64,000 nt of DNA from the NCBI RefSeq assembly GCF_000069785.1, contig NC_010530.1:2164001-2228000 (forward strand). The letters are read 5' to 3'. Source of the DNA: Cupriavidus taiwanensis LMG 19424. Its GTDB lineage: Bacteria; Pseudomonadota; Gammaproteobacteria; Burkholderiales; Burkholderiaceae. The notes below the pieces were generated by a model. That model was not told where the DNA came from, did not search any database, and worked only from the letters and a program-made list of their open reading frames with translations. The position numbers were made by a program, and so were the translations under genes. Of this stretch, positions 1 to 64,000 are shown piece after piece (positions within the stretch are counted from its first letter, which is position 1; each line of letters begins with the position of its first letter).

Positions 1-419
1 GCCAGCGTGGCGAAGGTGGCCAGGGACAGCAGGGCCAGCACGCCATAGACGATGCGCAGCACCAGCTGCGGGCCTTCGGGCAGCCCGCTGGAGACCGCCA
101 TCAGGCCCAGCACGATCGCGCCCGCGCCGGCGAGCGCGCCCGGATGCGCGGGCACGCCGTAGTAGACCCGCACGCCGCGGTAGATCAGCAGCCAGCCGGC
201 GACGAAGACGAATGCGCCCAGCGTGCCGAGCTGGCCCGTACCGCTGGCAGCGCTGACCGCCAGCGCCAGGCCCGCGGCCGACACCAGCACATGGCCGAAG
301 GCCCATAGCCGCCCCGCGGTGCTCGCGCGCAGCGCGAACACCAGCCCCGCCGCGATGATCAGCGTGCCGCAGAAAAACACCATCATCACCACCGCAATGG
401 TCTGCTGGTCCAGATGCAA
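1..419 (-). CDS. Membrane protein, N-terminal part (runs off window)
   Basis: An open frame on the minus strand starts with TTG at 419 and continues past base 1, so only the first 139 codons are visible. The start is chosen because GAGGAAA lies about 8 nt upstream of the TTG and no ATG fits. The visible protein is almost entirely hydrophobic: about five membrane segments separated by short arginine-containing turns, beginning MHLDQQTIAVVMMVFFCGTL. An N-terminus of this kind often precedes a cytoplasmic GGDEF domain in this group of bacteria, but that part is outside the window, so the function is not shown. It is transcribed away from the gene-poor stretch 420-1057. Confidence 0.6.
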   Translation of the reverse strand, partial: MHLDQQTIAVVMMVFFCGTLIIAAGLVFALRASTAGRLWAFGHVLVSAAGLALAVSAASGTGQLGTLGAFVFVAGWLLIYRGVRVYYGVPAHPGALAGAGAIVLGLMAVSSGLPEGPQLVLRIVYGVLALLSLATFATL

Positions 420-1057
420 GGGATTTCCTCAAGGATGCCGTCCGCCTGCCGTCAATACCGATCGGCGGGTATCGGGCCACGGGGGCGCGACGCGAGGCAT
501 GCGGGCGCTGATTTCACAAGATGTGACGTGCGCTGTTTTTCATGCCAGCCGCATGATAGCCCGCGCGGGCGCTTGCTTGGCACCCCCTGCAAGCCGGGTC
601 GGCTGGGCTTCACCTGGCGGGTGCATTCTGGGCGGCGCCGGATGGCATGGCACCTGAGCGCAGACAGGCGTCGGCGCCTGCCCTCCTCGGCATGCCAGGC
701 CGCGCTGCCCCGTCGCTGTCAACGGTTCGCGCAGGGCTGCAGCGTCACCGCCGCGAGCGAGAACCACGCGGCATGGTGGCGTTTTTCTGCAACACCTGTC
801 GGTGCAGCCCGACCGGGACTCCCGTCGCGCAAGCGCCTCCTGCGCCCTCTGAACCACCGCATGCGCCACATCGCGTGGCCCGCGCTTAGCCTATTCGCCA
901 CTCCTGGCTTTGCAAGCGGAATCAGCGGGGAATTCCACGCGGCTTTTTGCTTAAGCGGGCGCTGCACCGGATGGATAGAATCATGCGTCGCTCAACTTCG
1001 CACCATCCTGCTGTTCCCGCCGCAATGTCTCATCGCCGTGCTATCCCCGACCCTGGT
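420..1057. other. Gene-poor stretch, no supported gene
   Basis: This 638-base stretch separates the leftward membrane gene from a small rightward gene. Open frames are present on both strands, but they overlap each other, are rich in Arg/Pro/Ala/Gly and show no recognisable motif, as expected from GC-rich noncoding DNA. I see no tRNA, no convincing riboswitch and no repeat. The 5' leaders of both flanking genes presumably lie here. Confidence 0.5.
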
Positions 1058-1291
1058 ATGACCATTTCCGCACTCTCGCTCGGTGCCATCCTGGACGACC
1101 TGCGCAGCGCGCCGCGGCCGCTGACGTCGGCGGAATATGCATACCTGGCCCAGCTGCGGCAACGCATCGTCACCGGCGACGCAGACCTGTGGACCACGCT
1201 GGAAACCGCGGGGGTGCCGTGCAGCGAACGCCGCCTGTCGCCAGAAGTTGTGCTGGCACTGACCGCGATCGGCCAGTTGCCGATGCACTGA
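1058..1291 (+). CDS. Small hypothetical protein, 77 aa
   Basis: I do not recognise this protein. The ATG at 1058 begins a compact sequence, MTISALSLGAILDDL, with no signal peptide or membrane segment. It reads as an alpha-helical soluble protein (two or three amphipathic helices) and ends LTAIGQLPMH. The longer in-frame reading from 947 adds an Arg/His/Pro-rich stretch that looks like translated noncoding DNA, so the later start is preferred. It stands alone, 156 nt ahead of the LysR-like gene. Codon use is normal for the window. Confidence 0.45.
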   Translation: MTISALSLGAILDDLRSAPRPLTSAEYAYLAQLRQRIVTGDADLWTTLETAGVPCSERRLSPEVVLALTAIGQLPMH

Positions 1292-1447
1292 GTCGGCCGC
1301 AGCTGCGGGAATCGCCAGAAGATTCCGCACTGCATTTCTGAATCCGGGGGCCCACCACCCCCGCGCGGCCCCGATACGATCGAGCCCACTTCGATCCGCC
1401 GGGGACCCGAACAGCGCGCGAGCGCGAAACCGCCCCCCGGCCATGAC

Positions 1448-1816
1448 ATGGGCATGGCTAACCGAATCAACCGGCGCGTCTCTTTTCTCTCCTTGCGTGT
1501 CTTTGTCGCGATGATGCAGCATCGCGACGCCAGCCGCGCCGCCGAGGCGCTCGGCATCCAGCCGCAACGGCTCTATTACCAGCTGCGCCAGCTCGAGGCC
1601 GCGCTCGGCATGCCGCTGTTCCAGCCGTGCGGCGCGGCCTGGCTGCCGACGGCGGCCGGGCTCAATGCCTTGCCCAAAGTGCGCGGCATGCTCGACATCT
1701 GGGAGCAGGTCCAGGCCAGCACCCGCGCGCGGCGCTGCGCGCAGGCCGACCTGCCGCGCGAGCGCTGCGCGGTGCGCGTCGGTGCGGCCTTCTGGGTGCG
1801 GCAGGCCACGATGTAG
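1448..1816 (+). CDS. Stand-alone LysR-type HTH protein, 122 aa
   Basis: Residues about 13-75 match the winged helix-turn-helix of LysR-type regulators: FLSLRVFVAMMQHRDASRAA followed by the recognition-helix region ALGIQPQRLYYQLRQLEAAL and a wing around GMPLFQP. LysR proteins are normally about 300 residues with a periplasmic-binding-like effector domain. Here the frame stops at 122 residues and the next gene on the other strand ends only 2 nt later, so the effector domain is absent. It may be a decayed regulator or a constitutive DNA-binding protein. MGMANR gives two nearby possible starts (1448 or 1454). Confidence 0.6.
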   Translation: MGMANRINRRVSFLSLRVFVAMMQHRDASRAAEALGIQPQRLYYQLRQLEAALGMPLFQPCGAAWLPTAAGLNALPKVRGMLDIWEQVQASTRARRCAQADLPRERCAVRVGAAFWVRQATM

Positions 1817-1818
1817 GC

Positions 1819-2589
1819 TCAGGCGAGCCGTTCGCAGTGATAGGCCTCGGTACGGTATGGAAAGGCGACCTCGGCGCGGCCCGACAGCGCCGCATGCTGG
1901 TCGATGAGGTCGTGCAGGCGCGCCCGCACGCGGGCCTGCTCCGGCTCTGGCAGCGATGCAATAAAGCTGACCGACATGACGCGGTCCACGATCACCTGCT
2001 GTGGCGGCCCCACATGCGCGTAGGGCAGGCTCTGCCGCGACAGCGGCCCGAAGCCCTCGGCGGGAAAAACCCGTTTCCAGTCGCCCTTGTAGAAGCGCGG
2101 GGCGTCGCCTTCATGCGGCGCCATGATGGCAGTCAGCCGCGCCACCCAGTCCACGCTTTCATCCCGGACGTTCCATACCAGTCCGAGCCGGCCGCCGGGC
2201 CGCAGCACGCGGCGGATCTCGGCCAGCGCCCGTGCGTTGGCAAACCAGTGGAACGCCTGCGCGCAGACCACCACGTCGACACTGGCATCCGCCAGCGGGA
2301 TCGCCTCGGCGCTGCCTTCCAGGACTTGCACCGGTGCCACCGCGGCCGCCAGTTGCGCGCGCATCTGCGCCACCGGCTCCACGGCGATCACCTCGGCGCC
2401 GGTCTGCACCAGCCAGCGCGTGAACTTGCCGGTGCCGGCCCCGAGGTCGAGCACGGCACGGCCGGCATGCAGGTCGAGCGTGCCGCGCAGCCACGCGTCG
2501 ATTTCGGCTGGGTATTCGGGGCGTCCGCGCGCGTAGGTATCGGCCTGGCTGGCGAAACCCCGCGCGGCGGCTTGATGGATGGCGGTCAT
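1819..2589 (-). CDS. Class I SAM-dependent methyltransferase
   Basis: This 256-residue protein has the class I (Rossmann) methyltransferase pattern. Motif I, VLDLGAGTGKF, is at residues 46-56, followed by an acidic residue ending strand 2 (VIAVEP) and a post-I segment VDVVVCAQAFHWF. The C-terminal LRPGGRLGLVW is typical of motif III. The AQAFHWF signature is common in UbiE/COQ5-like enzymes of unknown substrate. No signal peptide is present, so it should be cytosolic. It lies 61 nt downstream of the sulfonate-type permease gene on the same strand and may be read through from that operon. The substrate cannot be deduced. Confidence 0.8.
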   Translation of the reverse strand: MTAIHQAAARGFASQADTYARGRPEYPAEIDAWLRGTLDLHAGRAVLDLGAGTGKFTRWLVQTGAEVIAVEPVAQMRAQLAAAVAPVQVLEGSAEAIPLADASVDVVVCAQAFHWFANARALAEIRRVLRPGGRLGLVWNVRDESVDWVARLTAIMAPHEGDAPRFYKGDWKRVFPAEGFGPLSRQSLPYAHVGPPQQVIVDRVMSVSFIASLPEPEQARVRARLHDLIDQHAALSGRAEVAFPYRTEAYHCERLA

Positions 2590-2650
2590 GGGCGGGCTCC
2601 GGTTAGTTGCCGGTGCCGTAGCCTACGCGCTTGCGCGGCATCGGACAAGG

Positions 2651-3532
2651 CTAGTGCTGCATGCCCCAGCGGCGCACGGTCAGCCGCTCCAGCGTGGTGA
2701 ACACCAGCCCCTCGACCAGCAGGCCGATCAGGATCACCGCGGCCAGTCCCGCGAACACGCGGTCGGTATAGAGCTCGTTGCGGTTCTGGAAGATAAACCA
2801 GCCCAACCCGCCCTGCCCCGACGACGCGCCGAACACCAGTTCGGCGGCGATCAGCGTGCGCCAGGCAAAGGCCCAGCCGATCTTCAGCCCGGACAGGATC
2901 GCGGGCAGCGCCGCCGGCACCAGCACCAGCGCGACGTAGCGCAGCCCGCGCAGGCCGTAGTTGCGTCCGGCCATGCGCAGCGTCGGCGGCACCGCGCGAA
3001 AGCCCGCGTACATATTCAGCGCCAGCGGCCACAGCACCGAATGGATCAGCACGAACACGAGGCTGCCGGTCCCGAGCCCGAACCACAGCAGCGCCAGCGG
3101 CAACAGCGCAATCGCCGGCAGCGGATTGAACATGGCGGTCAGCGTGTCCAGCAGGTCGCGCCCGATCCGCGTCGATACCGCCAGCGAGGTCAGCACGAAC
3201 GCCAGTACGATGCCGGCGGCATAGCCGCGCAGCAGCACGGAAAGGGAGATCGCCGCCTTGCCCGGCAGCTCGCCGCTAGTCACCGCGGCGCCAAAGGCGC
3301 GCAGCGTGGCCAGGCACGAGGGCAGCAGCAGGTCGTTGTCCTGGACGCGCGCCACCGCTTCCCAGATCAGTCCCAGCGCCAGCAGGATCAGCGCCTTGCG
3401 CAGCCAGTCCTGCTGCCACGCACGCTGGTGCCACGGCAACGCGCGCGCCAGCGGGGCTTCGGTGAACGGCTCGGGCTCGCGCTCGTATTCGGGCCGCAGC
3501 GGATCGGCCAGGGTCAAACCAGGTTGCGTCAT
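2651..3532 (-). CDS. ABC transporter permease, SsuC/TauC-like
   Basis: This 293-residue inner-membrane protein has about six hydrophobic segments after a polar N-terminus of about 45 residues. The cytoplasmic EAA loop is recognisable at about residues 188-217 (AGRNYGLRGLRYVALVLVPA). This is the family that moves nitrate, sulfonate and taurine across the inner membrane. It is the last transporter gene of the leftward set: binding protein (4387-5397), ATPase (3548-4384, 15 nt upstream), permease. As the only permease in the set, it should homodimerise. The neighbouring TauD-like oxygenase suggests an organosulfonate substrate, but specificity is inferred. Confidence 0.85.
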   Translation of the reverse strand: MTQPGLTLADPLRPEYEREPEPFTEAPLARALPWHQRAWQQDWLRKALILLALGLIWEAVARVQDNDLLLPSCLATLRAFGAAVTSGELPGKAAISLSVLLRGYAAGIVLAFVLTSLAVSTRIGRDLLDTLTAMFNPLPAIALLPLALLWFGLGTGSLVFVLIHSVLWPLALNMYAGFRAVPPTLRMAGRNYGLRGLRYVALVLVPAALPAILSGLKIGWAFAWRTLIAAELVFGASSGQGGLGWFIFQNRNELYTDRVFAGLAAVILIGLLVEGLVFTTLERLTVRRWGMQH

Positions 3533-3547
3533 GATGCGATGTCGGTT

Positions 3548-4384
3548 TCAGCGTGCCGCAGCGCTGCGCGCTGGTGGCGGGTCAATGGTGGCCGGCGCGT
3601 CGAACAGCAGGCCGTGGATGCGCTGCGCCGCGGCCTGGAATTCGGCGCTGCCCTGGCTCGCCAGGGTGAACTGGTGGCTGTTGAGCTCCGCACGCACGCG
3701 GCCGGGATGCGGCGACAGCAACAGGATGCGGCTGCCCACCACCAGCGCCTCTTCGATCGAATGCGTGACGAACATCAAGGTGAAGGCCGCGTCGTCCCAC
3801 AGCGCCAGCAGCTCTTCCTGCATGCGCCGGCGCGTGAGCGCGTCCAGCGCGGCAAAGGGCTCGTCCATCAGCAGCACCTTGGGGCGCATGGCCAGCGCGC
3901 GCGCGATCGCCACGCGCTGCTTCATGCCGCCCGACAGCGTATGCGGGTAGGCATCGGCAAAATCGGCCAGCCCGACCTTGTGCAGGCTGTCCAGCGCCAG
4001 CTCGCGCGCCTCCGGCCGCGACAGCCTGCGCGCCTGCCGCAGCGGGAACATCACGTTCTGCACCACCGTTTTCCACGGCGGCAGCTGGTCGAACTCCTGG
4101 AACACCACGATGCGGTCCGGGCCGGGCTGCAGCACCCGCCGGCCTTCGAGCCGGATCTCGCCCTCGCTGGGCGGAACGAATCCGGCAACCGCCTTCAGCA
4201 GCGTGGACTTGCCACAGCCGGACGGGCCCAGCAGCACGAAGCGGTCGCCGGCATGCACGTCGAAGCTGACGCGATGGGTGGCACGCACGATGCGCTCGGG
4301 CGTGCGGTATTCCAGCGACACGCCGTCCACCTGCAGCAGGGGCGCGGGCCGGTCCGACACCACGCGCAGGCTGTGGGTGGCCAT
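3548..4384 (-). CDS. ABC transporter ATPase, SsuB/TauB-like
   Basis: This 278-residue nucleotide-binding subunit energises the importer. Walker A GPSGCGKST is at 53-61, the signature LSGGMKQRV starts at 150, Walker B VLLMDEPF is at 170-177 and the H-loop histidine is at 208 (VTHS). The ATG at 4384 is preferred over the upstream in-frame start because it lies 2 nt beyond the stop of the binding-protein gene, giving tight coupling. The longer N-terminus would overlap that gene. Family: nitrate/sulfonate/taurine importers, acting on the cytosolic face with the permease at 2651-3532. Confidence 0.87.
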   Translation of the reverse strand: MATHSLRVVSDRPAPLLQVDGVSLEYRTPERIVRATHRVSFDVHAGDRFVLLGPSGCGKSTLLKAVAGFVPPSEGEIRLEGRRVLQPGPDRIVVFQEFDQLPPWKTVVQNVMFPLRQARRLSRPEARELALDSLHKVGLADFADAYPHTLSGGMKQRVAIARALAMRPKVLLMDEPFAALDALTRRRMQEELLALWDDAAFTLMFVTHSIEEALVVGSRILLLSPHPGRVRAELNSHQFTLASQGSAEFQAAAQRIHGLLFDAPATIDPPPARSAAAR

Positions 4385-4386
4385 GC

Positions 4387-5397
4387 TCAGCTCCCTTGCG
4401 CGGTCACGGGGTCCGCGAAGAAGTAGTCCTGCCACGACTTCGGCTGGTTGCGGATCGCGCCGACGCGATGCATGAATGAGGCCAGCACAAAGGTGTTCTG
4501 CGGTGCCACGCGAAACTGCACCTGCGGGTTCTTCAGCACGCGCAGCAGCAGCGCGCGGTCGGTGCGGGCCTTGCTCTGGCGCAGGTAGATGTCCGCGGCG
4601 GCCTCGGGATTGGCGGTGGCAAAGGCTGCGGCTTCGGCCAGCGCATCGACAAAGGCGCGATATGTTTTCGGGTTGTCGTTGCGGAACTTCTCGGTGGCGT
4701 ACAGCACCGTGGACGAACTCGGCCCGCCCAGCACGTCATACGAGTTCAGCACGATGCGCGCATTCGGGTTGCCGGCCAGCTCCTGCTCCTGGAACGGCGG
4801 GTTGCCGAAGTGGCCGGTGATCTCGGTGCCGCCGGAGATGATGGCTGCGGCGGCATCCGGATGCGGCACCGCCACGGTCCATTTGTCGAGCCGGTTGTAT
4901 TCCTTGTCGCCCCACTGCTTTGCCGCAGCCAGTTGCAGCACGCGCGACTGCACCGATACGCCCACCGCCGGCAGCGCGATGCGGTCCTTCTCGGTGAAAT
5001 CGGCGATCGACTTCACCTTGGGGTTGTTGCTCACCAGGTAGTACGGGAAGTTGCCCAGCGACGCTACGCCGCGCACGTTCTGCTTGCCGTGGGTGCGGTC
5101 CCACAGCGTCAGCAGCGGGCCCACGCCGGCGCCGGCGATATCGATGGCACCGGACAGCAGCGCGTCATTGACCGCGGCGCCGCCCGACAGCTGGGTCCAT
5201 TCGACCTTGATGTCGACACCCTGCTGCTTGCCGTGCTTCTCGATCAGCTGCTGGTCGCGCGCCACGTTGAGCAGCAGGTAGACCACGCCGAACTGTTCGG
5301 CGATGCGCAGCTTGCCTTCGGCGTGCGCGCTGCCGGTGATGGCCAGGCCGGCGCTCAGCGCCAGCAGGCCGAGCTTGCGGGAAAAACGAGAAAACAT
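4387..5397 (-). CDS. Periplasmic sulfonate/nitrate-type binding protein
   Basis: This 336-residue protein starts with a Sec signal peptide, probably cleaved after AHA at residue 26-27 (ITGSAHA/EGKLRIAEQFG). The mature part has the two-lobed SsuA/TauA/NrtA pattern: an early strand-loop YLLLNVARDQQLIEKHGKQQ, then ALLSGAIDIAGAGVGPLLTLW. There is no lipobox cysteine, so it should be soluble in the periplasm. It delivers substrate to the permease/ATPase encoded immediately downstream. The dioxygenase gene 81 nt upstream makes a taurine- or alkylsulfonate-like ligand plausible, though residues cannot confirm it. Confidence 0.83.
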   Translation of the reverse strand: MFSRFSRKLGLLALSAGLAITGSAHAEGKLRIAEQFGVVYLLLNVARDQQLIEKHGKQQGVDIKVEWTQLSGGAAVNDALLSGAIDIAGAGVGPLLTLWDRTHGKQNVRGVASLGNFPYYLVSNNPKVKSIADFTEKDRIALPAVGVSVQSRVLQLAAAKQWGDKEYNRLDKWTVAVPHPDAAAAIISGGTEITGHFGNPPFQEQELAGNPNARIVLNSYDVLGGPSSSTVLYATEKFRNDNPKTYRAFVDALAEAAAFATANPEAAADIYLRQSKARTDRALLLRVLKNPQVQFRVAPQNTFVLASFMHRVGAIRNQPKSWQDYFFADPVTAQGS

Positions 5398-5478
5398 GAT
5401 CAGGACTCCGGAGGATACGGTGGATTGGCGCTCGCCACTGCGAGCGCCCTGGGATGACTTGCGAAACCGCTGCCGCCT

Positions 5479-6408
5479 TCAGCGCGGCACGTCGCCTTCG
5501 ATGGTGGTGCGGTACATCACGCGCCGCAGCTCCGGCGGACAGCCCGCGGCAAGATGCAGCAGCGAGCGGTTGTCCCAGAACACCAGGTCGTGCGGCTGCC
5601 ACTGGTGGCGGTAGATGTGAGCGGGCTTGACGCTGTGCGCGAACAACTGGTCCAGCAGATCGCGGCTTTCATCTTCGGGCAGGCCGACGATGCGAGTGGT
5701 GAAATGTTCGCTGACAAACAAGGCCTTGCGTCCCGTTTCCGGATGGGTGCGCACCACCGGCTGCAGCACCGGCCTGACCTGCGCGACCTGCTCCGGCGTC
5801 AGGTTGGGCCGCCAGGGGCTGCGTTGCTGCAACTCGGCGTAGCGCGCCAGGTAGGTGTGCTCGGCCTGCAGGCCGTCGACGGCACGTTGCAGCGCGGCCG
5901 GCAACGTGTCCCACGCCAGGTGCATGTTGGCGAACAACGTATCGCCGCCCTCGGCCGGCAGTTCGCGTGCATGCAGCAGCGAGCCGAGGCTGGGCTTTTC
6001 CTTGTACGACAGGTCCGAATGCCAGAAGTGGCCGGCATCGCCGAGCCCGATCGGCTTGCCGTTCTCGACCACGTTGGACACCACCAGCACCTCTGGATGC
6101 CCCGGCAGCTGGAACTGGTGCAGCACGTGGATCTGCAGCGGGCCGAAGCGGCGGCTGAAGCCGATCTGCTGTGCCGGCGTGATCTGCTGGTCGCGGAACA
6201 CCACCACGTGGTAGTCGAGGTGGGCGCGATGGATGCGGGCAAAATCCGCGTCGGACAGCGGCTGCGACAAGTCGAGCCCGATCACTTCCGCGCCCAGCGG
6301 CGCGTCCAGCGGACGGATCTCGAAGTTGCCCGAGTCTGCGGAAAATGCGGTGGAAAGCGGCGCGCTCTGCTGGCGCGAAACACTGGCGTGGGCGGTTGCG
6401 GTCGTCAT
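5479..6408 (-). CDS. TauD-family Fe(II)/2-oxoglutarate dioxygenase
   Basis: Enzymes of this family hydroxylate the carbon next to a sulfonate (or a sulfate ester), which then falls apart to an aldehyde and sulfite (or sulfate), using O2 and 2-oxoglutarate. The 309-residue protein keeps the metal triad: H130 and D132 (HFWHSDLSY) and the distal H285 (DNRSLLHLA), with arginines at 296/300 for 2-oxoglutarate. The start at 6408 (MTTATAH) is chosen because the upstream in-frame extension is Arg/Cys-rich and unlike the family. It sits between the sulfite dehydrogenase pair and the ABC importer. Whether taurine, an alkylsulfonate or a sulfate ester is the substrate is not resolved. Confidence 0.85.
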   Translation of the reverse strand: MTTATAHASVSRQQSAPLSTAFSADSGNFEIRPLDAPLGAEVIGLDLSQPLSDADFARIHRAHLDYHVVVFRDQQITPAQQIGFSRRFGPLQIHVLHQFQLPGHPEVLVVSNVVENGKPIGLGDAGHFWHSDLSYKEKPSLGSLLHARELPAEGGDTLFANMHLAWDTLPAALQRAVDGLQAEHTYLARYAELQQRSPWRPNLTPEQVAQVRPVLQPVVRTHPETGRKALFVSEHFTTRIVGLPEDESRDLLDQLFAHSVKPAHIYRHQWQPHDLVFWDNRSLLHLAAGCPPELRRVMYRTTIEGDVPR

Positions 6409-6561
6409 GGCAAGCTCTGGCATACGGGGGAAGCCGATGCGACATCCGGGATGCCGCGTACAAGCTTGCACTGTAGAGAGCCGGCCATTGCACGGTCAAC
6501 GAATCATATTGCTGGCCCTTATCCGCTTATCGCATATCCATGTCTCGACATTTGCCAGCCA

Positions 6562-7149
6562 TCAGGGCTTGCCGGGGCAAGCGCTGCGGCACGGCACGTT
6601 GGCCGTATCCGGGCGCGCGTCGGCGACAAAGCCATCACGGTTCGGCATCTTCACCTGCGGCAGCGTGCGCGCGTCCAGCACGGCATCTGCGGGCAGGATG
6701 CCGTTCTTGTGCAGCAGCCACGCGGTGACGGCATAGACCTCGTCCGGCGCCAGGCTCTGCGGCGCGTTGTAGGGCATGGCACGGTTGATGAAGTCGAATA
6801 CCGTGGTCGCGTAGGGCCAGAAGCTGCCGATGGTCTTGACCGGGTCCTTGCCCCTGGCGGCGTCCTTCAGCGTGCCCTGCCCGCCCACCAGCGCATCGGC
6901 CGGCTTGCCTTCGCCATTGACGCCGTGACACGCGGCACAGTGCTGCGCATAGACCTGCTGGCCCCGCGCGACCGTGCCGCTGCCCGGCGGCAGGCCCGTG
7001 CCGTCCGGGGTCACGTCGATATTCCACGCGGCAAGGTCGCGCTCGCTGGCGGGGCGGCCTATGCCGTAGGTCTGCGCAAGGACCGTTTGGGCAGCGCAAG
7101 CCAGCGCCAGCACGGCGGCGGCACCACTGATTCGTTCAAGCGCGCGCAT
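6562..7149 (-). CDS. Mono-heme cytochrome c, sulfite dehydrogenase partner
   Basis: A 195-residue periplasmic c-type cytochrome. A signal peptide ends near residue 25 (TVLAQ). The heme site CAACH is at 71-75, and the likely axial methionine is M125 in INRAMPYNAP. The true start is the ATG at 7149, which overlaps the stop of the upstream molybdoenzyme gene by 14 nt, so the two are translationally linked. It should take electrons from that enzyme. The sequence resembles the SoxD/SorB group, but only one heme motif is present, whereas classical SoxD carries two, so it looks more SorB-like in architecture. Confidence 0.8.
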   Translation of the reverse strand: MRALERISGAAAVLALACAAQTVLAQTYGIGRPASERDLAAWNIDVTPDGTGLPPGSGTVARGQQVYAQHCAACHGVNGEGKPADALVGGQGTLKDAARGKDPVKTIGSFWPYATTVFDFINRAMPYNAPQSLAPDEVYAVTAWLLHKNGILPADAVLDARTLPQVKMPNRDGFVADARPDTANVPCRSACPGKP

Positions 7150-8377
7150 TGGCAATGCTCCCGTCCGCGGCCACGCGCCAGCGCTGGATCGCGTTGTAGT
7201 GATAGGTGGAAGCCACGCCGCGCGCGGCCACGAGCTGGTCCGGCGTGGGCTGGACGTTGCCGGCTTCGTCGATGGCGCGGCTCTCCAGCGAAGCTGGCCC
7301 GCCATCCCAGCGCCACGGCAGGCGGAAGCGCACCAGCGCGCGGTCCAGCACCGGCTCCTGCAGCTGCGCCTCGCGCCAGCTGCGGCCGCCATCGACCGAG
7401 ACCTCGACGCGGCGGATGCGCCCGTGGCCCGACCACGCCAGGCCCGAGATCTCATAGAACCCGCGCTCACGCAGCTTGTGATCCGGCGCGGGGAAGGTGA
7501 TCACGGACTTCACATCCATCAGGAAGGTGAACTGCCGCGCGCTGCCGTCGGGCAGGGAATCCGTGTATTTCGAAGTCTCTTCGCGCGACATGAACGGCGC
7601 GCGCCCCAGCTTCAGGCGCCGCAGCCACTTGATGGACATGTTGCCCTCATAGCCCGGCAGGAACAGCCGCAGCGGATAGCCGTGCTCGGGCCGCAGCATC
7701 TCGCCGTTCTGCGCATAGACCAGCAGCGCGTCTTCCAGCGCCTTGGCCAGCGGCACGCTGCGCGTCATGGCCGCGCCATCGGCGCCCTCGGCCAGCACCC
7801 AGGCCGCATCGGGCGCCACGCCGGCTTCGTCCAGCACCACGGACAACGGCACGCCGGTCCACTCACAGCAAGACAGCAAGCCATGGCTGATCTGCACCGA
7901 CTTCGCACCGGGCGCTTTCCACTCGCGCCCGGTGTTGCCCGAGCACTCCAGAAAATGGATGCGGGACACCGACGGCAGGCGCACCAGGTCGTCCATGGTG
8001 AAGATACGCGGGCGCGCCACCAGCCCGTGCACCGCCAGCCGGTGCTGCGCCGGGTCGATCAGCGGGATGCCGGCGTGATGGCGCTCGAACACCAGCCCGG
8101 TCGGCGTGATGATGCCGCGCAGGTCCTGCAGCGGCGTCATCGACGAGTTGGCGCCGGGCACCGGCGCCGCGCTGCGGCTGCGCCGCACCACGTCTTTCTC
8201 GAACGGGGATGGCTGGCCGTAGGCATGCCACAGCACGGGCTCGCCCGGCGTGCGCGTCCACGGCGCAACCGTCAGGGGTTCAGCGCGCGCCGCAGTGGCG
8301 GCGCCGGCCGCGGCGGCGCCCAGCACCGCCCCGCGCTGCAGGAAGCGCCGGCGGCCGGAACTCAGGTCATTGCTCAT
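7136..8377 (-). CDS. SoxC-like sulfite dehydrogenase (molybdenum subunit)
   Basis: A 413-residue member of the sulfite oxidase/SoxC family, oxidising sulfite to sulfate in the periplasm. The N-terminus has a twin-arginine signal (GRRRFLQRG, about 8-16), consistent with export of a folded molybdenum protein. The molybdenum-ligand cysteine is C145 in IHFLECSGN. The SoxC-type lead-in LIDPAQHRLAVHGLV and the C-terminal dimerisation domain are present. It overlaps the cytochrome gene by 14 nt. Located between two desulfonation operons, it probably detoxifies or respires sulfite released by the dioxygenases rather than serving a full Sox system: no soxXYZAB is present here. Confidence 0.85.
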   Translation of the reverse strand: MSNDLSSGRRRFLQRGAVLGAAAAGAATAARAEPLTVAPWTRTPGEPVLWHAYGQPSPFEKDVVRRSRSAAPVPGANSSMTPLQDLRGIITPTGLVFERHHAGIPLIDPAQHRLAVHGLVARPRIFTMDDLVRLPSVSRIHFLECSGNTGREWKAPGAKSVQISHGLLSCCEWTGVPLSVVLDEAGVAPDAAWVLAEGADGAAMTRSVPLAKALEDALLVYAQNGEMLRPEHGYPLRLFLPGYEGNMSIKWLRRLKLGRAPFMSREETSKYTDSLPDGSARQFTFLMDVKSVITFPAPDHKLRERGFYEISGLAWSGHGRIRRVEVSVDGGRSWREAQLQEPVLDRALVRFRLPWRWDGGPASLESRAIDEAGNVQPTPDQLVAARGVASTYHYNAIQRWRVAADGSIANARA

Positions 8378-8592
8378 CGTGAGGGCGTGGTCAGTCTGGT
8401 AGCGATCAAAATGCGCAGACTGTAGGACAGCACCGGCACTTGGCCAACGAAGAAGAATGCATGCCGATATGCCGACGCCGCGCTGCGCGCCATATGCGCG
8501 GGGCCGATAACCAAAGCCGGAATCATTCGTTCTGGTCCGCGCGCAGCGCCGCTTATCGTGGAGCCGTCCTCAACTTCAAGAAGGCCTGCACG
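8378..8592. promoter_or_regulatory. Divergent intergenic region between two organosulfur operons
   Basis: These 215 bases separate the leftward sulfite dehydrogenase operon from the rightward ABC-transporter operon, so both promoters must lie here. The stretch is locally less GC-rich than its surroundings and contains the dyad CGCGC-CATAT-GCGCG (about 8486-8500), followed by CGATAACC and AATCATTCG. A LysR-type sulfur regulator (CysB/SsuR family) would be the expected controller of such operons. No site can be assigned with certainty from sequence alone. Confidence 0.4.
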
Positions 8593-9723
8593 ATGACGTC
8601 CCCGCGCCCCCATGCCAACGCCCCGCACACCCTGACCCGCCGCGAGCTGCTGCGCTGCGCGGCCTGGTCCGGACTGGGCATGGCGGCTTCGCTGTCGCCG
8701 CTGTCCGCGTTCAGCGCCAGCCCGGCCGCGCGGCCTGACGTGATCCGCGTCGGCGTGGCCCAGCCCGCCACCGGCACCCCGCCCAGCTTTGCCGGCAGCT
8801 CGCTGGCGATTGCCCATGCGCGCGGCTGGCTGGAGGAGTCGTTCAAGCCGACCGGCACGCGCGTGGAGTGGTTCTTCTTCAAGGGCGCCGGCCCCGCCGT
8901 CAACGAGGCGCTGGCCAACCGCCAGCTCGACTTTGCGCTGCAAGGAGACCTGCCGTCCATCGTGGCACGCTCCGCTGGCCTGAAGACGCGGCTGGTGCTG
9001 GCCACCGGCGTGCGCGCCAACATCTACGTGGGAGTGCCGCCCGATTCGCCGCTGAAGACGGTCAGCGACCTGCGCGGCAAGCGCGTGTCGCTGTTCAAGG
9101 GCACCAACATGCATCTGCCCGCGCTGCGCCTGCTGGAAGCGAACGGGCTGTCGGACAAGGACCTGCGCCTGCTGAACCTGGACACGGCCGGCTACCTGGC
9201 GGCGCTGTCCACGCGCGACATCGACGCCGCCATCGGTGCCATGGACATCCTGCGCCTGCGCGACAAGGGCGCGGTGCGCATCCTGTACTCAAGCAAGAAC
9301 CAGTCGCCGATCTACACACGGCAAAGCCACGTACTGGTGAGCGACGAATTCGCCGGGCGCTATCCGGAGGCCACGCAGCACCTGGTGAAGGCCGCGGTCG
9401 AGGCGGCGCGGTGGGCCTCGGACGAGAGCCATCGTGAAGAAGTGCTGCGCACCTGGGCGCGTGCGGGCACGCCTTATGACCACTGGAAGGAGGACTTCGA
9501 CGGCGAGCCGCTGCGGGTGCGGCTGAACCCGAATTTCGATCCCTTCCTGGTCAGCCGCTACAAGGACGCGGTCGAGCAGGCCTATCGCTTCAAGCTGAGC
9601 CGTGCGCGCTTTGACGTGGACCAGTGGATCGACCAGCGCTTCCTGAAGGCTGCGCTCAACGACCTGAGCCTGCAGAGCTACTGGCCCGTCTACCAACCCA
9701 ACGGCAAGATCATGGGAGCCTGA
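8593..9723 (+). CDS. Substrate-binding protein, SsuA-like
   Basis: A 376-residue periplasmic binding protein of the sulfonate/nitrate/taurine group. The start at 8593 gives MTSPRPHANAPHTLTRRELL with a twin-arginine-like export signal followed by a hydrophobic stretch ending near SAFSA. The mature domain contains the family's EALANRQLDFALQGDLPSIV segment, where the ligand-binding cleft forms, and LRGKRVSLFKGTNMH. An upstream in-frame extension is rejected because it lies in the regulatory region. The first gene of a seven-gene rightward set, it ends 4 nt before the first permease gene. Confidence 0.83.
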   Translation: MTSPRPHANAPHTLTRRELLRCAAWSGLGMAASLSPLSAFSASPAARPDVIRVGVAQPATGTPPSFAGSSLAIAHARGWLEESFKPTGTRVEWFFFKGAGPAVNEALANRQLDFALQGDLPSIVARSAGLKTRLVLATGVRANIYVGVPPDSPLKTVSDLRGKRVSLFKGTNMHLPALRLLEANGLSDKDLRLLNLDTAGYLAALSTRDIDAAIGAMDILRLRDKGAVRILYSSKNQSPIYTRQSHVLVSDEFAGRYPEATQHLVKAAVEAARWASDESHREEVLRTWARAGTPYDHWKEDFDGEPLRVRLNPNFDPFLVSRYKDAVEQAYRFKLSRARFDVDQWIDQRFLKAALNDLSLQSYWPVYQPNGKIMGA

Positions 9724-9727
9724 CATC

Positions 9728-10564
9728 ATGTCTGTCGCCGATTCGCTTTCACTGCCCGCCGCCGCGGCGCCGCGCGTGGCGGCTCCGCGCAGGCCACTGC
9801 GCTGGCAGGATGCCGCCCGCTGGCTGCTGGCCTGGCCGGTGCCGCTGGCGCTGCTGCTGGTCTGGTACGTGGCTGCCCGCAATGCCTGGATTCCGCCGCA
9901 GGTGCTGCCCGCACCCGAGGACGTCGCACGCACGCTGGCCGACCTCTGGCAAAGCGGTGAACTGCAGGCCAACCTGGCCATCAGCGCACTGCGCGTGGCC
10001 GGTGGCTTTGCCGTGGGGCTGGCCGGTGGCCTGGCGCTGGGCGCGGCCATGGGCCTGTCGCCGACGTTGCGCGACTACGTCTACCCGACTTTCAAGGCGT
10101 TCAGCCAGGTGCCGGTGCTGGGCTGGCTGCCGTTGCTGATGCTGCTGGTCGGCATCGACGAAGCGCTCAAGGTGATCCTGATCGCCAAGGCCGCCTTCGT
10201 GCCGGTGGCGCTGAACACGTACAAGGGCATCGGCAGCGTGCCGACACGCTACCTGGAAGTGGCGCGGGTGCTGCGGCTCACGCGCTGGCAGACGCTGTCG
10301 CGCGTGGTGCTGCCCGCCGCGGCCGCGCCGGTGTGGAACGGCGTGCGCTACGGCCTGACGCACGCGTGGCTGGCACTGGTGGTGGTGGAGCTGCTGGCCT
10401 CGTCCGAGGGGCTGGGCTACATGATCGTCTACGGGCGCCAGCTGTTCCAGCTCGACATGGTGCTGGCCGCCGTGGTGGTGGTGGGCGTGGTGGGCTTTGC
10501 GCTGGACAAGACCCTGGCGCTGGCCGAAGGCGCGGTGCTGCGCTGGCGCAAGCCAGGCTTCTGA
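9728..10564 (+). CDS. ABC transporter permease 1, SsuC-like
   Basis: A 278-residue permease with about six membrane segments and a recognisable EAA loop (YLEVARVLRLTRWQTLSRVV). It starts 4 nt after the binding-protein stop and is followed after 12 nt by a second, related permease gene. Most transporters in this family have a single permease that homodimerises. Two adjacent different permeases with one ATPase point to a heterodimeric membrane channel. Substrate is probably an organosulfur anion, inferred from neighbouring oxygenases. Confidence 0.84.
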   Translation: MSVADSLSLPAAAAPRVAAPRRPLRWQDAARWLLAWPVPLALLLVWYVAARNAWIPPQVLPAPEDVARTLADLWQSGELQANLAISALRVAGGFAVGLAGGLALGAAMGLSPTLRDYVYPTFKAFSQVPVLGWLPLLMLLVGIDEALKVILIAKAAFVPVALNTYKGIGSVPTRYLEVARVLRLTRWQTLSRVVLPAAAAPVWNGVRYGLTHAWLALVVVELLASSEGLGYMIVYGRQLFQLDMVLAAVVVVGVVGFALDKTLALAEGAVLRWRKPGF

Positions 10565-10576
10565 GGCGAGGCCGCG

Positions 10577-11374
10577 ATGACTACTTCTGCTATCCGCCTC
10601 CGTATTCGCCTGCCCCGCGCCTTGCGCGGCTGGGTGCTGCCGCTCGCGCTGCTCGCGCTGTGGTGGGCCGCCGTGCGCTTTGGCTGGACCACTTCGCCGC
10701 TGCTGGTGCCGGTATCCAGCGTCTGGGACACCGCGGTGCGCCAGGTGCAAAGCGGCGCGCTGGCCACGGCATTGGCCGCCAGCCTGTGGCGCGACCTGGC
10801 CGGATTCGCCATCGGCGCCAGCGCCGGACTGGTGTTCGGCACGGCGCTGGGCCTGTCGCGCCTGTTCGAGCGCCTGGTCGGCCCGAGCTTTCACACGGTC
10901 AAGCAGATCTCGCTGTTTGCATGGATCCCGCTGATCTCGGTCTGGTTCGGGCTGGGCGATGCCGCCAAGGTGGTGTTCCTGTCGCTGGCCGCATTCTTCC
11001 CGGTGGTGCTGAACACCTTCGAAGGCATCCGCGCCGTGCCGGTCGACCTGCTCGAGGTTGCGCGCGTCTTGCGATTCAACCGCACCCAGGTGCTGTGGCG
11101 CGTGGTGCTGCCGTCGGCGGCCCCGTCGATCTTCGCCGGCATCCACCTGGCGCTGATCTATGCGTGGCTGGCGACGCTCGGCGCGGAGTACCTGCTGGTA
11201 TCCGGCAAGGGCATCGGCAACACCATGACCGATGGCCGCGAAAACTTCTGGATGGACCTGGTGATCTTCGGCGTGATCGTGGTCGGCCTGGTCGGCTTCA
11301 CGCTGAACTGGATCGCCAGCCGCATCGAATCCCGCCTGCTCGCCTGGCGCGGGCGCTCGGTGGCCGCGGGCTGA
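10577..11374 (+). CDS. ABC transporter permease 2, SsuC-like
   Basis: A 265-residue permease related to the gene just upstream, with the same layout: an N-terminal membrane segment, then five more and the cytoplasmic EAA loop (LLEVARVLRFNRTQVLWRVV). The EAA loops of the two permeases are visibly alike, consistent with an old duplication in which each copy became one half of a heterodimer. The gene is 12 nt from permease 1 and 33 nt from the ATPase gene. No frameshift or truncation is evident. Confidence 0.84.
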   Translation: MTTSAIRLRIRLPRALRGWVLPLALLALWWAAVRFGWTTSPLLVPVSSVWDTAVRQVQSGALATALAASLWRDLAGFAIGASAGLVFGTALGLSRLFERLVGPSFHTVKQISLFAWIPLISVWFGLGDAAKVVFLSLAAFFPVVLNTFEGIRAVPVDLLEVARVLRFNRTQVLWRVVLPSAAPSIFAGIHLALIYAWLATLGAEYLLVSGKGIGNTMTDGRENFWMDLVIFGVIVVGLVGFTLNWIASRIESRLLAWRGRSVAAG

Positions 11375-11407
11375 GCCGCGCTGCCCCTTATTGAACGGAG
11401 ACCACAA

Positions 11408-12202
11408 ATGCCACATGCCGGCACGCTAAGCATCGCGCACCTGCACAAGCAGTACGAAGTCGAGGGCCGGGCGCTGCCCGTGCTCGAGGACATCACGCTG
11501 ACCATCGCCCCGGGCGAGTTCGTCAGCATCGTCGGCGCCAGCGGCTGCGGCAAGTCCACCCTGCTGCGGCTGGTGGTGGGGCTGGAACAGGATTACCGCG
11601 GCGAGATCCTGCTGGACGGCAAGCGCGTATCGGGCACCAGCCTGCAGCGCGGCATCGTGTTCCAGGAGCATCGCCTGTTCCCGTGGCTGACGGCGGAACA
11701 GAACATCCGGCTGGCGCTGCTCAACACGCCGGGCAGCGACGCGGAGAAAGACCGCAACGTTGCCGAGCATATCGCGCTGGTTGGCCTGCGCGGCTTCGAG
11801 CAGGCCTATCCGCACCAGCTCTCCGGCGGCATGTCGCAGCGCGTGGCGATTGCGCGGGCACTGGTGACGCGGCCGGAGATCCTGCTGCTAGACGAGCCCT
11901 TCGGCGCGCTCGACGCAATGACGCGGGCCTACCTGCAGCAGGAGCTGCAGCGCATCTGGCAGGCCGAGGGCATCACCATGATCCTGGTCACCCACGACGT
12001 CGAGGAAGCCGTCTTCCTGGGCGACCGCGTGGTGGTGATGGCACCCCGGCCCGGCCGCATCCGCCGCATCCTGCCGGTGGACCTGCCGCATCCGCGCGAA
12101 CGCGCCGGACTTCCCTTCGCGCGGGCGCGCGATGCCGTGCTGCGCGAATTCGCCGGGCAGGAGCCCGTCGTGCAGCGGGCCCCTGAACCTGAACTCGCCT
12201 GA
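11408..12202 (+). CDS. ABC transporter ATPase, SsuB-like
   Basis: A 264-residue ATPase with Walker [10 protein letters not shown] at 43-51, the Q-loop in [12 protein letters not shown], signature LSGGMSQRV, Walker [15 protein letters not shown] and the H-loop histidine in [15 protein letters not shown]. It powers the heteromeric importer formed with the two preceding permeases. The stop lies 26 nt before the second tauD-like gene, supporting one transcript from 8593 onwards. A clear AACGGAG ribosome-binding site precedes the ATG. Confidence 0.87.
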
Positions 12203-12228
12203 CCCAACCCTCTCCCCGGAGCTTCGTG

Positions 12229-13191
12229 ATGACCCAAGCCAACGCCACGCAAGACCAGCCCGTCCAGCTCGACATCCACCCGGTTGCCGGCCGCATCGGC
12301 GCCGAGATCCGCGGTGTCGCGCTGCACGGCGACCTCCCGCCCGCCACCTTCGCCGCCATCCGCGCAGCCTTGCTCAGGCACAAGGTGCTGTTCTTCCGCG
12401 ACCAGGTGCATCTGGACGATGCAGCACAGCAGGGCTTTGCGCGCCTGTTCGGCGACACCGTGCCGCACCCGACCGTGCCTTCGCGCGACGGCACGCAGCT
12501 GCTTGAGCTGGACTCGCAGCACGGCGGCCGCGCCAACTCCTGGCATACCGACGTGACCTTCGACCTGGCCTACCCCGCGGTCTCGGTGCTGCGCGCCGTG
12601 ACCGTTCCCGCCGCCGGCGGCGACACGGTGTGGGCCAACACCGCCGCCGCGTACCAGGACCTGCCCGAGCCGCTGCGCGAACTGGCCGACAAGCTGTGGG
12701 CACTGCACACCAACGACTACGACTACGCGGCCACGCGCGTCAATCCGAGCGACGAAGGGCTGAAGCGCTACCGCGAAGTCTTCACCTCGGCGCTCTACGA
12801 GACCGAGCACCCGGTGGTGCGCGTGCACCCGGAAACCGGTGAGCGCACGCTGGTGCTGGGCCACTTCGTCAAGAAGCTGCTGGACTACGCGTCGGCCGAT
12901 TCGGCGCACCTGATTGCCGTGCTGCAGGGCCATGTGCACCGGCTGGAGAACACCGTGCGCTGGCGCTGGCGCGCGGGCGACGTCGCGATCTGGGACAACC
13001 GCGCCACCCAGCACTACGCCATCAACGACTATGGCGACGCGCACCGCGTGGTGCGCCGCGCCACCGTGGCCGGCGACATTCCGGTCGGCGTGGATGGCCG
13101 CCGCAGCAAGGCGGTGAAGGCGGGCGTGCGCGGCGAGGGCGCGGCGCCGGCCAACCAGTCCGCCGGTGCCGCGCAACGGCAAGCGGCCTGA
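12229..13191 (+). CDS. Second TauD-family dioxygenase
   Basis: A 320-residue Fe(II)/2-oxoglutarate dioxygenase. Metal ligands are H106 and D108 (NSWHTDVTF) and distal H262 (NRATQHYAIND), with R276/R277 for 2-oxoglutarate. The ATG at 12229 follows CCGGAG by 8 nt and is preferred over the adjacent GTG at 12226. It differs substantially from the dioxygenase at 5479-6408, so the two operons probably handle different substrates. The sequence around ATQHYAINDY resembles alkylsulfatase (AtsK-like) members as much as taurine dioxygenases, so either a sulfate ester or a sulfonate is possible. Confidence 0.85.
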   Translation: MTQANATQDQPVQLDIHPVAGRIGAEIRGVALHGDLPPATFAAIRAALLRHKVLFFRDQVHLDDAAQQGFARLFGDTVPHPTVPSRDGTQLLELDSQHGGRANSWHTDVTFDLAYPAVSVLRAVTVPAAGGDTVWANTAAAYQDLPEPLRELADKLWALHTNDYDYAATRVNPSDEGLKRYREVFTSALYETEHPVVRVHPETGERTLVLGHFVKKLLDYASADSAHLIAVLQGHVHRLENTVRWRWRAGDVAIWDNRATQHYAINDYGDAHRVVRRATVAGDIPVGVDGRRSKAVKAGVRGEGAAPANQSAGAAQRQAA

Positions 13192-13222
13192 TTCAGCCAG
13201 TCTCTTCCGGAGAGCACGATCG

Positions 13223-14596
13223 ATGTCACCGCAAAAGCCGCCGCGCCAGCTGCATCTGGGCGCCTTTCTCCAGGCCACCGGGCACCATGTCGCCGGGTGG
13301 CGCCATCCCGGCGCGCAGGCCGATGCCGGGCGCAACCTGGCGCACTACATCGCACTGGCGCAGCGCGCCGAGGCCGCGGGGTTCGATGCGCTGTTCCTGG
13401 CGGACGGCGTCGCCATCCGCGGCATGGACGATGCCACCCTGCCGCGCACCGCGCGCGCCGCCACCTTCGAGCCGCTGACGCTGCTGTCGGCACTGGCGGC
13501 GGTGACGCAGCGCATCGGCCTGGTGGCGACCGTCTCCACCACCTACAACGAGCCCTTTCATGTGGCGCGCAAGTTCGCCTCGCTCGACCATCTCAGCGGC
13601 GGCCGCGCGGGCTGGAACGTGGTGACGTCGTGGTCGGATGCCGAAGCGCGCAACTTCAGCCTCGAACGTCATCCCGCGCACGCTGACCGCTACGCCCGTG
13701 CCGAGGAGTTCGTCGACGTGGTCACCGGGCTGTGGGACACCTGGGAGGACGATGCCTTCCTGTATGACAAGGACAGCGGCCGGCATTTCGATGCGGACAA
13801 GCTGCACACGCTGGACCATCGCGGCGCGCACTTCCAGGTGCGCGGGCCACTCAACGTCGCGCGCCCGCCGCAGGGCCATCCGGTGATCGTGCAGGCCGGC
13901 TCGTCCGAGGCCGGGCAGGAGCTGGCCGCACGCACCGCCGAGGTCATCTTCACCGCGCAGCAGTCGCTGGCGGATGCGCAGGCCTTCTATCGCGGCCTGA
14001 AAGCGCGGCTCGCGCGCCATGGCCGCACGCCCGACCAGCTCAAGATCCTGCCGGGCGTGTTCCCGGTGGTGGGCCGCAGCGAGGCCGAGGCACAGGAGAA
14101 GTTCGAAGCGCTGCAAAACCTGATCCATCCGTCGGTGGGGCTGGCCCTGCTGTCGCAGCACCTGGGCGGGATCGACCTGAGCGGCTATCCGCTGGACGGC
14201 CCGTTGCCCGACAACCTGGTCGAGCCGAACGGCGCCAAGAGCCGCTTCCAGCTGGTTACCGGCCTGGCCCGGCGGGAAGGGCTCACCATCCGCCAGCTGT
14301 GCCTGCGCGTGGCCACCGCGCGCGGCCACTGGTCGATCCACGGCACGCCGCAGTCCGTCGCCGACCAGCTGCAGGCGTGGTTCGAAGGCGAGGCCGCCGA
14401 CGGCTTCAATGTCATGCCACCGTGGCTGCCGGGCGGGCTCGATGATTTCATCGAACTGGTGCTGCCGGAGCTGCGCCGGCGCGGGCTTTTCCGCGAGCGC
14501 TATACGGGCACCACGCTGCGCGAGCACCTGGGGCTGCGCCGGCCGGAGAACCTGCGCTGGCAGCAGCTCGAACCGTCGCTCGCGGTCGGAGCATGA
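13223..14596 (+). CDS. LLM-class flavin monooxygenase, NtaA/SnaA/DszA type
   Basis: A 457-residue member of the bacterial luciferase-like family that uses reduced flavin and O2 (nitrilotriacetate monooxygenase/DszA branch). Typical segments are LGAFLQATGHHVAGWRH at the N-terminus, NVVTSWSDAEARNF, and the C-terminal FNVMPPWLPGGLDDFIELV. DszA-type enzymes oxidise sulfones and NtaA-type enzymes oxidise amino-acetates. In this sulfur operon an organosulfur substrate is likelier. The start at 13223 follows CCGGAGAG. A separate flavin reductase would be needed, and none is encoded nearby. Confidence 0.83.
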   Translation: MSPQKPPRQLHLGAFLQATGHHVAGWRHPGAQADAGRNLAHYIALAQRAEAAGFDALFLADGVAIRGMDDATLPRTARAATFEPLTLLSALAAVTQRIGLVATVSTTYNEPFHVARKFASLDHLSGGRAGWNVVTSWSDAEARNFSLERHPAHADRYARAEEFVDVVTGLWDTWEDDAFLYDKDSGRHFDADKLHTLDHRGAHFQVRGPLNVARPPQGHPVIVQAGSSEAGQELAARTAEVIFTAQQSLADAQAFYRGLKARLARHGRTPDQLKILPGVFPVVGRSEAEAQEKFEALQNLIHPSVGLALLSQHLGGIDLSGYPLDGPLPDNLVEPNGAKSRFQLVTGLARREGLTIRQLCLRVATARGHWSIHGTPQSVADQLQAWFEGEAADGFNVMPPWLPGGLDDFIELVLPELRRRGLFRERYTGTTLREHLGLRRPENLRWQQLEPSLAVGA

Positions 14597-14826
14597 CCGC
14601 TGCGCCGCGGCGCCGCGCATATCCAAATGCAATAAGTTTCCTTGCCTCGCGCGAGCGCCGTCGGCAACCATAGCAGCCACGCCGCAGGGGCGTGCGCGGG
14701 CCGGCTGGTACCATCGCACGGCCTGGTGCGCCCGTGCGGCGCACTGCTCGGCATGCCCGGCGCCAGGGCAGGCACTGCCCCCGCGCGCCGGTCCGGCACC
14801 CAACAGCGAAAAGAAGAGAGAAGACG
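14597..14826. promoter_or_regulatory. metY leader region
   Basis: A 230-base gap separates the monooxygenase from metY, the only large gap in the rightward set, so metY may have its own promoter. The AT-richest part, about 14617-14640 (GCATATCCAAATGCAATAAG), shares the pattern GCATAT-N6-GC with the region upstream of metQ at 18874. I looked for a SAM-sensing riboswitch and could not recognise a known fold. Confidence 0.35.
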
Positions 14827-16101
14827 ATGAGACTCGAAACCCTGGCCGTCCACGGCGGCTATTCGCCCGATCCCACCACGCGCGCGGTGGCCGTGCCCAT
14901 CTACCAGACCGTGGCGTACGCCTTCGACAACGCCCAGCATGGCGCCGACCTGTTCGACCTGAAGGTGGCCGGCAACATCTACAGCCGCATCATGAACCCG
15001 ACCAACGACGTGCTCGAGCAGCGCCTGGCCGCGCTCGAGGGCGGCGTGGGCGCGCTGGCGCTGGCGTCGGGCATGGCGGCGATCACCTATGCGATCCAGA
15101 CCATTGCCGAGGCCGGCGACAACATCGTCTCGTCCAGCCAGCTCTACGGCGGCACCTACAACCTGCTGGCGCACACGCTGCCGCAGTCCGGCATCGAGAC
15201 GCGCTTTGCCGACGGCCGCAATCCGTCCAGCTTCGGCGACCTGATCGATGCGCGCACCAAGGCCGTGTTTGTCGAGTCGGTGGGCAACCCGCTCGGCAAC
15301 GTGGTCGATATCGCCGCGATCGCGCGCGTGGCGCACAACCACGGCGTGCCGCTGATCGTCGATAACACGGTGCCGTCGCCCTACCTGTGCCGGCCGTTCG
15401 AGCATGGTGCGGATATCGTCGTGCATTCGCTGACGAAGTACCTCGGCGGCCACGGCAACAGCGTCGGCGGCGCCATCGTCGACAGCGGCAAGTTCCCGTG
15501 GGCGCAGCACAAGGCGCGCTTCCGGCGCCTGAACGAGCCGGACGTGTCGTACCACGGCGTGGTCTATACGGAAGCGCTGGGGCCGGCGGCCTATATCGGC
15601 CGCGCGCGCGTGGTACCGCTGCGCAATACCGGCGCGGCGCTGTCGCCGTTCAACGCCTTCCTGATCCTGCAGGGCATCGAGACCCTGGCGCTGCGGCTGG
15701 ACCGGATCACCGAGAACGCGCTGGCGATCGCGCGCCACCTGCAGCAGCATGCCAAGGTGGCGTGGGTCAATTTTGCCGGTCTGCCGGATCACCCCGACCA
15801 CGCGCTGGTGCAGCAATACCTGGGCGGCCGCGGACCCGGCATCCTGTCGTTCGGCCTGAAGGAGGGCGGCCGCGAGGGTGGCGCGCGTTTCCTCGATGCG
15901 CTGCAGCTGTTCACGCGGCTGGTCAATATCGGCGATGCCAAGTCGCTGGCCACCCACCCGGCATCGACCACGCACCGCCAGCTCAACGCCGAGGAACTGC
16001 AGGCCGCCGGCGTCAGCGAAGACATGGTGCGGCTGTCGATCGGCATCGAGCATATCGACGACCTGATCGAAGACCTGGACCGCGCGCTGGCAGCGGCCTG
16101 A
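14827..16101 (+). CDS. metY: O-acetylhomoserine sulfhydrylase
   Basis: A 424-residue PLP enzyme of the Cys/Met metabolism family that joins O-acetylhomoserine and sulfide to give homocysteine. The PLP lysine is K204 within [13 protein letters not shown]. Other family signatures are IYSRIMNPT (about 51-59), ALASGMAAI and FVESVGNP. Length is typical of MetY (about 425) rather than the shorter MetB/MetC (about 385). The ATG at 14827 follows AGAGAGAAG. Its place at the end of a desulfonation operon suggests direct use of scavenged sulfur for methionine. Confidence 0.9.
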
Positions 16102-16130
16102 CCTCCCGCCCGCTACCGCTGGTTTGCTAC

Positions 16131-16152
16131 CCTCTCCCGCCCGCGGGAGAGG
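16131..16152. terminator. Convergent hairpin of the CTCTCCCGC repeat family
   Basis: CCTCTCCCGC and GCGGGAGAGG form a perfect 10-bp stem around a CC loop, followed by GGGGGAGAGGG. It sits between the convergent metY and ybhN-like genes, where it can act as a bidirectional terminator. The same unit recurs at 58501-58526, so it is a dispersed repeat rather than a unique terminator. No T tract follows. Confidence 0.6.
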
Positions 16153-16187
16153 GGCCGGGGGAGAGGGCAGGCACTCGCACTAGCCGA

Positions 16188-17159
16188 TCACTTCACCGCT
16201 TCCTCGTCACCACGCTTGCCCCGCGCCTCCAGCACGAAATAGCCCACCGATCCGATCATCAACGGAATCAGGTAATACAGCGCCCGATACGCGATCAGCG
16301 CCGCGAGCAGCAGTCCGTGCGGCACCTGGTCCCCAAGCATGGTCAGGAACACCGTCTCGATCACGCCGAGCCCGCCAGGGATGCGCACCACCACGCCCGC
16401 CAGCCCGGACGCCAGCAGCACGCCAAGAACCGTGAAATACGTCGCATGCGTATGCAGCAGCGCGTACAGGATAGCGCCCATCGACATCCAGTGGGCCGCC
16501 GACAGCGCGCATTGCAACGCCGCGAAGCGCACCGTGGGCATATAGATGTCGTGGTCGCGCACGGTGCGGTGGCGGCCGTGCCAGAGTGCGCACGCCGCCA
16601 GGTAAGCGGCGGGGATCGCCAGCATCAGCATGCCCAGCACCCGCGTCAGCGCCGCGGGAATGCCCCACTCCGGCGGCAGCACCACCAGTTCGCCGGCGAG
16701 GATGGCGCCCGCCAGCACCGCATAGCCGAGCCAGTTGGTCGTGACCACCACCACGAACAGGCTCCAGATCTGCGGCGCGCTCAGGCCCGCGCGCGAATAC
16801 AGGCGGTAGCGCACGCCGGCGCCGCCGAGCGTGGCGCCAAGGTTGAGGCTGAGCGTGTAGCTGACATAGGAGATCGCCATCACCCGGCGCAGCGGCAGCG
16901 GGTGCCCGGCATAGCGGCAGCCGAGCACGTCGAACTGGCTGTACAGCAGCCCGCTCAGCGCGACGAATCCGGCTGCCGGCAGCAGCGTGCGCGCATCGAA
17001 GCCGCGCAGCGCTTCCAGCACCGCGTTCCAGTCGATGGTGCCCAGCTTGCGCGCGATCAGCGCCAGCACGGCGGCAATGAACAGGATGCCGATGGCACGG
17101 CGCCAGGCCGGCCAGTGTGCATGCTGGCGGATGGCGGACAGGGCCTCGGCTCCCGTCAT
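16188..17159 (-). CDS. ybhN: YbhN/LPG-synthase-type membrane protein
   Basis: A 323-residue polytopic inner-membrane protein of the UPF0104/lysylphosphatidylglycerol synthase transmembrane family, with about eight hydrophobic segments and the family's glycine-rich AGVVVRIPGGLGVIETVFL near the C-terminus. The ATG at 17159 overlaps the clsB-like stop (ATGA), so the two are translationally coupled. The same clsB-ybhN adjacency is known in enterobacteria (ybhP-clsB-ybhN). The protein lacks the soluble transferase domain of MprF and is probably a lipid transporter/flippase; the exact substrate is unknown. Confidence 0.8.
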   Translation of the reverse strand: MTGAEALSAIRQHAHWPAWRRAIGILFIAAVLALIARKLGTIDWNAVLEALRGFDARTLLPAAGFVALSGLLYSQFDVLGCRYAGHPLPLRRVMAISYVSYTLSLNLGATLGGAGVRYRLYSRAGLSAPQIWSLFVVVVTTNWLGYAVLAGAILAGELVVLPPEWGIPAALTRVLGMLMLAIPAAYLAACALWHGRHRTVRDHDIYMPTVRFAALQCALSAAHWMSMGAILYALLHTHATYFTVLGVLLASGLAGVVVRIPGGLGVIETVFLTMLGDQVPHGLLLAALIAYRALYYLIPLMIGSVGYFVLEARGKRGDEEAVK

Positions 17160-18397
17160 TCCGCGCCTCCGCGCAGCACCACCACGCGCCGCCCTTTGCG
17201 CCGCCCATTGCGCCGCCCGCCCGGCATCGGCTGCACCAGCCGCGGCGCATGCGCCGGCAGCCAGCCTGCCCAGGCCGGGAAGCGGCGCAGGAAGTGGAAC
17301 ATCAGCGTCGCGCCGAGCGCGTCGAGGCGGCTGCGCGGAGACTTCAGCCCCGGCGGCACCGCGCGGCAGCGTGCGTCGATCAGCGTTTCTAGCCGGCTGC
17401 GCAGGTGGCGCGCAAAGGCTTCGTCGCGGATCACGAGATTGGCCTCGAGGTTCAGCGACAGGCTCAGCGGGTCGAGATTGCTCGAGCCGACCGTGGCCCA
17501 GCTGTCGTCCACCACCGCGACCTTGCCATGGAAGGGCCGCTCGACGTACTCCAGGATCTGCACGCCGGCGTCCTGCAGATGGGCGTAGAGCAGGCCGCCG
17601 GCGCGCGCCACCCACGGCATGTCAGGCTTGCCCTGCAACAGCAGCCGCACCCGTACGCCGCGCGCGGCGGCCTCGCACAGCGCATGCAGCAGCCGGTAGC
17701 CCGGCAGGAAGTACGCGTTGGCGATGATGACCTCGCGCCGCGCGAGGCGGATCGCGTCCAGGTAGGCGAATTCGATGTCGTTGCGGTGGCGGTGGTTATC
17801 ACGCGTGACCAGGCAGGCGCGTGCGGGATGCGTGCACGGATCCGGCGCCTCGTACCCGGCCAGCGGCCCGTCCAGCGACGGCGGGCACGCGCCTGGCATC
17901 GCGCGCGCCAGGAAGTCGTGGACGTGGCGCGCGAACGGTCCGCGGATTTCCACCGCATAGTCCTGCTTGGCCAGCGGCCCGAACCGGTACAGGTGCTGGG
18001 CGGAGAAATTGAGGCCGCCGACGAATGCCACTTCGGCATCGATGGCCACCAGCTTGCGGTGCATGCGGCGGAAGATATGCGTGCGCACGCCTAACAGCCG
18101 CGGCCGCGGCGAGAATGTGCAGAACTGCACGCCTGCGTCGACCAGCCCGGCGATGAATGCCGGCGACAGGTCATGCGAGCCGAAACCGTCCACTGTCAGG
18201 GCCACGCGCACGCCGCGGCGCGCCGCCGCGACCAGGGCCGCGTGCAATTTGTGACCTACCTCGTCTTCAAAAAGGATAAAAGTTTCCAGCAGTACGCTTT
18301 CGCGCGCGCGCGCAATCGCGTCGAACACGCACGGAAAATACTCCTCGCCGTTCTCCAGCAGGCGGAAGCGGTCGGAAGCGGACAGCAGCGGTGTCAT
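17156..18397 (-). CDS. clsB: Cardiolipin synthase B-type phospholipase D protein
   Basis: A 413-residue PLD-superfamily enzyme with two HKD catalytic motifs: HRKLVAID at 113-120 and HGKVAVVD at 290-297, each followed by a G-G/S-x-N element (VGGLN, VGSSN). ClsB forms cardiolipin from phosphatidylglycerol and phosphatidylethanolamine, or transfers phosphatidyl groups. There are no N-terminal membrane segments, as in ClsB and unlike ClsA. The true start is the ATG at 18397 (MTPLLSASD). The frame stays open far upstream, but that part is shadow sequence. The YbhP-like nuclease gene that accompanies it in enterobacteria is missing here. Confidence 0.85.
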   Translation of the reverse strand: MTPLLSASDRFRLLENGEEYFPCVFDAIARARESVLLETFILFEDEVGHKLHAALVAAARRGVRVALTVDGFGSHDLSPAFIAGLVDAGVQFCTFSPRPRLLGVRTHIFRRMHRKLVAIDAEVAFVGGLNFSAQHLYRFGPLAKQDYAVEIRGPFARHVHDFLARAMPGACPPSLDGPLAGYEAPDPCTHPARACLVTRDNHRHRNDIEFAYLDAIRLARREVIIANAYFLPGYRLLHALCEAAARGVRVRLLLQGKPDMPWVARAGGLLYAHLQDAGVQILEYVERPFHGKVAVVDDSWATVGSSNLDPLSLSLNLEANLVIRDEAFARHLRSRLETLIDARCRAVPPGLKSPRSRLDALGATLMFHFLRRFPAWAGWLPAHAPRLVQPMPGGRRNGRRKGRRVVVLRGGAE

Positions 18398-18450
18398 GGC
18401 CGGCAAATCGCCGCAAACACCATGCCAGCGAAAACCCCGCCACAACGCCG

Positions 18451-18807
18451 CTAGCGCCGGCGGTGGCTGCGCCGCCAGCGCGCCAGCGCGGCGGCGGCCA
18501 GCGCACCGGCCGCCACGCCGGCAACGAAGATTCCTACTGCCATGCCGTTCCACGGTCCCGCGGCAGCGTGCTCTGCACCGCCGCGGCCCAGCGGGGCAAG
18601 GGACTGCCAGTCGGCCGCGGTGAACTGCGTCATCGCGCGCGCACCATCGAGCCCGTACACGCAGACCTCGCCGCCCGGCAGCTTGCAAAAACGCGCTGGC
18701 GGACAACTGCGCAGAATGGCTTGCGTCTCGCCCTCGCCGCAGCGGGCGCCGGCGCTGCGCAGCACCTGCAGGGTGACGTCGGGATGCTTGGTCAGTTGCT
18801 CGGGCAT
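18451..18807 (-). CDS. Hypothetical protein with C-terminal membrane anchor
   Basis: I do not recognise the family. The 118-residue product (from MPEQLTKHPDV) has a soluble N-terminal part with four cysteines (AGARCGEG, RSCPPARFC, VCVYG) and then a single membrane helix near residues 87-108, ending in a basic tail WRRSHRRR. The cysteine spacing could support a small metal site or disulfides. It is 53 nt upstream of clsB on the same strand and probably co-transcribed. The topology (short basic tail inside) puts the cysteine part outside the cytoplasm. Confidence 0.6.
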   Translation of the reverse strand: MPEQLTKHPDVTLQVLRSAGARCGEGETQAILRSCPPARFCKLPGGEVCVYGLDGARAMTQFTAADWQSLAPLGRGGAEHAAAGPWNGMAVGIFVAGVAAGALAAAALARWRRSHRRR

Positions 18808-18985
18808 GGCAGCCTCCATGGCGGGGCACGCAGGGAACGCGCGCTTCTACAGCGTAGGCCTTATTCCGCCCGGGCATATCGCCATGCGTAATCGCTCGTT
18901 CGTCCTTTGGCTGCCTTTCCATACAATGGGTCGATGCCACGGCGCGACGCCGAGGCAGCCAACCAACATCAAAGGGGAGCATCCG

Positions 18986-19807
18986 ATGCAATACGGGAAA
19001 TTCGGCCTGGCAGCGCGCCTGGCAGCAGCCGTGCTGGCGCTGGGCGTGGTCCACGGCGCCGCCGCGGCCGATCCGGACAAGAAGGAAATCCGCTTCGGCG
19101 CCACCGCCGGCCCGTATGCCGACCAGATCCGCTATGGCGTCAAGCCGGTGCTGGAGCAGCGCGGCTACAAGGTCACCATCGTCGAGTTCAGCGACTACGT
19201 GCAGCCCAACCTGGCGCTGGCCGACGGCGCCATCGACGCCAACGCCTTCCAGCATGTGGCCTACCTGAAGAAATTCTCGGCCGACCGCAAGCTGGCCCTG
19301 AGCGACGTGATACAGGTGCCCACCGCGCCGATCGGCATCTACAGCCGCAAGCACAAGGCGCTGGCCGAGGTGAAGGCGGGCAACACCGTGTCGCTGCCGA
19401 ACGATCCGACCAACCTGGCACGTGCCATCGCCATCCTGCAGCAGATCGGCTGGGTCACGCTCAAGCCCGGCACCGACCCGATCCGCGCCAGCGAGCGCGA
19501 TATCGACGCCAATCCGCACAAGCTCAAGCTGGTCCAGCTCGAAGCCGCGCAGCTGCCGCGCTCGCTGGACGATGTCGACTATGCCTTCGTCAACGGCAAC
19601 TATGCGCTGGCCTCGGGCCTGAAGCTGACCTCGGCGCTGGCGCTGGAGAAGATTCCCGACTACTACATGAACCTGGTCGCGGTGAAGACCGCCGACCTGA
19701 ACAAGCCCTTCGTCAAGGACATCCGCGAGGCCTACCAGTCCGCCGAGTTCAAGGCGGTGACGCAACAGCGCTTCGCCGGCTTCGTGCCGCCGCCGTACCA
19801 GCGCTGA
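18986..19807 (+). CDS. metQ: MetQ-like methionine-binding protein (NlpA family)
   Basis: A 273-residue periplasmic binding protein of the NlpA/MetQ family. Diagnostic segments are EIRFGATAGPYADQI, VEFSDYVQPNLALADGAIDA, NAFQHVAYLKKF and ISLPNDPTN-like VSLPNDPTNLARA. The signal peptide ends about residue 27 (VVHGAAAA/DPDK) and has no lipobox, so this copy is soluble rather than a lipoprotein as in E. coli. AAAGGGGAGC precedes the ATG. No metN or metI lies next to it, so it must dock to a transporter encoded elsewhere. It binds methionine or a methionine-like sulfur compound. Confidence 0.87.
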   Translation: MQYGKFGLAARLAAAVLALGVVHGAAAADPDKKEIRFGATAGPYADQIRYGVKPVLEQRGYKVTIVEFSDYVQPNLALADGAIDANAFQHVAYLKKFSADRKLALSDVIQVPTAPIGIYSRKHKALAEVKAGNTVSLPNDPTNLARAIAILQQIGWVTLKPGTDPIRASERDIDANPHKLKLVQLEAAQLPRSLDDVDYAFVNGNYALASGLKLTSALALEKIPDYYMNLVAVKTADLNKPFVKDIREAYQSAEFKAVTQQRFAGFVPPPYQR

Positions 19808-19825
19808 GCGCCGCGGCAGGCCGGC

Positions 19826-19849
19826 AAGGCGCGCCCCGTGGCGCGCCTT
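19826..19849 (+). terminator. Terminator hairpin after metQ
   Basis: AAGGCGCGCC-CCGT-GGCGCGCCTT is a perfect 10-bp inverted repeat with a 4-nt loop, starting 18 nt after the metQ stop and followed by TCGCCTT. It has a short pyrimidine run rather than a true T tract. Confidence 0.65.
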
Positions 19850-19992
19850 CGCCTTGACTCCGGGGCCGGCATCGCACCGCCGCCCCGGATTGTTCTGGTT
19901 TTCTGGATGATCTATCCAGTCGCCGCCAATTTATTCCCCCTTGCGGCCCGCCTAAGCTGAAGCCTCCTTCGACGCATCCACAGGAGAGTTTC

Positions 19993-20766
19993 ATGGCTGA
20001 CCATTCCATCCGCGGCAAGGTCGCGCTGATCGCCGGCGGCGCCAAGAACCTGGGCGGGCTGATCGCGCGCGACCTGGCCGCGCAGGGCGCCCGCGCCATC
20101 GCCATCCATTACCACGGCGCGGCCTCGCGCGCCGACGCCGAGGCCACGGTCCAGACAATCCAGGCAACCGGCGCCCAGGCGGTGGCGCTGCAAGCGGACC
20201 TGACCCGCGCGGGCGCGGTCGAGCGCTTGTTTGCCGATGCCGTGGCCGCGGTGGGCCGTCCCGATATCGCCATCAATACGGTGGGCAAGGTGCTGAAGAA
20301 ACCGTTCGCCGAGATCAGCGAGGCGGAGTACGACGAGATGTCGGCGGTCAACGCCAAGAGCGCCTTCTTCTTCCTGAAGGAAGCCGGGCGCCACGTCAAA
20401 GACCACGGCAAGATCGTGACGCTGGTGACCTCGCTGCTGGGCGCGTTCACGCCCTTCTATGCCGCCTATGCCGGCACCAAGGCACCGGTCGAACACTTTA
20501 CCCGCGCCGCGGCCAAGGAGTTCGGCGCGCGCGGCATCTCGGTGACCGCGGTAGGACCCGGCCCGATGGATACGCCGTTCTTCTACGGCCAGGAAGGCGA
20601 CGATGCCGTGGCCTATCACAAGAGCGCGGCCGCGCTGTCGCCGTTCTCGCCGACGGGACTGACGCATATCGAGGACGTGGTGCCCTTTATCCGCCATCTG
20701 GTCAGCGACGGCTGGTGGATCACCGGCCAGACCATGCTGATCAACGGCGGCTACACGACCAAATAA
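19993..20766 (+). CDS. Short-chain dehydrogenase/reductase
   Basis: A 257-residue classical SDR. The nucleotide-binding glycine motif is GGAKNLGG at 15-22, the catalytic Ser is S147 and the YxxxK pair is Y159/K163 (FYAAYAGTK). The C-terminus GWWITGQTMLINGGYTT is typical. The substrate is not evident; the glycine motif GGAKNLG resembles 3-oxoacyl reductase-like and alcohol-oxidising SDRs. A LysR regulator gene follows 66 nt downstream on the same strand and may control it. CAGGAGAG precedes the start. Confidence 0.82.
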   Translation: MADHSIRGKVALIAGGAKNLGGLIARDLAAQGARAIAIHYHGAASRADAEATVQTIQATGAQAVALQADLTRAGAVERLFADAVAAVGRPDIAINTVGKVLKKPFAEISEAEYDEMSAVNAKSAFFFLKEAGRHVKDHGKIVTLVTSLLGAFTPFYAAYAGTKAPVEHFTRAAAKEFGARGISVTAVGPGPMDTPFFYGQEGDDAVAYHKSAAALSPFSPTGLTHIEDVVPFIRHLVSDGWWITGQTMLINGGYTTK

Positions 20767-20832
20767 GCCGCAGCGCCGCTCTGGTGCGCGCACGCATTGC
20801 AGGTATGCTTGCGCCATCGACGAGCGAGGCGT

Positions 20833-21741
20833 ATGGACAGATTCGACCAGTACCGCGTATTCCTGCAGGTGGCCGAAATGGGCAGCTTCATCAAGGCCGC
20901 GCATGCGCTCGGGTTGCCGCGCGCATCGGTGTCGGCGGCGGTGCAGGACCTCGAGGCCCAGGTCGGCGCGCGCCTGCTGCACCGGACCACGCGGCAGGTG
21001 CGGCTGAGCGCCGACGGGGCGCAATTGCTGGAGCGGCTGCGCCCGCTGCTGGCCGAGGTCGAGGATATCGACCAGCTGTTCCAGGCCGGCCAGCGCCAGG
21101 CCAGCGGGCGCCTGAACGTGGATATGCCCAGCCGCATCGCGCGCCGGCTGGTGGCACCGGCGCTGCCCGCACTGCTGCGGCGCCATCCGCGGCTGCAGCT
21201 GTCGCTCGGTTCCAGCGATCGCGCCATCGACCTGGTGCAGGAGGGCGTGGACTGTGCGGTGCGCTTCGGCATGCTGGCCGACAGCAGCCTGGTGGTGCGG
21301 CCGCTGGGCCGGATCGCGCTGGTCAACTGCGCCAGCCCGGCCTACCTGCGCGAACACGGCGAGCCCCGTGATCCGGCCGACCTGCGCCGCGGCCACCTCG
21401 CGGTTGGCTACGCCAGCCCCCGCACCGGGCGCGACTTGCCATGGGAATTCGTGGATACCGATGGCAGCGCGCACGGGGCCGACGTGGCAACGCGCGTCTC
21501 GGTCAACAATGCCGAAAGCTACATCGCCTGCTGCCTCGCCGGCATCGGGATGATCCAGATTCCGCGCTTCGACGTGCAGCACCTGCTCGACACCGGACAG
21601 CTGCTGGAAATCATGCCCGACTGGCGCCCGGCGAGCATGCCGGTGTCGCTGCTCTATCCCCACCGCCGCCAGCGGTCGCAACGGCTCGCGGTCTTCCTCG
21701 AGTGGTTCCGCGCGCTGATGCAGCCGCACCTGGAAGGCTGA
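20833..21741 (+). CDS. LysR-type transcriptional regulator
   Basis: A 302-residue LysR-type regulator. The N-terminal winged HTH (MDRFDQYRVFLQVAEMGSF, recognition helix around LPRASVSAAVQDLEAQVG) is followed by a full effector-binding domain (LNVDMPSRIARRLVAPALPA). Length is normal for the family. The start at 20833 is set by the family's usual MDRF-type opening; the upstream extension is not LysR-like. It lies downstream of the SDR gene rather than divergent from it, so the usual LysR/target arrangement is absent. The inducer is unknown. Confidence 0.85.
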   Translation: MDRFDQYRVFLQVAEMGSFIKAAHALGLPRASVSAAVQDLEAQVGARLLHRTTRQVRLSADGAQLLERLRPLLAEVEDIDQLFQAGQRQASGRLNVDMPSRIARRLVAPALPALLRRHPRLQLSLGSSDRAIDLVQEGVDCAVRFGMLADSSLVVRPLGRIALVNCASPAYLREHGEPRDPADLRRGHLAVGYASPRTGRDLPWEFVDTDGSAHGADVATRVSVNNAESYIACCLAGIGMIQIPRFDVQHLLDTGQLLEIMPDWRPASMPVSLLYPHRRQRSQRLAVFLEWFRALMQPHLEG

Positions 21742-21753
21742 GCGCAGGCCCGC

Positions 21754-21776
21754 GCGCGCACTGCCGCAGTGTGCGC
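21754..21776 (+). terminator. Hairpin after LysR gene
   Basis: GCGCGCACTGC and GCAGTGTGCGC pair over 11 positions (one G-U) with a minimal loop, beginning 12 nt after the LysR stop. A strong stem without a T tract; a plausible transcript end ahead of the 2-oxoacid dehydrogenase operon. Confidence 0.5.
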
Positions 21777-21906
21777 AGCAAGACAATTTCGCGCGGCGCC
21801 GGCCGCGCAAATGCCCTACACTCAAGCTCAAGTCCCCCGCGCCCAAAAAGCACGGCAGGGATCACAACGCGATCATGCCGCGGAGGGCTGCGAAGATCCT
21901 CGCCCC

Positions 21907-21920
21907 GATCCGCGCGGATC
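21907..21920. promoter_or_regulatory. 14-bp perfect palindrome upstream of E1 alpha
   Basis: GATCCGCGCGGATC is a perfect 14-bp palindrome located 31 nt before the ATG of the dehydrogenase E1 alpha gene. It could be an operator near the transcription start or part of a leader hairpin. No regulator can be named. Confidence 0.35.
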
Positions 21921-21951
21921 CTGTCGAGACAACCGCATCGAGAGACCTGCC

Positions 21952-23037
21952 ATGTCCACGGTTGCGCGCTTTGAGATCGGCTATACCCGCTACCTTGCCC
22001 CACCGGGCGACACCTCTCCCACCACTGCTCCCCCTCCCCCGTTCGCCAGCGACCCTGACGCGCTGGTGCCGCTGTACCAGGCGATGGTGCTGACGCGCCA
22101 GTTCGACCTGAAGGCCATAGCGCTGCAACGCACCGGCAAGATCGGCACGTTCGCGTCGGCGCTGGGCCAGGAGGCCATCGGCGTGGGCGTGGCCTGCGCC
22201 ATGCGGCCGGAGGATGTGCTGGTGCCCTCTTACCGCGACCACGCGGCGCAGTTTGTCCGCGGCGTCACGATGACCGAGAGCCTGCTCTACTGGGGTGGCG
22301 ACGAGCGCGGCAGCGGCTTTGCCGCGGCGCCGCATGACTTTGCCAACTGCGTGCCGATCGGCACGCAGGTGTGCCACGCGGCCGGCGCGGCCTACGCGTT
22401 CCGGCTGCGCGGCGAGCCGCGCGTGGCAGTCTGCCTGCTGGGCGACGGCGGCACCTCCAAGGGCGACTTCTATGAAGGCATGAACATGGCCGGCGCGTGG
22501 CGCGCGCCGCTGGTGATCGTGATCAACAACAACCAGTGGGCCATCTCGATGCCGCGCAGCGCCCAGACCGCGGCGCAGACGCTGGCGCAGAAGGCGATTG
22601 CCGCGGGCATCCCGGGCGAGCAGGTCGACGGCAACGACGTGGTCGCGGTGCGCCACCGCGTCGGCGAAGCGATCGCGCGCGCCCGCGATGGCGGCGGCCC
22701 CGCGCTGATCGAGGCCATCACCTACCGGCTGGGCGACCACACCACCGCCGACGATGCCTCGCGCTACCGCGACGAGGCCAGCGTCAAGGCACACTGGCAG
22801 CACGAACCGCTGTTGCGCCTGCGCACCCACCTGCTGGCCCTGCATGCCTGGGATGCGGCGCGCGAAGAGGCGTTGGTCAAGGCGTGCTCGCAGCAGGTGG
22901 CGCAGGCGGTCGAGACCTACCTGGCCATGCCGCCGCCAGACCCGGCCGCGATGTTCGACTGCCTGTACGCGGCCATGCCGGCCGAACTGCAGGCGCAGCT
23001 GGAGATCGCGCGGCGCTTCCCGGCGCAGCACGGCTAG
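21952..23037 (+). CDS. 2-oxoacid dehydrogenase E1 alpha (pyruvate-type)
   Basis: A 361-residue thiamine-diphosphate-dependent E1 alpha subunit. The ThDP/Mg motif runs from GDGG (164-167) to NNNQ (192-195), and the substrate channel segment PSYRDHAAQF is at about 92-101. Decarboxylates a 2-oxoacid and passes the acyl group to E2 lipoate with E1 beta. Similarity is to the heterotetrameric PdhA/branched-chain group, not the homodimeric AceE, so pyruvate, acetoin or branched-chain oxoacids are all possible. AGAGAC precedes the start at 21952. First gene of a three-gene set. Confidence 0.85.
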   Translation: MSTVARFEIGYTRYLAPPGDTSPTTAPPPPFASDPDALVPLYQAMVLTRQFDLKAIALQRTGKIGTFASALGQEAIGVGVACAMRPEDVLVPSYRDHAAQFVRGVTMTESLLYWGGDERGSGFAAAPHDFANCVPIGTQVCHAAGAAYAFRLRGEPRVAVCLLGDGGTSKGDFYEGMNMAGAWRAPLVIVINNNQWAISMPRSAQTAAQTLAQKAIAAGIPGEQVDGNDVVAVRHRVGEAIARARDGGGPALIEAITYRLGDHTTADDASRYRDEASVKAHWQHEPLLRLRTHLLALHAWDAAREEALVKACSQQVAQAVETYLAMPPPDPAAMFDCLYAAMPAELQAQLEIARRFPAQHG

Positions 23038-23095
23038 CCGCTGGCGGCGCCGCGCGCGCACTCCTACCTCGACCCGGTCCCACAGCGAGCGAACC

Positions 23096-24073
23096 ATGGC
23101 GGAAATCAATCTGGTCGAAGCAGTCAACCTGGCGCTGGCCCATGCGCTGGAGCACGATCCCGATGTGCTGCTGCTGGGCGAGGACATCGGCGTCAACGGC
23201 GGCGTGTTCCGCGCCACCGTGGGCCTGCAGGCGCGCTTCGGCGCCGCGCGCGTCATGGATACGCCGCTGGCCGAAGGCGGCATCGTCGGCGCGGCGATCG
23301 GCATGGCGGCGATGGGGCTCAAGCCCGTGGCCGAGATTCAGTTCACCGGCTTTATCTACCCGGCGGTGGATCACATCATCAACCACGCCGGGCGTATGCG
23401 CCACCGCACGCGCGGGCGGCTGACCTGCCCGCTGGTGGTGCGCTCGCCGTGCGGCGCGGGCATCCACGCACCCGAGCACCACTCCGAAAGCCCGGAGGCG
23501 ATGTTCGCCCACATGCCTGGCATCCGCGTGGTCGTGCCGTCATCGCCGGCGCGCGCGTACGGGCTGCTGCTGGCGGCGATCGCCGACCCAGACCCGGTCA
23601 TCTTCCTCGAGCCCACGCGGCTGTACCGCCTGTTCCGCCAGGAAGTGGCCGACGACGGCGCGGCGCTGCCGCTCGATACCTGCTTCACCTTGCGCGAAGG
23701 CAGCGACATCACGCTGGTGAGCTGGGGCGCGATGGTGCAGGAGACGCTCGCCGCCGCCGACGCGCTCGCCGCGGAAGGCGTTACCGCGACTGTGATCGAC
23801 GTGGCCACGCTCAAGCCGCTGGACATGCAGACCATCCTGGATGCGGTTTCGCGCACCGGCCGCTGCGTGATCGTGCACGAGGCGCCGCGCACCGCCGGCT
23901 TCGGCGCCGAGATCGCGGCGCAGCTGGCCGATGCGGGGTTGTACTCGCTGGCCGCGCCGGTGCAGCGCGTGACCGGCTTCGATACCGTGGTGCCGCTGGC
24001 GCGGCTGGAGTACACCTACCTGCCCGGTGTCGCGCGCATCGTCGATGCCGCGCGCAGGGCGCTGGCGGCGTAG
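23096..24073 (+). CDS. 2-oxoacid dehydrogenase E1 beta (pyruvate-type)
   Basis: A 325-residue E1 beta subunit starting MAEINLVEAVNLALAHAL. Characteristic segments are VLLLGEDIGVNGGVFRAT, the DTPLAEGGIVGAAIGMA loop and the ESPEAMFAHMPGI region (SPE...H...PG) that contacts the cofactor and E2. The C-terminal domain with VIDVATLKPLD is intact. It begins 58 nt after E1 alpha and 45 nt before E2. Forms the alpha2beta2 E1 heterotetramer with the upstream product. Confidence 0.87.
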   Translation: MAEINLVEAVNLALAHALEHDPDVLLLGEDIGVNGGVFRATVGLQARFGAARVMDTPLAEGGIVGAAIGMAAMGLKPVAEIQFTGFIYPAVDHIINHAGRMRHRTRGRLTCPLVVRSPCGAGIHAPEHHSESPEAMFAHMPGIRVVVPSSPARAYGLLLAAIADPDPVIFLEPTRLYRLFRQEVADDGAALPLDTCFTLREGSDITLVSWGAMVQETLAAADALAAEGVTATVIDVATLKPLDMQTILDAVSRTGRCVIVHEAPRTAGFGAEIAAQLADAGLYSLAAPVQRVTGFDTVVPLARLEYTYLPGVARIVDAARRALAA

Positions 24074-24118
24074 GGCCCCGGCGGCAACCGGACCGTTCAA
24101 GCTAGCCAAGGAGGACCG

Positions 24119-25237
24119 ATGCGAGTCTTCAAGCTGCCCGACCTGGGCGAAGGCCTGCAGGAGGCCGAGATCGTGGCCTGGCACGTCAAGACCGGCGACA
24201 CGGTCGCGGCGGACCAGCCGCTGCTGTCGGTGGAGACCGCCAAGGCGATCGTCGAAATCCCGTCGCCTTATGCCGGCAGCATCGGCAAGCTGTTTGCGCA
24301 GCCGGGCGACATCGTGCACCTGGGCGCGCCGCTGGTGGGTTTCGAGGGCGCCGGCGAAGATGCCGACGCCGGCACCGTGGTGGGCTCGGTCCAGGTCGGC
24401 ACGCACGTGGCCAGCGAAGCCGCGCCGCCCGGCACCGCCGCGCCCGCTGCGGGGATGGCCGCGCGCATCAAGGCGACGCCGGCGGTCCGTGCGCTGGCGC
24501 GCCGGCTCGGCGTGGACCTGGCCATGGCCACCGCCTCGGGTCCCGAGGGCGTGGTCACCGCCGCCGACGTGGAACGGGTCGCCGCCACGCTGAAGGACCT
24601 CGGCGCGCCCGAAGAACTGCGCGGCGTGCGCCGCGCGATGGCGCAGAACATGGCGCGTGCGCAGGCCGAAGTCGCCGCCGCTACCGTGATGGACGATGCC
24701 GACATCCACGCCTGGCCGGCCGGCGCCGATGTCACCATCCGGCTGGTGCGCGCGCTGGTGGCCGGCTGCCGCGCCGAACCGGGGCTCAATGCGTGGTATG
24801 AAGGACAAACCGGACGCCGCCACGTGCTGAAGAAGATCGACGTCGGCATTGCCGCCGACCTGCCCGAGGGCCTGTTCGTGCCGGTGCTGCGCGATGTCGG
24901 CAACCGCGACGCCGCCGACCTGCGCCACGGGCTCGACCGCATGCGCGCCGACATCCGCGCGCGCACCATCGCCCCCGAGGAGATGCGCGGCAACACCATC
25001 ACGCTGTCCAACTTCGGCATGATCGCCGGGCGCTATGCGGCGCCGATCGTGGTGCCGCCCACCGTGGCGATCCTGGGTGCCGGGCGCGTGCGCGACGCAG
25101 TGGTCGCGGCCGGCGGCGTGCCCGCGGTGCACCGGGTCATGCCGCTGAGCCTGACCTTCGACCACCGCGTGGTGACGGGCGGAGAGGCCGCGCGCTTCCT
25201 GGCGGCGGTGATCGCGGATCTGGAGATGGCGGAGTAA
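24119..25237 (+). CDS. 2-oxoacid dehydrogenase E2 acyltransferase
   Basis: A 372-residue dihydrolipoamide acyltransferase with one lipoyl domain (lipoylated K42 in SVETAKAIVEIPSP), a Pro/Ala linker, a peripheral-subunit-binding domain (about 118-158, ATPAVRALARRLGVDL) and a catalytic core. The active-site histidine is H349, but the usual HxxxDG is HRVVTGG: the aspartate position is Thr353. Many inactive or variant E2s differ here, although a Thr variant recurs in some proteobacterial E2s. No E3 (lipoamide dehydrogenase) gene is present nearby, so E3 must be shared. AAGGAGGACC precedes the start. Confidence 0.85.
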   Translation: MRVFKLPDLGEGLQEAEIVAWHVKTGDTVAADQPLLSVETAKAIVEIPSPYAGSIGKLFAQPGDIVHLGAPLVGFEGAGEDADAGTVVGSVQVGTHVASEAAPPGTAAPAAGMAARIKATPAVRALARRLGVDLAMATASGPEGVVTAADVERVAATLKDLGAPEELRGVRRAMAQNMARAQAEVAAATVMDDADIHAWPAGADVTIRLVRALVAGCRAEPGLNAWYEGQTGRRHVLKKIDVGIAADLPEGLFVPVLRDVGNRDAADLRHGLDRMRADIRARTIAPEEMRGNTITLSNFGMIAGRYAAPIVVPPTVAILGAGRVRDAVVAAGGVPAVHRVMPLSLTFDHRVVTGGEAARFLAAVIADLEMAE

Positions 25238-25397
25238 GTAAGACTACTGGTTTTGCCAGCACCCGCTGTGTGCTCCCCCTCCCGCAGCCGGGAGCGGGGC
25301 GCAGACCGCCGGTGTACCGAAGCCCTGCGGCAGCGCTGTATATAATGCCCATCCAATCGCCGCCGCCATCTCCGGCCCCGGACCGCCGCACACCCTC

Positions 25398-25592
25398 ATG
25401 GAATCCAAGACCGCCCGCCTGACCATCCTGATCGATCCGGTGAAGAAGAAGGCCTTTGAAACGCTGTGCGCCGCGCAGGACCTGACGCCGTCGCAGGTGG
25501 TGCGCCAGCTGATCCGCGATTACCTGGCGCAGCATGGCGTGGATTACGCCACCAAGCCCAGGCCGGCGGGCGGCACGCGCCAGAAGAAGTAA
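25398..25592 (+). CDS. Ribbon-helix-helix (CopG-like) small DNA-binding protein
   Basis: A 64-residue basic protein (MESKTARLTILIDPVKKKAF) with the ribbon-helix-helix layout: a beta strand ARLTILID, helix 1 PVKKKAFETLCAAQ, a turn, and helix 2 TPSQVVRQLIRDYLAQHG. Such proteins are dimeric DNA-binding repressors or antitoxins. No toxin gene follows: the next gene is convergent and ends only 1 nt away. Likely a free-standing regulator, targets unknown. The leader contains a hairpin of the CTCCCG repeat type at 25279-25294. Confidence 0.65.
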   Translation: MESKTARLTILIDPVKKKAFETLCAAQDLTPSQVVRQLIRDYLAQHGVDYATKPRPAGGTRQKK

Positions 25593-25593
25593 C

Positions 25594-27279
25594 TCAGCGC
25601 GGGGCGTTGGCCTCGCCTTGCCCTTCCCCGGCGAGCGCGGCGCAGCGTTGCGCCGCCTGCGCCAGCGAATCCGCGTAGTTGCCTTCTCCCAGCGCCGCCA
25701 GCACGCCGGCGCGCGCCAGCTTTTCCCTGACCCTCGCGTTGGCCTCGGCCAGCACTACCGCGACGCCGCGCTTCTGCAGCGTGACGATCACCGCCTCGAG
25801 CGTCTGCAGCCCGGTCATGTCCATGAAGGGCACGCGGCCCAGGCGGATCAGCAGCACGCGCGGCTCGGTATGGGTCTGCACCAGCGCTCGCTCGCAGGCC
25901 TCAACGGCACCGAAGAAGAACGGGCCGTCGATGACATAGACCAGCACGCCCGGCGGTATCGGCGCCACCGCGCCGGTGCCCGCGTCGTCCAGTTCGCGCG
26001 CAACGGCCTCGGCGGCCTGGGGTGCCACTTCCACCGCTGCCGACATGCGCCGCAGGAACTGCAGCATGGCCAGGATTACGCCGATATTGACCGCCACCAC
26101 CAGGTCGGTCAGCACCGTCAGCGTAAAGGTGATCAGCAGGATCGCGACATCGGCGCGCGGCGCGCGCCGGACCATGCGGGCGAACTGGCGCATCTCGCTC
26201 ATGTTGTAGGCCACCACGAACAGGATCGCGGCCAGCGCGGCCAGCGGCACGCTGGCCGCGAGCGGCGCCAGGAACAGCAGCACCAGCACCAGCGTGAGCG
26301 CATGCACCACGCCCGCCAGCGGGCTGTTGCCGCCATTGCGGATATTGGTGGCGGTGCGCGCGATCGCGCCGGTGGCGGCAAACCCGCCGAACAGCGGCGC
26401 CACCACATTTGCGATGCCCTGCCCCACCAGTTCCTGGTTCGAGTCATGCCGGGTGCCCGCCATGCCGTCGGCTACCACGGCCGACAGCAAGGACTCGATC
26501 GCGCCAAGCATGGCAATGGTGAAGGCAGGCCCGGCCAGCTCCAGCACGCGCGCCAGCGTGACCTCCGGCAGCGACGGCACCGGCAGGCCGCGCGGCAGGC
26601 CGCCGAAGGCCGTGCCGATGGTCGCCACGCCGTCGAAGCGGAACAGCGCCTGCACCGCGGTGGCCACCACCAGCGCCACCAGCGGGCCCGGCACGCGCCG
26701 CAGCCAGCGCACGCGCGGCGCGCCCACCACCAGCGCCAGGCTGCCCAGCGCCAGCGCGGTGGTGGCGGGGTGCCATTGCGGCAGCGCCTGCAGCAGGTGC
26801 CAGAGTTTTTCATGGAAATGCGCGCCGGCCACTGGCGGCAGCCCGAAGAAATCGCGCCACTGGCCGACGAAGATGATCACGCCGATGCCCGCGGTAAAGC
26901 CGACGATCACCGGCGCCGGAATGTAGCGGATCACGCCGCCCAGCCGCGTCAGCCCCATCGCCAGCAGGATCAGACCGGCCATCAGCGTGGCGATCTGCAG
27001 GCCATCGATGCCGTGGCGCGCCGTTACCGCGGACAGCACCACGATAAAGGCGCCGGTGGGCCCGGCGATCTGCACGCGGCTGCCGCCGAACAGCGACACC
27101 GCCAGCCCGGCGACGATGGCCGTGTACAGGCCCTGTTCGGGCTTGGCGCCCGAGGCAATCGCGAACGCCATTGCCAGCGGCAGCGCCACTACCCCCACGA
27201 TCACGCCCGACACCACATTCGGCAGCCAGTTGCCGCGTTGGAACAATCCGGCCAGCCGGGCTTCGCGTAGCGCAATCAT
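25594..27279 (-). CDS. SulP-family anion transporter with STAS domain
   Basis: A 561-residue inner-membrane transporter of the SLC26/SulP family: about 14 membrane-embedded segments beginning NWLPNVVSGVIVGVVALPLA, the family motif GLYTAIVAGLAVSLFGGSR, then a cytosolic STAS domain from about residue 440 (GVLVYVIDGPFFFGAVEACE ... PFMDMTGLQTLEAV). Members carry sulfate, bicarbonate or C4-dicarboxylates; bicarbonate and sulfate are both plausible here. It is convergent with the RHH gene and ends 1 nt from it. The opposite-strand reading of the same length is a shadow. Confidence 0.85.
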   Translation of the reverse strand: MIALREARLAGLFQRGNWLPNVVSGVIVGVVALPLAMAFAIASGAKPEQGLYTAIVAGLAVSLFGGSRVQIAGPTGAFIVVLSAVTARHGIDGLQIATLMAGLILLAMGLTRLGGVIRYIPAPVIVGFTAGIGVIIFVGQWRDFFGLPPVAGAHFHEKLWHLLQALPQWHPATTALALGSLALVVGAPRVRWLRRVPGPLVALVVATAVQALFRFDGVATIGTAFGGLPRGLPVPSLPEVTLARVLELAGPAFTIAMLGAIESLLSAVVADGMAGTRHDSNQELVGQGIANVVAPLFGGFAATGAIARTATNIRNGGNSPLAGVVHALTLVLVLLFLAPLAASVPLAALAAILFVVAYNMSEMRQFARMVRRAPRADVAILLITFTLTVLTDLVVAVNIGVILAMLQFLRRMSAAVEVAPQAAEAVARELDDAGTGAVAPIPPGVLVYVIDGPFFFGAVEACERALVQTHTEPRVLLIRLGRVPFMDMTGLQTLEAVIVTLQKRGVAVVLAEANARVREKLARAGVLAALGEGNYADSLAQAAQRCAALAGEGQGEANAPR

Positions 27280-27495
27280 GCTTCAGTCCCTTCCATCGGT
27301 GCGGGGGCACAGGTGAATCGAATGATAACAGCATGTTAATGCTTGCCCCCGGGCACCACCCTGTTCGCGGCCGTGCTCCGGAGGCCCTGGCGTCCTGTTC
27401 CTTATGCCGCGCAATTCCTATACTGGATTGGCTCGCCCGCCAGTGCGCGGACGCGCCAGGCTGGCGCGGTATCTCTTTGCAAGCGGAGGCTCATC

Positions 27496-27933
27496 ATGTA
27501 CAGGCACCTCCTAGTACCGACCGACGGCTCCGCGCGCGCCGATGCCATGGTGAGCCGCGCGATGGCATTCGCCAGCCGCATCGGCGCCCGCGTGACCGGG
27601 CTGCATGTGCTTCCCGAGTACCACGTGCTGACCTACCGGCTCACCAGCCTGCAAGACACCAAGAGCAACTTCGCCGCCGAAGCCGCGCGCCACGCCGACA
27701 CCTTCCTTGCCGCGCTCAGCCACACCGCGGCGCAGGCCGGCGTGCCGTGCGACACCATCACCGCCACCGACGACCATCCCTGGCAGGCCATCATCGCGTG
27801 CGCGCAGCAGCGCGAGTGCGACCTGATCGTGATGTCGTCGCATGGCAAGCGCGGGCTGCAGGCCATGCTGATCGGCAGCGAGACGCACAAGGTGCTGACC
27901 CACAGCACGATCCCGGTGCTGGTTTTCCGCTAG
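27496..27933 (+). CDS. Universal stress protein (UspA family)
   Basis: A 145-residue single-domain Usp. It opens MYRHLLVPTDGSARAD, where the Asp contacts nucleotide, and ends with the ATP-binding loop region SSHGKRGLQAMLIGSETHKV followed by STIPVLVFR. The presence of the glycine loop places it with ATP-binding Usps. GCGGAGG lies 12 nt upstream of the ATG at 27496. It is followed after 95 nt by a peroxiredoxin, a sensible stress-response pairing. Confidence 0.88.
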   Translation: MYRHLLVPTDGSARADAMVSRAMAFASRIGARVTGLHVLPEYHVLTYRLTSLQDTKSNFAAEAARHADTFLAALSHTAAQAGVPCDTITATDDHPWQAIIACAQQRECDLIVMSSHGKRGLQAMLIGSETHKVLTHSTIPVLVFR

Positions 27934-28028
27934 CGGGACACGGCGCCACGGCGGGATAGCGGGGATAGCGGGCAACAGTGCGCGGCAACGCGCGATTCCA
28001 AACCATGCCAACTGCAAGGAGCGCAACC

Positions 28029-28685
28029 ATGGCGATTCGACTGGGCGAGCAAGCCCCTGATTTCACCGCCGACACCACGGAAGGCCGGATCAGCTTCCAT
28101 GAGTGGATCGGCGACGGCTGGGCCATCCTGTTCTCGCATCCCAAGGACTTCACGCCGGTGTGCACCACCGAGCTGGGCTACATGGCCCGGCTCAAGCCCG
28201 AGTTCGACAAGCGCAATACCAAGATCATCGGCCTGAGCATCGATCCGGTGGATGACCACCAGCGCTGGGTCAAGGACATCGAGGAAACCCAGGGCTGCAC
28301 GGTCAACTATCCGATGATCGGCGATGCCGACCTGAAGGTGGCCAAGCTTTACGACATGATCCACCCCGAGGCCAGCGGCAGCGGCCCGCGCACCGCGGTG
28401 GACAACGCCACCATCCGCTCGGTGTTCATCATCGGCCCGGACAAGAAGGTGAAGGCGATGCTGGTGTACCCGATGAGCGCGGGACGCAATTTCGACGAGG
28501 TGCTGCGGCTGCTGGACTCGCTGCAGCTCAATGCGAAGCACACCGTGGCCACGCCGGTGAACTGGAAGCCGGGCGAGGACGTCATCATCCCGACCTCGGT
28601 CTCGGACGAGGAAGCCAGCAAGAAATACCCGCAGGGCTTCAAGACGCTGAAGCCCTACCTGCGTACGGTGGCACAGCCCAAGTAG
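28029..28685 (+). CDS. 1-Cys peroxiredoxin (Prx6 type)
   Basis: A 218-residue thiol peroxidase reducing H2O2 and organic peroxides in the cytosol. The peroxidatic cysteine is C45 in HPKDFTPVCTTE. The Prx6-type C-terminal extension (VNWKPGEDVIIPTSVSDEEA) is present. There is a second cysteine around residue 91 (TQGCTVNY), which is not the conserved resolving position, so the enzyme is classed as 1-Cys. AAGGAGCGC precedes the ATG at 28029. It probably shares a stress regulon with the upstream Usp. Confidence 0.9.
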   Translation: MAIRLGEQAPDFTADTTEGRISFHEWIGDGWAILFSHPKDFTPVCTTELGYMARLKPEFDKRNTKIIGLSIDPVDDHQRWVKDIEETQGCTVNYPMIGDADLKVAKLYDMIHPEASGSGPRTAVDNATIRSVFIIGPDKKVKAMLVYPMSAGRNFDEVLRLLDSLQLNAKHTVATPVNWKPGEDVIIPTSVSDEEASKKYPQGFKTLKPYLRTVAQPK

Positions 28686-28785
28686 CGCCACGGCGCAGGA
28701 CGGACGAAAAGAAGGGGAGAGCGAGGAGCGGCGGCGCCAGGGAGCGCGGCGGCGCGGAGCCCGCGCCCGGCCGCGGTCGGGGCTT

Positions 28786-28815
28786 CCCGGCCGGCATCGG
28801 CTGATGCCGGCCGGG
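28786..28815. terminator. 13-bp perfect hairpin, bidirectional terminator
   Basis: CCCGGCCGGCATC and GATGCCGGCCGGG form a perfect 13-bp stem with a GGCT loop, between convergent genes. The stem is very stable but is followed by AGCGCACC rather than a T run on either side, so termination would depend on the stem or on Rho. Confidence 0.55.
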
Positions 28816-28849
28816 AGCGCACCGGCGGTGCCCGACTTGTCCACAAAAA

Positions 28850-28872
28850 ATATCCACAGGAACAGTGGATAT
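28850..28872. promoter_or_regulatory. ATATCCAC palindrome (DnaA-box-like)
   Basis: ATATCCAC-AGGAACA-GTGGATAT is an 8-bp inverted repeat with a 7-nt centre. The left arm with its next base, ATATCCACA, differs from the DnaA-box consensus TTATCCACA at one position. A near-identical but longer palindrome occurs at 44474-44498. Possible protein-binding site; function unknown. Confidence 0.4.
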
Positions 28873-29013
28873 CCCCCCTCTTGACAACCGCGAAGGGCGC
28901 GCCCGCGCTGGAACGCGCTGGAGTGCCCGTTTTATAGGCAACCGACCGGCGTACGGGAATGGTTGCGGGCGCTTGCATTTTGTGCCTGCCGCTCCAGCCC
29001 CGTGGCGGCGCGC

Positions 29014-29982
29014 TTAACGGGTCAGCACCGCGCGGATGGTATCGGCCAGTTCCTTGGCGACAAACTTGGCGACATAGGCATCGGCGCCCACCTTGCGCAC
29101 GTGCTCCTCGCTGGCCTCGCCCGACAGTGATGAGTGAATCACCACCGGCAATGACTTCAGCCGGCTGTCGGCCTTGATCTTGCGGGTCAGCGTAAAGCCG
29201 TCCATCTCCGGCATCTCGAGGTCGGTCAGCACCAGCGCCACGTCATCCTGGACCGGCCTGCCCTGGCTGGCGGCCTCGGCCGCGATGCGGTCCAGCAACT
29301 CCCACGCTTCCTTGCCGGACTTGGTCATCACCACCGGTGCGCCCAGCGCCTTCAGGCCCTGCTCGATCAGCCCGCGCGCCAGTGCCGAATCGTCCGCCGC
29401 AACCACCCTGGCGCCAGGGCGCAGCTGTAGCTGGGGTCCGACTTCGCCGGGGTCCACGTCCGGCTGGCGCGTGGGCAGCACATCACGCAGGATCTGCTCC
29501 ACATCGAGCACCTGCACCAGGCGCGCGCCTTGCTCTTCCCCCTCGCCGCCGCCGTCCAGCTTGGCGATGCTGGTCACATGGCCGCTGCGCACACTGGCTT
29601 CGGCGGAATGCACCTGGTTCCACTCCAGCCGCACGATTTCCTCGACCGCCTCGACCGCAAAGCCCTGGGTCGAGCGCGCGTACTCGGTCACCAGCAGGAT
29701 GCCCAGTCCGGCCCGCGGCTTGCAGCCGACCAGCCGGGGCAGGTCGATCACCGGAATCACCTGCCCGCGGATATCGGCCATGCCCAGGATCGACGGATCG
29801 GCGCCGACCACGGTTGTCACCGGCGGCATGACCAGGATCTCGCGCACCTTGAAGACGTTGATGCCGAACAGCTCCGACTGGCCGGAATGCTCGGCCTCGC
29901 CGAGCCGGAACAGCAGCAGCTCGAACTGGTTGTTGTTGGTGAGGTTAGTCCGTTCGTCGATGTCCCTCATGGAACTGCTCAT
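29014..29982 (-). CDS. cheV: CheV-type chemotaxis coupling protein
   Basis: A 322-residue protein with an N-terminal CheW-like domain (about 15-170: LFGINVFKVREILVMPPV, MADIRGQVIPVIDLP) and a C-terminal response-regulator receiver domain (about 190-320). The phospho-acceptor is D254 in LVLTDLEMPEMDG, and the acidic pocket is DD197-198. CheV couples chemoreceptors to CheA and is tuned by phosphorylation. The start at 29982 follows GGGAGC; the longer frame is noncoding. It is isolated from other che genes. Confidence 0.9.
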   Translation of the reverse strand: MSSSMRDIDERTNLTNNNQFELLLFRLGEAEHSGQSELFGINVFKVREILVMPPVTTVVGADPSILGMADIRGQVIPVIDLPRLVGCKPRAGLGILLVTEYARSTQGFAVEAVEEIVRLEWNQVHSAEASVRSGHVTSIAKLDGGGEGEEQGARLVQVLDVEQILRDVLPTRQPDVDPGEVGPQLQLRPGARVVAADDSALARGLIEQGLKALGAPVVMTKSGKEAWELLDRIAAEAASQGRPVQDDVALVLTDLEMPEMDGFTLTRKIKADSRLKSLPVVIHSSLSGEASEEHVRKVGADAYVAKFVAKELADTIRAVLTR

Positions 29983-30156
29983 GCGTTGCTCCCGTGCCGT
30001 GCGTATGGTGTGTTGCCGCCATGGTTGTTCTGCCTGCGCCCGCGGCGGTTGGCGGACGGCAGGCGTCATGACCGGATATCGGCGCGCGCCCGCGGGAATT
30101 GAGCGGCGCGCGCACCGCATGTGCGGATTTCATCGTTCCATATCCGGATTGCTTCG

Positions 30157-30185
30157 TTCCTTCGGCACAGCGTGGTCCATATAGT
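30157..30185 (+). promoter_or_regulatory. Predicted sigma70 promoter of the GntR/AprA-like operon
   Basis: TTCCTT (30157-30162) and TATAGT (30180-30185) are spaced by 17 bp, giving a reasonable sigma70 promoter about 36 nt ahead of the GntR start. The dyad CATA-N6-TATG at 30200-30213 lies just past the expected transcription start, where an autorepressor could bind. Confidence 0.45.
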
Positions 30186-30221
30186 GACTCCCAACTTGTC
30201 ATAACACGCTATGTCGATCCG

Positions 30222-31082
30222 ATGACCTTCCGGACCAACGCCTTGCCCGCCGACAGCGCCGCGGCAGCGCCGGCCTCCATGCCGACCCCGTTGCCGCTCT
30301 ACACGCAGATCAAGGACGCCTTGCGCGCCCGCATCCTGGACGGCACCTATCCGCCGCACCACCAGATGCCGTCGGAGAGCGAACTTGGCGCAAGCTTCCG
30401 CGCCAGCCGCATCACCGTGCGCCAGGCGCTGGGCGACCTGCAGAAGGAGGGCCTGATCTTCAGGATCCCCGGCAAGGGCTCCTTCGTCTCAAGGCCGCGC
30501 GCTTTCCAGAACGTGACCTCGCTGCAAGGCTTTGCCGAGGCGATGTCCGGCATGGGGTACGAGATCCTGAACCAGGTGCGCAGCCTCAAGCGCGTGCCTG
30601 CCAGCGGCCACGTTGCAGCGCAGCTGCGTCTGCGCGAAGGCGATCCGGTGGTGGAGATCCGGCGCGTGCGCCTGCTCAACCGCGAACCGGTGTCGCTGGA
30701 ACTCACCTGGGTGCCCGAGTCCGTCGGCCGCCGCCTGCTCAATGCCGACCTCGCCACGCGCGACATCTTCCTGATCCTGGAAAACGACTGTGGTGTAAGG
30801 CTCGGCCATGCCGACCTGAGCGTCGACGCCATCCTTGCCGACGACGAACTGACCCAGGCGCTGCGCATCGAGGAAGGCGCGCCGGTGCTGCGCATCGAAC
30901 GCCTGACCCACGACGCGCAAGGCACGCCGATCGACTACGAGTTCCTCTACTTCCGCGGCGACGCGTTCCAGTACCGGCTGCGCGCAGACCGGCACAAGGC
31001 CGCGCCCGCCACCAGCGCCAACCACACGGCAGGCCGCGCCCGGCCCCGCAAACCAGCCAGCAAGGGGAGGACCTCCGCATGA
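30222..31082 (+). CDS. GntR/HutC-family transcriptional regulator
   Basis: A 286-residue regulator with an N-terminal GntR winged HTH (PLPLYTQIKDALRARILDGT, then MPSESELGASFRASRITVRQ, LIFRIPGKGSFV) and a C-terminal UTRA ligand-binding domain as in HutC. The product ends in a basic Ala/Lys-rich tail. Its stop overlaps the ATG of the AprA-like gene (ATGA), so regulator and target are translationally coupled, and it most likely represses its own operon until an effector appears. The ATG at 30222 is chosen because upstream frame sequence lies within the promoter. Confidence 0.87.
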   Translation: MTFRTNALPADSAAAAPASMPTPLPLYTQIKDALRARILDGTYPPHHQMPSESELGASFRASRITVRQALGDLQKEGLIFRIPGKGSFVSRPRAFQNVTSLQGFAEAMSGMGYEILNQVRSLKRVPASGHVAAQLRLREGDPVVEIRRVRLLNREPVSLELTWVPESVGRRLLNADLATRDIFLILENDCGVRLGHADLSVDAILADDELTQALRIEEGAPVLRIERLTHDAQGTPIDYEFLYFRGDAFQYRLRADRHKAAPATSANHTAGRARPRKPASKGRTSA

Positions 31083-32881
31083 ATACCCTGACTCACGAAT
31101 ACGACATCGTTGTCGTCGGCGGCGGCACCGCCGGCCCGATGGCCGCGATCAAGGCCAAGGAACGCAACCCGGCGCTGCGCGTGCTGCTGCTCGACAAGGC
31201 GCATGTCAAGCGCAGCGGCGCCATCTCGATGGGCATGGACGGCCTGAACAATGCCGTGATCCCCGGCCACGCCACGCCCGAACAGTACACGCGCGAAATC
31301 ACCGTGGCCAATGACGGCATCGTCGACCAGTCCACCGTCTATGCCTATGCGCGCCACAGCTTCACCACCATCGAGCAGCTGGACCGCTGGGGCGTCAGGT
31401 TCGAGAAGGACGAGACCGGCGACTACGCGGTGAAGAAGGTCCATCACATGGGCTCCTATGTGCTGCCGATGCCCGAAGGACATAACGTCAAGAAGGTGCT
31501 GTACCGCCAGCTCAAGCGCGCGCGGGTCGAGATCACCAACCGCATTGTCGCCACGCGCGTACTGACGGACGCCACCGGCGCAGCCAGCGGCGTGATGGGC
31601 TTCGACTGCCGCACCGCGGACTTCCACGTGATCCGCGCGCGCGCCGTGATCCTGTGCTGCGGCGCGGCCGGCCGGCTGGGCCTGCCGGCCTCCGGCTACC
31701 TGATGGGCACCTACGAGAACCCCACCAATGCCGGCGACGGCTACGCCATGGCTTATCACGCCGGCGCGGCGCTGGCCAACCTGGAGTGCTTCCAGATCAA
31801 TCCGCTGATCAAGGACTACAACGGGCCCGCCTGCGCCTACGTGACCGGTCCGCTGGGCGGCTATACCGCCAACGGCAAGGGCGAGCGCTTTATCGAATGC
31901 GATTACTGGAGCGGCCAGATGATGTGGGAGTTCTACCAGGAACTGCAGGGCGGCAACGGCCCCGTGTTCCTGAAGCTGAACCACCTGGCCGAAGAGACCA
32001 TCCAGACCATCGAGACCATCCTGCACACCAACGAGCGCCCCAGCCGCGGCCAGTTCCATGTCGGGCGCGGCACCGACTACCGCAGGCAGATGGTAGAGAT
32101 GCATATCTCGGAGATCGGCTTCTGCAGCGGCCACAGTGCGTCAGGCGTGCATGTGAACGAGCGCGCCGAGACCACGGTGCCGGGCCTCTATGCCGCCGGC
32201 GACATGGCCGCGGTGCCGCACAACTACATGCTGGGCGCCTTCACTTATGGCTGGTTTGCCGGACAGAACGCCGCCGACTACGTGGCGGGCCGCGAGCTGC
32301 CCGAGGCCGATGCGGCGCAGGTCGCGGCGGAACGCGCGCGCGTGCTGGCACCGCTGGCCCGCGCCAGCGGCCTGCCGCCCGCGCAGGTGGAATACAAGCT
32401 GCGGCGCATGGTCAACGACTACCTGCAGCCGCCCAAGGTCACGCGCAAGATGGAAATCGGCCTGCAGCGCTTCGATGCCATCGCCGAAGACATCGGCCAG
32501 ATCCGCGCCGCCAACCCGCATGAACTGATGCGCGCGGTCGAGGTCATGGCCATTCGCGACTGCGCCGAAATGGCGGCGCGCGCCTCGCTGTTTCGCACCG
32601 AGAGCCGATGGGGCCTCTATCACCATCGCGTCGACTATCCGCAGCGCAATGACGCGGACTGGTTCTGCCATACACACCTGAGCAAGGATGCCGCCGGACG
32701 CATGGTCAGCCACAAGCGCGCGATCGAACCGTACATCGTGCCAGTGGCGGGCGACGACGCCACCGCCTACCAGCGGCTGCGCGTTGGCCGTGGCCAGGCT
32801 GTCCATCCCGGCACCGAAGCCCGCCCCGAAGCCCACACCGAATCCCGCACCGGACTTGCCACCGGCCTCGCTGCCGCCTGA
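31079..32881 (+). CDS. AprA/fumarate reductase-like flavoprotein
   Basis: A 600-residue FAD-dependent oxidoreductase of the succinate dehydrogenase/fumarate reductase/adenylylsulfate reductase alpha family. The dinucleotide-binding motif is IVVVGGGTAGPMAA (about 10-23), with the FAD-binding AVILCCGAAGRLG and the C-terminal GLYAAGDMA. The subfamily with a ferredoxin partner is commonly labelled AprA-like, but there is no sat (ATP sulfurylase), qmo or dsr gene here, so an APS reductase role is unsupported. Its partner is the ferredoxin 13 nt downstream. The last 30 or so residues (Pro/Glu/Ala/Thr-rich) look like a disordered tail. Substrate unknown. Confidence 0.8.
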   Translation: MNTLTHEYDIVVVGGGTAGPMAAIKAKERNPALRVLLLDKAHVKRSGAISMGMDGLNNAVIPGHATPEQYTREITVANDGIVDQSTVYAYARHSFTTIEQLDRWGVRFEKDETGDYAVKKVHHMGSYVLPMPEGHNVKKVLYRQLKRARVEITNRIVATRVLTDATGAASGVMGFDCRTADFHVIRARAVILCCGAAGRLGLPASGYLMGTYENPTNAGDGYAMAYHAGAALANLECFQINPLIKDYNGPACAYVTGPLGGYTANGKGERFIECDYWSGQMMWEFYQELQGGNGPVFLKLNHLAEETIQTIETILHTNERPSRGQFHVGRGTDYRRQMVEMHISEIGFCSGHSASGVHVNERAETTVPGLYAAGDMAAVPHNYMLGAFTYGWFAGQNAADYVAGRELPEADAAQVAAERARVLAPLARASGLPPAQVEYKLRRMVNDYLQPPKVTRKMEIGLQRFDAIAEDIGQIRAANPHELMRAVEVMAIRDCAEMAARASLFRTESRWGLYHHRVDYPQRNDADWFCHTHLSKDAAGRMVSHKRAIEPYIVPVAGDDATAYQRLRVGRGQAVHPGTEARPEAHTESRTGLATGLAAA

Positions 32882-32894
32882 AGGAAACATCGCC

Positions 32895-33140
32895 ATGGCC
32901 TACACCCCGCACGAAATCACCCAGCGCACCAGCGCGCCGGTGACCATCGACGAAGACAAGTGCATCGCCGACAAGGGCTGCACGATGTGCGTCGATGTCT
33001 GCCCGATGGACCTGCTGGCCATCGACCTGGCCAAGGGCAAGGCCTATATGCAGTTCGACGAATGCTGGTACTGCATGCCCTGCGAAAAGGACTGCCCGAC
33101 GGGCGCGGTGCGGGTCGAGATTCCGTACCTGCTGCGTTGA
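32895..33140 (+). CDS. Two-cluster ferredoxin, AprB-like
   Basis: An 81-residue ferredoxin with two [4Fe-4S] motifs: CIADKGCTMCVDVCP (C-x5-C-x2-C-x3-CP) and CWYCMPCEKDCP (C-x2-C-x2-C-x3-CP). The unequal first spacing (five residues) and the aromatic CWYC are as in the beta subunits of adenylylsulfate reductases, though this protein lacks the longer AprB C-terminal tail. It should shuttle electrons to or from the flavoprotein encoded immediately upstream. Cytosolic; no signal peptide. Confidence 0.86.
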   Translation: MAYTPHEITQRTSAPVTIDEDKCIADKGCTMCVDVCPMDLLAIDLAKGKAYMQFDECWYCMPCEKDCPTGAVRVEIPYLLR

Positions 33141-33180
33141 TTGCCAAGCTTCATGACCACAGCCCAACAGAGATAGCCCC

Positions 33181-34602
33181 ATGAGATCCTTTTCCAGCAT
33201 CCCTCTGCTGCTGGCGCTGGCCGCCGCCAGCGTGGCCGGCACAGCCAGCGCCGAAACCATCCGCGTCGCCATCGGCACGCAGGACACCACCATCAACTGC
33301 GCCACCGGCGGCCTGCTGATCCGCGAACTGAAGCTGCTCGACAAATACCTGCCGCGCACCGGCAAGTACAAGGACGTCAGCTACGACGTGCAATGGAAGA
33401 ACTTCACCTCCGGCCCGCCGCTGACCAACGAGATGGTGGCCGACAAGCTCGATATCGGCGCGATGGCGGATTTCCCCGGCTCGCTCAACGCCGCGGCGTT
33501 CCAGAAGGCCGGCAAGAAGAGCCTGTTTATCGCGCCGCTGTCAGGCAACGCCATCGGCACCGGCAACGGCATCGTGGTGCCCGCCGATTCCCCGGTCCAG
33601 TCGCTGGCGGAGCTCAAGGGCAAGACCATCTCGGTGCCGTTCGGCTCGACCGCGCACGGCATGCTGCTGCGCGCGATCAAGCGCCAGGGCTGGGACCCGG
33701 ACAAGGACGTGACGCTGGTGTCGCAGTCGCCCGAGGTCGGCGGCTCGGCGCTGCAGGCGCACAAGGTGGACGGCCACGCCAACTTCGTGCCGTTCCCCGA
33801 GTTGTTCGCGTTCCGCGGCTTCGCGCGCAAGATCTATGACGGCTCGCAGGCCGAGGCGCCCACCTTCCATGGCGCGCTGGTGAACGCGGATTATGCGCAG
33901 AAGTATCCCGAGATCGTGGTGGCCTACCTGCGCGCCGCCATCGAGGCCGACCGCCTGATGGCGGCGGAGCCCGAGAAATTCAGCGAACTGATTGCCAGGG
34001 TGACCGGCATCGACGCCGAGGTGGACTACCTGTTCCATGGCCCGCTCGGCCTGCAGAACCGCGACTACACCTGGAAGCCGGAGTACCGGCAGGCGCTGCA
34101 GACCTCGATCGAAACGCTGAAGCTGCTCAAGCGTACCGATGCCGACCTGAGCGCCGACAGCGTGATCGACGACCGCTACATCCGCGAAGCGTTCCGGCTC
34201 GAAGGTCTGGACTATGAGGCGCGCCTGAAGGCCTACGACAAGCAGCCCCTCGCGGCCCGGGACGCGGACACCGGCAAACCCATCGCCGAGCCAAGGCTGG
34301 CCGCGCAGCTGTGGCTGCGGGGCGAGCCCAGGGTGCGCGCCTATGCCTCGCCGGCGGCAGCGTTCGCCGCGCTCAGGCAGGCGGCAAAGGCCGGCACGCC
34401 GGCGCGCGTGCTGTATGTGCATGACCGCAATACCGGCCTGAAGCTGCTGGCCAGCAAGGCGTGGTATGTGCAGGACGGCAAGGGACAGGTCAGCGCCTTC
34501 CTGCTCAAGGGCTCCGCCGACGGCTGGGCCAGGGCCAATGGCGGCAAGGTGCGCGATTTCGCCGCAATCAGCGGCGCGGCCGTAGCCGTGGCCAGCAACT
34601 GA
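33181..34602 (+). CDS. ABC binding protein fused to a NosL-like domain
   Basis: A 473-residue periplasmic protein, far longer than the usual 320-340. A signal peptide ends at ASA (residue 24). Residues to about 350 form an NrtA/SsuA-type binding domain (MVADKLDIGAMADFPGSLNA, LKGKTISVPFGSTAHGMLL). From about 375 the tail (ARVLYVHDRNTGLKLLASKA ... ANGGKVRDFAAI) resembles the C-terminal part of NosL copper-binding lipoproteins: the x-YVHD-x-TG and GGKV-x-x-F patterns fit. The NosL copper motif itself is not visible. It precedes its permease by 16 nt. Ligand unknown. Confidence 0.75.
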   Translation: MRSFSSIPLLLALAAASVAGTASAETIRVAIGTQDTTINCATGGLLIRELKLLDKYLPRTGKYKDVSYDVQWKNFTSGPPLTNEMVADKLDIGAMADFPGSLNAAAFQKAGKKSLFIAPLSGNAIGTGNGIVVPADSPVQSLAELKGKTISVPFGSTAHGMLLRAIKRQGWDPDKDVTLVSQSPEVGGSALQAHKVDGHANFVPFPELFAFRGFARKIYDGSQAEAPTFHGALVNADYAQKYPEIVVAYLRAAIEADRLMAAEPEKFSELIARVTGIDAEVDYLFHGPLGLQNRDYTWKPEYRQALQTSIETLKLLKRTDADLSADSVIDDRYIREAFRLEGLDYEARLKAYDKQPLAARDADTGKPIAEPRLAAQLWLRGEPRVRAYASPAAAFAALRQAAKAGTPARVLYVHDRNTGLKLLASKAWYVQDGKGQVSAFLLKGSADGWARANGGKVRDFAAISGAAVAVASN

Positions 34603-34618
34603 TACCTGGAGCGCAACG

Positions 34619-35464
34619 ATGAGCGCAATCACGCTTGAAGCCGGGCCGCCCCCGGTGGCGCCCGCCACGGCCGGCGCGGCACGCGCCCGGCTGGCGCGCT
34701 GGCTGGTGCGCCTGGCCGCGCTGGCGAGCTGCATCGTGCTGTGGCAGCTGGCTTCGTCGCAGCGGGCCCACCTTGGCCTCGTCACCTTCGCCAACGTGCC
34801 CGCGCCCAGTGACGTCGTGCCGGCGGCCTGGCAGCTGCTGCAGTCGCCCAAGCTGGTGCTGCACCTGGGCAACAGCCTCTACCGCGTGTTTGCCGGCTTC
34901 GGCGCGGCGGCCGCGGCAGGCATCGTGCTCGGCATGGCCATCGGCCGCTCGCGCTGGCTGGAAGACCTGCTGCTGCCGCCGCTGGAGGTGCTGCGCCCGA
35001 TCCCCGGCGTGGCGTGGATTCCGCTGGCCATCCTGATGTTCCCGTCTTCGGAACTGAGCATGATCTTCATCACCTTCATCGGGGCACTGTTCCCGATCCT
35101 GCTCAATACCATCCACGGCGTGGAACGCACCGATCCGCGGCTGATCGCCACGGCGCGCAGCCTGGGCGCGCGCCGCTGGACCGTCTTCCCTGAAGTGCTG
35201 TTGCCCGCTGCCCTGCCCAGCATCGTCACGGGCCTGGCGATCGGCATGGGCACGTCCTGGTTCTGCCTGGTCACTGCCGAGATGATCGCGGGCCAGTACG
35301 GCATCGGCTACTACACGTGGGAGGCCTACAACCTGCAGAACTATGCGGATATCGTTGTCGGCATGCTGCTCATCGGCGCCTTCGGCATGGGCAGCAGCGC
35401 GCTGATCAAGCGCACCGGGGCGTGGCTGATGCCATGGACCCGCCTGCAGCAGGAGCGCGCATGA
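34619..35464 (+). CDS. ABC transporter permease, nitrate/sulfonate type
   Basis: A 281-residue permease with about six membrane segments and the EAA loop (LIATARSLGARRWTVFPEVL). The family moves nitrate, taurine or sulfonates. Its stop overlaps the ATG of the ATPase gene by 4 nt (ATGA), so the two subunits are produced together. It operates with the long binding protein at 33181-34602. Confidence 0.85.
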   Translation: MSAITLEAGPPPVAPATAGAARARLARWLVRLAALASCIVLWQLASSQRAHLGLVTFANVPAPSDVVPAAWQLLQSPKLVLHLGNSLYRVFAGFGAAAAAGIVLGMAIGRSRWLEDLLLPPLEVLRPIPGVAWIPLAILMFPSSELSMIFITFIGALFPILLNTIHGVERTDPRLIATARSLGARRWTVFPEVLLPAALPSIVTGLAIGMGTSWFCLVTAEMIAGQYGIGYYTWEAYNLQNYADIVVGMLLIGAFGMGSSALIKRTGAWLMPWTRLQQERA

Positions 35465-36267
35465 CCAGCCCACCGATCCGCGCGGGCCACCTGCAGGTGC
35501 GCGGCCTGGATGTGGCGCTGGGCCAGGGAGATGCCGGCTTTACCGCCGTACAACAGCTTTCCGTCGACATTCCCGCCGGGCAGTTCGTCTGCATCCTGGG
35601 CCCATCGGGCTGCGGCAAGTCCACGCTGCTGGGGGCCATCGCCGGCCACTTGCGGCCGGCGGCGGGCGAGATCCTGCTCGATGGGGCACCCGTGCGCGGC
35701 CCCGCGCCGGAGCGCGGGCTGGTATTCCAGCAGCACTCGCTGTTCCCATGGAAGCGCGTGCTCGACAACGTCGGCTTCGGCCTGAAGATGCAGGGCATGC
35801 CCGCCGCCGAACGCAGACGCGAGGCGCAGGCCCTGCTGGACCTGGTCGGCCTGGGCAGCTTCGCGCAGCGCTATCCCGCCCAGCTCTCCGGCGGCATGCA
35901 GCAGCGCGTGGAGATCGCGCGCGTGCTGATCAACCGGCCGCGCGTGCTGCTGATGGACGAGCCCTTCGGCGCGCTCGACGCGCAGACCCGCGCCCATATG
36001 CAGGCACTGCTGCTCGACGTCTGGACGCAGATGCGCACCACCGTGGTCTTTGTCACCCATGACATCGACGAGGCGCTGTTCCTGGCCGACCGCGTGCTGG
36101 TGATGTCTCAGCGGCCCGGACGCATTCTCGCGGATATCGCCGTCCCCTTCGAGCGGCCGCGCCGCGCCGAACGGATGACCGATGACGATTTCATCGGGCT
36201 CAAGCGCCGCTGCCGTGGCCTGCTGCATGACCACTCCCACGCCGGCGCACTCGCGGCTGGCGCCTGA
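35461..36267 (+). CDS. ABC transporter ATPase, nitrate/sulfonate type
   Basis: A 268-residue ATPase: Walker A GPSGCGKST at 47-55, signature LSGGMQQRVEIARVL, Walker [16 protein letters not shown]-loop VTHDIDEALFLADR. The ATG at 35461 overlaps the permease stop. The protein does not carry the extra C-terminal ligand-binding domain of NrtC-type ATPases. The HEAT-repeat gene follows after 26 nt. Confidence 0.87.
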   Translation: MTSPPIRAGHLQVRGLDVALGQGDAGFTAVQQLSVDIPAGQFVCILGPSGCGKSTLLGAIAGHLRPAAGEILLDGAPVRGPAPERGLVFQQHSLFPWKRVLDNVGFGLKMQGMPAAERRREAQALLDLVGLGSFAQRYPAQLSGGMQQRVEIARVLINRPRVLLMDEPFGALDAQTRAHMQALLLDVWTQMRTTVVFVTHDIDEALFLADRVLVMSQRPGRILADIAVPFERPRRAERMTDDDFIGLKRRCRGLLHDHSHAGALAAGA

Positions 36268-36293
36268 CTTCCATATCGACACGACTGCCCTCC

Positions 36294-37292
36294 ATGCCAC
36301 ACGCTCGCGCTTTGCCTGACCATTCCCTGTCGGAACCGGATCCCGCCATCGGCGCACTGGCGCTGCGTCTCTCCGACCCCGACCCCGCCGTGCGCCGCGT
36401 GGCGGTGCTGCAACTGGCCGACCTGGAAGACGAAGACGGCGTGCCGCTGCTGCTGCAGCGGCTGCAATCCGACCCGGCGCAGACCGTGCGCGCCGAGGCC
36501 GCGCGCACGCTGGCCAGCTGGGAACAGCATGCGGTGGTGCAGGCCCTGGCCGCCGCCCTGGCCGATCCCGTGCGCGAGGTCGCGCACGCCGCTGCGCAAG
36601 CGCTGTCAGAACTGAAAGACCCGGCTTCCGGCGCCGCCCTGCTGCCCTGGGTGACGCACGCCGACCCCTTTGTGCGCGCCTCCGCCTGGCGCGGCCTGCG
36701 CGAACTGCGCCATGCGGCCGGTTTCGACGCGGCCATGGCTGCCCTGTCCGACCCCGCCGCGCCGGTGCGGCGCGAAGCCGTGGGCGTGCTGGGCTGGCTC
36801 AGGCGCAGCGAAGCGCTGCCTGCGCTGGCCCGGGCCGCCACCGGCGACACGGATACCGAAGTGCGGCGCGCCGCCGCCGGCGCGCTCGGCCTGGCCGCCG
36901 ATCCGGCAGCGCGCGAGGCCTTGCTCGCGGCCTTGCGCGACGACGCCTGGCAGGTACGCGAAGAAGCCGCGCAGACGCTTGGAAAGCTGAAGTTCGCCGA
37001 GGCCGTGCAGCCTCTGATCCGCGCACTGGAAGACCCCTACTGGCAGGTGCGCCTGCAGGCCGCCAGGGCGCTGGGCAAGCTGCGCGACCGCGCCGCGCTG
37101 CAGCCGCTGGCGCTGCAGCTCGGCCACGCCATCAGCAACCTGCGCAAGGAGGCCGCGCTGTCGCTGGGGAGCTTGCAGGATCCCGCAGCGCTGGCAGCCC
37201 TGAGCGCCGTGGCAAACGATGCCGATCCGGAGGTACGCAAGGCCGTGCGCATTGCGCTGGCGCAGATCGGTACCCCACATGAGGCCGCGTGA
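36294..37292 (+). CDS. HEAT-repeat protein
   Basis: A 332-residue cytosolic protein built of about nine HEAT-like repeats of roughly 31 residues, each with the pattern AL-x-DPxxxVRREAxxxLGxL (for example SDPAAPVRREAVGVLGWLRR). No catalytic motif is visible. HEAT proteins of this sort act as scaffolds or as phycocyanobilin-lyase-like assembly factors. The gene overlaps the downstream DUF971 start (GTGA) and is coupled to it. It may assemble or chaperone the AprA-like/ferredoxin enzyme, which is an inference from gene order. Confidence 0.78.
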   Translation: MPHARALPDHSLSEPDPAIGALALRLSDPDPAVRRVAVLQLADLEDEDGVPLLLQRLQSDPAQTVRAEAARTLASWEQHAVVQALAAALADPVREVAHAAAQALSELKDPASGAALLPWVTHADPFVRASAWRGLRELRHAAGFDAAMAALSDPAAPVRREAVGVLGWLRRSEALPALARAATGDTDTEVRRAAAGALGLAADPAAREALLAALRDDAWQVREEAAQTLGKLKFAEAVQPLIRALEDPYWQVRLQAARALGKLRDRAALQPLALQLGHAISNLRKEAALSLGSLQDPAALAALSAVANDADPEVRKAVRIALAQIGTPHEAA

Positions 37293-37561
37293 GCATGCTG
37301 GTCCCGTTGCGGCTTGAGCTGGCGCCTGCCGAAGGGATGTTGCGCATCGACTGGCCGGATGGACGGCGCCAGTCACTGGATCATGCACGGCTGCGCCAGG
37401 CATGCCGTTGCGCCGGGTGCCGCAGCGGGCCGGTCGGGGCAGCCGTCGAGCCAGCGGTCCGCATCGTTGCGGTGCAGGACATGGGCTACGGCATCCAGCT
37501 CATCTTCAATGACGGACATGACCGCGGCATCTATCCATGGCGCTATCTCGAAGCGCTTTAG
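37289..37561 (+). CDS. DUF971/GBBH-like N-terminal domain protein
   Basis: A 90-residue protein matching the DUF971 (gamma-butyrobetaine hydroxylase-like N-terminal) pattern: LRIDWPDGRRQSLDHARLRQ-like opening, then LRQACRCAGCRSG with a C-x-C-x2-C metal-type motif, and the C-terminal GYGIQLIFNDGHDRGIYPW. The domain often accompanies Fe-S assembly proteins. The GTG at 37289 overlaps the HEAT stop; an ATG at 37295 is the alternative. Last gene of the operon. It may help metal-site maturation in the AprA-like complex; this is inference. Confidence 0.78.
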   Translation: MSMLVPLRLELAPAEGMLRIDWPDGRRQSLDHARLRQACRCAGCRSGPVGAAVEPAVRIVAVQDMGYGIQLIFNDGHDRGIYPWRYLEAL

Positions 37562-37630
37562 CTTGATCCCTGCTTCAGCCCGAAGCTGTCGCCGCCGGAA
37601 AATGGCACGCAAGCGCCATGCAAGCGGCCG

Positions 37631-37891
37631 CTACCCGCCCGCCAGCGCCTGCAGGATATGCACTTCGTCGGTGTCCTGCAGCGGCGCATCCAGCCGCATC
37701 AGCTGGGTGCGGTTGACGAAGACACGGATATACGGCCGCAGCTTGCCCTGCTCGTCGACGATGCGAAAACGCATGCCGGGAAACTGGCGGTCGAGGTCGT
37801 CGAGCAGCTCGGCAATGCTGGCGCCGCGGGCCTCGACATATTCGCGCTGTCCGGTATAGGAGAAGAGCGGCGTCGCGATACGGACCTGCAT
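37631..37891 (-). CDS. MoaD/ThiS-like ubiquitin-fold sulfur carrier
   Basis: An 86-residue beta-grasp protein (MQVRIATPLFSYTGQREYVE) ending ILQALAGG. The terminal Gly-Gly is the hallmark of MoaD, ThiS and other sulfur carriers, whose C-terminus is adenylated by a ThiF/MoeB E1 and then thiocarboxylated. No E1 gene is present in this window. The gene lies 29 nt downstream of the BNR-repeat gene on the same strand, so the two form a pair. It is convergent with the AprA-like operon. Whether it supplies sulfur or is conjugated to protein cannot be told. Confidence 0.82.
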   Translation of the reverse strand: MQVRIATPLFSYTGQREYVEARGASIAELLDDLDRQFPGMRFRIVDEQGKLRPYIRVFVNRTQLMRLDAPLQDTDEVHILQALAGG

Positions 37892-37920
37892 GGGGAGTCC
37901 TCCGGAGCGGCGGCTGGCGC

Positions 37921-39078
37921 TCAGGCCGGGCGCGCCACGCTGACCGCGTAGATCTGCGGCAGGTTGCGGGCGATGCATTGCCAGGCCTCGCCTTCGTCCG
38001 CGCTGGCCCACAGTTCGCCGCCGGTGGTGCCGAAGTACACGCCCACCGGTGCGTGCCCGTCGGTGGCCATGGCCTGCCGCTTGACCGTGAACCAGCCCTG
38101 TTCGGCGGGCAGGCCGCGGTCCTGCCGCTGCCAGCTCTCGCCGCCATCGCGCGTGACATAGGCGGCGGGCCGGCCGCCCGGGCTGACGCGCGGCCACACA
38201 TCGCTGCCGTCCATCGGGAACACCCACACCGTGCGCGGATCGCGGCGGTGCGCGACGATCGGGAAGCCGATGTCGCCGACTTCCGCCGGCATCGCCTCGC
38301 CGATCCGCTTCCATACGCCTTCGCGGCGGTCCATCCGGTAGATGCCGCAATGGTTCTGCTGGTACAGGATGTCCGGGTTGGCGGGATGCTGCAGCATGCA
38401 GTGCGGATCCTGGCCGTATTCCGGGTTGGGGTCCGGCAGGAAGTTGGCGATGCTGCCACGGTTCAGCGGCTTCCAGTCGGCGCCGGCGTCGGTGCTCTCG
38501 AACACGCCGCCGCTGGACATGCCGATATACAGGTGGCGCGCGTCGCGCGGATCCACCAGCACGGAATGCAGCTTGGGACCATCGGGGGTGCCGTCCTGCT
38601 CGCCGCCGGTCCAGGCCCGCCACATCGGGTGGTCGTTGAAGCCGCGCACCGGCTCCCAGGTCGCGCCATGGTCGGCACTGCGGAACAGGCCCTGCGGCGA
38701 GGTGCCGGCGTACCAGGTGCCGGACTCGCTGGCATGGCCGGGCGTGAGCCAGAACACGTGGTCGACGACGCGGCCGGTCTCGCCCTCCGCCGCCTTGTCG
38801 AAGGCGGGCGGGCGCGCGGCCTCGGTCCAGTTGCGGCCGCCGTCGGTGGAACGGAACACAGTCGGGCCCAGGTGGCCGGTGCGCGCCGCCATCAGCAGGC
38901 GCGACGGGTCGCGCGGGTCCTGCACGATATGGTGGATGGTATGGCCGAGGAAGGTCGGGCCGTCGATCTGCCAGCTGCGGCGCGCGGCGTCGCTGGTCAG
39001 GAACCAGGCGCCCTTGGTGGTGGCCACCAGCAGCCGGACCGGGCCGGTATCCGTTTCGGGGGTCGGGGAAGTCGTCAT
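37921..39078 (-). CDS. BNR/YCF48-type beta-propeller protein
   Basis: A 385-residue protein with several BNR/Asp-box motifs (STDGGRNWTEA, SADHGATWEPV, STDAGADWKPL, RDGGESWQRQ, SADEGEAWQCI), so a beta-propeller like those of sialidases and photosynthetic YCF48. No signal peptide is visible, so cytosolic. The family is often annotated as glycosyl hydrolase without evidence. It has its own promoter at 39118-39146 and is followed by the MoaD-like gene 29 nt away, which suggests a functional pair. GCAGGAGCC precedes the ATG. Confidence 0.8.
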   Translation of the reverse strand: MTTSPTPETDTGPVRLLVATTKGAWFLTSDAARRSWQIDGPTFLGHTIHHIVQDPRDPSRLLMAARTGHLGPTVFRSTDGGRNWTEAARPPAFDKAAEGETGRVVDHVFWLTPGHASESGTWYAGTSPQGLFRSADHGATWEPVRGFNDHPMWRAWTGGEQDGTPDGPKLHSVLVDPRDARHLYIGMSSGGVFESTDAGADWKPLNRGSIANFLPDPNPEYGQDPHCMLQHPANPDILYQQNHCGIYRMDRREGVWKRIGEAMPAEVGDIGFPIVAHRRDPRTVWVFPMDGSDVWPRVSPGGRPAAYVTRDGGESWQRQDRGLPAEQGWFTVKRQAMATDGHAPVGVYFGTTGGELWASADEGEAWQCIARNLPQIYAVSVARPA

Positions 39079-39566
39079 CTTGGCTCCTGCAAGAAGGCCG
39101 GGTGAACGATGTTTCCGAGTCTAGTACATGTAGACAGTGTTCACAATGAACGATGACCAGAACCCCCGGCCCGCTGTGCGCGAGCGTCGGCGGGCGCAAG
39201 AAGTAGAAAGGAGTTCACCGAGGAAGCCGGCTACTTGACTGGACATTACTGATGAAGTGTGGCATAAGCAATGTTCCTTCGAGCCACCTTTCGTTCCGCC
39301 CCCAATGCCTTGCTTCGCCCATTCCGCCACCCTGAACCGCCCGGCCCGGCCGGCGGCAGGCGTGCGCGCGTGCGCCGCGCAGCAAGGCCTTGCCCTTGAC
39401 CTGGCCAGGCGCCTCCCCGCCTGCAGCCAGGTCCGCCGCGCCGTGCTTTTCCTGGCCGTGCGGGCAGTTCGGGGCGCCACCCTCCAGCCCTGAGCTTTCC
39501 CGCACGGCCCATGTCGCGGATGCCATCCGGCACCCGCTTGATCATGCAGCCAGGAGAAAGCCAGAC
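39079..39566. other. 488-base intergenic region
   Basis: Between the leftward BNR gene and the small rightward ORF. The first 80 bases hold the BNR promoter and two palindromes (listed separately). The rest is GC-rich. Longer open frames inside it on the minus strand show no coding character. Confidence 0.5.
39118..39151 (-). promoter_or_regulatory. Promoter with two palindromic operators (BNR-moaD-like pair)
   Basis: Read on the minus strand, TTGTGA (39146-39141) and TAGACT (39123-39118) are separated by exactly 17 bp, a good sigma70 promoter about 40 nt before the BNR ATG. Two dyads overlap it: GTCTA-GTACATG-TAGAC (39119-39135), covering the -10 region and spacer, and GTTCA-CAA-TGAAC (39139-39151) at the -35 box. 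This placement is typical of repressor sites. Confidence 0.55.
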
Positions 39567-39641
39567 ATGTCACCCCTCTACCGCCATACCTTCTGCGCCA
39601 TGGTGGCGCTCGCCGCCCTCTACTTGCTCCTCAATGCCTGA
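39567..39641 (+). CDS. Candidate 24-residue membrane peptide
   Basis: A short ORF encodes MSPLYRHTFCAMVALAALYL followed by LLNA: a basic start and one hydrophobic helix. AGGAGA lies about 11 nt upstream of the ATG. Its stop is 17 nt before the ATG of the GNAT-like gene, so it may be a leader peptide or a small membrane protein in the same transcript. There is no family evidence. Confidence 0.35.
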   Translation: MSPLYRHTFCAMVALAALYLLLNA

Positions 39642-39658
39642 GCGAGCGCGAGATTGCC

Positions 39659-40273
39659 ATGGCGAATTTCCATGCCTTGCGCCTGCCGGCGCCGCGCGCG
39701 CTCGAACTGCGCATCGACGTTGAACTGGCGCCAGCCGAGATCGAGCGCGAACTCGACGCGCTGCACGGCCGCATCGGCCGGCCGGGCGACCGCCTCCATG
39801 CGATGCCCGCCCTGCCGGCGGGCGCGCCCGGCCTGCGCCTGCGCTACCGCCAGGCCGATGGCGAGTATTACGTCTATGTGGAAGATGTGATGCAGCGACG
39901 GCTGGCCGGCTATACCGTCTTCAACCGGTTGATCGAGGTCGGCCGCCGGGCCGATCCATGGGTGCGGGCGCCGCATAGCAAGTTTGCGCCCGCTTACCAG
40001 CGCCGGGGCCTGGCGCGGTCGTTATATCGCTGGGCGCTGGACGGCGGACTATGCCTGCTGAGCGGCGCACGGCAATCGGCCGGCGCCCACGCCCTATGGC
40101 AGGCACTGGCACCGGACTACGCCATGGGCTATGTGGATTTGCGCGGCAAGACGCTGACGTGGCTCGGCGATGCCGTCGATGCCGCCACGCGCGACGGGCT
40201 GCATACGCGCATGCTGCTGCTCGGGCGCGGCTGGACGCTGGAGGCCTTCATGGCCCGCACCGGCATGTACTGA
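39659..40273 (+). CDS. GNAT-like acetyltransferase domain protein
   Basis: A 204-residue cytosolic protein with a segment APAYQRRGLARSLYRWALD that matches the acetyl-CoA-binding loop of GNAT acetyltransferases (Q/R-x-x-G-x-A), preceded by a beta-rich region YYVYVEDVMQRRLAGYTVF. The C-terminal part (GYVDLRGKTLTWLGD) is unlike standard GNATs. The substrate is unknown and the fold assignment is tentative. It follows the 24-residue ORF closely; the 69-residue gene downstream is on the other strand. Confidence 0.55.
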   Translation: MANFHALRLPAPRALELRIDVELAPAEIERELDALHGRIGRPGDRLHAMPALPAGAPGLRLRYRQADGEYYVYVEDVMQRRLAGYTVFNRLIEVGRRADPWVRAPHSKFAPAYQRRGLARSLYRWALDGGLCLLSGARQSAGAHALWQALAPDYAMGYVDLRGKTLTWLGDAVDAATRDGLHTRMLLLGRGWTLEAFMARTGMY

Positions 40274-40288
40274 ACCGGCGCGCAGTCT

Positions 40289-40498
40289 TTACAGCCAGCG
40301 GATCGGCGCGGCCTCGCGGGCATTCGCCGCGTACAGGGTCCAGCCCTGCGCAAAGTAGGCGCGCAAGCGTGCGGCCAGCGACTGGCCGCCGCCCATGCGG
40401 GCGTAGCAGGCGACATCGCGCGCCGGGTCGGCGGCGGCGGACTTGGCAGTCCTGGTCTGTGCGGGCTGGCGATAGAGGGTATCGGCGAGTGCTTGCAT
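40289..40498 (-). CDS. Small hypothetical protein, 69 aa
   Basis: I do not recognise this protein. The ATG at 40498 is chosen because AAAAGGAAG lies about 8 nt upstream. The product (MQALADTLYRQPAQTRTAKS) has no signal peptide or membrane helix and contains one Cys and a C-terminal aromatic run WTLYAANAREAAPIRWL. It is convergent with the GNAT-like gene, which ends 15 nt away. A TATACT -10-like box lies about 105 nt upstream on its strand. Confidence 0.5.
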   Translation of the reverse strand: MQALADTLYRQPAQTRTAKSAAADPARDVACYARMGGGQSLAARLRAYFAQGWTLYAANAREAAPIRWL

Positions 40499-40966
40499 GG
40501 CGATTCTTCCTTTTCCGGTTGGAAATTGATTTAGTGCCTCGCGAAGCACACCAAGCCGGGATTCGGCCCGGTTCGCGAGACAGGTCAGGGTTATCCCTAG
40601 TATAGAGAAGTCGACCGTCGGACATCCGGGTCATTCCCTATAGGCCGTATATGCATCGCCTGATAATGGCAGCCGCCGAAAACGCCACCTGGAGCGGCGT
40701 CGCTGCCTAGAGATATTCAAGCATCACATTCGATATTCTCGGTCGCACATGCCGCGCATTGAGCGCCGGTGATGATGACCGGCCCCGCCTCACCTAGCCT
40801 TCAGCCTTGCCCGGATCACGCCCACAGAAGGCACCGACAAGCGGCACACCGATAACAGCGGGGTTGGCCAGGATTCCGCCTCCAGCCCAGACCAGAAACA
40901 CGTGAGACCCGCCTGACGACGCTCCGTACGACGGACGTTGCAGCGCCCGCAAGGAGACAGCTCATC
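40499..40966. other. 468-base divergent region
   Basis: Carries the leaders of the 69-residue gene (minus) and of the NCS2 permease (plus). The middle (about 40590-40760) is less GC-rich than average, with CTATAGG, GATATTC and TATACT-like elements suitable for promoters. I could not fold a known purine or guanidine riboswitch from it. No gene is supported. Confidence 0.5.
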
Positions 40967-42370
40967 ATGATCGAACAACCTTATCCGTCGTCCGCGGCGG
41001 AGGCCGATCCCGCACGCCCCCACGTCCCCCATGTTCCGGAAGTCAAAGGCCGGCTCGATGCCTTCTTCGAAATCACCGCGCGCGGCAGCACGCAGCGTCA
41101 GGAAGTGGTGGCCGGCGTCACCACCTTCATGGCGATGGTCTACGCCGTCTTCGTCGTCCCCGGCATGCTGGGCAAGGCCGGCTTCGACACCAGCGCGGTC
41201 TTCGTCGCGGTGTGCCTGACCACGGCGTTCGGGTCGCTGCTGATGGGCCTGTGGGCCAAGCTGCCGATCGCCATCGGCTGCGCCATCTCGCTGACCGCGT
41301 TCATGGCCTTCGGCCTGGTGCTGGGTCAGGGCCTGTCGCCGGCGGTCGCGCTCGGCGCGGTGTTCCTGATGGGCCTGATCTTCACCGCCATCTCGGTCAC
41401 CGGCGTGCGCTCCTGGATCCTGCGCAACCTGCCGGCCGGCGTGGCGCACGGCACCGGCATCGGCATCGGCCTGTTCCTGCTGCTGATCGCCTCGAATGAA
41501 GTCGGGCTGGTGGTCAAGAACACGCACGCCGGCCTGCCGGTGGCGCTGGGCAAGATCACCTCGTTCCCGGTGGTGATGTCGGTGCTGGGGCTGGCCGCGA
41601 TCTTCGGGCTCGAACGCCGCAAGGTGCCGGGCGGGATCCTGCTGGTGATCATCGCCATCTCGGCGCTGGGCCTGGCCTTCGATCCGGCGGTGAAGTTCAC
41701 CGGCGTGTTCGCGCTGCCGTCGCTGAGCGCACCGGGCCATGAATCGCTGATCGGCGCCATGGACTTGCGCGGCGCGATGACGGCCGCCGTGCTGCCGAGC
41801 GTGCTGGCCCTGGTGATGACCGCGGTGTTCGACGCCACCGGCACCATCCGCGCCGTCGCCGGGCAAGCCGGGCAGCTCAATGCCGCCGGCCATATCCACA
41901 ACGGCGGGCGCGCGCTGACCGCCGACTCGGTCAGCTCGATCTTCTCGGGCATGTTCGGCGGCGCCCCGGCCGCGGCCTATATCGAATCGACCGTCGGCGT
42001 GGCCGCCGGCGCCAAGACCGGGCTGACCGCGGTGGTGGTGGGCCTGCTGTTCGTGGCGGTGATGTTCTTCTCGCCGCTGGCCGCGCTGGTGCCGTCGTAC
42101 GCCACGGCGCCCGCGCTGATGTACGTGGGCCTGCTGATGCTGTCGAGCGTCAGCCGCCTGCACATGGACGACCTCGTCGATGCGCTGGCCGGCCTGGTCT
42201 GCGCGGTGTTCATCGTGCTGACCTGCAATATCGTCACCGGCATCATGCTGGGCTTCTGCACCCTGGTGGTGGGCCGCATCGTGGCCGGCGAATGGCGCAA
42301 GCTCAATGTCGGCACCGTGGCCATCGCGGTGGTGCTGGCGGCGTTCTACGCCGGCGGCTGGGCGATCTGA
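40967..42370 (+). CDS. NCS2/AzgA-type purine permease
   Basis: A 467-residue membrane protein of the AzgA-like NCS2 branch (guanine/hypoxanthine/adenine:H+ symporters). Family landmarks are [20 protein letters not shown] at the start, [20 protein letters not shown], the [14 protein letters not shown] segment in the middle and [20 protein letters not shown]. About 13 membrane segments. AAGGAGACAGC precedes the ATG. It has its own strong terminator at 42455-42490, so it is transcribed alone. The exact purine cannot be read from sequence. Confidence 0.87.
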
Positions 42371-42387
42371 CCCTGCCATGCATGATC

Positions 42388-42411
42388 GCGTCCCGGGCGC
42401 TGCCGGGACGC
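42388..42411 (+). other. Hairpin immediately downstream of the NCS2 permease
   Basis: GCGTCCCGG-GCGCTG-CCGGGACGC is a 9-bp perfect stem with a 6-nt loop starting 18 nt past the stop. It precedes the true terminator and may protect the mRNA 3' end. Confidence 0.45.
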
Positions 42412-42454
42412 TGACAACCAGATGTCTCCTCCACCGCGATCCTGGTGGATTTCA

Positions 42455-42490
42455 AGCCCGGGCTTCCTGCTTTCCCGGGCTGTTTTTTTT
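42455..42490 (+). terminator. Rho-independent terminator of the NCS2 permease
   Basis: AGCCCGGG and CCCGGGCT form a perfect 8-bp GC-rich stem (42455-42462 with 42474-42481), followed by G and eight T residues (42483-42490). This is the clearest intrinsic terminator in the window. Confidence 0.9.
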
Positions 42491-42516
42491 GGCGCTGGTC
42501 CGGCGCCATGGCGCAT

Positions 42517-42927
42517 TCACTGCGACGCCTGCATTGCCGCCATATCCATATACACCAGCTCCCAGACATGGCCATCCAGGTCCTGGAAGCCGTGGCCATA
42601 CATAAAGCCCAGATCCATTGGCGGCTTGTAGGTACTGCCGCCCGCCAGCACCGCGGCATTGACCATTTCATCGACGCGGGCCCGGGTTTCCATCGACAGG
42701 CAAACCAGCACTTCGGTGGCTTTGCGCGCATCGCAGATGTCATTGGGCGAGAAGCTGCGGAACTTGGCTTCAGTGAGCAGCATCACGAAAATGTTCTCGC
42801 CGACGATCATGCAGGTGGCGGTATCGTCGGTAAATTGCGGATTGAAGGAAAAGCCCAGCTGTGTAAAGAAGGCAATCGACTTTTGCAGGTCGCGGACGGG
42901 CAAATTGACGAAAATCTGCTGACTCAT
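42517..42927 (-). CDS. Glyoxalase/VOC-fold protein
   Basis: A 136-residue vicinal-oxygen-chelate family protein: MSQQIFVNLPVRDLQKSIAF with the first babab unit, and the second ending GHGFQDLDGHVWELVYMD. This resembles the PhnB/lactoylglutathione lyase-like group. A metal-binding glutamate occurs in HVWELVY, with a histidine upstream (YGHGFQD). Function may be glyoxalase, dioxygenase or antibiotic-binding-type and cannot be chosen. The start at 42927 is preferred, with GGAGCCCCC upstream; the longer frame is not VOC-like. Confidence 0.8.
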   Translation of the reverse strand: MSQQIFVNLPVRDLQKSIAFFTQLGFSFNPQFTDDTATCMIVGENIFVMLLTEAKFRSFSPNDICDARKATEVLVCLSMETRARVDEMVNAAVLAGGSTYKPPMDLGFMYGHGFQDLDGHVWELVYMDMAAMQASQ

Positions 42928-43273
42928 AGGGGGCTCCGATAGTCGTGAGGTGGCACTGCGCGGGGCGCAGACAAACAGTCTAGGCGCTAACCCCAAGGGG
43001 CGCGCGAATTCCATTGGCTCTAAATCAGGGCAAAAATGGGAAGGCCGTGCAGCGAAACCGTTCATTCGAGGCGCGATGTTACGGAGAAGGTTGCGGCAAT
43101 CCTGCCCGCAATCGACGTCCAATCGGCGTGCAACCGGCATGACAATGCTGGCGACAAGCTGCCCGACAATCTCTCCGTGCAATCTCCGTTATTTTTTGTA
43201 AAATTTTTTCAGGTGCTCTGTCACCGGAATTTCTAGTACCATGCAGCGGCCTAATTGCAGAAAGGGGATATAA
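42928..43273. other. 346-base AT-rich leader region of the H-NS gene
   Basis: Divergent region between the glyoxalase-fold gene and H-NS. The last 90 bases (about 43185-43273) are strikingly AT-rich for this genome, with runs ATTTTTTGTAAAATTTTTTC. Such bent DNA is the preferred H-NS target, consistent with H-NS autoregulation. AGAAAGGGGATATAA provides the ribosome-binding site. Confidence 0.6.
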
Positions 43274-43582
43274 ATGGCGACATACAAGCAACTCCTGGCT
43301 GAGAAGGAAGCGCTGGAAGCCAAGCTGAATGAAGTGCGCGCGAACGAAGTGGCGGGCGTGATCGATAAAATCCGCGAACTGATGACCGAATATGGCCTGA
43401 CCGCGGAAGACATCCTGCCCCGGCGCAAGCGCGGCCGTCCCGCCGGCAGCAGCGCACGCAAGCCTGCCGCCGCCCTGCCCCCGAAGTACATGGACCCCAA
43501 GACCGGCAAGACCTGGTCGGGCCGCGGCCGTGCGCCGGCCTGGCTGGGCAAGCGCCCGGAGCGCTTCCTGATCGAGCAGTAA
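43274..43582 (+). CDS. H-NS-family nucleoid protein
   Basis: A 102-residue H-NS histone-family protein. The N-terminal coiled coil (MATYKQLLAEKEALEAKLNE to about residue 45) drives dimerisation. The linker carries an AT-hook-like KRGRPAG (52-58), and the C-terminal DNA-binding motif is TWSGRGRAPAWL (80-91). This two-module arrangement is typical of beta-proteobacterial H-NS variants. It binds AT-rich DNA and silences acquired genes. A terminator follows at 43637-43669. Confidence 0.92.
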   Translation: MATYKQLLAEKEALEAKLNEVRANEVAGVIDKIRELMTEYGLTAEDILPRRKRGRPAGSSARKPAAALPPKYMDPKTGKTWSGRGRAPAWLGKRPERFLIEQ

Positions 43583-43636
43583 CCCAGTCCTGCCGCCGGG
43601 GCTCAGCGGGCCGATCCGGTCGCCCGCTGCCCCGCC

Positions 43637-43669
43637 AACCCGTCCGCAGCCCGGGGGCCCGGACGGGTT
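43637..43669 (+). terminator. Terminator hairpin after H-NS gene
   Basis: AACCCGTCCG (43637-43646) pairs with CGGACGGGTT (43660-43669) as a perfect 10-bp stem around a GC-rich loop, ending GTTTC. It directly abuts the end of the convergent lipoprotein gene and could serve both strands. Confidence 0.7.
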
Positions 43670-44254
43670 TCACAACGCCTGGCAGACATAGTCCTTTCGT
43701 AGCGCCCTGAAACCCTGCTGCGTCGGCTCCGCCGTCAGGCGCGCGCCGCCGTCGGCCAGCGGCTGCAGGCGCAAGATCCGCGCCGAACACTGGCTGGCGG
43801 TCTCGTCCCGCTGGTAACGGATCTCATACTGCGCGCCGGCCACCGGCACGAACGACACGCCCGCGGCGCAGCGCATCTCGGGCAGCGGCGGCGCGGCCGC
43901 CGACGTCACCGCCACATAGATGCGCCGGCCCGCCTCGACCAGCCTTTCGCGCGTGCGCGCGGCCGGCTCCGGCGAACGGCCGGCCATGTCCAGGCTGCGC
44001 TCCCTTCCCATCGCCGACAACTGCCTGCCCATCCCCGCCAGCACCAGCGGCCGGGCCGGATCCGGGCACCTGGCCGGATCGACGATGGTGAACGAGGTGT
44101 TTTCGTCGGTGCTGGTCACCAGCCGCACGCTGGCGGACGGCGCACCGGCGGGCACCCGGTATTGCGCCACGCAGCCCGACGCCGCCACGGCGGCGGCGAG
44201 CATCGGCAACACGGCAAGGCGGGGCAGGAAGGCGAACGACCGGTCATGGCGCAT
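43670..44254 (-). CDS. Putative lipoprotein, 194 aa
   Basis: I do not recognise the family. The product starts MRHDRSFAFLPRLAVLPMLA and has a lipobox AASGC with lipidated C28, so it should be anchored to the outer or inner membrane facing the periplasm. The mature part has paired cysteines (DPARCPDP, MRCAAG, SQCSARI, DYVCQAL). Residues YVPAG-like YRVPAGAPSASVRLVTS suggest a beta-rich fold. The start at 44254 is chosen because it begins the signal peptide; the frame upstream is noncoding. Confidence 0.7.
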   Translation of the reverse strand: MRHDRSFAFLPRLAVLPMLAAAVAASGCVAQYRVPAGAPSASVRLVTSTDENTSFTIVDPARCPDPARPLVLAGMGRQLSAMGRERSLDMAGRSPEPAARTRERLVEAGRRIYVAVTSAAAPPLPEMRCAAGVSFVPVAGAQYEIRYQRDETASQCSARILRLQPLADGGARLTAEPTQQGFRALRKDYVCQAL

Positions 44255-44774
44255 GGCGGCGGGCAGGTTGAGTCGCGAAAGGGATGCCGGGCTCGATGCA
44301 GCGTTGACGGCAAGATGATGCGAAATGGCGCCTGGATGCGGCCCGATCACGCCGAGGCCGATTCGGGGGCCGCTGGAGCCGCAGGATTCCCGCCATGCCG
44401 TCAAAGCGATCCAGCATACCCGCTTCCGACGCCCGCCGGCAGCCGCACAAACCCATGTTGAAAACTTCGACGTGATATCCACAGAATCTGTGGATATCCT
44501 GCCGTGCCCCGTCCGAAAAGCCCGGTCTGTGCGCCACCGCACCGGACTGCCCAAATTTTAAGCAACGGGTTGCATCGGCCCGCCAGGCCAGCAGCGGCGC
44601 GGCCCTCCCTGCCGCCTGGCATCCAGGGATACCTTCCCGAGCGTGCGTTAAGCTGCCTGGCACACACTTCCGGCCGCCTCGCGCCCTTGAAGGGGCCATC
44701 GTCACCGCGTAATCTCTTTCGTACCGGGGGCTGCACTGGCGCACTTGCGCCACCTTGCCAGCCAGAAAACGACG
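44255..44774. other. 520-base divergent region with a long palindrome
   Basis: Lies between the leftward lipoprotein gene and the rightward AraC gene. It contains the 25-bp palindrome at 44474-44498. No supported gene: both strands have open frames, but they are Ala/Arg/Pro-rich and lack motifs. Confidence 0.55.
44474..44498. promoter_or_regulatory. 25-bp near-perfect palindrome, DnaA-box-like arms
   Basis: GATATCCACAGA and TCTGTGGATATC are perfect 12-bp inverted arms around a single A. Each arm contains ATATCCACA, one base from the DnaA-box consensus TTATCCACA. A shorter relative lies at 28850-28872. It sits about 220 nt upstream of the lipoprotein start and about 280 nt upstream of the AraC gene. 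Likely a protein-binding operator or a hairpin; the regulator is unknown. Confidence 0.5.
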
Positions 44775-45803
44775 ATGCCACAACAAGAGCCTATCCAGGC
44801 CGGGCCGTTGCCTCGTGACCTGCTTCACGCGCTCCGTGAAGGCGGTTACGACGTATCGGCACTCGCGCCTGCCCCGGAATCCGACACCGACTCCGACACC
44901 TGCGACCATCAACCCGCCGCGCATGCGGCCGACCCGCAACAGGCCATCCACCTGCTGCTGGCCGTCTATCACGCCACTGGCGACCCCGCCATCGGACTGT
45001 GGCTGGGCAGCCGGATGCCGCCCGACCTGCTCGGCCTTGCCGGCCTGCCCGCCATGGCCGGCCCCTCGCTGGGCACGGCGCTGCGGCGCATCGCGCGCTA
45101 CCAGAAGCTGCTGGCCGGCGATCGCGTCGAGCTGCGCCGCCAGGGCGACGAGGCCTGGGTCTGCATCCGCCCGAGCGATCCCGAGGCGCCCGACAGCCGG
45201 CCGCGCATCGACATGGAGCTGTGCTCGCTGCTGGCGTTCGGCCGCCGCTTCACGCGCAAGCCGCTGCATCCGCTGCGGGTATCGCTGCGCATCGGCCGGC
45301 CGGCCTGGCACCTGCGCTATACCGAGGCCTTCGACTGCCCGGTGCGCTTTGGCGAGCCGGAAGACGCGATCGTGTTCGGCCGCCGTGACCTGGCGTTGCG
45401 GCTGATGGCCCGCGACCGCTCCAGCCCCTCGGCGCCGCCCGCCAGCCGCGACCTGCGGCCCGCCGCGGCATCGCTGGGCGATGTGCGCAGCGCCCTGCAG
45501 CAGCTGGCCGGCGACCGCGCCCTGAGCCTGGCCGCGGTGGCGCGCCATCTCGATATCAGCGAGCGCACGCTGCAGCGCCGGCTGATGGCCGCCGGCACCA
45601 GCTTCCGCACGCTGTGCGAAGACGCGCGGCGGGACCTGGCCGGCCACTACCTGAGCGAAGGCGAGATGTCGCTGGGAGAAATCGCGTTCCGGTTGGGCTT
45701 TGACGATGCCAACTCGTTCTTCCGCGCGTTCCGGCGCTGGACCGGCATGACGCCGGGCGACTACCGTCGCCACGCCACGCCCGCGCCGCAGCAGCCGGCC
45801 TAG
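44775..45803 (+). CDS. AraC-family transcriptional regulator
   Basis: A 342-residue AraC regulator of the branch with an N-terminal arabinose-binding-like domain (LGLAGLPAMAGPSLGTALRR ... RRFTRKPLHPLRVSL) and a C-terminal double HTH (LSLAAVARHLDISERTLQRR and MSLGEIAFRLGFDDANSFFR, ending WTGMTPGDYRR). The start at 44775 gives MPQQEPIQAG. It is convergent with a LysR gene that ends 13 nt past it. Target and effector unknown. Confidence 0.87.
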   Translation: MPQQEPIQAGPLPRDLLHALREGGYDVSALAPAPESDTDSDTCDHQPAAHAADPQQAIHLLLAVYHATGDPAIGLWLGSRMPPDLLGLAGLPAMAGPSLGTALRRIARYQKLLAGDRVELRRQGDEAWVCIRPSDPEAPDSRPRIDMELCSLLAFGRRFTRKPLHPLRVSLRIGRPAWHLRYTEAFDCPVRFGEPEDAIVFGRRDLALRLMARDRSSPSAPPASRDLRPAAASLGDVRSALQQLAGDRALSLAAVARHLDISERTLQRRLMAAGTSFRTLCEDARRDLAGHYLSEGEMSLGEIAFRLGFDDANSFFRAFRRWTGMTPGDYRRHATPAPQQPA

Positions 45804-45816
45804 CGGTGCGCCTGGC

Positions 45817-46737
45817 TCACCCGCCGCGGAGCCGTTCCCACGGCGGGTTGTCGCCAAAGCGCTCGGCCAGGAAATCGACGAAGGCGCGCACCCGCGGCGG
45901 CACCAGGCGCCGCTGCGGCATCACCGCGTAGATGCCGGTGTCCGCCAGCGGGTAGTCGGGCAGCACCTGCACCAGCCGGCCGGCCCGCAGGTCGGCGCAG
46001 ACATGCCAGGCCGAATGCAGCGCGATGCCGAAGCCGGCCAGCGCCGCGTCGGACAGCAGCTCGCCGGTATTGGCCTCGATCCGGCCGCGCACGCGCACGG
46101 CAATTTCGCCCCCGGCGCCATCGCCCAGCCGCCACACATCCTGCCGTCCCTGGCTGCCCACCAGCAGCAGGCAGTCGTGCCGCGCCAGGTCCTGCGGCGT
46201 GCGCGGCATGCCGCGCCGGCGCAGGTAGTCGGGCGAGGCGCACAGCAGCCTCCGGTTATTGGCCAGCCGCCGCGCGACCAGCGCCGAGTCGTCGAGCGCG
46301 CCGATGCGGATCGCCAGGTCAAAGCCGGCGCTGACCAGGTCCAGCACGTGGTCGCTCAGGTTGACGCTGAGCGATACCCCCGGATGCCGCGCCAGGAACT
46401 CCGGCAGCAGCGGCGAGACGTAGAGCCGCCCGAACGACGACGAGGTCGTCACCCGCAGGGTGCCGGTGATGCCCGTGCCCGCCTGCCGCAGCGAGGCCCC
46501 CAGCGCCTCCAGGTCGTCCACCAGCGCGCGCCCCTGCTCTGCCAGCACCGCGCCTTCAGGGGTGACGTGCAGGCGCCGCGTGGTGCGATGCAGCAGGCGC
46601 ACGCCCAGCTCGCGTTCCAGCCGTTGCAGCCGCTGGCTGGCCACCGCCACCGACAGGTCCAGGCTGCGCGCCGCGGCACTGATCGAGCCCAGGTCGAGCA
46701 CGCGCAGGAACAGCCCGATATCGCCGATCCGGTCCAT
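45817..46737 (-). CDS. LysR-type transcriptional regulator
   Basis: A 306-residue LysR regulator starting MDRIGDIGLFLRVLDLGSIS, with the recognition region LDLSVAVASQRLQRLERELG and a complete effector domain (LRVTTSSSFGRLYVSPLLPE). It is divergent from an MFS exporter gene (46844); 106 bases separate the two starts, so the regulator probably controls that exporter. The intergenic stretch is AT-rich with CTAATTATTG, a plausible LysR-bound promoter. Confidence 0.87.
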   Translation of the reverse strand: MDRIGDIGLFLRVLDLGSISAAARSLDLSVAVASQRLQRLERELGVRLLHRTTRRLHVTPEGAVLAEQGRALVDDLEALGASLRQAGTGITGTLRVTTSSSFGRLYVSPLLPEFLARHPGVSLSVNLSDHVLDLVSAGFDLAIRIGALDDSALVARRLANNRRLLCASPDYLRRRGMPRTPQDLARHDCLLLVGSQGRQDVWRLGDGAGGEIAVRVRGRIEANTGELLSDAALAGFGIALHSAWHVCADLRAGRLVQVLPDYPLADTGIYAVMPQRRLVPPRVRAFVDFLAERFGDNPPWERLRGG

Positions 46738-46843
46738 GATTCTCAACTAATTATTGAAACTCATTATGGATCATGCCGGTTTTTACTGAAGCCGAAAAGG
46801 GCCAGACTGCGGGCTTCGTCCTCTCTTGCGCCCCTTTCCGACC

Positions 46844-48073
46844 ATGGCCTCCTCCCCTTCCAGTCTCGCCGCGCCCGCCCCGGCCCGGCTGCCGCTGGCG
46901 CTGTACGCGCTGACCGCCGGCTCGTTTGGCATCGGCTGCGCCGAATTCGTCATCATGGGCCTGCTGCTGCAGGTCGCCGCCGACCTGCAGGTGACCATCG
47001 CCGCGGCCGGCATGCTGGTGTCCGGCTACGCGCTCGGGGTCTTCGCCGGGGCGCCGGTGCTGACCCTGCTGACCCGCCGCATGCCCCGCAAGGCGGTGCT
47101 GCTGGCGCTGATGGTGATCTATACCGTGGGCAACGCCGCCTGCGCGCTGGCGCCTGACTACACCACGCTGATGATCGCGCGCGTGCTGACCTCGCTCACG
47201 CATGGCACCTTTTTCGGCGTCGGCGCGGTGGTCGCCACCGGACTGGTGCCGGAGCACCGCCGCGCCTCGGCGATTTCGGTGATGTTCTCGGGCCTGACCC
47301 TGGCCACGCTGCTGGGCATGCCCGCTGGCGCCTGGCTGGGCCTGCACCTGGGCTGGCGCTCGACCTTCTGGGCGATGACGCTGGTCGGCCTGCTGTCGCT
47401 GGCGGTGATCGCGCTGCTGGTGCAGAAGAGCCAGGACCACGGCGCGCGCGTGGCGCTGCGCGACGAGCTGGCCACCATCGGCCGCCCGCAGGTGCTGCTG
47501 GGGCTGTTGATGACGGTGCTGCAGTCGATGGGGATCTTCGCCGTGATCACTTATGTGCAGCCCTTGCTGACCCGGGTATCCGGCTTTGGCGAGGCCGCGG
47601 TATCGCCGATCCTGCTGCTGTTCGGCGCCGGCATGATCGTCGGCAACGTGCTGGGGGGCCGCTTTGCCGACCGCGCCCCGACGCGCGCGGTGCTGGCCAC
47701 GCTGGCCACGCTGACGCTGGTGCTGGCGGCGATGACGCTGGCCATCCACAGCCAGGTGCTGGTGGTGGCCTTCGTTGGCATCCTCGGCGTCGCGGCCTTT
47801 GCCACCGTGTCGCCGCTGCAGTTGCGCGTGCTGCGCCACGCCCGCGGCGCCGGCGAGAACCTGGCATCGAGCTTCAATATCGCCGCGTTCAACCTGGGCA
47901 ATGGCCTGGGCGCGTGGATGGGCGGGGTGGTGGTGGACCACGGGCCGGGGCTCACCGCGCTGCCGTGGATCGCGGCGCTGGCGCCGATGGCGGCGCTGGC
48001 GGTGGCGTGGCTGAGCGTGAAACTGGAACAAGGCGCAAACGCCCGCGCGCCCATGGCGCAGGCCTGCCCCTGA
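46844..48073 (+). CDS. MFS drug-efflux-type transporter
   Basis: A 409-residue 12-segment major facilitator of the DHA1 group (AraJ/YdhP-like). Recognisable elements are AEFVIMGLLLQVAADL in segment 1, the GYALGVFAGAPVLTLLTRRM loop (motif A region) and GLTLATLLGMPAGAWLG (motif C region). Such proteins export sugars, purines or drugs with proton antiport. The ATG at 46844 begins MASSPSSLAA. Divergent from the LysR gene, its presumed regulator. Confidence 0.85.
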   Translation: MASSPSSLAAPAPARLPLALYALTAGSFGIGCAEFVIMGLLLQVAADLQVTIAAAGMLVSGYALGVFAGAPVLTLLTRRMPRKAVLLALMVIYTVGNAACALAPDYTTLMIARVLTSLTHGTFFGVGAVVATGLVPEHRRASAISVMFSGLTLATLLGMPAGAWLGLHLGWRSTFWAMTLVGLLSLAVIALLVQKSQDHGARVALRDELATIGRPQVLLGLLMTVLQSMGIFAVITYVQPLLTRVSGFGEAAVSPILLLFGAGMIVGNVLGGRFADRAPTRAVLATLATLTLVLAAMTLAIHSQVLVVAFVGILGVAAFATVSPLQLRVLRHARGAGENLASSFNIAAFNLGNGLGAWMGGVVVDHGPGLTALPWIAALAPMAALAVAWLSVKLEQGANARAPMAQACP

Positions 48074-48107
48074 ATGCCCGCACGATGTTCCTGACGCCCT
48101 GCGCGAA

Positions 48108-49334
48108 TCAGCCCGGCTTGCCGTCCACGCGCGGGCGCGCCAGCCGCGGCGCATACGTCAGCGCGTAGAGGCCGAATCCCGCCACCCAGCACGCGCCCGC
48201 GCCCCACACCCAATGCAGGTAGCCGGCGGGCCAGGCCATCGGCCCGAACACCCGCAACACCGCCGCCGCGGCCACCAGCCAGTACGCCGCGGTCTCGGCG
48301 CGGCGGGCCACCAGCACGCGGCCGGTGTGGCCCAGCGCGGTGCGGGTGATCATGGCGATGATCGCCACCCCGAGCACGCCCACGGTGAAGGCGTGCGTCG
48401 CCAGCCCGGCCATCACCAGTCCCAGCGCACCGAGCGCCTGCAGCAGCAGCGCCAGCGGCAGCCACGCGTAGGCCAGGTGCAGCACCCACAGGATCGGCCG
48501 GTTGCCGACCGCATGACCGCGCCACCCCGCCACCCGAATGCCCAGCACCAGCGCGGCCAGCAGCGACAGTGCCGCCACCAGCCATGCGGGCACGGGCAGC
48601 AGCCCGGCCGCCAGCCCGAGCACCGCAGCGGGAATCACCAGCCGATCCACCTGCCGGTACTGGCGCAGCCGGAAGCCGGGAATCGCATTGGTGGTGAACA
48701 TCGGGATCACGCGCCCGCCGATCACCACCACGAACAGCGTCACCAGCGCCACGCCGGCGCGGCAGGCCAGCATCGCGCCGGCGTCATGGCCGCGCGCCTG
48801 CAGCCACAGGCTGGCGATATCGGCCAGCGCCAGCAGCCATAGCGCGAGCGCCAGCGGATAGTTGCGGCGATTGCCCCCGCGCACCAGCGTGCGCGTGAAG
48901 GCCAGCGCCGCCAGCGGCAGGAACGCGGCTTCGACCGCAAAGGCCGCAATACCGGGCACTACCCACAGGCCCACGCGTCCCGCCAGCCACAGCCCGAACA
49001 GCACGGCCAGCGCGGCGCCGGTCGGCGTCGGGTGCCCGGTCCAGGCCCGCCCGGCCGTGAACAGGAATCCCACCACGATGGCCGCGGCAAAGCCGAACAC
49101 CATCTCGTGCGCGTGCCAGAACATCGGCGGCAGTGCCGGTGGCGGCGCGAACGCGTGCATGCCCGCCAGCATCGCCGTCCACGCTGCCAGCGCCAGCGCG
49201 GCAAACACCGCGCCGCCCAGATAGAACGGACGGAACCCCAGCGCGAACAGGGCAAAGCCACGTGGCGGCGGGCCCGCGGGGGCCTGGCCGGAAGGCGGCA
49301 TGCGCCGCGCGGGAAGGATGGGAATGGTTTCCAT
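48108..49334 (-). CDS. nnrS: NnrS-family protein
   Basis: A 408-residue heme/copper-containing membrane protein of the NnrS family, about 12 hydrophobic segments. Landmarks are FALFALGFRPFYLGGAVFAA near the start, FWHAHEMVFGFAAAIVVGFL and VVIGGRVIPMFTTNAIPGF. In denitrifiers it is induced with NO metabolism and relieves nitrosative stress. It is divergent from narK1, so their intergenic region (49335-49565) probably carries an anaerobic regulator's sites. The ATG at 49334 (METIPILPAR) is preferred. Confidence 0.9.
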   Translation of the reverse strand: METIPILPARRMPPSGQAPAGPPPRGFALFALGFRPFYLGGAVFAALALAAWTAMLAGMHAFAPPPALPPMFWHAHEMVFGFAAAIVVGFLFTAGRAWTGHPTPTGAALAVLFGLWLAGRVGLWVVPGIAAFAVEAAFLPLAALAFTRTLVRGGNRRNYPLALALWLLALADIASLWLQARGHDAGAMLACRAGVALVTLFVVVIGGRVIPMFTTNAIPGFRLRQYRQVDRLVIPAAVLGLAAGLLPVPAWLVAALSLLAALVLGIRVAGWRGHAVGNRPILWVLHLAYAWLPLALLLQALGALGLVMAGLATHAFTVGVLGVAIIAMITRTALGHTGRVLVARRAETAAYWLVAAAAVLRVFGPMAWPAGYLHWVWGAGACWVAGFGLYALTYAPRLARPRVDGKPG

Positions 49335-49565
49335 GGCTGGGGAAGCGATCAGGGGCGGCGCGGGGTCGCCGCGGCAGCGCGAGGCGATGCGCCGCATCTC
49401 GTGCCCACGATAGCACCGCCGCGGCGCCGGCGACCTCCCCCGGTAGAACTACCTCCAAAGGCAGTCAACGCCAGCGCGCGCGCTGTGCTGCCGGCGAATA
49501 GGCAGCACCAGCGCCCGCCCCTACTCTGGCATCACCCCCGCCAAAGTTGACTCAGGAGCATGGCC
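49335..49565. promoter_or_regulatory. Divergent nnrS-narK control region
   Basis: This 231-base stretch carries the promoters of nnrS and the nar operon. It holds the dyad GGTAG-AA-CTACC (49442-49453), which includes a near-match to the NarL heptamer in inverted orientation, and an AGTCAA half-site (49462-49467). No full FNR box (TTGAT-N4-ATCAA) is present. Control by NarL and/or FNR is likely from biology but not proven by the sequence. Confidence 0.4.
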
Positions 49566-50846
49566 ATGGCCACCCAATCCCGCGCGCCGGACCCGATCCC
49601 GCCCGGCGCCGCCATCACGCTGGCGTCCAGTACTTTCGCCTTCACCATCTGCTTTGCCGTCTGGATGCTGTTCGCGGTCCTCGGCATTCCCCTCAAGCAA
49701 CAGCTCGGCCTCAACGACACCGAATTCGGCCTGCTCGCGGCCACCCCGGTGCTGAGCGGCTCGCTGATCCGCGTGCCGCTGGGGCTGTGGACCGACCGCT
49801 TCGGCGGCCGCATCGTGTTCTTCGTGCTGATGCTGGCCACCGTGATTCCGATCTGGCTGATCTCGTACGCGACCACGCTGTGGCAGCTGCTGGTGCTGGG
49901 GCTGTTCGTTGGCCTCGCGGGCGGCTCGTTCTCGGTGGGCACGCCTTACGTGGCGCGCTGGTTCCCGCGCTCGCGCCAGGGGCTGGCGATGGGCATCTTC
50001 GGCGCCGGCAACTCGGGCGCGGCGCTGACCAAGTTCGTCGCCCCGGCCCTGATCCTGGCGGCCGGCACCTGGACCATCGTGCCGCGCGTGTATTCGGTGG
50101 CCATGCTGGCCACCGCGCTGCTGTTCTGGGTGTTCTCGCGCAGCAACCCGGCGCACGTGGTCAAGTCCAGCGCCGGCTGGCGCGAGCAGCTGGCGGTGAT
50201 GCGCGACCCGCGCGTGTGGCGCTACTCGCAGTATTACTCGGTGGTGTTCGGCGGCTATGTCGGCCTGTCGCTGTGGATGACCAAGTACTACATCGGCGAG
50301 TACGGCTTCGACATCAAGGTGGCGGCCTTCCTTGCCGCGTGCTTTTCGCTGCCGGGCGGCGTGCTGCGCGCGATCGGCGGCTGGATCTCGGACCGCTACG
50401 GTGCCCATCGCACCACCTGGTGGGTGATGTGGGTGAGCTGGGTCGGCTTCTTCCTGCTCAGCTATCCGCAGACCGACTTCATCGTCCAGACCACCAGCGG
50501 CCCGCAGGCCTTCCGCATCGCGCTGACGCCCACGCTCTTCACCATCCTGCTGTTCGTGGTCGGCATCGCCTTCGCCATCGGCAAGGCCTCGGTGTTCAAG
50601 TTCATCTCCAACGACTTCACCCACAACATCGGCGCGGTCTCCGGCGTGGTGGGCCTGGCCGGCGGGCTGGGCGGCTTCGTGCTGCCGATCCTGTTCGGCA
50701 TGCTGGCCGACCTGACCGGCATCCGCAGTAGCTGCTTCATGCTGATGTACGGCACCGTGTGCGTGAGCCTGGTGTGGATGCACTACAGCCACCGCGCCGA
50801 ACGCCAGCGCAAGGCCCAGGCCGTCGGCCTGACCCAGCCCGCTTGA
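49566..50846 (+). CDS. narK1: Nitrate/nitrite transporter NarK1
   Basis: A 426-residue MFS nitrate transporter with 12 segments. It carries the nitrate signature GLAGGSFSVGTPYVARWFP (second half of NS1-like motif) and GVVGLAGGLGGFVLPILFG (NS2), with NarK1-type length. NarK1 proteins are usually the nitrate:proton symporter half. The ATG at 49566 follows CAGGAGC by 7 nt; the ATG at 49560 is an alternative. First gene of the nar operon, 62 nt before narK2. Confidence 0.9.
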   Translation: MATQSRAPDPIPPGAAITLASSTFAFTICFAVWMLFAVLGIPLKQQLGLNDTEFGLLAATPVLSGSLIRVPLGLWTDRFGGRIVFFVLMLATVIPIWLISYATTLWQLLVLGLFVGLAGGSFSVGTPYVARWFPRSRQGLAMGIFGAGNSGAALTKFVAPALILAAGTWTIVPRVYSVAMLATALLFWVFSRSNPAHVVKSSAGWREQLAVMRDPRVWRYSQYYSVVFGGYVGLSLWMTKYYIGEYGFDIKVAAFLAACFSLPGGVLRAIGGWISDRYGAHRTTWWVMWVSWVGFFLLSYPQTDFIVQTTSGPQAFRIALTPTLFTILLFVVGIAFAIGKASVFKFISNDFTHNIGAVSGVVGLAGGLGGFVLPILFGMLADLTGIRSSCFMLMYGTVCVSLVWMHYSHRAERQRKAQAVGLTQPA

Positions 50847-50908
50847 CACCGCACCGTGGCACCCACCCACGCGCGCCTCCGCGCATTCTTCATCAAGGCA
50901 CACTGATC

Positions 50909-52294
50909 ATGACCTCATCCGTACTCACCCGCTGGGAGCCCGAGAACGCGGCGTTCTGGCAAAGCAAGGGCGAGCGCATCGCCTACCGCAACCTGTGGAT
51001 CTCGATCCCGGCGCTGATGCTGGCCTTCGTGGTCTGGATGCTGTGGAGCGTGGTCGCGGTCAACCTCGACCGCGCCGGCTTCCAGTTCACCAAGAACCAG
51101 CTGTTCTGGCTGACCGCGCTGCCGGCGCTGTCGGGCGCCACGCTGCGCATCTTCTATTCCTTCCTGGTGCCGGTGTTCGGCGGGCGCCGCTTCACCGCGA
51201 TCTCCACCGCGCTGCTGCTGATCCCTGCACTGGGCATGGGCTTCGCGCTGCGCGACCCGTCCACCGGCTATCCCACGCTGCTGGTGCTGGCGCTGCTGTG
51301 CGGGCTGGGCGGCGCCAATTTCAGTTCGTCGATGGCCAATATCAGCTTCTTCTTCCCCAAGGCGAAGAAGGGACTGGCCACCGGGCTGAACGCCGGCATC
51401 GGCAATCTGGGCGTGTCGGTGGTGCAGTTCGTCACGCCGCTGGTGGTGTCGCTGGCGGTGTTCGGCGCGCTCGGCGGCGAGCCGCAGCAATACCAGGCCC
51501 ACGGCGCCACGCAGAACCTGTGGCTGCAGAACGCGGGCTTTGTCTGGGTGCCGTTCATCGTCGTGTCCGCCTTGGCCGCGTGGTTCGGCATGCATGACAT
51601 CGCCGATGCCAGGGCGTCGTTCGCCGAGCAGGCCGTGATCTTCAAGCGCAAGCACAACTGGCTGATGTGCTGGCTGTACGTGGGCACCTTCGGCTCGTTC
51701 ATCGGCTTCTCGGCCGGCCTGGCACTGCTGACCAAGTCGCAGTTCCCGGGCGTGAACCCGACCGCCTACGCCTTCCTGGGGCCGCTGGTCGGTGCGCTGA
51801 CGCGGCCCGTCGGCGGCTGGATCTCCGACAAGCTTGGCGGTGCGCGCGTCACGCTGTGGACCTTCGTCGGCATGATCGCGGCGGTGTTCGCCGTGCTGGC
51901 AGCGCTGCCGCACGACGGCACCGGCGGCAACTTCACGTGGTTCCTCGCGGCCTTCATCGCGCTGTTCGCGCTGACCGGCATCGGCAACGGCTCGACCTTC
52001 CGCATGATCCCGGTGATCTTCCTGACCGAGCGCCAGCGCGCCGCCAAGGGCAAGGGTGACGCCGCGCACCGCCAGGCGCTGCAGGAGGCCGGCAAGGAAT
52101 CCGCCGCGGTGCTGGGCTTTTCCGGTGCGATCGGCGCGTACGGCGGCTTCTTCATCCCCAAGAGCTTCGGCACCTCGCTGGAGCTGACCGGCGCGCCCGA
52201 CGCCGCGCTGTACTGCTTCATCGCCTTCTATGTCAGCTGCGTGCTGGTGACGTGGTGGTACTACGCGCGCCGCAACGCTCCCATGCCCTGCTGA
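50909..52294 (+). CDS. narK2: Nitrate/nitrite transporter NarK2
   Basis: A 461-residue NarK2-type MFS carrier that exchanges periplasmic nitrate for cytosolic nitrite. It starts MTSSVLTRWEPENAAFWQSK and keeps the conserved GLGGANFSSSMANISFFFP and GIGNGSTFRMIPVIF nitrate-signature segments. Longer than NarK1 owing to an extra cytosolic loop (about residues 375-395: ERQRAAKGKGDAAHR). The two paralogues in tandem match the narK1K2 arrangement of denitrifying proteobacteria. Confidence 0.9.
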   Translation: MTSSVLTRWEPENAAFWQSKGERIAYRNLWISIPALMLAFVVWMLWSVVAVNLDRAGFQFTKNQLFWLTALPALSGATLRIFYSFLVPVFGGRRFTAISTALLLIPALGMGFALRDPSTGYPTLLVLALLCGLGGANFSSSMANISFFFPKAKKGLATGLNAGIGNLGVSVVQFVTPLVVSLAVFGALGGEPQQYQAHGATQNLWLQNAGFVWVPFIVVSALAAWFGMHDIADARASFAEQAVIFKRKHNWLMCWLYVGTFGSFIGFSAGLALLTKSQFPGVNPTAYAFLGPLVGALTRPVGGWISDKLGGARVTLWTFVGMIAAVFAVLAALPHDGTGGNFTWFLAAFIALFALTGIGNGSTFRMIPVIFLTERQRAAKGKGDAAHRQALQEAGKESAAVLGFSGAIGAYGGFFIPKSFGTSLELTGAPDAALYCFIAFYVSCVLVTWWYYARRNAPMPC

Positions 52295-52311
52295 AGGCCT
52301 TGCCGGCCGGA

Positions 52312-52329
52312 CTAGTTCTTCGGAACTAG
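52312..52329 (+). other. UUCG tetraloop hairpin between narK2 and narG
   Basis: CTAGTTC-TTCG-GAACTAG is a perfect 7-bp stem closed by the extra-stable UUCG tetraloop, 18 nt after the narK2 stop. There is no T tract, so it may be a processing or mRNA-stability element or a partial terminator within the 187-nt narK2-narG gap rather than an operon end. Confidence 0.6.
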
Positions 52330-52481
52330 GCCCGCGCCGTGCACCTCCCCCGATCGCCATCCGGCGGCTGTTCCACCAGCGAATTGGCCGCCGCCCCGCT
52401 CCCCCATAAGCTCGAGGTGTCCCTGCAAACGCTCCCGCATGCGCCGGAGCGCCGCAGCAAAGCCTCGCGGAGAACAAGCAA

Positions 52482-55400
52482 ATGAGTCATTTCCTGGATC
52501 GACTGAAGTTCATGTCGCGCGTCAAGTCCACCTATGCGGACGGCCACGGCGCGGTGGTGAACGAAGACCGCAAGTGGGAAGACGGCTACCGCAGCCGCTG
52601 GCAGCACGACAAGATCGTGCGCTCCACCCACGGCGTGAACTGCACCGGCTCGTGCTCCTGGAAGGTCTACGTCAAGAACGGCCTGATTACCTGGGAAACA
52701 CAGCAGACCGACTACCCGCGCACGCGGCCGGACCTGCCCAACCATGAGCCGCGCGGCTGCCCGCGCGGCGCGTCGTACAGCTGGTACGTCTACTCCGCGC
52801 AGCGCGTCAAGTACCCGATGATCCGCGGGCGCCTGATGGAGATGTGGCGCGAGGCCCGCAAGACCCTGGACCCGATCGCCGCGTGGGAATCGATCAGCCA
52901 GGATCCGGAGAAGGCGGCGCGCTACAAGAGCGTGCGCGGCCAGGGCGGCTTCGTGCGCGCCGACTGGAACACCGCCACCGAGATGATCGCCGCGGCCAAC
53001 GCCTTCACCGTGAAGAAGTTCGGCCCGGACCGCGTGATCGGCTTTTCGCCGATCCCGGCCATGTCGATGGTGTCGTACGCCGCCGGCGCGCGCTACCTGA
53101 GCCTGCTCGGCGGCGCCTGCCTGTCGTTCTACGACTGGTACTGCGACCTGCCGCCGGCCAGCCCGCAGATCTGGGGCGAACAGACCGACGTGCCCGAATC
53201 CGCCGACTGGTACAACTCCACCTACCTGATGGTGTGGGGCTCCAACGTGCCGCAGACGCGCACGCCCGACGCGCACTTCTACACCGAGGTGCGCTACAAG
53301 GGCACCAAGACCGTCGCGGTCTCGTCGGACTTCGGCGAGATGGTCAAGTTCGGCGATATCTGGCTGGCGCCGAAGCAGGGCACCGACGCCGCGCTGGCCA
53401 TGGCGATGGGCCACGTGGTGCTCAAGGAATTCCACGCCAGCGGCAAGTCCGCCTACTTCCGCGACTATGTAAAGCAGTACACCGACATGCCGATGCTGGT
53501 GCTGCTGCGCGAGCATGGCGACACGCTGGTGCCCGACCACTTCCTGCGCGCCTCGCACCTGGCCGACAACCTCGGCGAAGCCAACCATCCGGAATGGAAG
53601 ACGCTGCTGGTGGACGACGCCACCGGCGCGATCGTCGCGCCCAACGGCTCGATCGGTTTCCGCTGGGGCGAAGCCGCGCACAACGGCGGTGAGAACGTGG
53701 GTCGCTGGAACCTGGAGCTGAAGGACGGCGGCAGCGGCCGCTCGGTCGAGCCGCGCCTGTCGCTGCTCGGCCACGGCGACGAAGTGGTCGAGGTCGGCTT
53801 CCCCTACTTCGGCGGCGAGCACGACGAACTGCTCCGTCGCCGCGTGCCGGCGCGCCGCATCACGCTGGCCGACGGCAGCACCGCGCTGGTCGCGACCGTC
53901 TACGACCTGCAGCTGGCCAACTACGGCGTCGACCAGGGCCTGGGCGGCCCCAACGTGGCGGCGTCGTATGAAGACGACGTGCCCTACACCCCGGCCTGGC
54001 AGGAGAAGCACACCTCGGTGCCGGCCCGCCTGGTGATCCAGGTCGCGCGCGAGTTCGCCGACAACGCCGACCGCACCCAGGGCAAGAGCATGGTGATCGT
54101 CGGTGCCGCGCTGAACCACTGGTACCACAACGACATGATCTACCGCGGCATCATCAACCTGCTGATGATGTGCGGCTGCATCGGCAAGAGCGGCGGCGGC
54201 TGGGCCCACTACGTCGGGCAGGAGAAACTGCGCCCGCAGTTCGGCTGGGCCCCGCTGGCGTTCGGCCTGGACTGGTCGCGCCCGCCGCGCCAGATGAACG
54301 GCACCTCGTTCTTCTACAACCACACCAGCCAGTGGCGCCACGAGAAGCTGGCCGTCGACGAAATCCTGTCGCCGACCGCCGACCGCAAGCGCTACGACGG
54401 CCTGTCGCTGCTGGACCTGAACGCCAGGTCCGAGCGCATGGGCTGGCTGCCGTCGGCGCCGCAGCTCGGCACCAACCCGCTCGACGTGGTCGACGCGGCC
54501 GAGCAAGCCGGCAAGGACCCGGTCGCCTACACCGTCGAGCAGCTGAAGTCGGGCGCGCTGCAGTTCGCCTGCGACGATCCCGACAATCCCGCCAACTTCC
54601 CGCGCAACATGTTCGTGTGGCGCTCCAACATCCTGGGCAGTTCTGGCAAGGGGCATGAATACTTCCTGAAGTACCTGCTCGGCACGCAAAACGCCGTATT
54701 CGGCGACGAGAACGACGCCATCACGCCGAGCGAAGTCAACGTGCGACCGGCCGCCGAAGGCAAGCTCGACCTGTTGACCGTGCTCGACTTCCGCATGAGC
54801 ACCACCTGCCTGTACGGCGACATCGTGCTGCCGACCGCAACCTGGTACGAGAAGGACGACCTCAACACGTCCGACATGCACCCCTTTATCCACCCGCTGT
54901 CCGAAGCCGTGCAGCCGCTGTGGGAAAGCAAGACCGACTGGGAAATCTACAAGGCCATCGCGAAGAAGTTCAGCGAGATCGCCGGGCCGTACCTTGGCAC
55001 GCGCAAGGACCTGGTCTGCACGCCGCTGCTGCATGACACCCCGGGCGAACTGGGCCAGCCGTTCGAGCCGAAGGACTGGAAGGCCGGCGAGTGCGACCTG
55101 ATCCCCGGCAAGACCGCGCCGTCGATGACGGTGGTCGAGCGCAACTACGCGGACATCTACAAGAAATTCACCTCGATCGGCCCGCTGCTCGACAAGCTCG
55201 GCAACGGCGGCAAGGGCATCAACTGGAACACCCAGCACGAGGTGAAGGAAATCGGCGACCTGAGCCATACGGTGACGGAACCCGGCGTGAGCAAGGGCCG
55301 CCCGAAGCTCGAAACGGCGATCGACGCCGCCGAGATGATCCTGACCTTCGCGCCCGAGACCAACGGCCACGTCGCCGTCAAGGCATGGGAAGCGCTGTCG

Positions 55401-56228
55401 AAGATCACTGGCCGCGACCACACCCACCTGGCCGAAGGGCGCGAGCACGACAAGATCCGCTTCCGCGACGTGCAGGCGCAGCCGCGCAAGATCATTTCCG
55501 CGCCGACGTGGTCGGGGCTGGAATCGGAAGAGGTCAGCTACAACGCCGGCTACACCAACGTGCATGAGCTGATCCCCTGGCGCACGCTGACCGGCCGCCA
55601 GCAGTTCTGGCAGGACCATCGCTGGATGCTGGACTTCGGCGAGGGCGCGTGCGTGTACAAGCCGGCCATCGACACCAAGACCGTCGCGCCGATGCTGGGC
55701 AGGAAGCCCAACGGCAACCCGGAGCTGGTGCTGAACTGGATCACGCCGCACCAGAAATGGGGGATCCACTCCACGTATTCGGACAACCTGCGCATGCTGA
55801 CGCTGTCGCGCGGCGGCCCGCACGTATGGATCTCGGAAGCCGAGGCCAAGGCCAACGGCATCCGCGACAACGACTGGGTCGAGGTGTTCAACGTCAACGG
55901 CACGCTGACCGCGCGCGTGGTGGTGTCGCAGCGCGTGCCCCAGGGCATGTGTTTGATGTACCACGCCCAGGAAAAGATCGTGAACGTGCCGGGTGCCGAG
56001 ACCAGCGGTATGCGCGGCGGCATCCATAACTCGGTCACGCGCGCCGTGACCAAGCCCACCCACATGATCGGCGGCTACGCGCAGCTGGCCTACGGCTTCA
56101 ACTACTACGGCACCGTCGGCAGCAACCGCGACGAGTTCGTGATCCTGCGCAAGATGAAGAAGATCGACTGGCTGGAAGGGCCGCTCGTGGAAAAGAACGC
56201 GAAGTTGAGTGAAAAGGAAGGAGCCTGA
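52482..56228 (+). CDS. narG: Respiratory nitrate reductase alpha subunit
   Basis: The 1248-residue catalytic subunit of membrane-bound nitrate reductase, reducing nitrate to nitrite at a bis-MGD molybdenum site on the cytosolic side. The FS0 [4Fe-4S] ligands H50, C54, C58 and C93 are at the same numbers as in E. coli NarG (STHGVNCTGSC, EPRGCPRG). The molybdenum-ligand aspartate region DWYCDLPPASPQIWGEQTD is intact. The N-terminus lacks a functional RR-signal, as for other cytosolic NarG. GCGGAGAAC precedes the ATG. The 1350-residue frame on the other strand is a shadow. Confidence 0.97.
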   Translation: MSHFLDRLKFMSRVKSTYADGHGAVVNEDRKWEDGYRSRWQHDKIVRSTHGVNCTGSCSWKVYVKNGLITWETQQTDYPRTRPDLPNHEPRGCPRGASYSWYVYSAQRVKYPMIRGRLMEMWREARKTLDPIAAWESISQDPEKAARYKSVRGQGGFVRADWNTATEMIAAANAFTVKKFGPDRVIGFSPIPAMSMVSYAAGARYLSLLGGACLSFYDWYCDLPPASPQIWGEQTDVPESADWYNSTYLMVWGSNVPQTRTPDAHFYTEVRYKGTKTVAVSSDFGEMVKFGDIWLAPKQGTDAALAMAMGHVVLKEFHASGKSAYFRDYVKQYTDMPMLVLLREHGDTLVPDHFLRASHLADNLGEANHPEWKTLLVDDATGAIVAPNGSIGFRWGEAAHNGGENVGRWNLELKDGGSGRSVEPRLSLLGHGDEVVEVGFPYFGGEHDELLRRRVPARRITLADGSTALVATVYDLQLANYGVDQGLGGPNVAASYEDDVPYTPAWQEKHTSVPARLVIQVAREFADNADRTQGKSMVIVGAALNHWYHNDMIYRGIINLLMMCGCIGKSGGGWAHYVGQEKLRPQFGWAPLAFGLDWSRPPRQMNGTSFFYNHTSQWRHEKLAVDEILSPTADRKRYDGLSLLDLNARSERMGWLPSAPQLGTNPLDVVDAAEQAGKDPVAYTVEQLKSGALQFACDDPDNPANFPRNMFVWRSNILGSSGKGHEYFLKYLLGTQNAVFGDENDAITPSEVNVRPAAEGKLDLLTVLDFRMSTTCLYGDIVLPTATWYEKDDLNTSDMHPFIHPLSEAVQPLWESKTDWEIYKAIAKKFSEIAGPYLGTRKDLVCTPLLHDTPGELGQPFEPKDWKAGECDLIPGKTAPSMTVVERNYADIYKKFTSIGPLLDKLGNGGKGINWNTQHEVKEIGDLSHTVTEPGVSKGRPKLETAIDAAEMILTFAPETNGHVAVKAWEALSKITGRDHTHLAEGREHDKIRFRDVQAQPRKIISAPTWSGLESEEVSYNAGYTNVHELIPWRTLTGRQQFWQDHRWMLDFGEGACVYKPAIDTKTVAPMLGRKPNGNPELVLNWITPHQKWGIHSTYSDNLRMLTLSRGGPHVWISEAEAKANGIRDNDWVEVFNVNGTLTARVVVSQRVPQGMCLMYHAQEKIVNVPGAETSGMRGGIHNSVTRAVTKPTHMIGGYAQLAYGFNYYGTVGSNRDEFVILRKMKKIDWLEGPLVEKNAKLSEKEGA

Positions 56229-56229
56229 C

Positions 56230-57780
56230 ATGAAGATCCGTGCCCAGGTGGCCATGGTGCTGAACCTCGACAAGTGCATCGGCTGCCATACCTGCTCCGT
56301 GACCTGCAAGAACGTCTGGACCAGCCGCGACGGCGTCGAGTACGCGTGGTTCAACAACGTCGAGACCAAGCCCGGCATCGGCTATCCCAAGGAATGGGAG
56401 AACCAGGACAAGTGGCAGGGCGGCTGGAAGCGCAATGCCGACGGCACGCTCGAACCGCGCCAGGGCGGCAAGCTGAAGATCCTGGCAAACCTGTTCGCCA
56501 ATCCCAACCTGCCGGCGATCGACGAGTACTACGAACCTTTCACCTACGACTACGAGCACCTGCAGAAGGCGCCGCTGTCGCAGACCCCGCCGACCGCGCG
56601 GCCGGTCTCGGTGCTGACCGGCCGCAAGATGGAAAAGATCGAGTGGGGCCCGAACTGGGAAGACGACCTCGGCGGCGAGTTCAGTTCGCGCGGCCGCGAC
56701 AAGCTCTTCGACGACGTGCAGAAGGAGATGTACTCGACCTTCGAGAACACCTTCATGATGTACCTGCCGCGCCTGTGCGAGCACTGCCTGAACCCGGCCT
56801 GCGTGGCGTCGTGCCCGTCGGGCTCGATCTACAAGCGCGAGGACGACGGCATCGTGCTGGTCGACCAGGACAAGTGCCGCGGCTGGCGCATGTGCATCTC
56901 GGGCTGCCCGTACAAGAAGATCTACTTCAACTGGCAGAGCGGCAAGGCCGAGAAATGCCTGTTCTGCTATCCGCGCATCGAGGCCGGCCAGCCCACGGTC
57001 TGCTCCGAGACCTGTGTCGGCCGCATCCGCTACCTCGGCGTGATGCTGTACGACGCCGACCGCATCGAGCAGGCCGCGTCGGTGGCCGACGAGCGCGACC
57101 TGTACCAGTCGCAGCTCGACGTGTTCCTCGATCCGCACGACCCTGCGGTGCAGGCCGAGGCGCTGCGCCAGGGCATCCCGCAAAGCTGGCTCGATGCCGC
57201 GCGCAAGTCGCCAGTCTACAAGATGGCGTGCGAGTGGAAGGTCGCCTTCCCGTTGCACCCGGAGTACCGCACGCTGCCGATGGTCTGGTACATCCCGCCG
57301 CTGTCGCCGATCCAGTCGGCGGCGGAGGCGGGCCACATGGGCATGAACGGCATCATCCCCGACGTCAAGAGCCTGCGCATCCCGGTCAAGTACCTGGCCA
57401 ACCTGCTGACCGCGGGCGACGTGATGCCGGTGCTGTCGGCGCTGGACCGCATGCTGGCGATGCGCGCCTACAAGCGCTCGCAGGTGGTGGACGGGGTGCA
57501 GGACCTCGATGTGCTCAAGCAGGTGGGCCTGACACCCGCGCAGGTCGAGGATATGTACAAGACCATGGCCATCGCCAACTACGAAGACCGCTTCGTGATC
57601 CCGTCCTCGCACAAGGAAATGGTCGAGGACAGCTTCAACGACAAGGCCAGCTGCGGCTTCACCTTCGGCAACGGCTGCTCGGGCGGCACCTCGGATGGTG
57701 CGCTGTTCGGCAAGAAGCCGCAGGGCAGCGTGCATTTCGTCGACATGCCCAGGTCGCGCAAGAAGGCCGTGATGAGCTGA
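56230..57780 (+). CDS. narH: Respiratory nitrate reductase beta subunit
   Basis: A 516-residue iron-sulfur subunit carrying four clusters between NarI hemes and NarG. Ligand groups visible: CIGCHTCSVTC from C16, CEHCLNPACVASCPSG, CRGWRMCISGCPYK (with Trp in place of one Cys, the 3Fe-4S site) and CLFCYPRIEAGQPTVCSETC. The ATG at 56230 starts 1 nt after the narG stop. Length agrees with the E. coli subunit (512). Confidence 0.96.
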   Translation: MKIRAQVAMVLNLDKCIGCHTCSVTCKNVWTSRDGVEYAWFNNVETKPGIGYPKEWENQDKWQGGWKRNADGTLEPRQGGKLKILANLFANPNLPAIDEYYEPFTYDYEHLQKAPLSQTPPTARPVSVLTGRKMEKIEWGPNWEDDLGGEFSSRGRDKLFDDVQKEMYSTFENTFMMYLPRLCEHCLNPACVASCPSGSIYKREDDGIVLVDQDKCRGWRMCISGCPYKKIYFNWQSGKAEKCLFCYPRIEAGQPTVCSETCVGRIRYLGVMLYDADRIEQAASVADERDLYQSQLDVFLDPHDPAVQAEALRQGIPQSWLDAARKSPVYKMACEWKVAFPLHPEYRTLPMVWYIPPLSPIQSAAEAGHMGMNGIIPDVKSLRIPVKYLANLLTAGDVMPVLSALDRMLAMRAYKRSQVVDGVQDLDVLKQVGLTPAQVEDMYKTMAIANYEDRFVIPSSHKEMVEDSFNDKASCGFTFGNGCSGGTSDGALFGKKPQGSVHFVDMPRSRKKAVMS

Positions 57781-57807
57781 GCGCCCGCGAACGAACCGGA
57801 GAAGAAC

Positions 57808-58473
57808 ATGCCCCTCTATCCCATCCTCAGCGCGCTGCTCGGCTATCCCGAGCAGGAGCTGGTCGACGCGCTGTCCGAGATCGACGCCGCGCTGGCCGAG
57901 TGGCCGCAGGCGCGACACCTGCTTGCGCCGGTGACCGACATGCTGCGCAGCGAGACGCTGATCACGCTGCAGGAAAACTATGTCGCCACCTTCGACCGCA
58001 ACCCGGCACACTCGCTGCACCTGTTCGAGCATGTGCACGGCGAAAGCCGCGACCGCGGCCAGGCGATGGTCGACCTGATCGACGAATACCGGCGCGACGG
58101 CTTCGAGCCGGCCGCGTCGGAGTTGCCGGACTACGTGCCGCTGTTCCTGGAGTTTCTGGGTGCGCTGGGCGCTGATGGCAAGGAAGCGCGCGCCGAGCAC
58201 CTGCTGGGCGAGGCGATCCACGTTCTGGCCGCGATCGGCGACCGGCTCGCGCGCAACCAGAGCCCGTATGCCGGCGTGTTCGCGGTGCTGCGCACGCTCA
58301 CCGACGTGCAGCCGCAACCGCAGCAGGAGCCGCCGGTGCGGGACATGGACGAGGCGCTGGAAACCTTCGGCCCGGGCGCCGACGGCGTGGAGCCGCTGCT
58401 GGCCCCGCACACCGGACCGCAGGCGGTGAAGTTCTACCCACGCGGCACGGCGCCGGCGCCTGCTGTTTGCTGA
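57808..58473 (+). CDS. narJ: Nitrate reductase molybdenum chaperone NarJ
   Basis: A 221-residue TorD/NarJ-family chaperone that binds apo-NarG and directs molybdenum cofactor insertion. Typical segments are MPLYPILSALLGYPEQELVD at the start, LHLFEHVHGESRDRGQAMVD and ELPDYVPLFLEFLGAL (the DYVPLFLE core). AGAAG precedes the ATG at 57808. It is not part of the final complex. The gap to narI is unusually long (196 nt) and holds a repeat element. Confidence 0.93.
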   Translation: MPLYPILSALLGYPEQELVDALSEIDAALAEWPQARHLLAPVTDMLRSETLITLQENYVATFDRNPAHSLHLFEHVHGESRDRGQAMVDLIDEYRRDGFEPAASELPDYVPLFLEFLGALGADGKEARAEHLLGEAIHVLAAIGDRLARNQSPYAGVFAVLRTLTDVQPQPQQEPPVRDMDEALETFGPGADGVEPLLAPHTGPQAVKFYPRGTAPAPAVC

Positions 58474-58488
58474 CATGCCTGCGCGAGC

Positions 58489-58618
58489 CGATTGTGTTCT
58501 CCCCTCTCCCGCCTGCGGGAGAGGGGCGGGGGAGAGGGCGGGAGCTTCCACGAAGCGCCGGTGCTTAAACCACCCCTCACCCTGCCCTCTCCCCTGAGGG
58601 GAGAGGGGAACACAATCG
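58489..58618. repeat. Two-hairpin inverted repeat (BIME-like) in the narJ-narI gap
   Basis: The outer arms CGATTGTGTT (58489-58498) and AACACAATCG (58609-58618) are perfect inverses. Next to them are CCCCTCTCCC-type runs that form internal hairpins: CCCCTCTCCCGC/GCGGGAGAGGGG on the left (58501-58526) and CCCTCTCCCCT/AGGGGAGAGGG on the right. The same inner unit is found at 16131-16152 and, degenerate, at 25279-25294. This is a composite repeat of the REP/BIME kind inserted inside an operon. Confidence 0.7.
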
Positions 58619-58669
58619 ACGGAGACACGCACGCACGCCCTTGCTGCCCACTTATCGAGCTAACACACC

Positions 58670-59353
58670 ATGGCAACCCTCCACCAATTCCTCTTCGGCA
58701 TCTACCCCTACATCGCGCTCGCCATCTTCCTGTTCGGCAGCCTGGCCCGCTTCGAGCGCGAGCAGTACACCTGGAAGACCGACAGCTCGCAGGTGCTCTA
58801 CCGCGGCAACCTGCGCATGGGCAACATCCTGTTCCACGTCGGCATCCTGGGCCTGTTCTTCGGCCACCTGGTTGGCCTGCTGACGCCGGTGGCGGTGTGG
58901 GACGCGCTTGGCGTCTCGCATGGCTTCAAGCAAGGCGTGGCGATGGCGGCCGGCGGCGTGATGGGCACCATGTGCCTGGCCGGGCTGCTGATCCTGCTGC
59001 ACCGCCGCCTGACCAACGCGCGCGTGTCCGCCGTGACCCGCACCGGCGACAAGGTGCTGCTGCTATGGCTGCTGGCGACGCTGCTGCTGGGCCTGTCGAC
59101 CATCTTCGAATCGGCCGGACACATGGACGGCCACATGATGGTGCAGCTGATGCACTGGGCCCAGCACATCGTCACGCTGCGCGGCGACGCCGCCGGCTTT
59201 ATCGCCGACGCGCCGCTGCTGTTCAAGGCGCACCTGTTCATGGGCATGACCCTGTTCGTGATCTTCCCGTTCACGCGGCTGGTGCATGTGTGGAGCGGCT
59301 TTGCCTCGGTCGGCTATCTCGGCCGTGCCTGGCAGCTGGTGCGCAGCCGCTGA
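58670..59353 (+). CDS. narI: Respiratory nitrate reductase gamma subunit
   Basis: A 227-residue cytochrome b subunit with five membrane segments, which takes electrons from quinol and passes them to NarH. Candidate heme-b histidines lie in FHVGILGLFFGHLVGL (N-terminal half) and in KAHLFMGM and TRLVHVWSG (C-terminal half). Start MATLHQFLFG at 58670 follows a weak site. Separated from narJ by the inverted repeat, so its expression may depend on read-through of that structure. Confidence 0.95.
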   Translation: MATLHQFLFGIYPYIALAIFLFGSLARFEREQYTWKTDSSQVLYRGNLRMGNILFHVGILGLFFGHLVGLLTPVAVWDALGVSHGFKQGVAMAAGGVMGTMCLAGLLILLHRRLTNARVSAVTRTGDKVLLLWLLATLLLGLSTIFESAGHMDGHMMVQLMHWAQHIVTLRGDAAGFIADAPLLFKAHLFMGMTLFVIFPFTRLVHVWSGFASVGYLGRAWQLVRSR

Positions 59354-59380
59354 ACGCCGCTACCCGACAAGGAGAATCCG

Positions 59381-60133
59381 ATGCCTGTCACCGTCAACGG
59401 CGTGGAACTGCGCGACGCCGATATCGAGCGCGAACTGGACCACCATCACGACGCCGCCAACCCGGCGCGGCTGGCCACCATCTCGGCGATCCTGCGCCTG
59501 CTGATGCGGGCAGAAGCCGCGCGCACCGGCCTGGACGCTGCGGCCATGGATGACGACGCGCTGGCGCAGGCGCTGCTGGCGCGCGAGGCCGCCACGCCAG
59601 AAGCCGACGAAGCCAGCTGCCGCCGCCACTACGACAGCCACCCCGGGCGCTTCCGCGAAGGCGAATGGGTCGAAGCCGACCATATCCTGTTCCAGGTCAC
59701 GCCCCGTGTGCCGCTGGACGCGTTGCGCGAGGTCGCGGCGCAGACGCTGGCGCTGGTGCGCGGCGATCCCGCGAGCTTTGCGCATCATGCCCGCGCGCTG
59801 TCCAACTGCCCCAGCGGCGCCAACGGCGGCCGGCTGGGCCGCGTGTTCCGCGGCGAGACCGCTCCGGAATTCGAGCGCGCGCTGTTCGCCGCGCAGCAGG
59901 ACGGCGTGCTGCCGCAGTTGCTTGAATCCCGTTATGGCCTCCATATCGTGCGCATCCTCGAGCGTTGCCCCGGCACGCGCCTGCCGTTCGAGACGGTGCG
60001 CGGCGAGATTGCGCGCGCTCTCGGCGCCGCGGCGCGCGACCGCGCCTGGAAGCAGTACGCCAGCCTGCTGATCGGCCGCGCGCGCATCGAAGGCATCGAG
60101 CTGGAGGGCGCTGACAGCCCGCTGGTGCAGTAA
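59381..60133 (+). CDS. PpiC/NifM-type peptidyl-prolyl isomerase
   Basis: A 250-residue parvulin-type isomerase. The catalytic parvulin domain spans about 98-205: ADHILFQVTP, FAHHARALSNCPSGANGGRL, FEVGELVPEF-like GETAPEFERALF and SRYGLHIVRI. No signal peptide, so cytosolic. A similar gene lies after narI in Pseudomonas aeruginosa (narK1K2GHJI-PPIase), where it is thought to assist nitrate reductase folding. AAGGAGAATCC precedes the start. Confidence 0.87.
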   Translation: MPVTVNGVELRDADIERELDHHHDAANPARLATISAILRLLMRAEAARTGLDAAAMDDDALAQALLAREAATPEADEASCRRHYDSHPGRFREGEWVEADHILFQVTPRVPLDALREVAAQTLALVRGDPASFAHHARALSNCPSGANGGRLGRVFRGETAPEFERALFAAQQDGVLPQLLESRYGLHIVRILERCPGTRLPFETVRGEIARALGAAARDRAWKQYASLLIGRARIEGIELEGADSPLVQ

Positions 60134-60148
60134 CGCCCGGAGGCCGCC

Positions 60149-60856
60149 GTGCATCACATCGAACATCTGCTCAAAGGCTTCGAACGCTTCCAGCAACGCT
60201 ATTTCGACGACGAGCCCGGACTGTTCGACACCCTGCGCACCGGCCAGCGTCCGCCGACGCTGCTGATCGGCTGCAGCGACTCGCGCGTCGACCCCGGCCT
60301 GCTGCTCGGCTGCGACCCGGGCGAGCTGTTTACCGTGCGCAATATCGGCAACCTGGTGCCGCCCTGCACCGGCCGCCACGAAGGCAGCCTGCATGGCGTG
60401 TCGGCGGCGATCCAGTTCGCGGTGCAGCAGCTGCGTGTGGCCCGCATCATCGTGATGGGCCACGGCGGCTGCGGCGGCATCCGCGCGCTGCTGGCGCAGC
60501 CGGCCGATGCCGGCGACCATGCGCCCGACGACGGCGAGGATCCGGACTACCTCGGCGCCTGGGTCCGCATCGCCGCGCCGGCGCGTCGCCAGGTGGAGGA
60601 AACCCTGGCCGCAGCCAGCGCCGCGCAGCGCCAGCGCGCCTGCGAGCAGGCGGCGATCCTGGTGTCGCTGCGCAACCTGCAGACCTTCCCGTTCGTGCGG
60701 CGCGCGCTGGAAGCCGGCGCGCTGACGCTGCACGGCTGGTACTTCGATCTCCAGGCCGGCGCGCTGCTGGCCTATTCGCAGCGCGCCGACAGCTTCCTGC
60801 CGCTGGTGTGCCCGCTGCCCGCCCAATCAGAAACCTGCGAACCCTGCGAAGGCTGA
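60149..60856 (+). CDS. Beta-class carbonic anhydrase
   Basis: A 235-residue zinc enzyme interconverting CO2 and bicarbonate. The zinc ligands C42, H105 and C108 and the catalytic dyad D44/R46 are present ([16 protein letters not shown]). The start is GTG at 60149, 15 nt after the isomerase stop; [11 protein letters not shown] follows. Embedding in a nar/nir operon is unusual and suggests CO2/pH handling during anaerobic respiration, though it may simply be co-transcribed. Confidence 0.92.
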
Positions 60857-60860
60857 CCCC

Positions 60861-61421
60861 ATGCATCCCTTCATCCTTGGCATCACCGGCACCTCCGGCA
60901 GCGGCAAGACCACGCTGATCACGGCGCTGCTGCCGTGGTTCCGCGCCCAGGGCCTGACCGTCAACGTGATCAAGCACAGCCACCACCCGCTCGAACTGGA
61001 GCCGCCGGGCAAGGACAGCGCACGCTTCCGCGCCGCCGGCGCGGCCGAGGTGATGGTGGCCTCGCCCTATCGCTACGCCATCGTGCGCGAACTCGCCGAC
61101 GAGGCCGAGCCAACGCTGGACGAACAGGTCGCGCGCCTGCGCCCGGCCGATATCACGCTGGTGGAAGGCTTCCGCCGCGAGGCCATCCCGCGCATCGAGG
61201 TCTACCGGCCCGCGCACGGGCGCGCGCCCTACTATCCGGGCGATCCGTCGATCATCGCGCTGGCCACCGACACGCGCATGGACACCGTGCTGCCATGCAT
61301 GGCGCTGGACGATATCGCACAGGTCGGCAGCTTTATCCTGGCCCTGCGCGACCAGGCCGCCGCGAGCCTCCCCGCTTCGTTTGATGACAGTCAATCCCAT
61401 GTCGGCAGTGTGTGCGCATGA
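60861..61421 (+). CDS. mobB: Molybdopterin-guanine dinucleotide adapter MobB
   Basis: A 186-residue P-loop protein with [11 protein letters not shown] as Walker A (about 10-20), VNVIKHSHH, the family's [10 protein letters not shown] segment and the [15 protein letters not shown] motif. MobB helps deliver guanylated molybdenum cofactor (bis-MGD), which NarG and possibly the SoxC-like enzyme's system need. It begins 4 nt after the carbonic anhydrase stop. Its last codons overlap the FNR-type box upstream of nirS. Confidence 0.93.
61382..61395 (+). promoter_or_regulatory. FNR/DNR-type box for nirS, inside mobB
   Basis: TTGAT-GACA-GTCAA matches the FNR/NNR/DNR consensus TTGAT-N4-ATCAA in 9 of 10 conserved positions. 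It lies in the last codons of mobB, 106 nt before the nirS ATG. The -10-like CATGAT at 61418-61423 is at the distance expected for a class II activator site (about 41.5 nt from site centre to start). This predicts anaerobic/NO-responsive transcription of nirS independent of the nar operon. Confidence 0.72.
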
Positions 61422-61432
61422 TCGCCACATGA

Positions 61433-63178
<1,746 letters not shown>

Positions 63179-63184
63179 GCCCGC

Positions 63185-63214
63185 GCCCTCGCTGCGCCCA
63201 GGCGCGGCGAGGGC
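63185..63214 (+). terminator. Strong hairpin between nirS and nirC
   Basis: GCCCTCGCTGCGCC and GGCGCGGCGAGGGC pair over 14 bp (one G-U) around a CA loop, 6 nt after the nirS stop. Without a T tract it is probably a partial terminator or 3' stabiliser, raising nirS mRNA above the maturation genes. Confidence 0.6.
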
Positions 63215-63252
63215 CGCCGGCGTCCCCGCGTTCCTTCATGGAGACATGCAGC

Positions 63253-63600
63253 ATGCGAACACAACGCGCGCTGGCGGCGCTGGTCGTCACGGGCTGCGCC
63301 AGCGCGCTCGCCGCGGCCGATGCGCCCGCGCCAGCGCGGCAGGCGCAACTGGCGCACTGGCTGCGCGATGACTGCGGCGCCTGCCACGGCATGACCTTGC
63401 GCGGCGGACTGGGCCCGCCCCTGACCCCCGCAGGCCTCGCCGGCAAGCCGCCTGACGGCCTCGCCGCCACCGTGCTGTACGGCCGGCCCGGCACGGCGAT
63501 GCCGCCCTGGCAACCTTTCATGACGCAGGATGAAGCCCGATGGCTGATCGATCGACTGCAGGCCGGCCAGCCGCCGGCCGTGACGCCGCAAGGCAACTGA
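63253..63600 (+). CDS. nirC: Cytochrome c NirC
   Basis: A 115-residue periplasmic mono-heme cytochrome. Signal peptide to about residue 21 (ASALAAAD), then the heme site CGACH at 41-45, and a likely axial methionine in TAMPPWQPF. In the nir cluster NirC passes electrons to NirS and/or assists heme-d1 maturation. The ATG at 63253 follows GGAGAC; the upstream ATG at 63238 is an alternative. Its stop overlaps the nirF start by one base (TGATG). Confidence 0.88.
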   Translation: MRTQRALAALVVTGCASALAAADAPAPARQAQLAHWLRDDCGACHGMTLRGGLGPPLTPAGLAGKPPDGLAATVLYGRPGTAMPPWQPFMTQDEARWLIDRLQAGQPPAVTPQGN

Positions 63601-64000
63601 TGCGCAGGCTGGCCGCGGCGGCATGCGCTGCGCTCGTCGCCATGCTCGCTGCCGGTTGCGCCGGCATCGTGCGCGGCACCGGCGACCTGGGCGTGGTGGT
63701 CGAGCGCGCGGCGGGCCGGCTGCAGATCATCGAGACCACCGGCATGACGCGCCTGGCCACGGTCGAAGGGCTGGGCGACCTGTCCCATGCCAGCGTGGTG
63801 TTCTCGCGCGATGCACGCTACGCCTATGTGTTCGGCCGCGATGGCGGACTGACACGCGTGGACTTGCTCCGCGCCCGCATCACCCACCGCGTGCTGCAGG
63901 CCGGTAACAGCATCGGCGGCGCCATCTCGCAGGATGGCCGCGTGGTCGCCGCGCAGAACTATGCGCCGGGCGGCATCCGGCTGTTCGACGCGCAGACGCT
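63600..64000 (+). CDS. nirF: Heme-d1 biosynthesis protein NirF, N-terminal part
   Basis: Starts at the ATG overlapping the nirC stop and runs off the window end after about 133 codons. The visible part begins MRRLAAAACAALVAMLAAGC, a lipoprotein signal with C20, then RGTGDLGVVVERAAGRLQII, the first propeller strands. NirF is related to the d1 domain of NirS and acts in the periplasm in the last steps of heme d1 formation. The rest of the nir cluster is expected downstream, beyond this window. Confidence 0.88.
   Translation, partial: MRRLAAAACAALVAMLAAGCAGIVRGTGDLGVVVERAAGRLQIIETTGMTRLATVEGLGDLSHASVVFSRDARYAYVFGRDGGLTRVDLLRARITHRVLQAGNSIGGAISQDGRVVAAQNYAPGGIRLFDAQT

What the first reader, a model, noticed from the sequence alone, without database searches (positions are those of the whole stretch)
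30222..37561. Uncharacterised operon: AprA/AprB-like flavoprotein and ferredoxin with an ABC importer, HEAT protein and DUF971
Eight genes run on one strand with tiny gaps or 4-nt overlaps: GntR, AprA-like flavoprotein, two-cluster ferredoxin, long binding protein, permease, ATPase, HEAT repeats, DUF971. Adenylylsulfate reductases normally sit with sat, qmo or dsr genes, and none is present. A dedicated importer next to a flavoprotein/ferredoxin pair suggests a cytosolic redox step on an imported anion, perhaps an organosulfur or oxyanion compound. HEAT and DUF971 proteins look like assembly factors. I know of no described pathway with this full composition. This is the best candidate for a new system in the window.
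Basis: partly seen in the sequence, partly recalled or inferred. Interest (0 to 1): 0.82.

Follow-up and report, generated by a model that had tools for sequence, protein, structure and literature searches.

The report
Ferredoxin flavoenzyme operon with sulfonate-type importer
A conserved eight-gene bacterial operon makes an uncharacterised relative of APS reductase together with its ferredoxin, a sulfonate-type importer and helper proteins, and most likely lets soil bacteria obtain sulfur from an imported organic sulfur compound.

Summary
In detail: eight co-directional genes at 30222-37561, three 4-nt overlaps, other gaps 13-40 nt. The genome is, by its nearest relatives, a Cupriavidus. Conservation goes far beyond the strain: in 103 long loci the ferredoxin is present in 103, HEAT in 100, GntR in 91, DUF971 in 81, the dedicated binding protein in 61. 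The flavoprotein forms its own clade (100/99) beside AprA and PAPS reductase, apart from SdhA and the probable AsfA of C. metallidurans. AprA Trp234 and Arg265 are Tyr212 and Leu243 in all 102 loci aligned. Some more distant loci carry ferredoxin-NADP reductase (10) or FdxA (9), suggesting NADPH-ferredoxin-FAD flow. The binding protein has a predicted sulfonate-binding fold plus a NosL-like domain without invariant metal ligands. A GntR operator, CTTGTN4ACAAG, lies upstream of 87 of 106 copies within one mismatch. Best reading: a reductive flavoenzyme system for an imported organosulfur compound; substrate and reaction are inferred. Organosulfonate use was already predicted in print for an Acidithiobacillus caldus plasmid member (PMC12375680).

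The parts
30195..30208 (+). putative GntR operator, CTTGTCATAACACG (one mismatch to CTTGTN4ACAAG), 13 nt before the GntR start
   Evidence: 87 of 106 distinct upstream regions hold the motif with at most 1 mismatch (57 exact); random 160-bp stretches of the same loci about 0.15 per 106. Genome-wide in 8 genomes: 15 sites, reversed-pattern control 3
30222..31082 (+). GntR/UTRA (HutC-type) regulator
   Evidence: PF00392 and PF07702; no NCBIfam cut-off reached
31079..32881 (+). AprA-clan FAD flavoprotein (NF006131 / PRK08275 family)
   Evidence: 1144 bits against cut-off 587; tree; active-site comparison
32895..33140 (+). 8-Cys two-[4Fe-4S] ferredoxin, AprB/HgcB-like
   Evidence: Fer4_7; TIGR02060 aprB 39.5 bits, below cut-off; PDB matches include AprB and PAPSR beta, though not as the best ones
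33181..34602 (+). periplasmic binding protein: SsuA/TauA-like domain (about residues 24-336) plus NosL-like domain (about 355-465)
   Evidence: N-domain; C-domain; folds are predicted
34619..35464 (+). ABC permease, SsuC/NtrB class
   Evidence: PF00528; NtrB 151.7, SaoP 145.3, SsuC 143.6 bits, all below cut-off
35461..36267 (+). ABC ATPase, TauB/SsuB/NtrCD class
   Evidence: PF00005; TauB model best at 250.9 bits, below its cut-off
36294..37292 (+). HEAT-repeat protein, matches the C-terminal part of the flavoprotein-HEAT fusion model PRK13800
   Evidence: PF13646; NF010374 positions 657-896, E 2e-29
37289..37561 (+). DUF971 (GBBH-like_N) protein
   Evidence: PF06155, 76.8 bits

Best explanation
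The operon encodes a self-contained system for using an imported organosulfur compound, most likely a sulfonate or another X-SO3 compound, as a sulfur source. The SsuA/TauA-type binding protein and ABC importer bring it in (in genomes without this module some other importer must). In the cytosol electrons run NADPH -> ferredoxin-NADP reductase -> FdxA-type ferredoxin -> the operon's two-cluster ferredoxin -> FAD of the AprA-clan flavoprotein, which reduces the imported compound and releases sulfite or a more easily processed product. HEAT is a structural partner of the flavoprotein; DUF971 probably helps cluster or cofactor maturation. GntR represses the operon through its operator until a small ligand is present. 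Shown here: composition, conservation, clade, active-site differences, predicted folds of the binding protein, operator motif, and reductase and ferredoxin genes next to the core in some distant relatives. Inferred: electron direction, substrate class, reaction, the HEAT and DUF971 roles, repression.
Confidence: 0.42

Rival explanations
1. The flavoprotein-ferredoxin pair does not act on the sulfur compound itself but feeds electrons to a sulfonate oxygenase encoded elsewhere, as proposed for AsfAB in arylsulfonate use.
For: Same gene order flavoprotein-ferredoxin-binding protein as described for asfABC (order recalled; role in review passages of PMC4267179). SsuD co-occurs; luciferase-type (9) and TauD (5) genes lie in 103 loci, with queries taken from two of these loci.
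Against: The probable AsfA of C. metallidurans belongs to another subfamily (23% identity; 56 bits to NF006131). AprA-type residues kept near the flavin and invariant Y212, E213, N214, C237, C252, C349 look like a substrate pocket of its own. No oxygenase is constantly linked.
Confidence: 0.22
2. The system reduces a non-sulfur imported compound (nitrate-like oxyanion, bicarbonate-like anion, or a small nitrogenous or aromatic anion).
For: Permease closest to NtrB by score; CmpC, NrtA and CmpA folds at or near the SsuA scores. A CRP/FNR-type regulator occurs in 9 of 103 loci, 8 of them without GntR (one protein checked).
Against: Sister to sulfur enzymes AprA/PAPSR; SsuD co-occurrence stronger than the catA control; binding protein and ATPase closest to sulfonate/taurine models.
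Confidence: 0.2
3. It is an assimilatory APS or PAPS reductase, like the M. thermolithotrophicus enzyme.
For: Best solved-structure match by sequence is that PAPS reductase (201.6 bits); same two-subunit layout.
Against: AprA Trp234 and Arg265, kept in PAPSR, are replaced by invariant Tyr and Leu; own clade; aprA and aprB cut-offs not reached; no sat or APS kinase among the operon genes.
Confidence: 0.05
4. It is a fumarate reductase/succinate dehydrogenase as the database name says.
For: NCBIfam name 'fumarate reductase/succinate dehydrogenase flavoprotein subunit'.
Against: SdhA, FrdA-like and NadB proteins fall outside the AprA-side clade; sdhA_frdA cut-off missed (167 against 567 bits); partner is a small ferredoxin and the operon has no membrane anchor subunit.
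Confidence: 0.04

Closest known systems
AprAB adenylylsulfate reductase and MtPAPSR (PDB 1jnr/2fja, 8a8o)
   Same: FAD subunit of the same clan plus two-[4Fe-4S] ferredoxin subunit; N74 and H398 equivalents and the C-terminal R-E-RW...Y...D residues kept
   Different: separate clade; Trp234->Tyr, Arg265->Leu invariant; HEAT, importer, GntR and often DUF971 instead of sat/qmo; ferredoxin shorter than AprB
AsfRABC arylsulfonate system (P. putida S-313; asfRAB of C. metallidurans)
   Same: flavoprotein-ferredoxin pair with sulfonate-family binding protein/ABC genes near
   Different: flavoprotein of the probable C. metallidurans pair only 23% identical and outside the clade; LysR (as described) not GntR; no HEAT or DUF971 match beside that pair
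SsuABC/TauABC sulfonate importers
   Same: same predicted fold and class of binding protein, same class of permease and ATPase
   Different: below curated cut-offs; binding protein carries an extra NosL-like domain
Acidithiobacillus (Fervidacidithiobacillus) caldus plasmid cargo (PMC12375680, pTcM1)
   Same: same family: GntR, flavoprotein 69% identical, ferredoxin, HEAT, FdxA; authors predict organosulfonate assimilation (passages)
   Different: ABC genes lie further off on the other strand, no DUF971 listed or matched; no experiment reported in the passages seen

Membership tests
NF006131 / PRK08275 flavoprotein family | curated score cut-off 587 bits | tested here: met
   1144.3 bits
Adenylylsulfate reductase AprAB | TIGR02061 aprA cut-off 641.75 and TIGR02060 aprB cut-off 135.65 | tested here: not met
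   176.5 and 39.5 bits
Adenylylsulfate reductase AprAB | active-site Trp234 and Arg265 (residue roles recalled) | tested here: not met
   Y212 and L243 in 102 of 102 loci, a count that includes some duplicate loci; W and R in 8 of 8 AprA and in PAPSR
Adenylylsulfate reductase AprAB | Asn74 and His398 near FAD (residue roles recalled) | tested here: met
   N57 and H352 invariant and aligned with Asn and His in 8 of 8 AprA
Adenylylsulfate reductase AprAB | membership in the AprA clade | tested here: not met
   own clade, sister to AprA+PAPSR+L120
Adenylylsulfate reductase AprAB | APS reduction | not testable with these tools
   needs enzyme assay
AsfAB arylsulfonate reductase-ferredoxin | orthology of the flavoprotein to AsfA | tested here: inconclusive
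   against the probable C. metallidurans AsfA (L188; identity inferred from gene-number spacing): not met, 23% over 430 columns, E 1e-9, outside the clade. The P. putida S-313 sequence itself was not available
AsfAB arylsulfonate reductase-ferredoxin | divergent LysR regulator AsfR | tested here: not met
   LysR-like hits within 2.8 kb upstream in 3 of 131 loci, each also with GntR (two query sequences only); the window gene is GntR
AsfAB arylsulfonate reductase-ferredoxin | order flavoprotein-ferredoxin-binding protein | tested here: met
   order of asfABC recalled
AsfAB arylsulfonate reductase-ferredoxin | growth on arylsulfonates | not testable with these tools
   needs genetics
SdhA/FrdA | clade and curated cut-offs | tested here: not met
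SsuA/TauA binding proteins | SsuA/TauA fold (predicted model) | tested here: met
SsuA/TauA binding proteins | SsuA_fam cut-off 163.5 bits | tested here: not met
   122.2 bits
NosL | NosL fold (predicted model) | tested here: met
NosL | Pfam PF05573 cut-off 24 bits | tested here: not met
   23.0 bits for the last 100 residues, 22.0 for the last 181
NosL | conserved metal ligands (Cys/Met/His; recalled) | tested here: not met
   no Cys, Met or His among the invariant or nearly invariant columns of the 25-sequence alignment A4

The most novel reading that the evidence does not exclude
The flavoprotein is a ferredoxin-dependent reductive desulfonase: FADH- N5 attacks the sulfur of an organosulfonate, sulfamate or S-sulfonate, as APS reductase does with APS, and releases sulfite without oxygen. 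Aerobes would then have an oxygen-independent alternative to SsuD and TauD, with a sulfonate-binding/NosL-like fusion protein delivering the substrate.
Probability: 0.2. Interest if true: 0.85.

Novelty: new variant of a known kind. Interest (0 to 1): 0.55.

Why it matters
The family occurs in 21 of 398 sampled pseudomonadotal species, 65 of 199 Pseudomonas-genus species and 15 of 60 genomes of the window's genus, one of them partial, and reaches cyanobacteria and actinobacteria, yet its database name (fumarate reductase/succinate dehydrogenase) is probably wrong. If it is a reductive route to organic sulfur, it would add an unrecognised step to soil sulfur cycling and show how the APS-reductase scaffold was turned to new substrates.

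Tried and rejected
Idea that the operon simply is AsfABC: my first lead, because asfA-asfB-asfC has the same order. It was dropped after the genome that I take for C. metallidurans CH34 showed no orthologue (G249: three matches, SdhA, NadB and an FrdA-like protein) and the pair at the place expected for Rmet_4334/5 proved a different subfamily. G249 was taken to be CH34 because one contig is 2,580,084 bases (recalled length of its chromosome 2) and because TauD spacing fits the gene numbers in PMC2864759; no call names it. No LysR was seen next to that pair in L188, so its identity as AsfAB stays an inference.

Idea that a standard SsuABC replaces the dedicated importer where that is missing: a first count (7 of 42 without against 1 of 61 with it, p 0.007) used SsuA queries taken only from loci without the importer. 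With queries from both groups in the 80 loci it is 7 of 36 against 6 of 44, p 0.55. The claim is withdrawn; I lowered the best explanation from 0.45 to 0.42 and raised the non-sulfur rival from 0.17 to 0.20 for it.

Flank tallies: of 262 flanking ORFs chosen by a GC-position heuristic I scanned 198 and added 3 from L122 after having seen that two of them are a luciferase-type monooxygenase and TauD. Of these 201, 5 match Bac_luciferase (one is L122), 2 TauD (one is L122) and 3 Cys_Met_Meta_PP; no background was computed. In one search the luciferase, TauD, reductase, FdxA, CRP and SsuA queries come from some of the counted loci.

Other ~550-aa FAD proteins of the genus proved to be in FrdA-like clusters without a small two-cluster ferredoxin. 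DUF971 as a Mrp partner: the Nostoc locus has an Mrp/NBP35 protein but no DUF971 domain in it, so no support. A dimethyl-sulfide paper (PMC13352529; outline and passages) and a P. phymatum nodule paper (PMC8305402; passages) gave no evidence on this operon; PMC3506598 and PMC4070957 (passages) only cite asfA work; PMC9694294 (passages) uses asfA as a marker. All ten paper searches are (open-licence library only); those aimed at the whole operon found no description of it. The fold search of the whole binding protein did not list NosL; the domain had to be folded alone.

In the tree several outgroup branches are very long (warns of false joins), so only the family clade and its AprA-side position are used. 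PAPSR was the aligned stretch only. Four SdhA rows were wrong-frame picks; they were replaced before the tree, and the SdhA column is not used.
Full report
What is there. The window lies on contig 3 of a three-contig genome; the nearest named relatives of the flavoprotein (95-97%) are all Cupriavidus, so I call it a Cupriavidus. At 30222-37561 eight + strand genes form a tight operon: GntR/UTRA, flavoprotein, ferredoxin, binding protein, permease, ATPase, HEAT, DUF971. Junctions are -4, 13, 40, 16, -4, 26 and -4 nt. A palindrome CTTGTCATAACACG at 30195-30208, 13 nt before the GntR start, matches CTTGTN4ACAAG with one mismatch. The motif with at most one mismatch stands upstream of 87 of 106 distinct GntR copies (57 exact), against 0.15 expected per 106 from random stretches of the same loci. 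Genome-wide in eight genomes there are 15 sites for the stricter pattern with one mismatch, against 3 for the reversed-pattern control; in G008, G015 and G258 it is the only site, while the other five genomes have 1-2 more that I did not examine. GntR is thus most likely a local regulator; that it represses is inferred.

Conservation. A scan of genome contigs kept the best 80 of at least 592 relatives. Of these 80, all have the ferredoxin, 78 HEAT (the two without are cut by the contig end), 78 GntR, 64 DUF971 and 44 the dedicated binding protein. In 103 loci longer than 9 kb: ferredoxin 103, HEAT 100, GntR 91, DUF971 81, ATPase 66, permease 63, binding protein 61; some loci are cut short. The importer is therefore a module that can be absent or lie after HEAT. 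In Tsukamurella HEAT is fused to the flavoprotein (893 aa; FAD 15-390, HEAT repeats roughly 650-860), which ties HEAT to the enzyme. Sampling: 65 of 199 genomes of the genus of a named Pseudomonas at E <= 1e-40, three of them in pieces; 15 of 60 genomes of the window's genus, one partial; 21 of 398 of the phylum at E <= 1e-150. Plasmid hits extend to Acinetobacter, rhizobia, methylobacteria, Acidithiobacillus caldus, cyanobacteria and actinobacteria at 58-86% identity.

The flavoprotein. It is a strong member of NF006131 (1144 bits against 587) and weak against AprA (176.5 against 641.75) and SdhA/FrdA (167 against 567). The nearest solved protein by sequence is the PAPS reductase alpha subunit of M. 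thermolithotrophicus. In a 40-row tree, 17 family members form one clade (100/99), sister to 8 AprA, PAPSR and one unlabelled relative (L120); SdhA, NadB, FrdA-like and the probable AsfA fall on the other side. Several outgroup branches are long, so only these two forks are used. In 102 aligned loci (some are duplicates) N57, aligned with AprA N74, and H352, aligned with AprA H398, are invariant, but AprA Trp234 is Tyr212 and Arg265 is Leu243, also invariant. Eight AprA and PAPSR keep Trp and Arg. The roles of the AprA residues are recalled; PMC10322725 (passages) proposes an FAD-N5 sulfite mechanism for PAPSR and says that the proposed catalytic residues are retained there. C237, C252 and C349 are invariant in the family. 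This fits an enzyme with the AprA scaffold and a different substrate.

Electron supply. The operon ferredoxin has two 4-Cys motifs. In some distant loci (Variovorax, two other order- or genus-level relatives of the window, and same-phylum genomes of another class) a ferredoxin-NADP reductase lies beside the core, 10 of 103, and FdxA in 9 of 103. Two FdxA proteins tested pass the curated cut-off (175 and 157 against 135 bits); three reductases resemble PRK10926 (150-176 bits) below its cut-off of 390. Loci close to the window show neither, so there the donor would be encoded elsewhere. This supports NADPH-to-FAD flow, hence a reduction, by inference.

Sulfur link. A further SsuA-class binding protein lies in the fetched flanks of 13 of 80 loci, as often with the dedicated importer (6 of 44) as without (7 of 36; p 0.55); four of four tested pass the SsuA_fam cut-off. 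Luciferase-type monooxygenases lie near 9 and TauD near 5 of 103 loci (queries from counted loci). SsuD occurs in 18 of 21 genomes with the flavoprotein and 50 of 377 without; the control catA is 4 of 21 and 23 of 377. No correction for phylogeny or genome size was made. Against this, in two flank scans (110 and 91 proteins, part of those chosen) no family was frequent and many matches are unrelated to sulfur, and in 9 of 103 loci a CRP/FNR-type regulator lies nearby, 8 of them without GntR.

Relation to known systems. AsfAB of arylsulfonate use looked like the answer, but the flavoprotein of the probable C. metallidurans pair is only 23% identical and lies outside the clade. It too is a flavoprotein-ferredoxin pair beside an SsuA-type ABC cluster, which makes it a good functional analogue. 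The original S-313 sequence could not be reached. For the A. caldus plasmid member, PMC12375680 (passages) names 'ferredoxin/APS reductase/GntR' and a TauT-type sulfonate transporter as cargo and predicts organosulfonate assimilation. The general idea is thus in print; the separate clade, electron chain, NosL-like fusion, HEAT fusion and operator were not mentioned in the passages seen.

Verdict. A real, widespread, probably misnamed operon: a new variant of the APS-reductase-type flavoenzyme/ferredoxin pair with sulfonate-type import. I put about 0.64 on organosulfur use in some form (the best explanation plus the AsfAB-like rival) and 0.42 on the specific reductive mechanism. HEAT and DUF971 roles remain guesses.

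Noticed in passing
window 25594-27279 (-): SulP-family anion transporter (DauA model 492.8 bits, sulP 367.7, both below cut-off), about 3 kb upstream of the operon and on the other strand.
   Followed up: no
window 37631-39078 (-): MoaD/ThiS-like ubiquitin-fold protein next to a BNR-repeat protein, convergent with the operon; of 103 long loci only the close relative L001 shows the pair beside the operon.
   Followed up: partly
window 48108-63178: Denitrification genes: NnrS (48108-49397), NarG-type nitrate reductase (52482-56228) and cytochrome cd1 nitrite reductase (61502-63178).
   Followed up: no
L188:7881-9862 (-): Flavoprotein and two-cluster ferredoxin overlapping by 4 nt beside an SsuA-type ABC cluster in the probable C. 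metallidurans CH34 genome; probably Rmet_4334/5 (AsfA/AsfB).
   Followed up: partly
L120:7950-9635 (-) and L121:6917-8923 (-): Two further AprA/SdhA-clan flavoproteins in one genome of the same order (G033), one with its own small ferredoxin; L120 falls with AprA in the tree, on a long branch.
   Followed up: partly
L086:8940-21665: Nostoc plasmid version: sulfonate-type binding protein directly before the flavoprotein, five other genes between it and the ferredoxin and HEAT, and metX and an O-acetylhomoserine sulfhydrylase-type gene nearby.
   Followed up: no
L087:15233-19519: Tsukamurella plasmid: nucleotidyltransferase, ThiF, Mov34/JAB and SAVED-domain genes, CBASS-like by their annotated names, about 2.6 kb and more after the fused flavoprotein-HEAT gene.
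   Followed up: no
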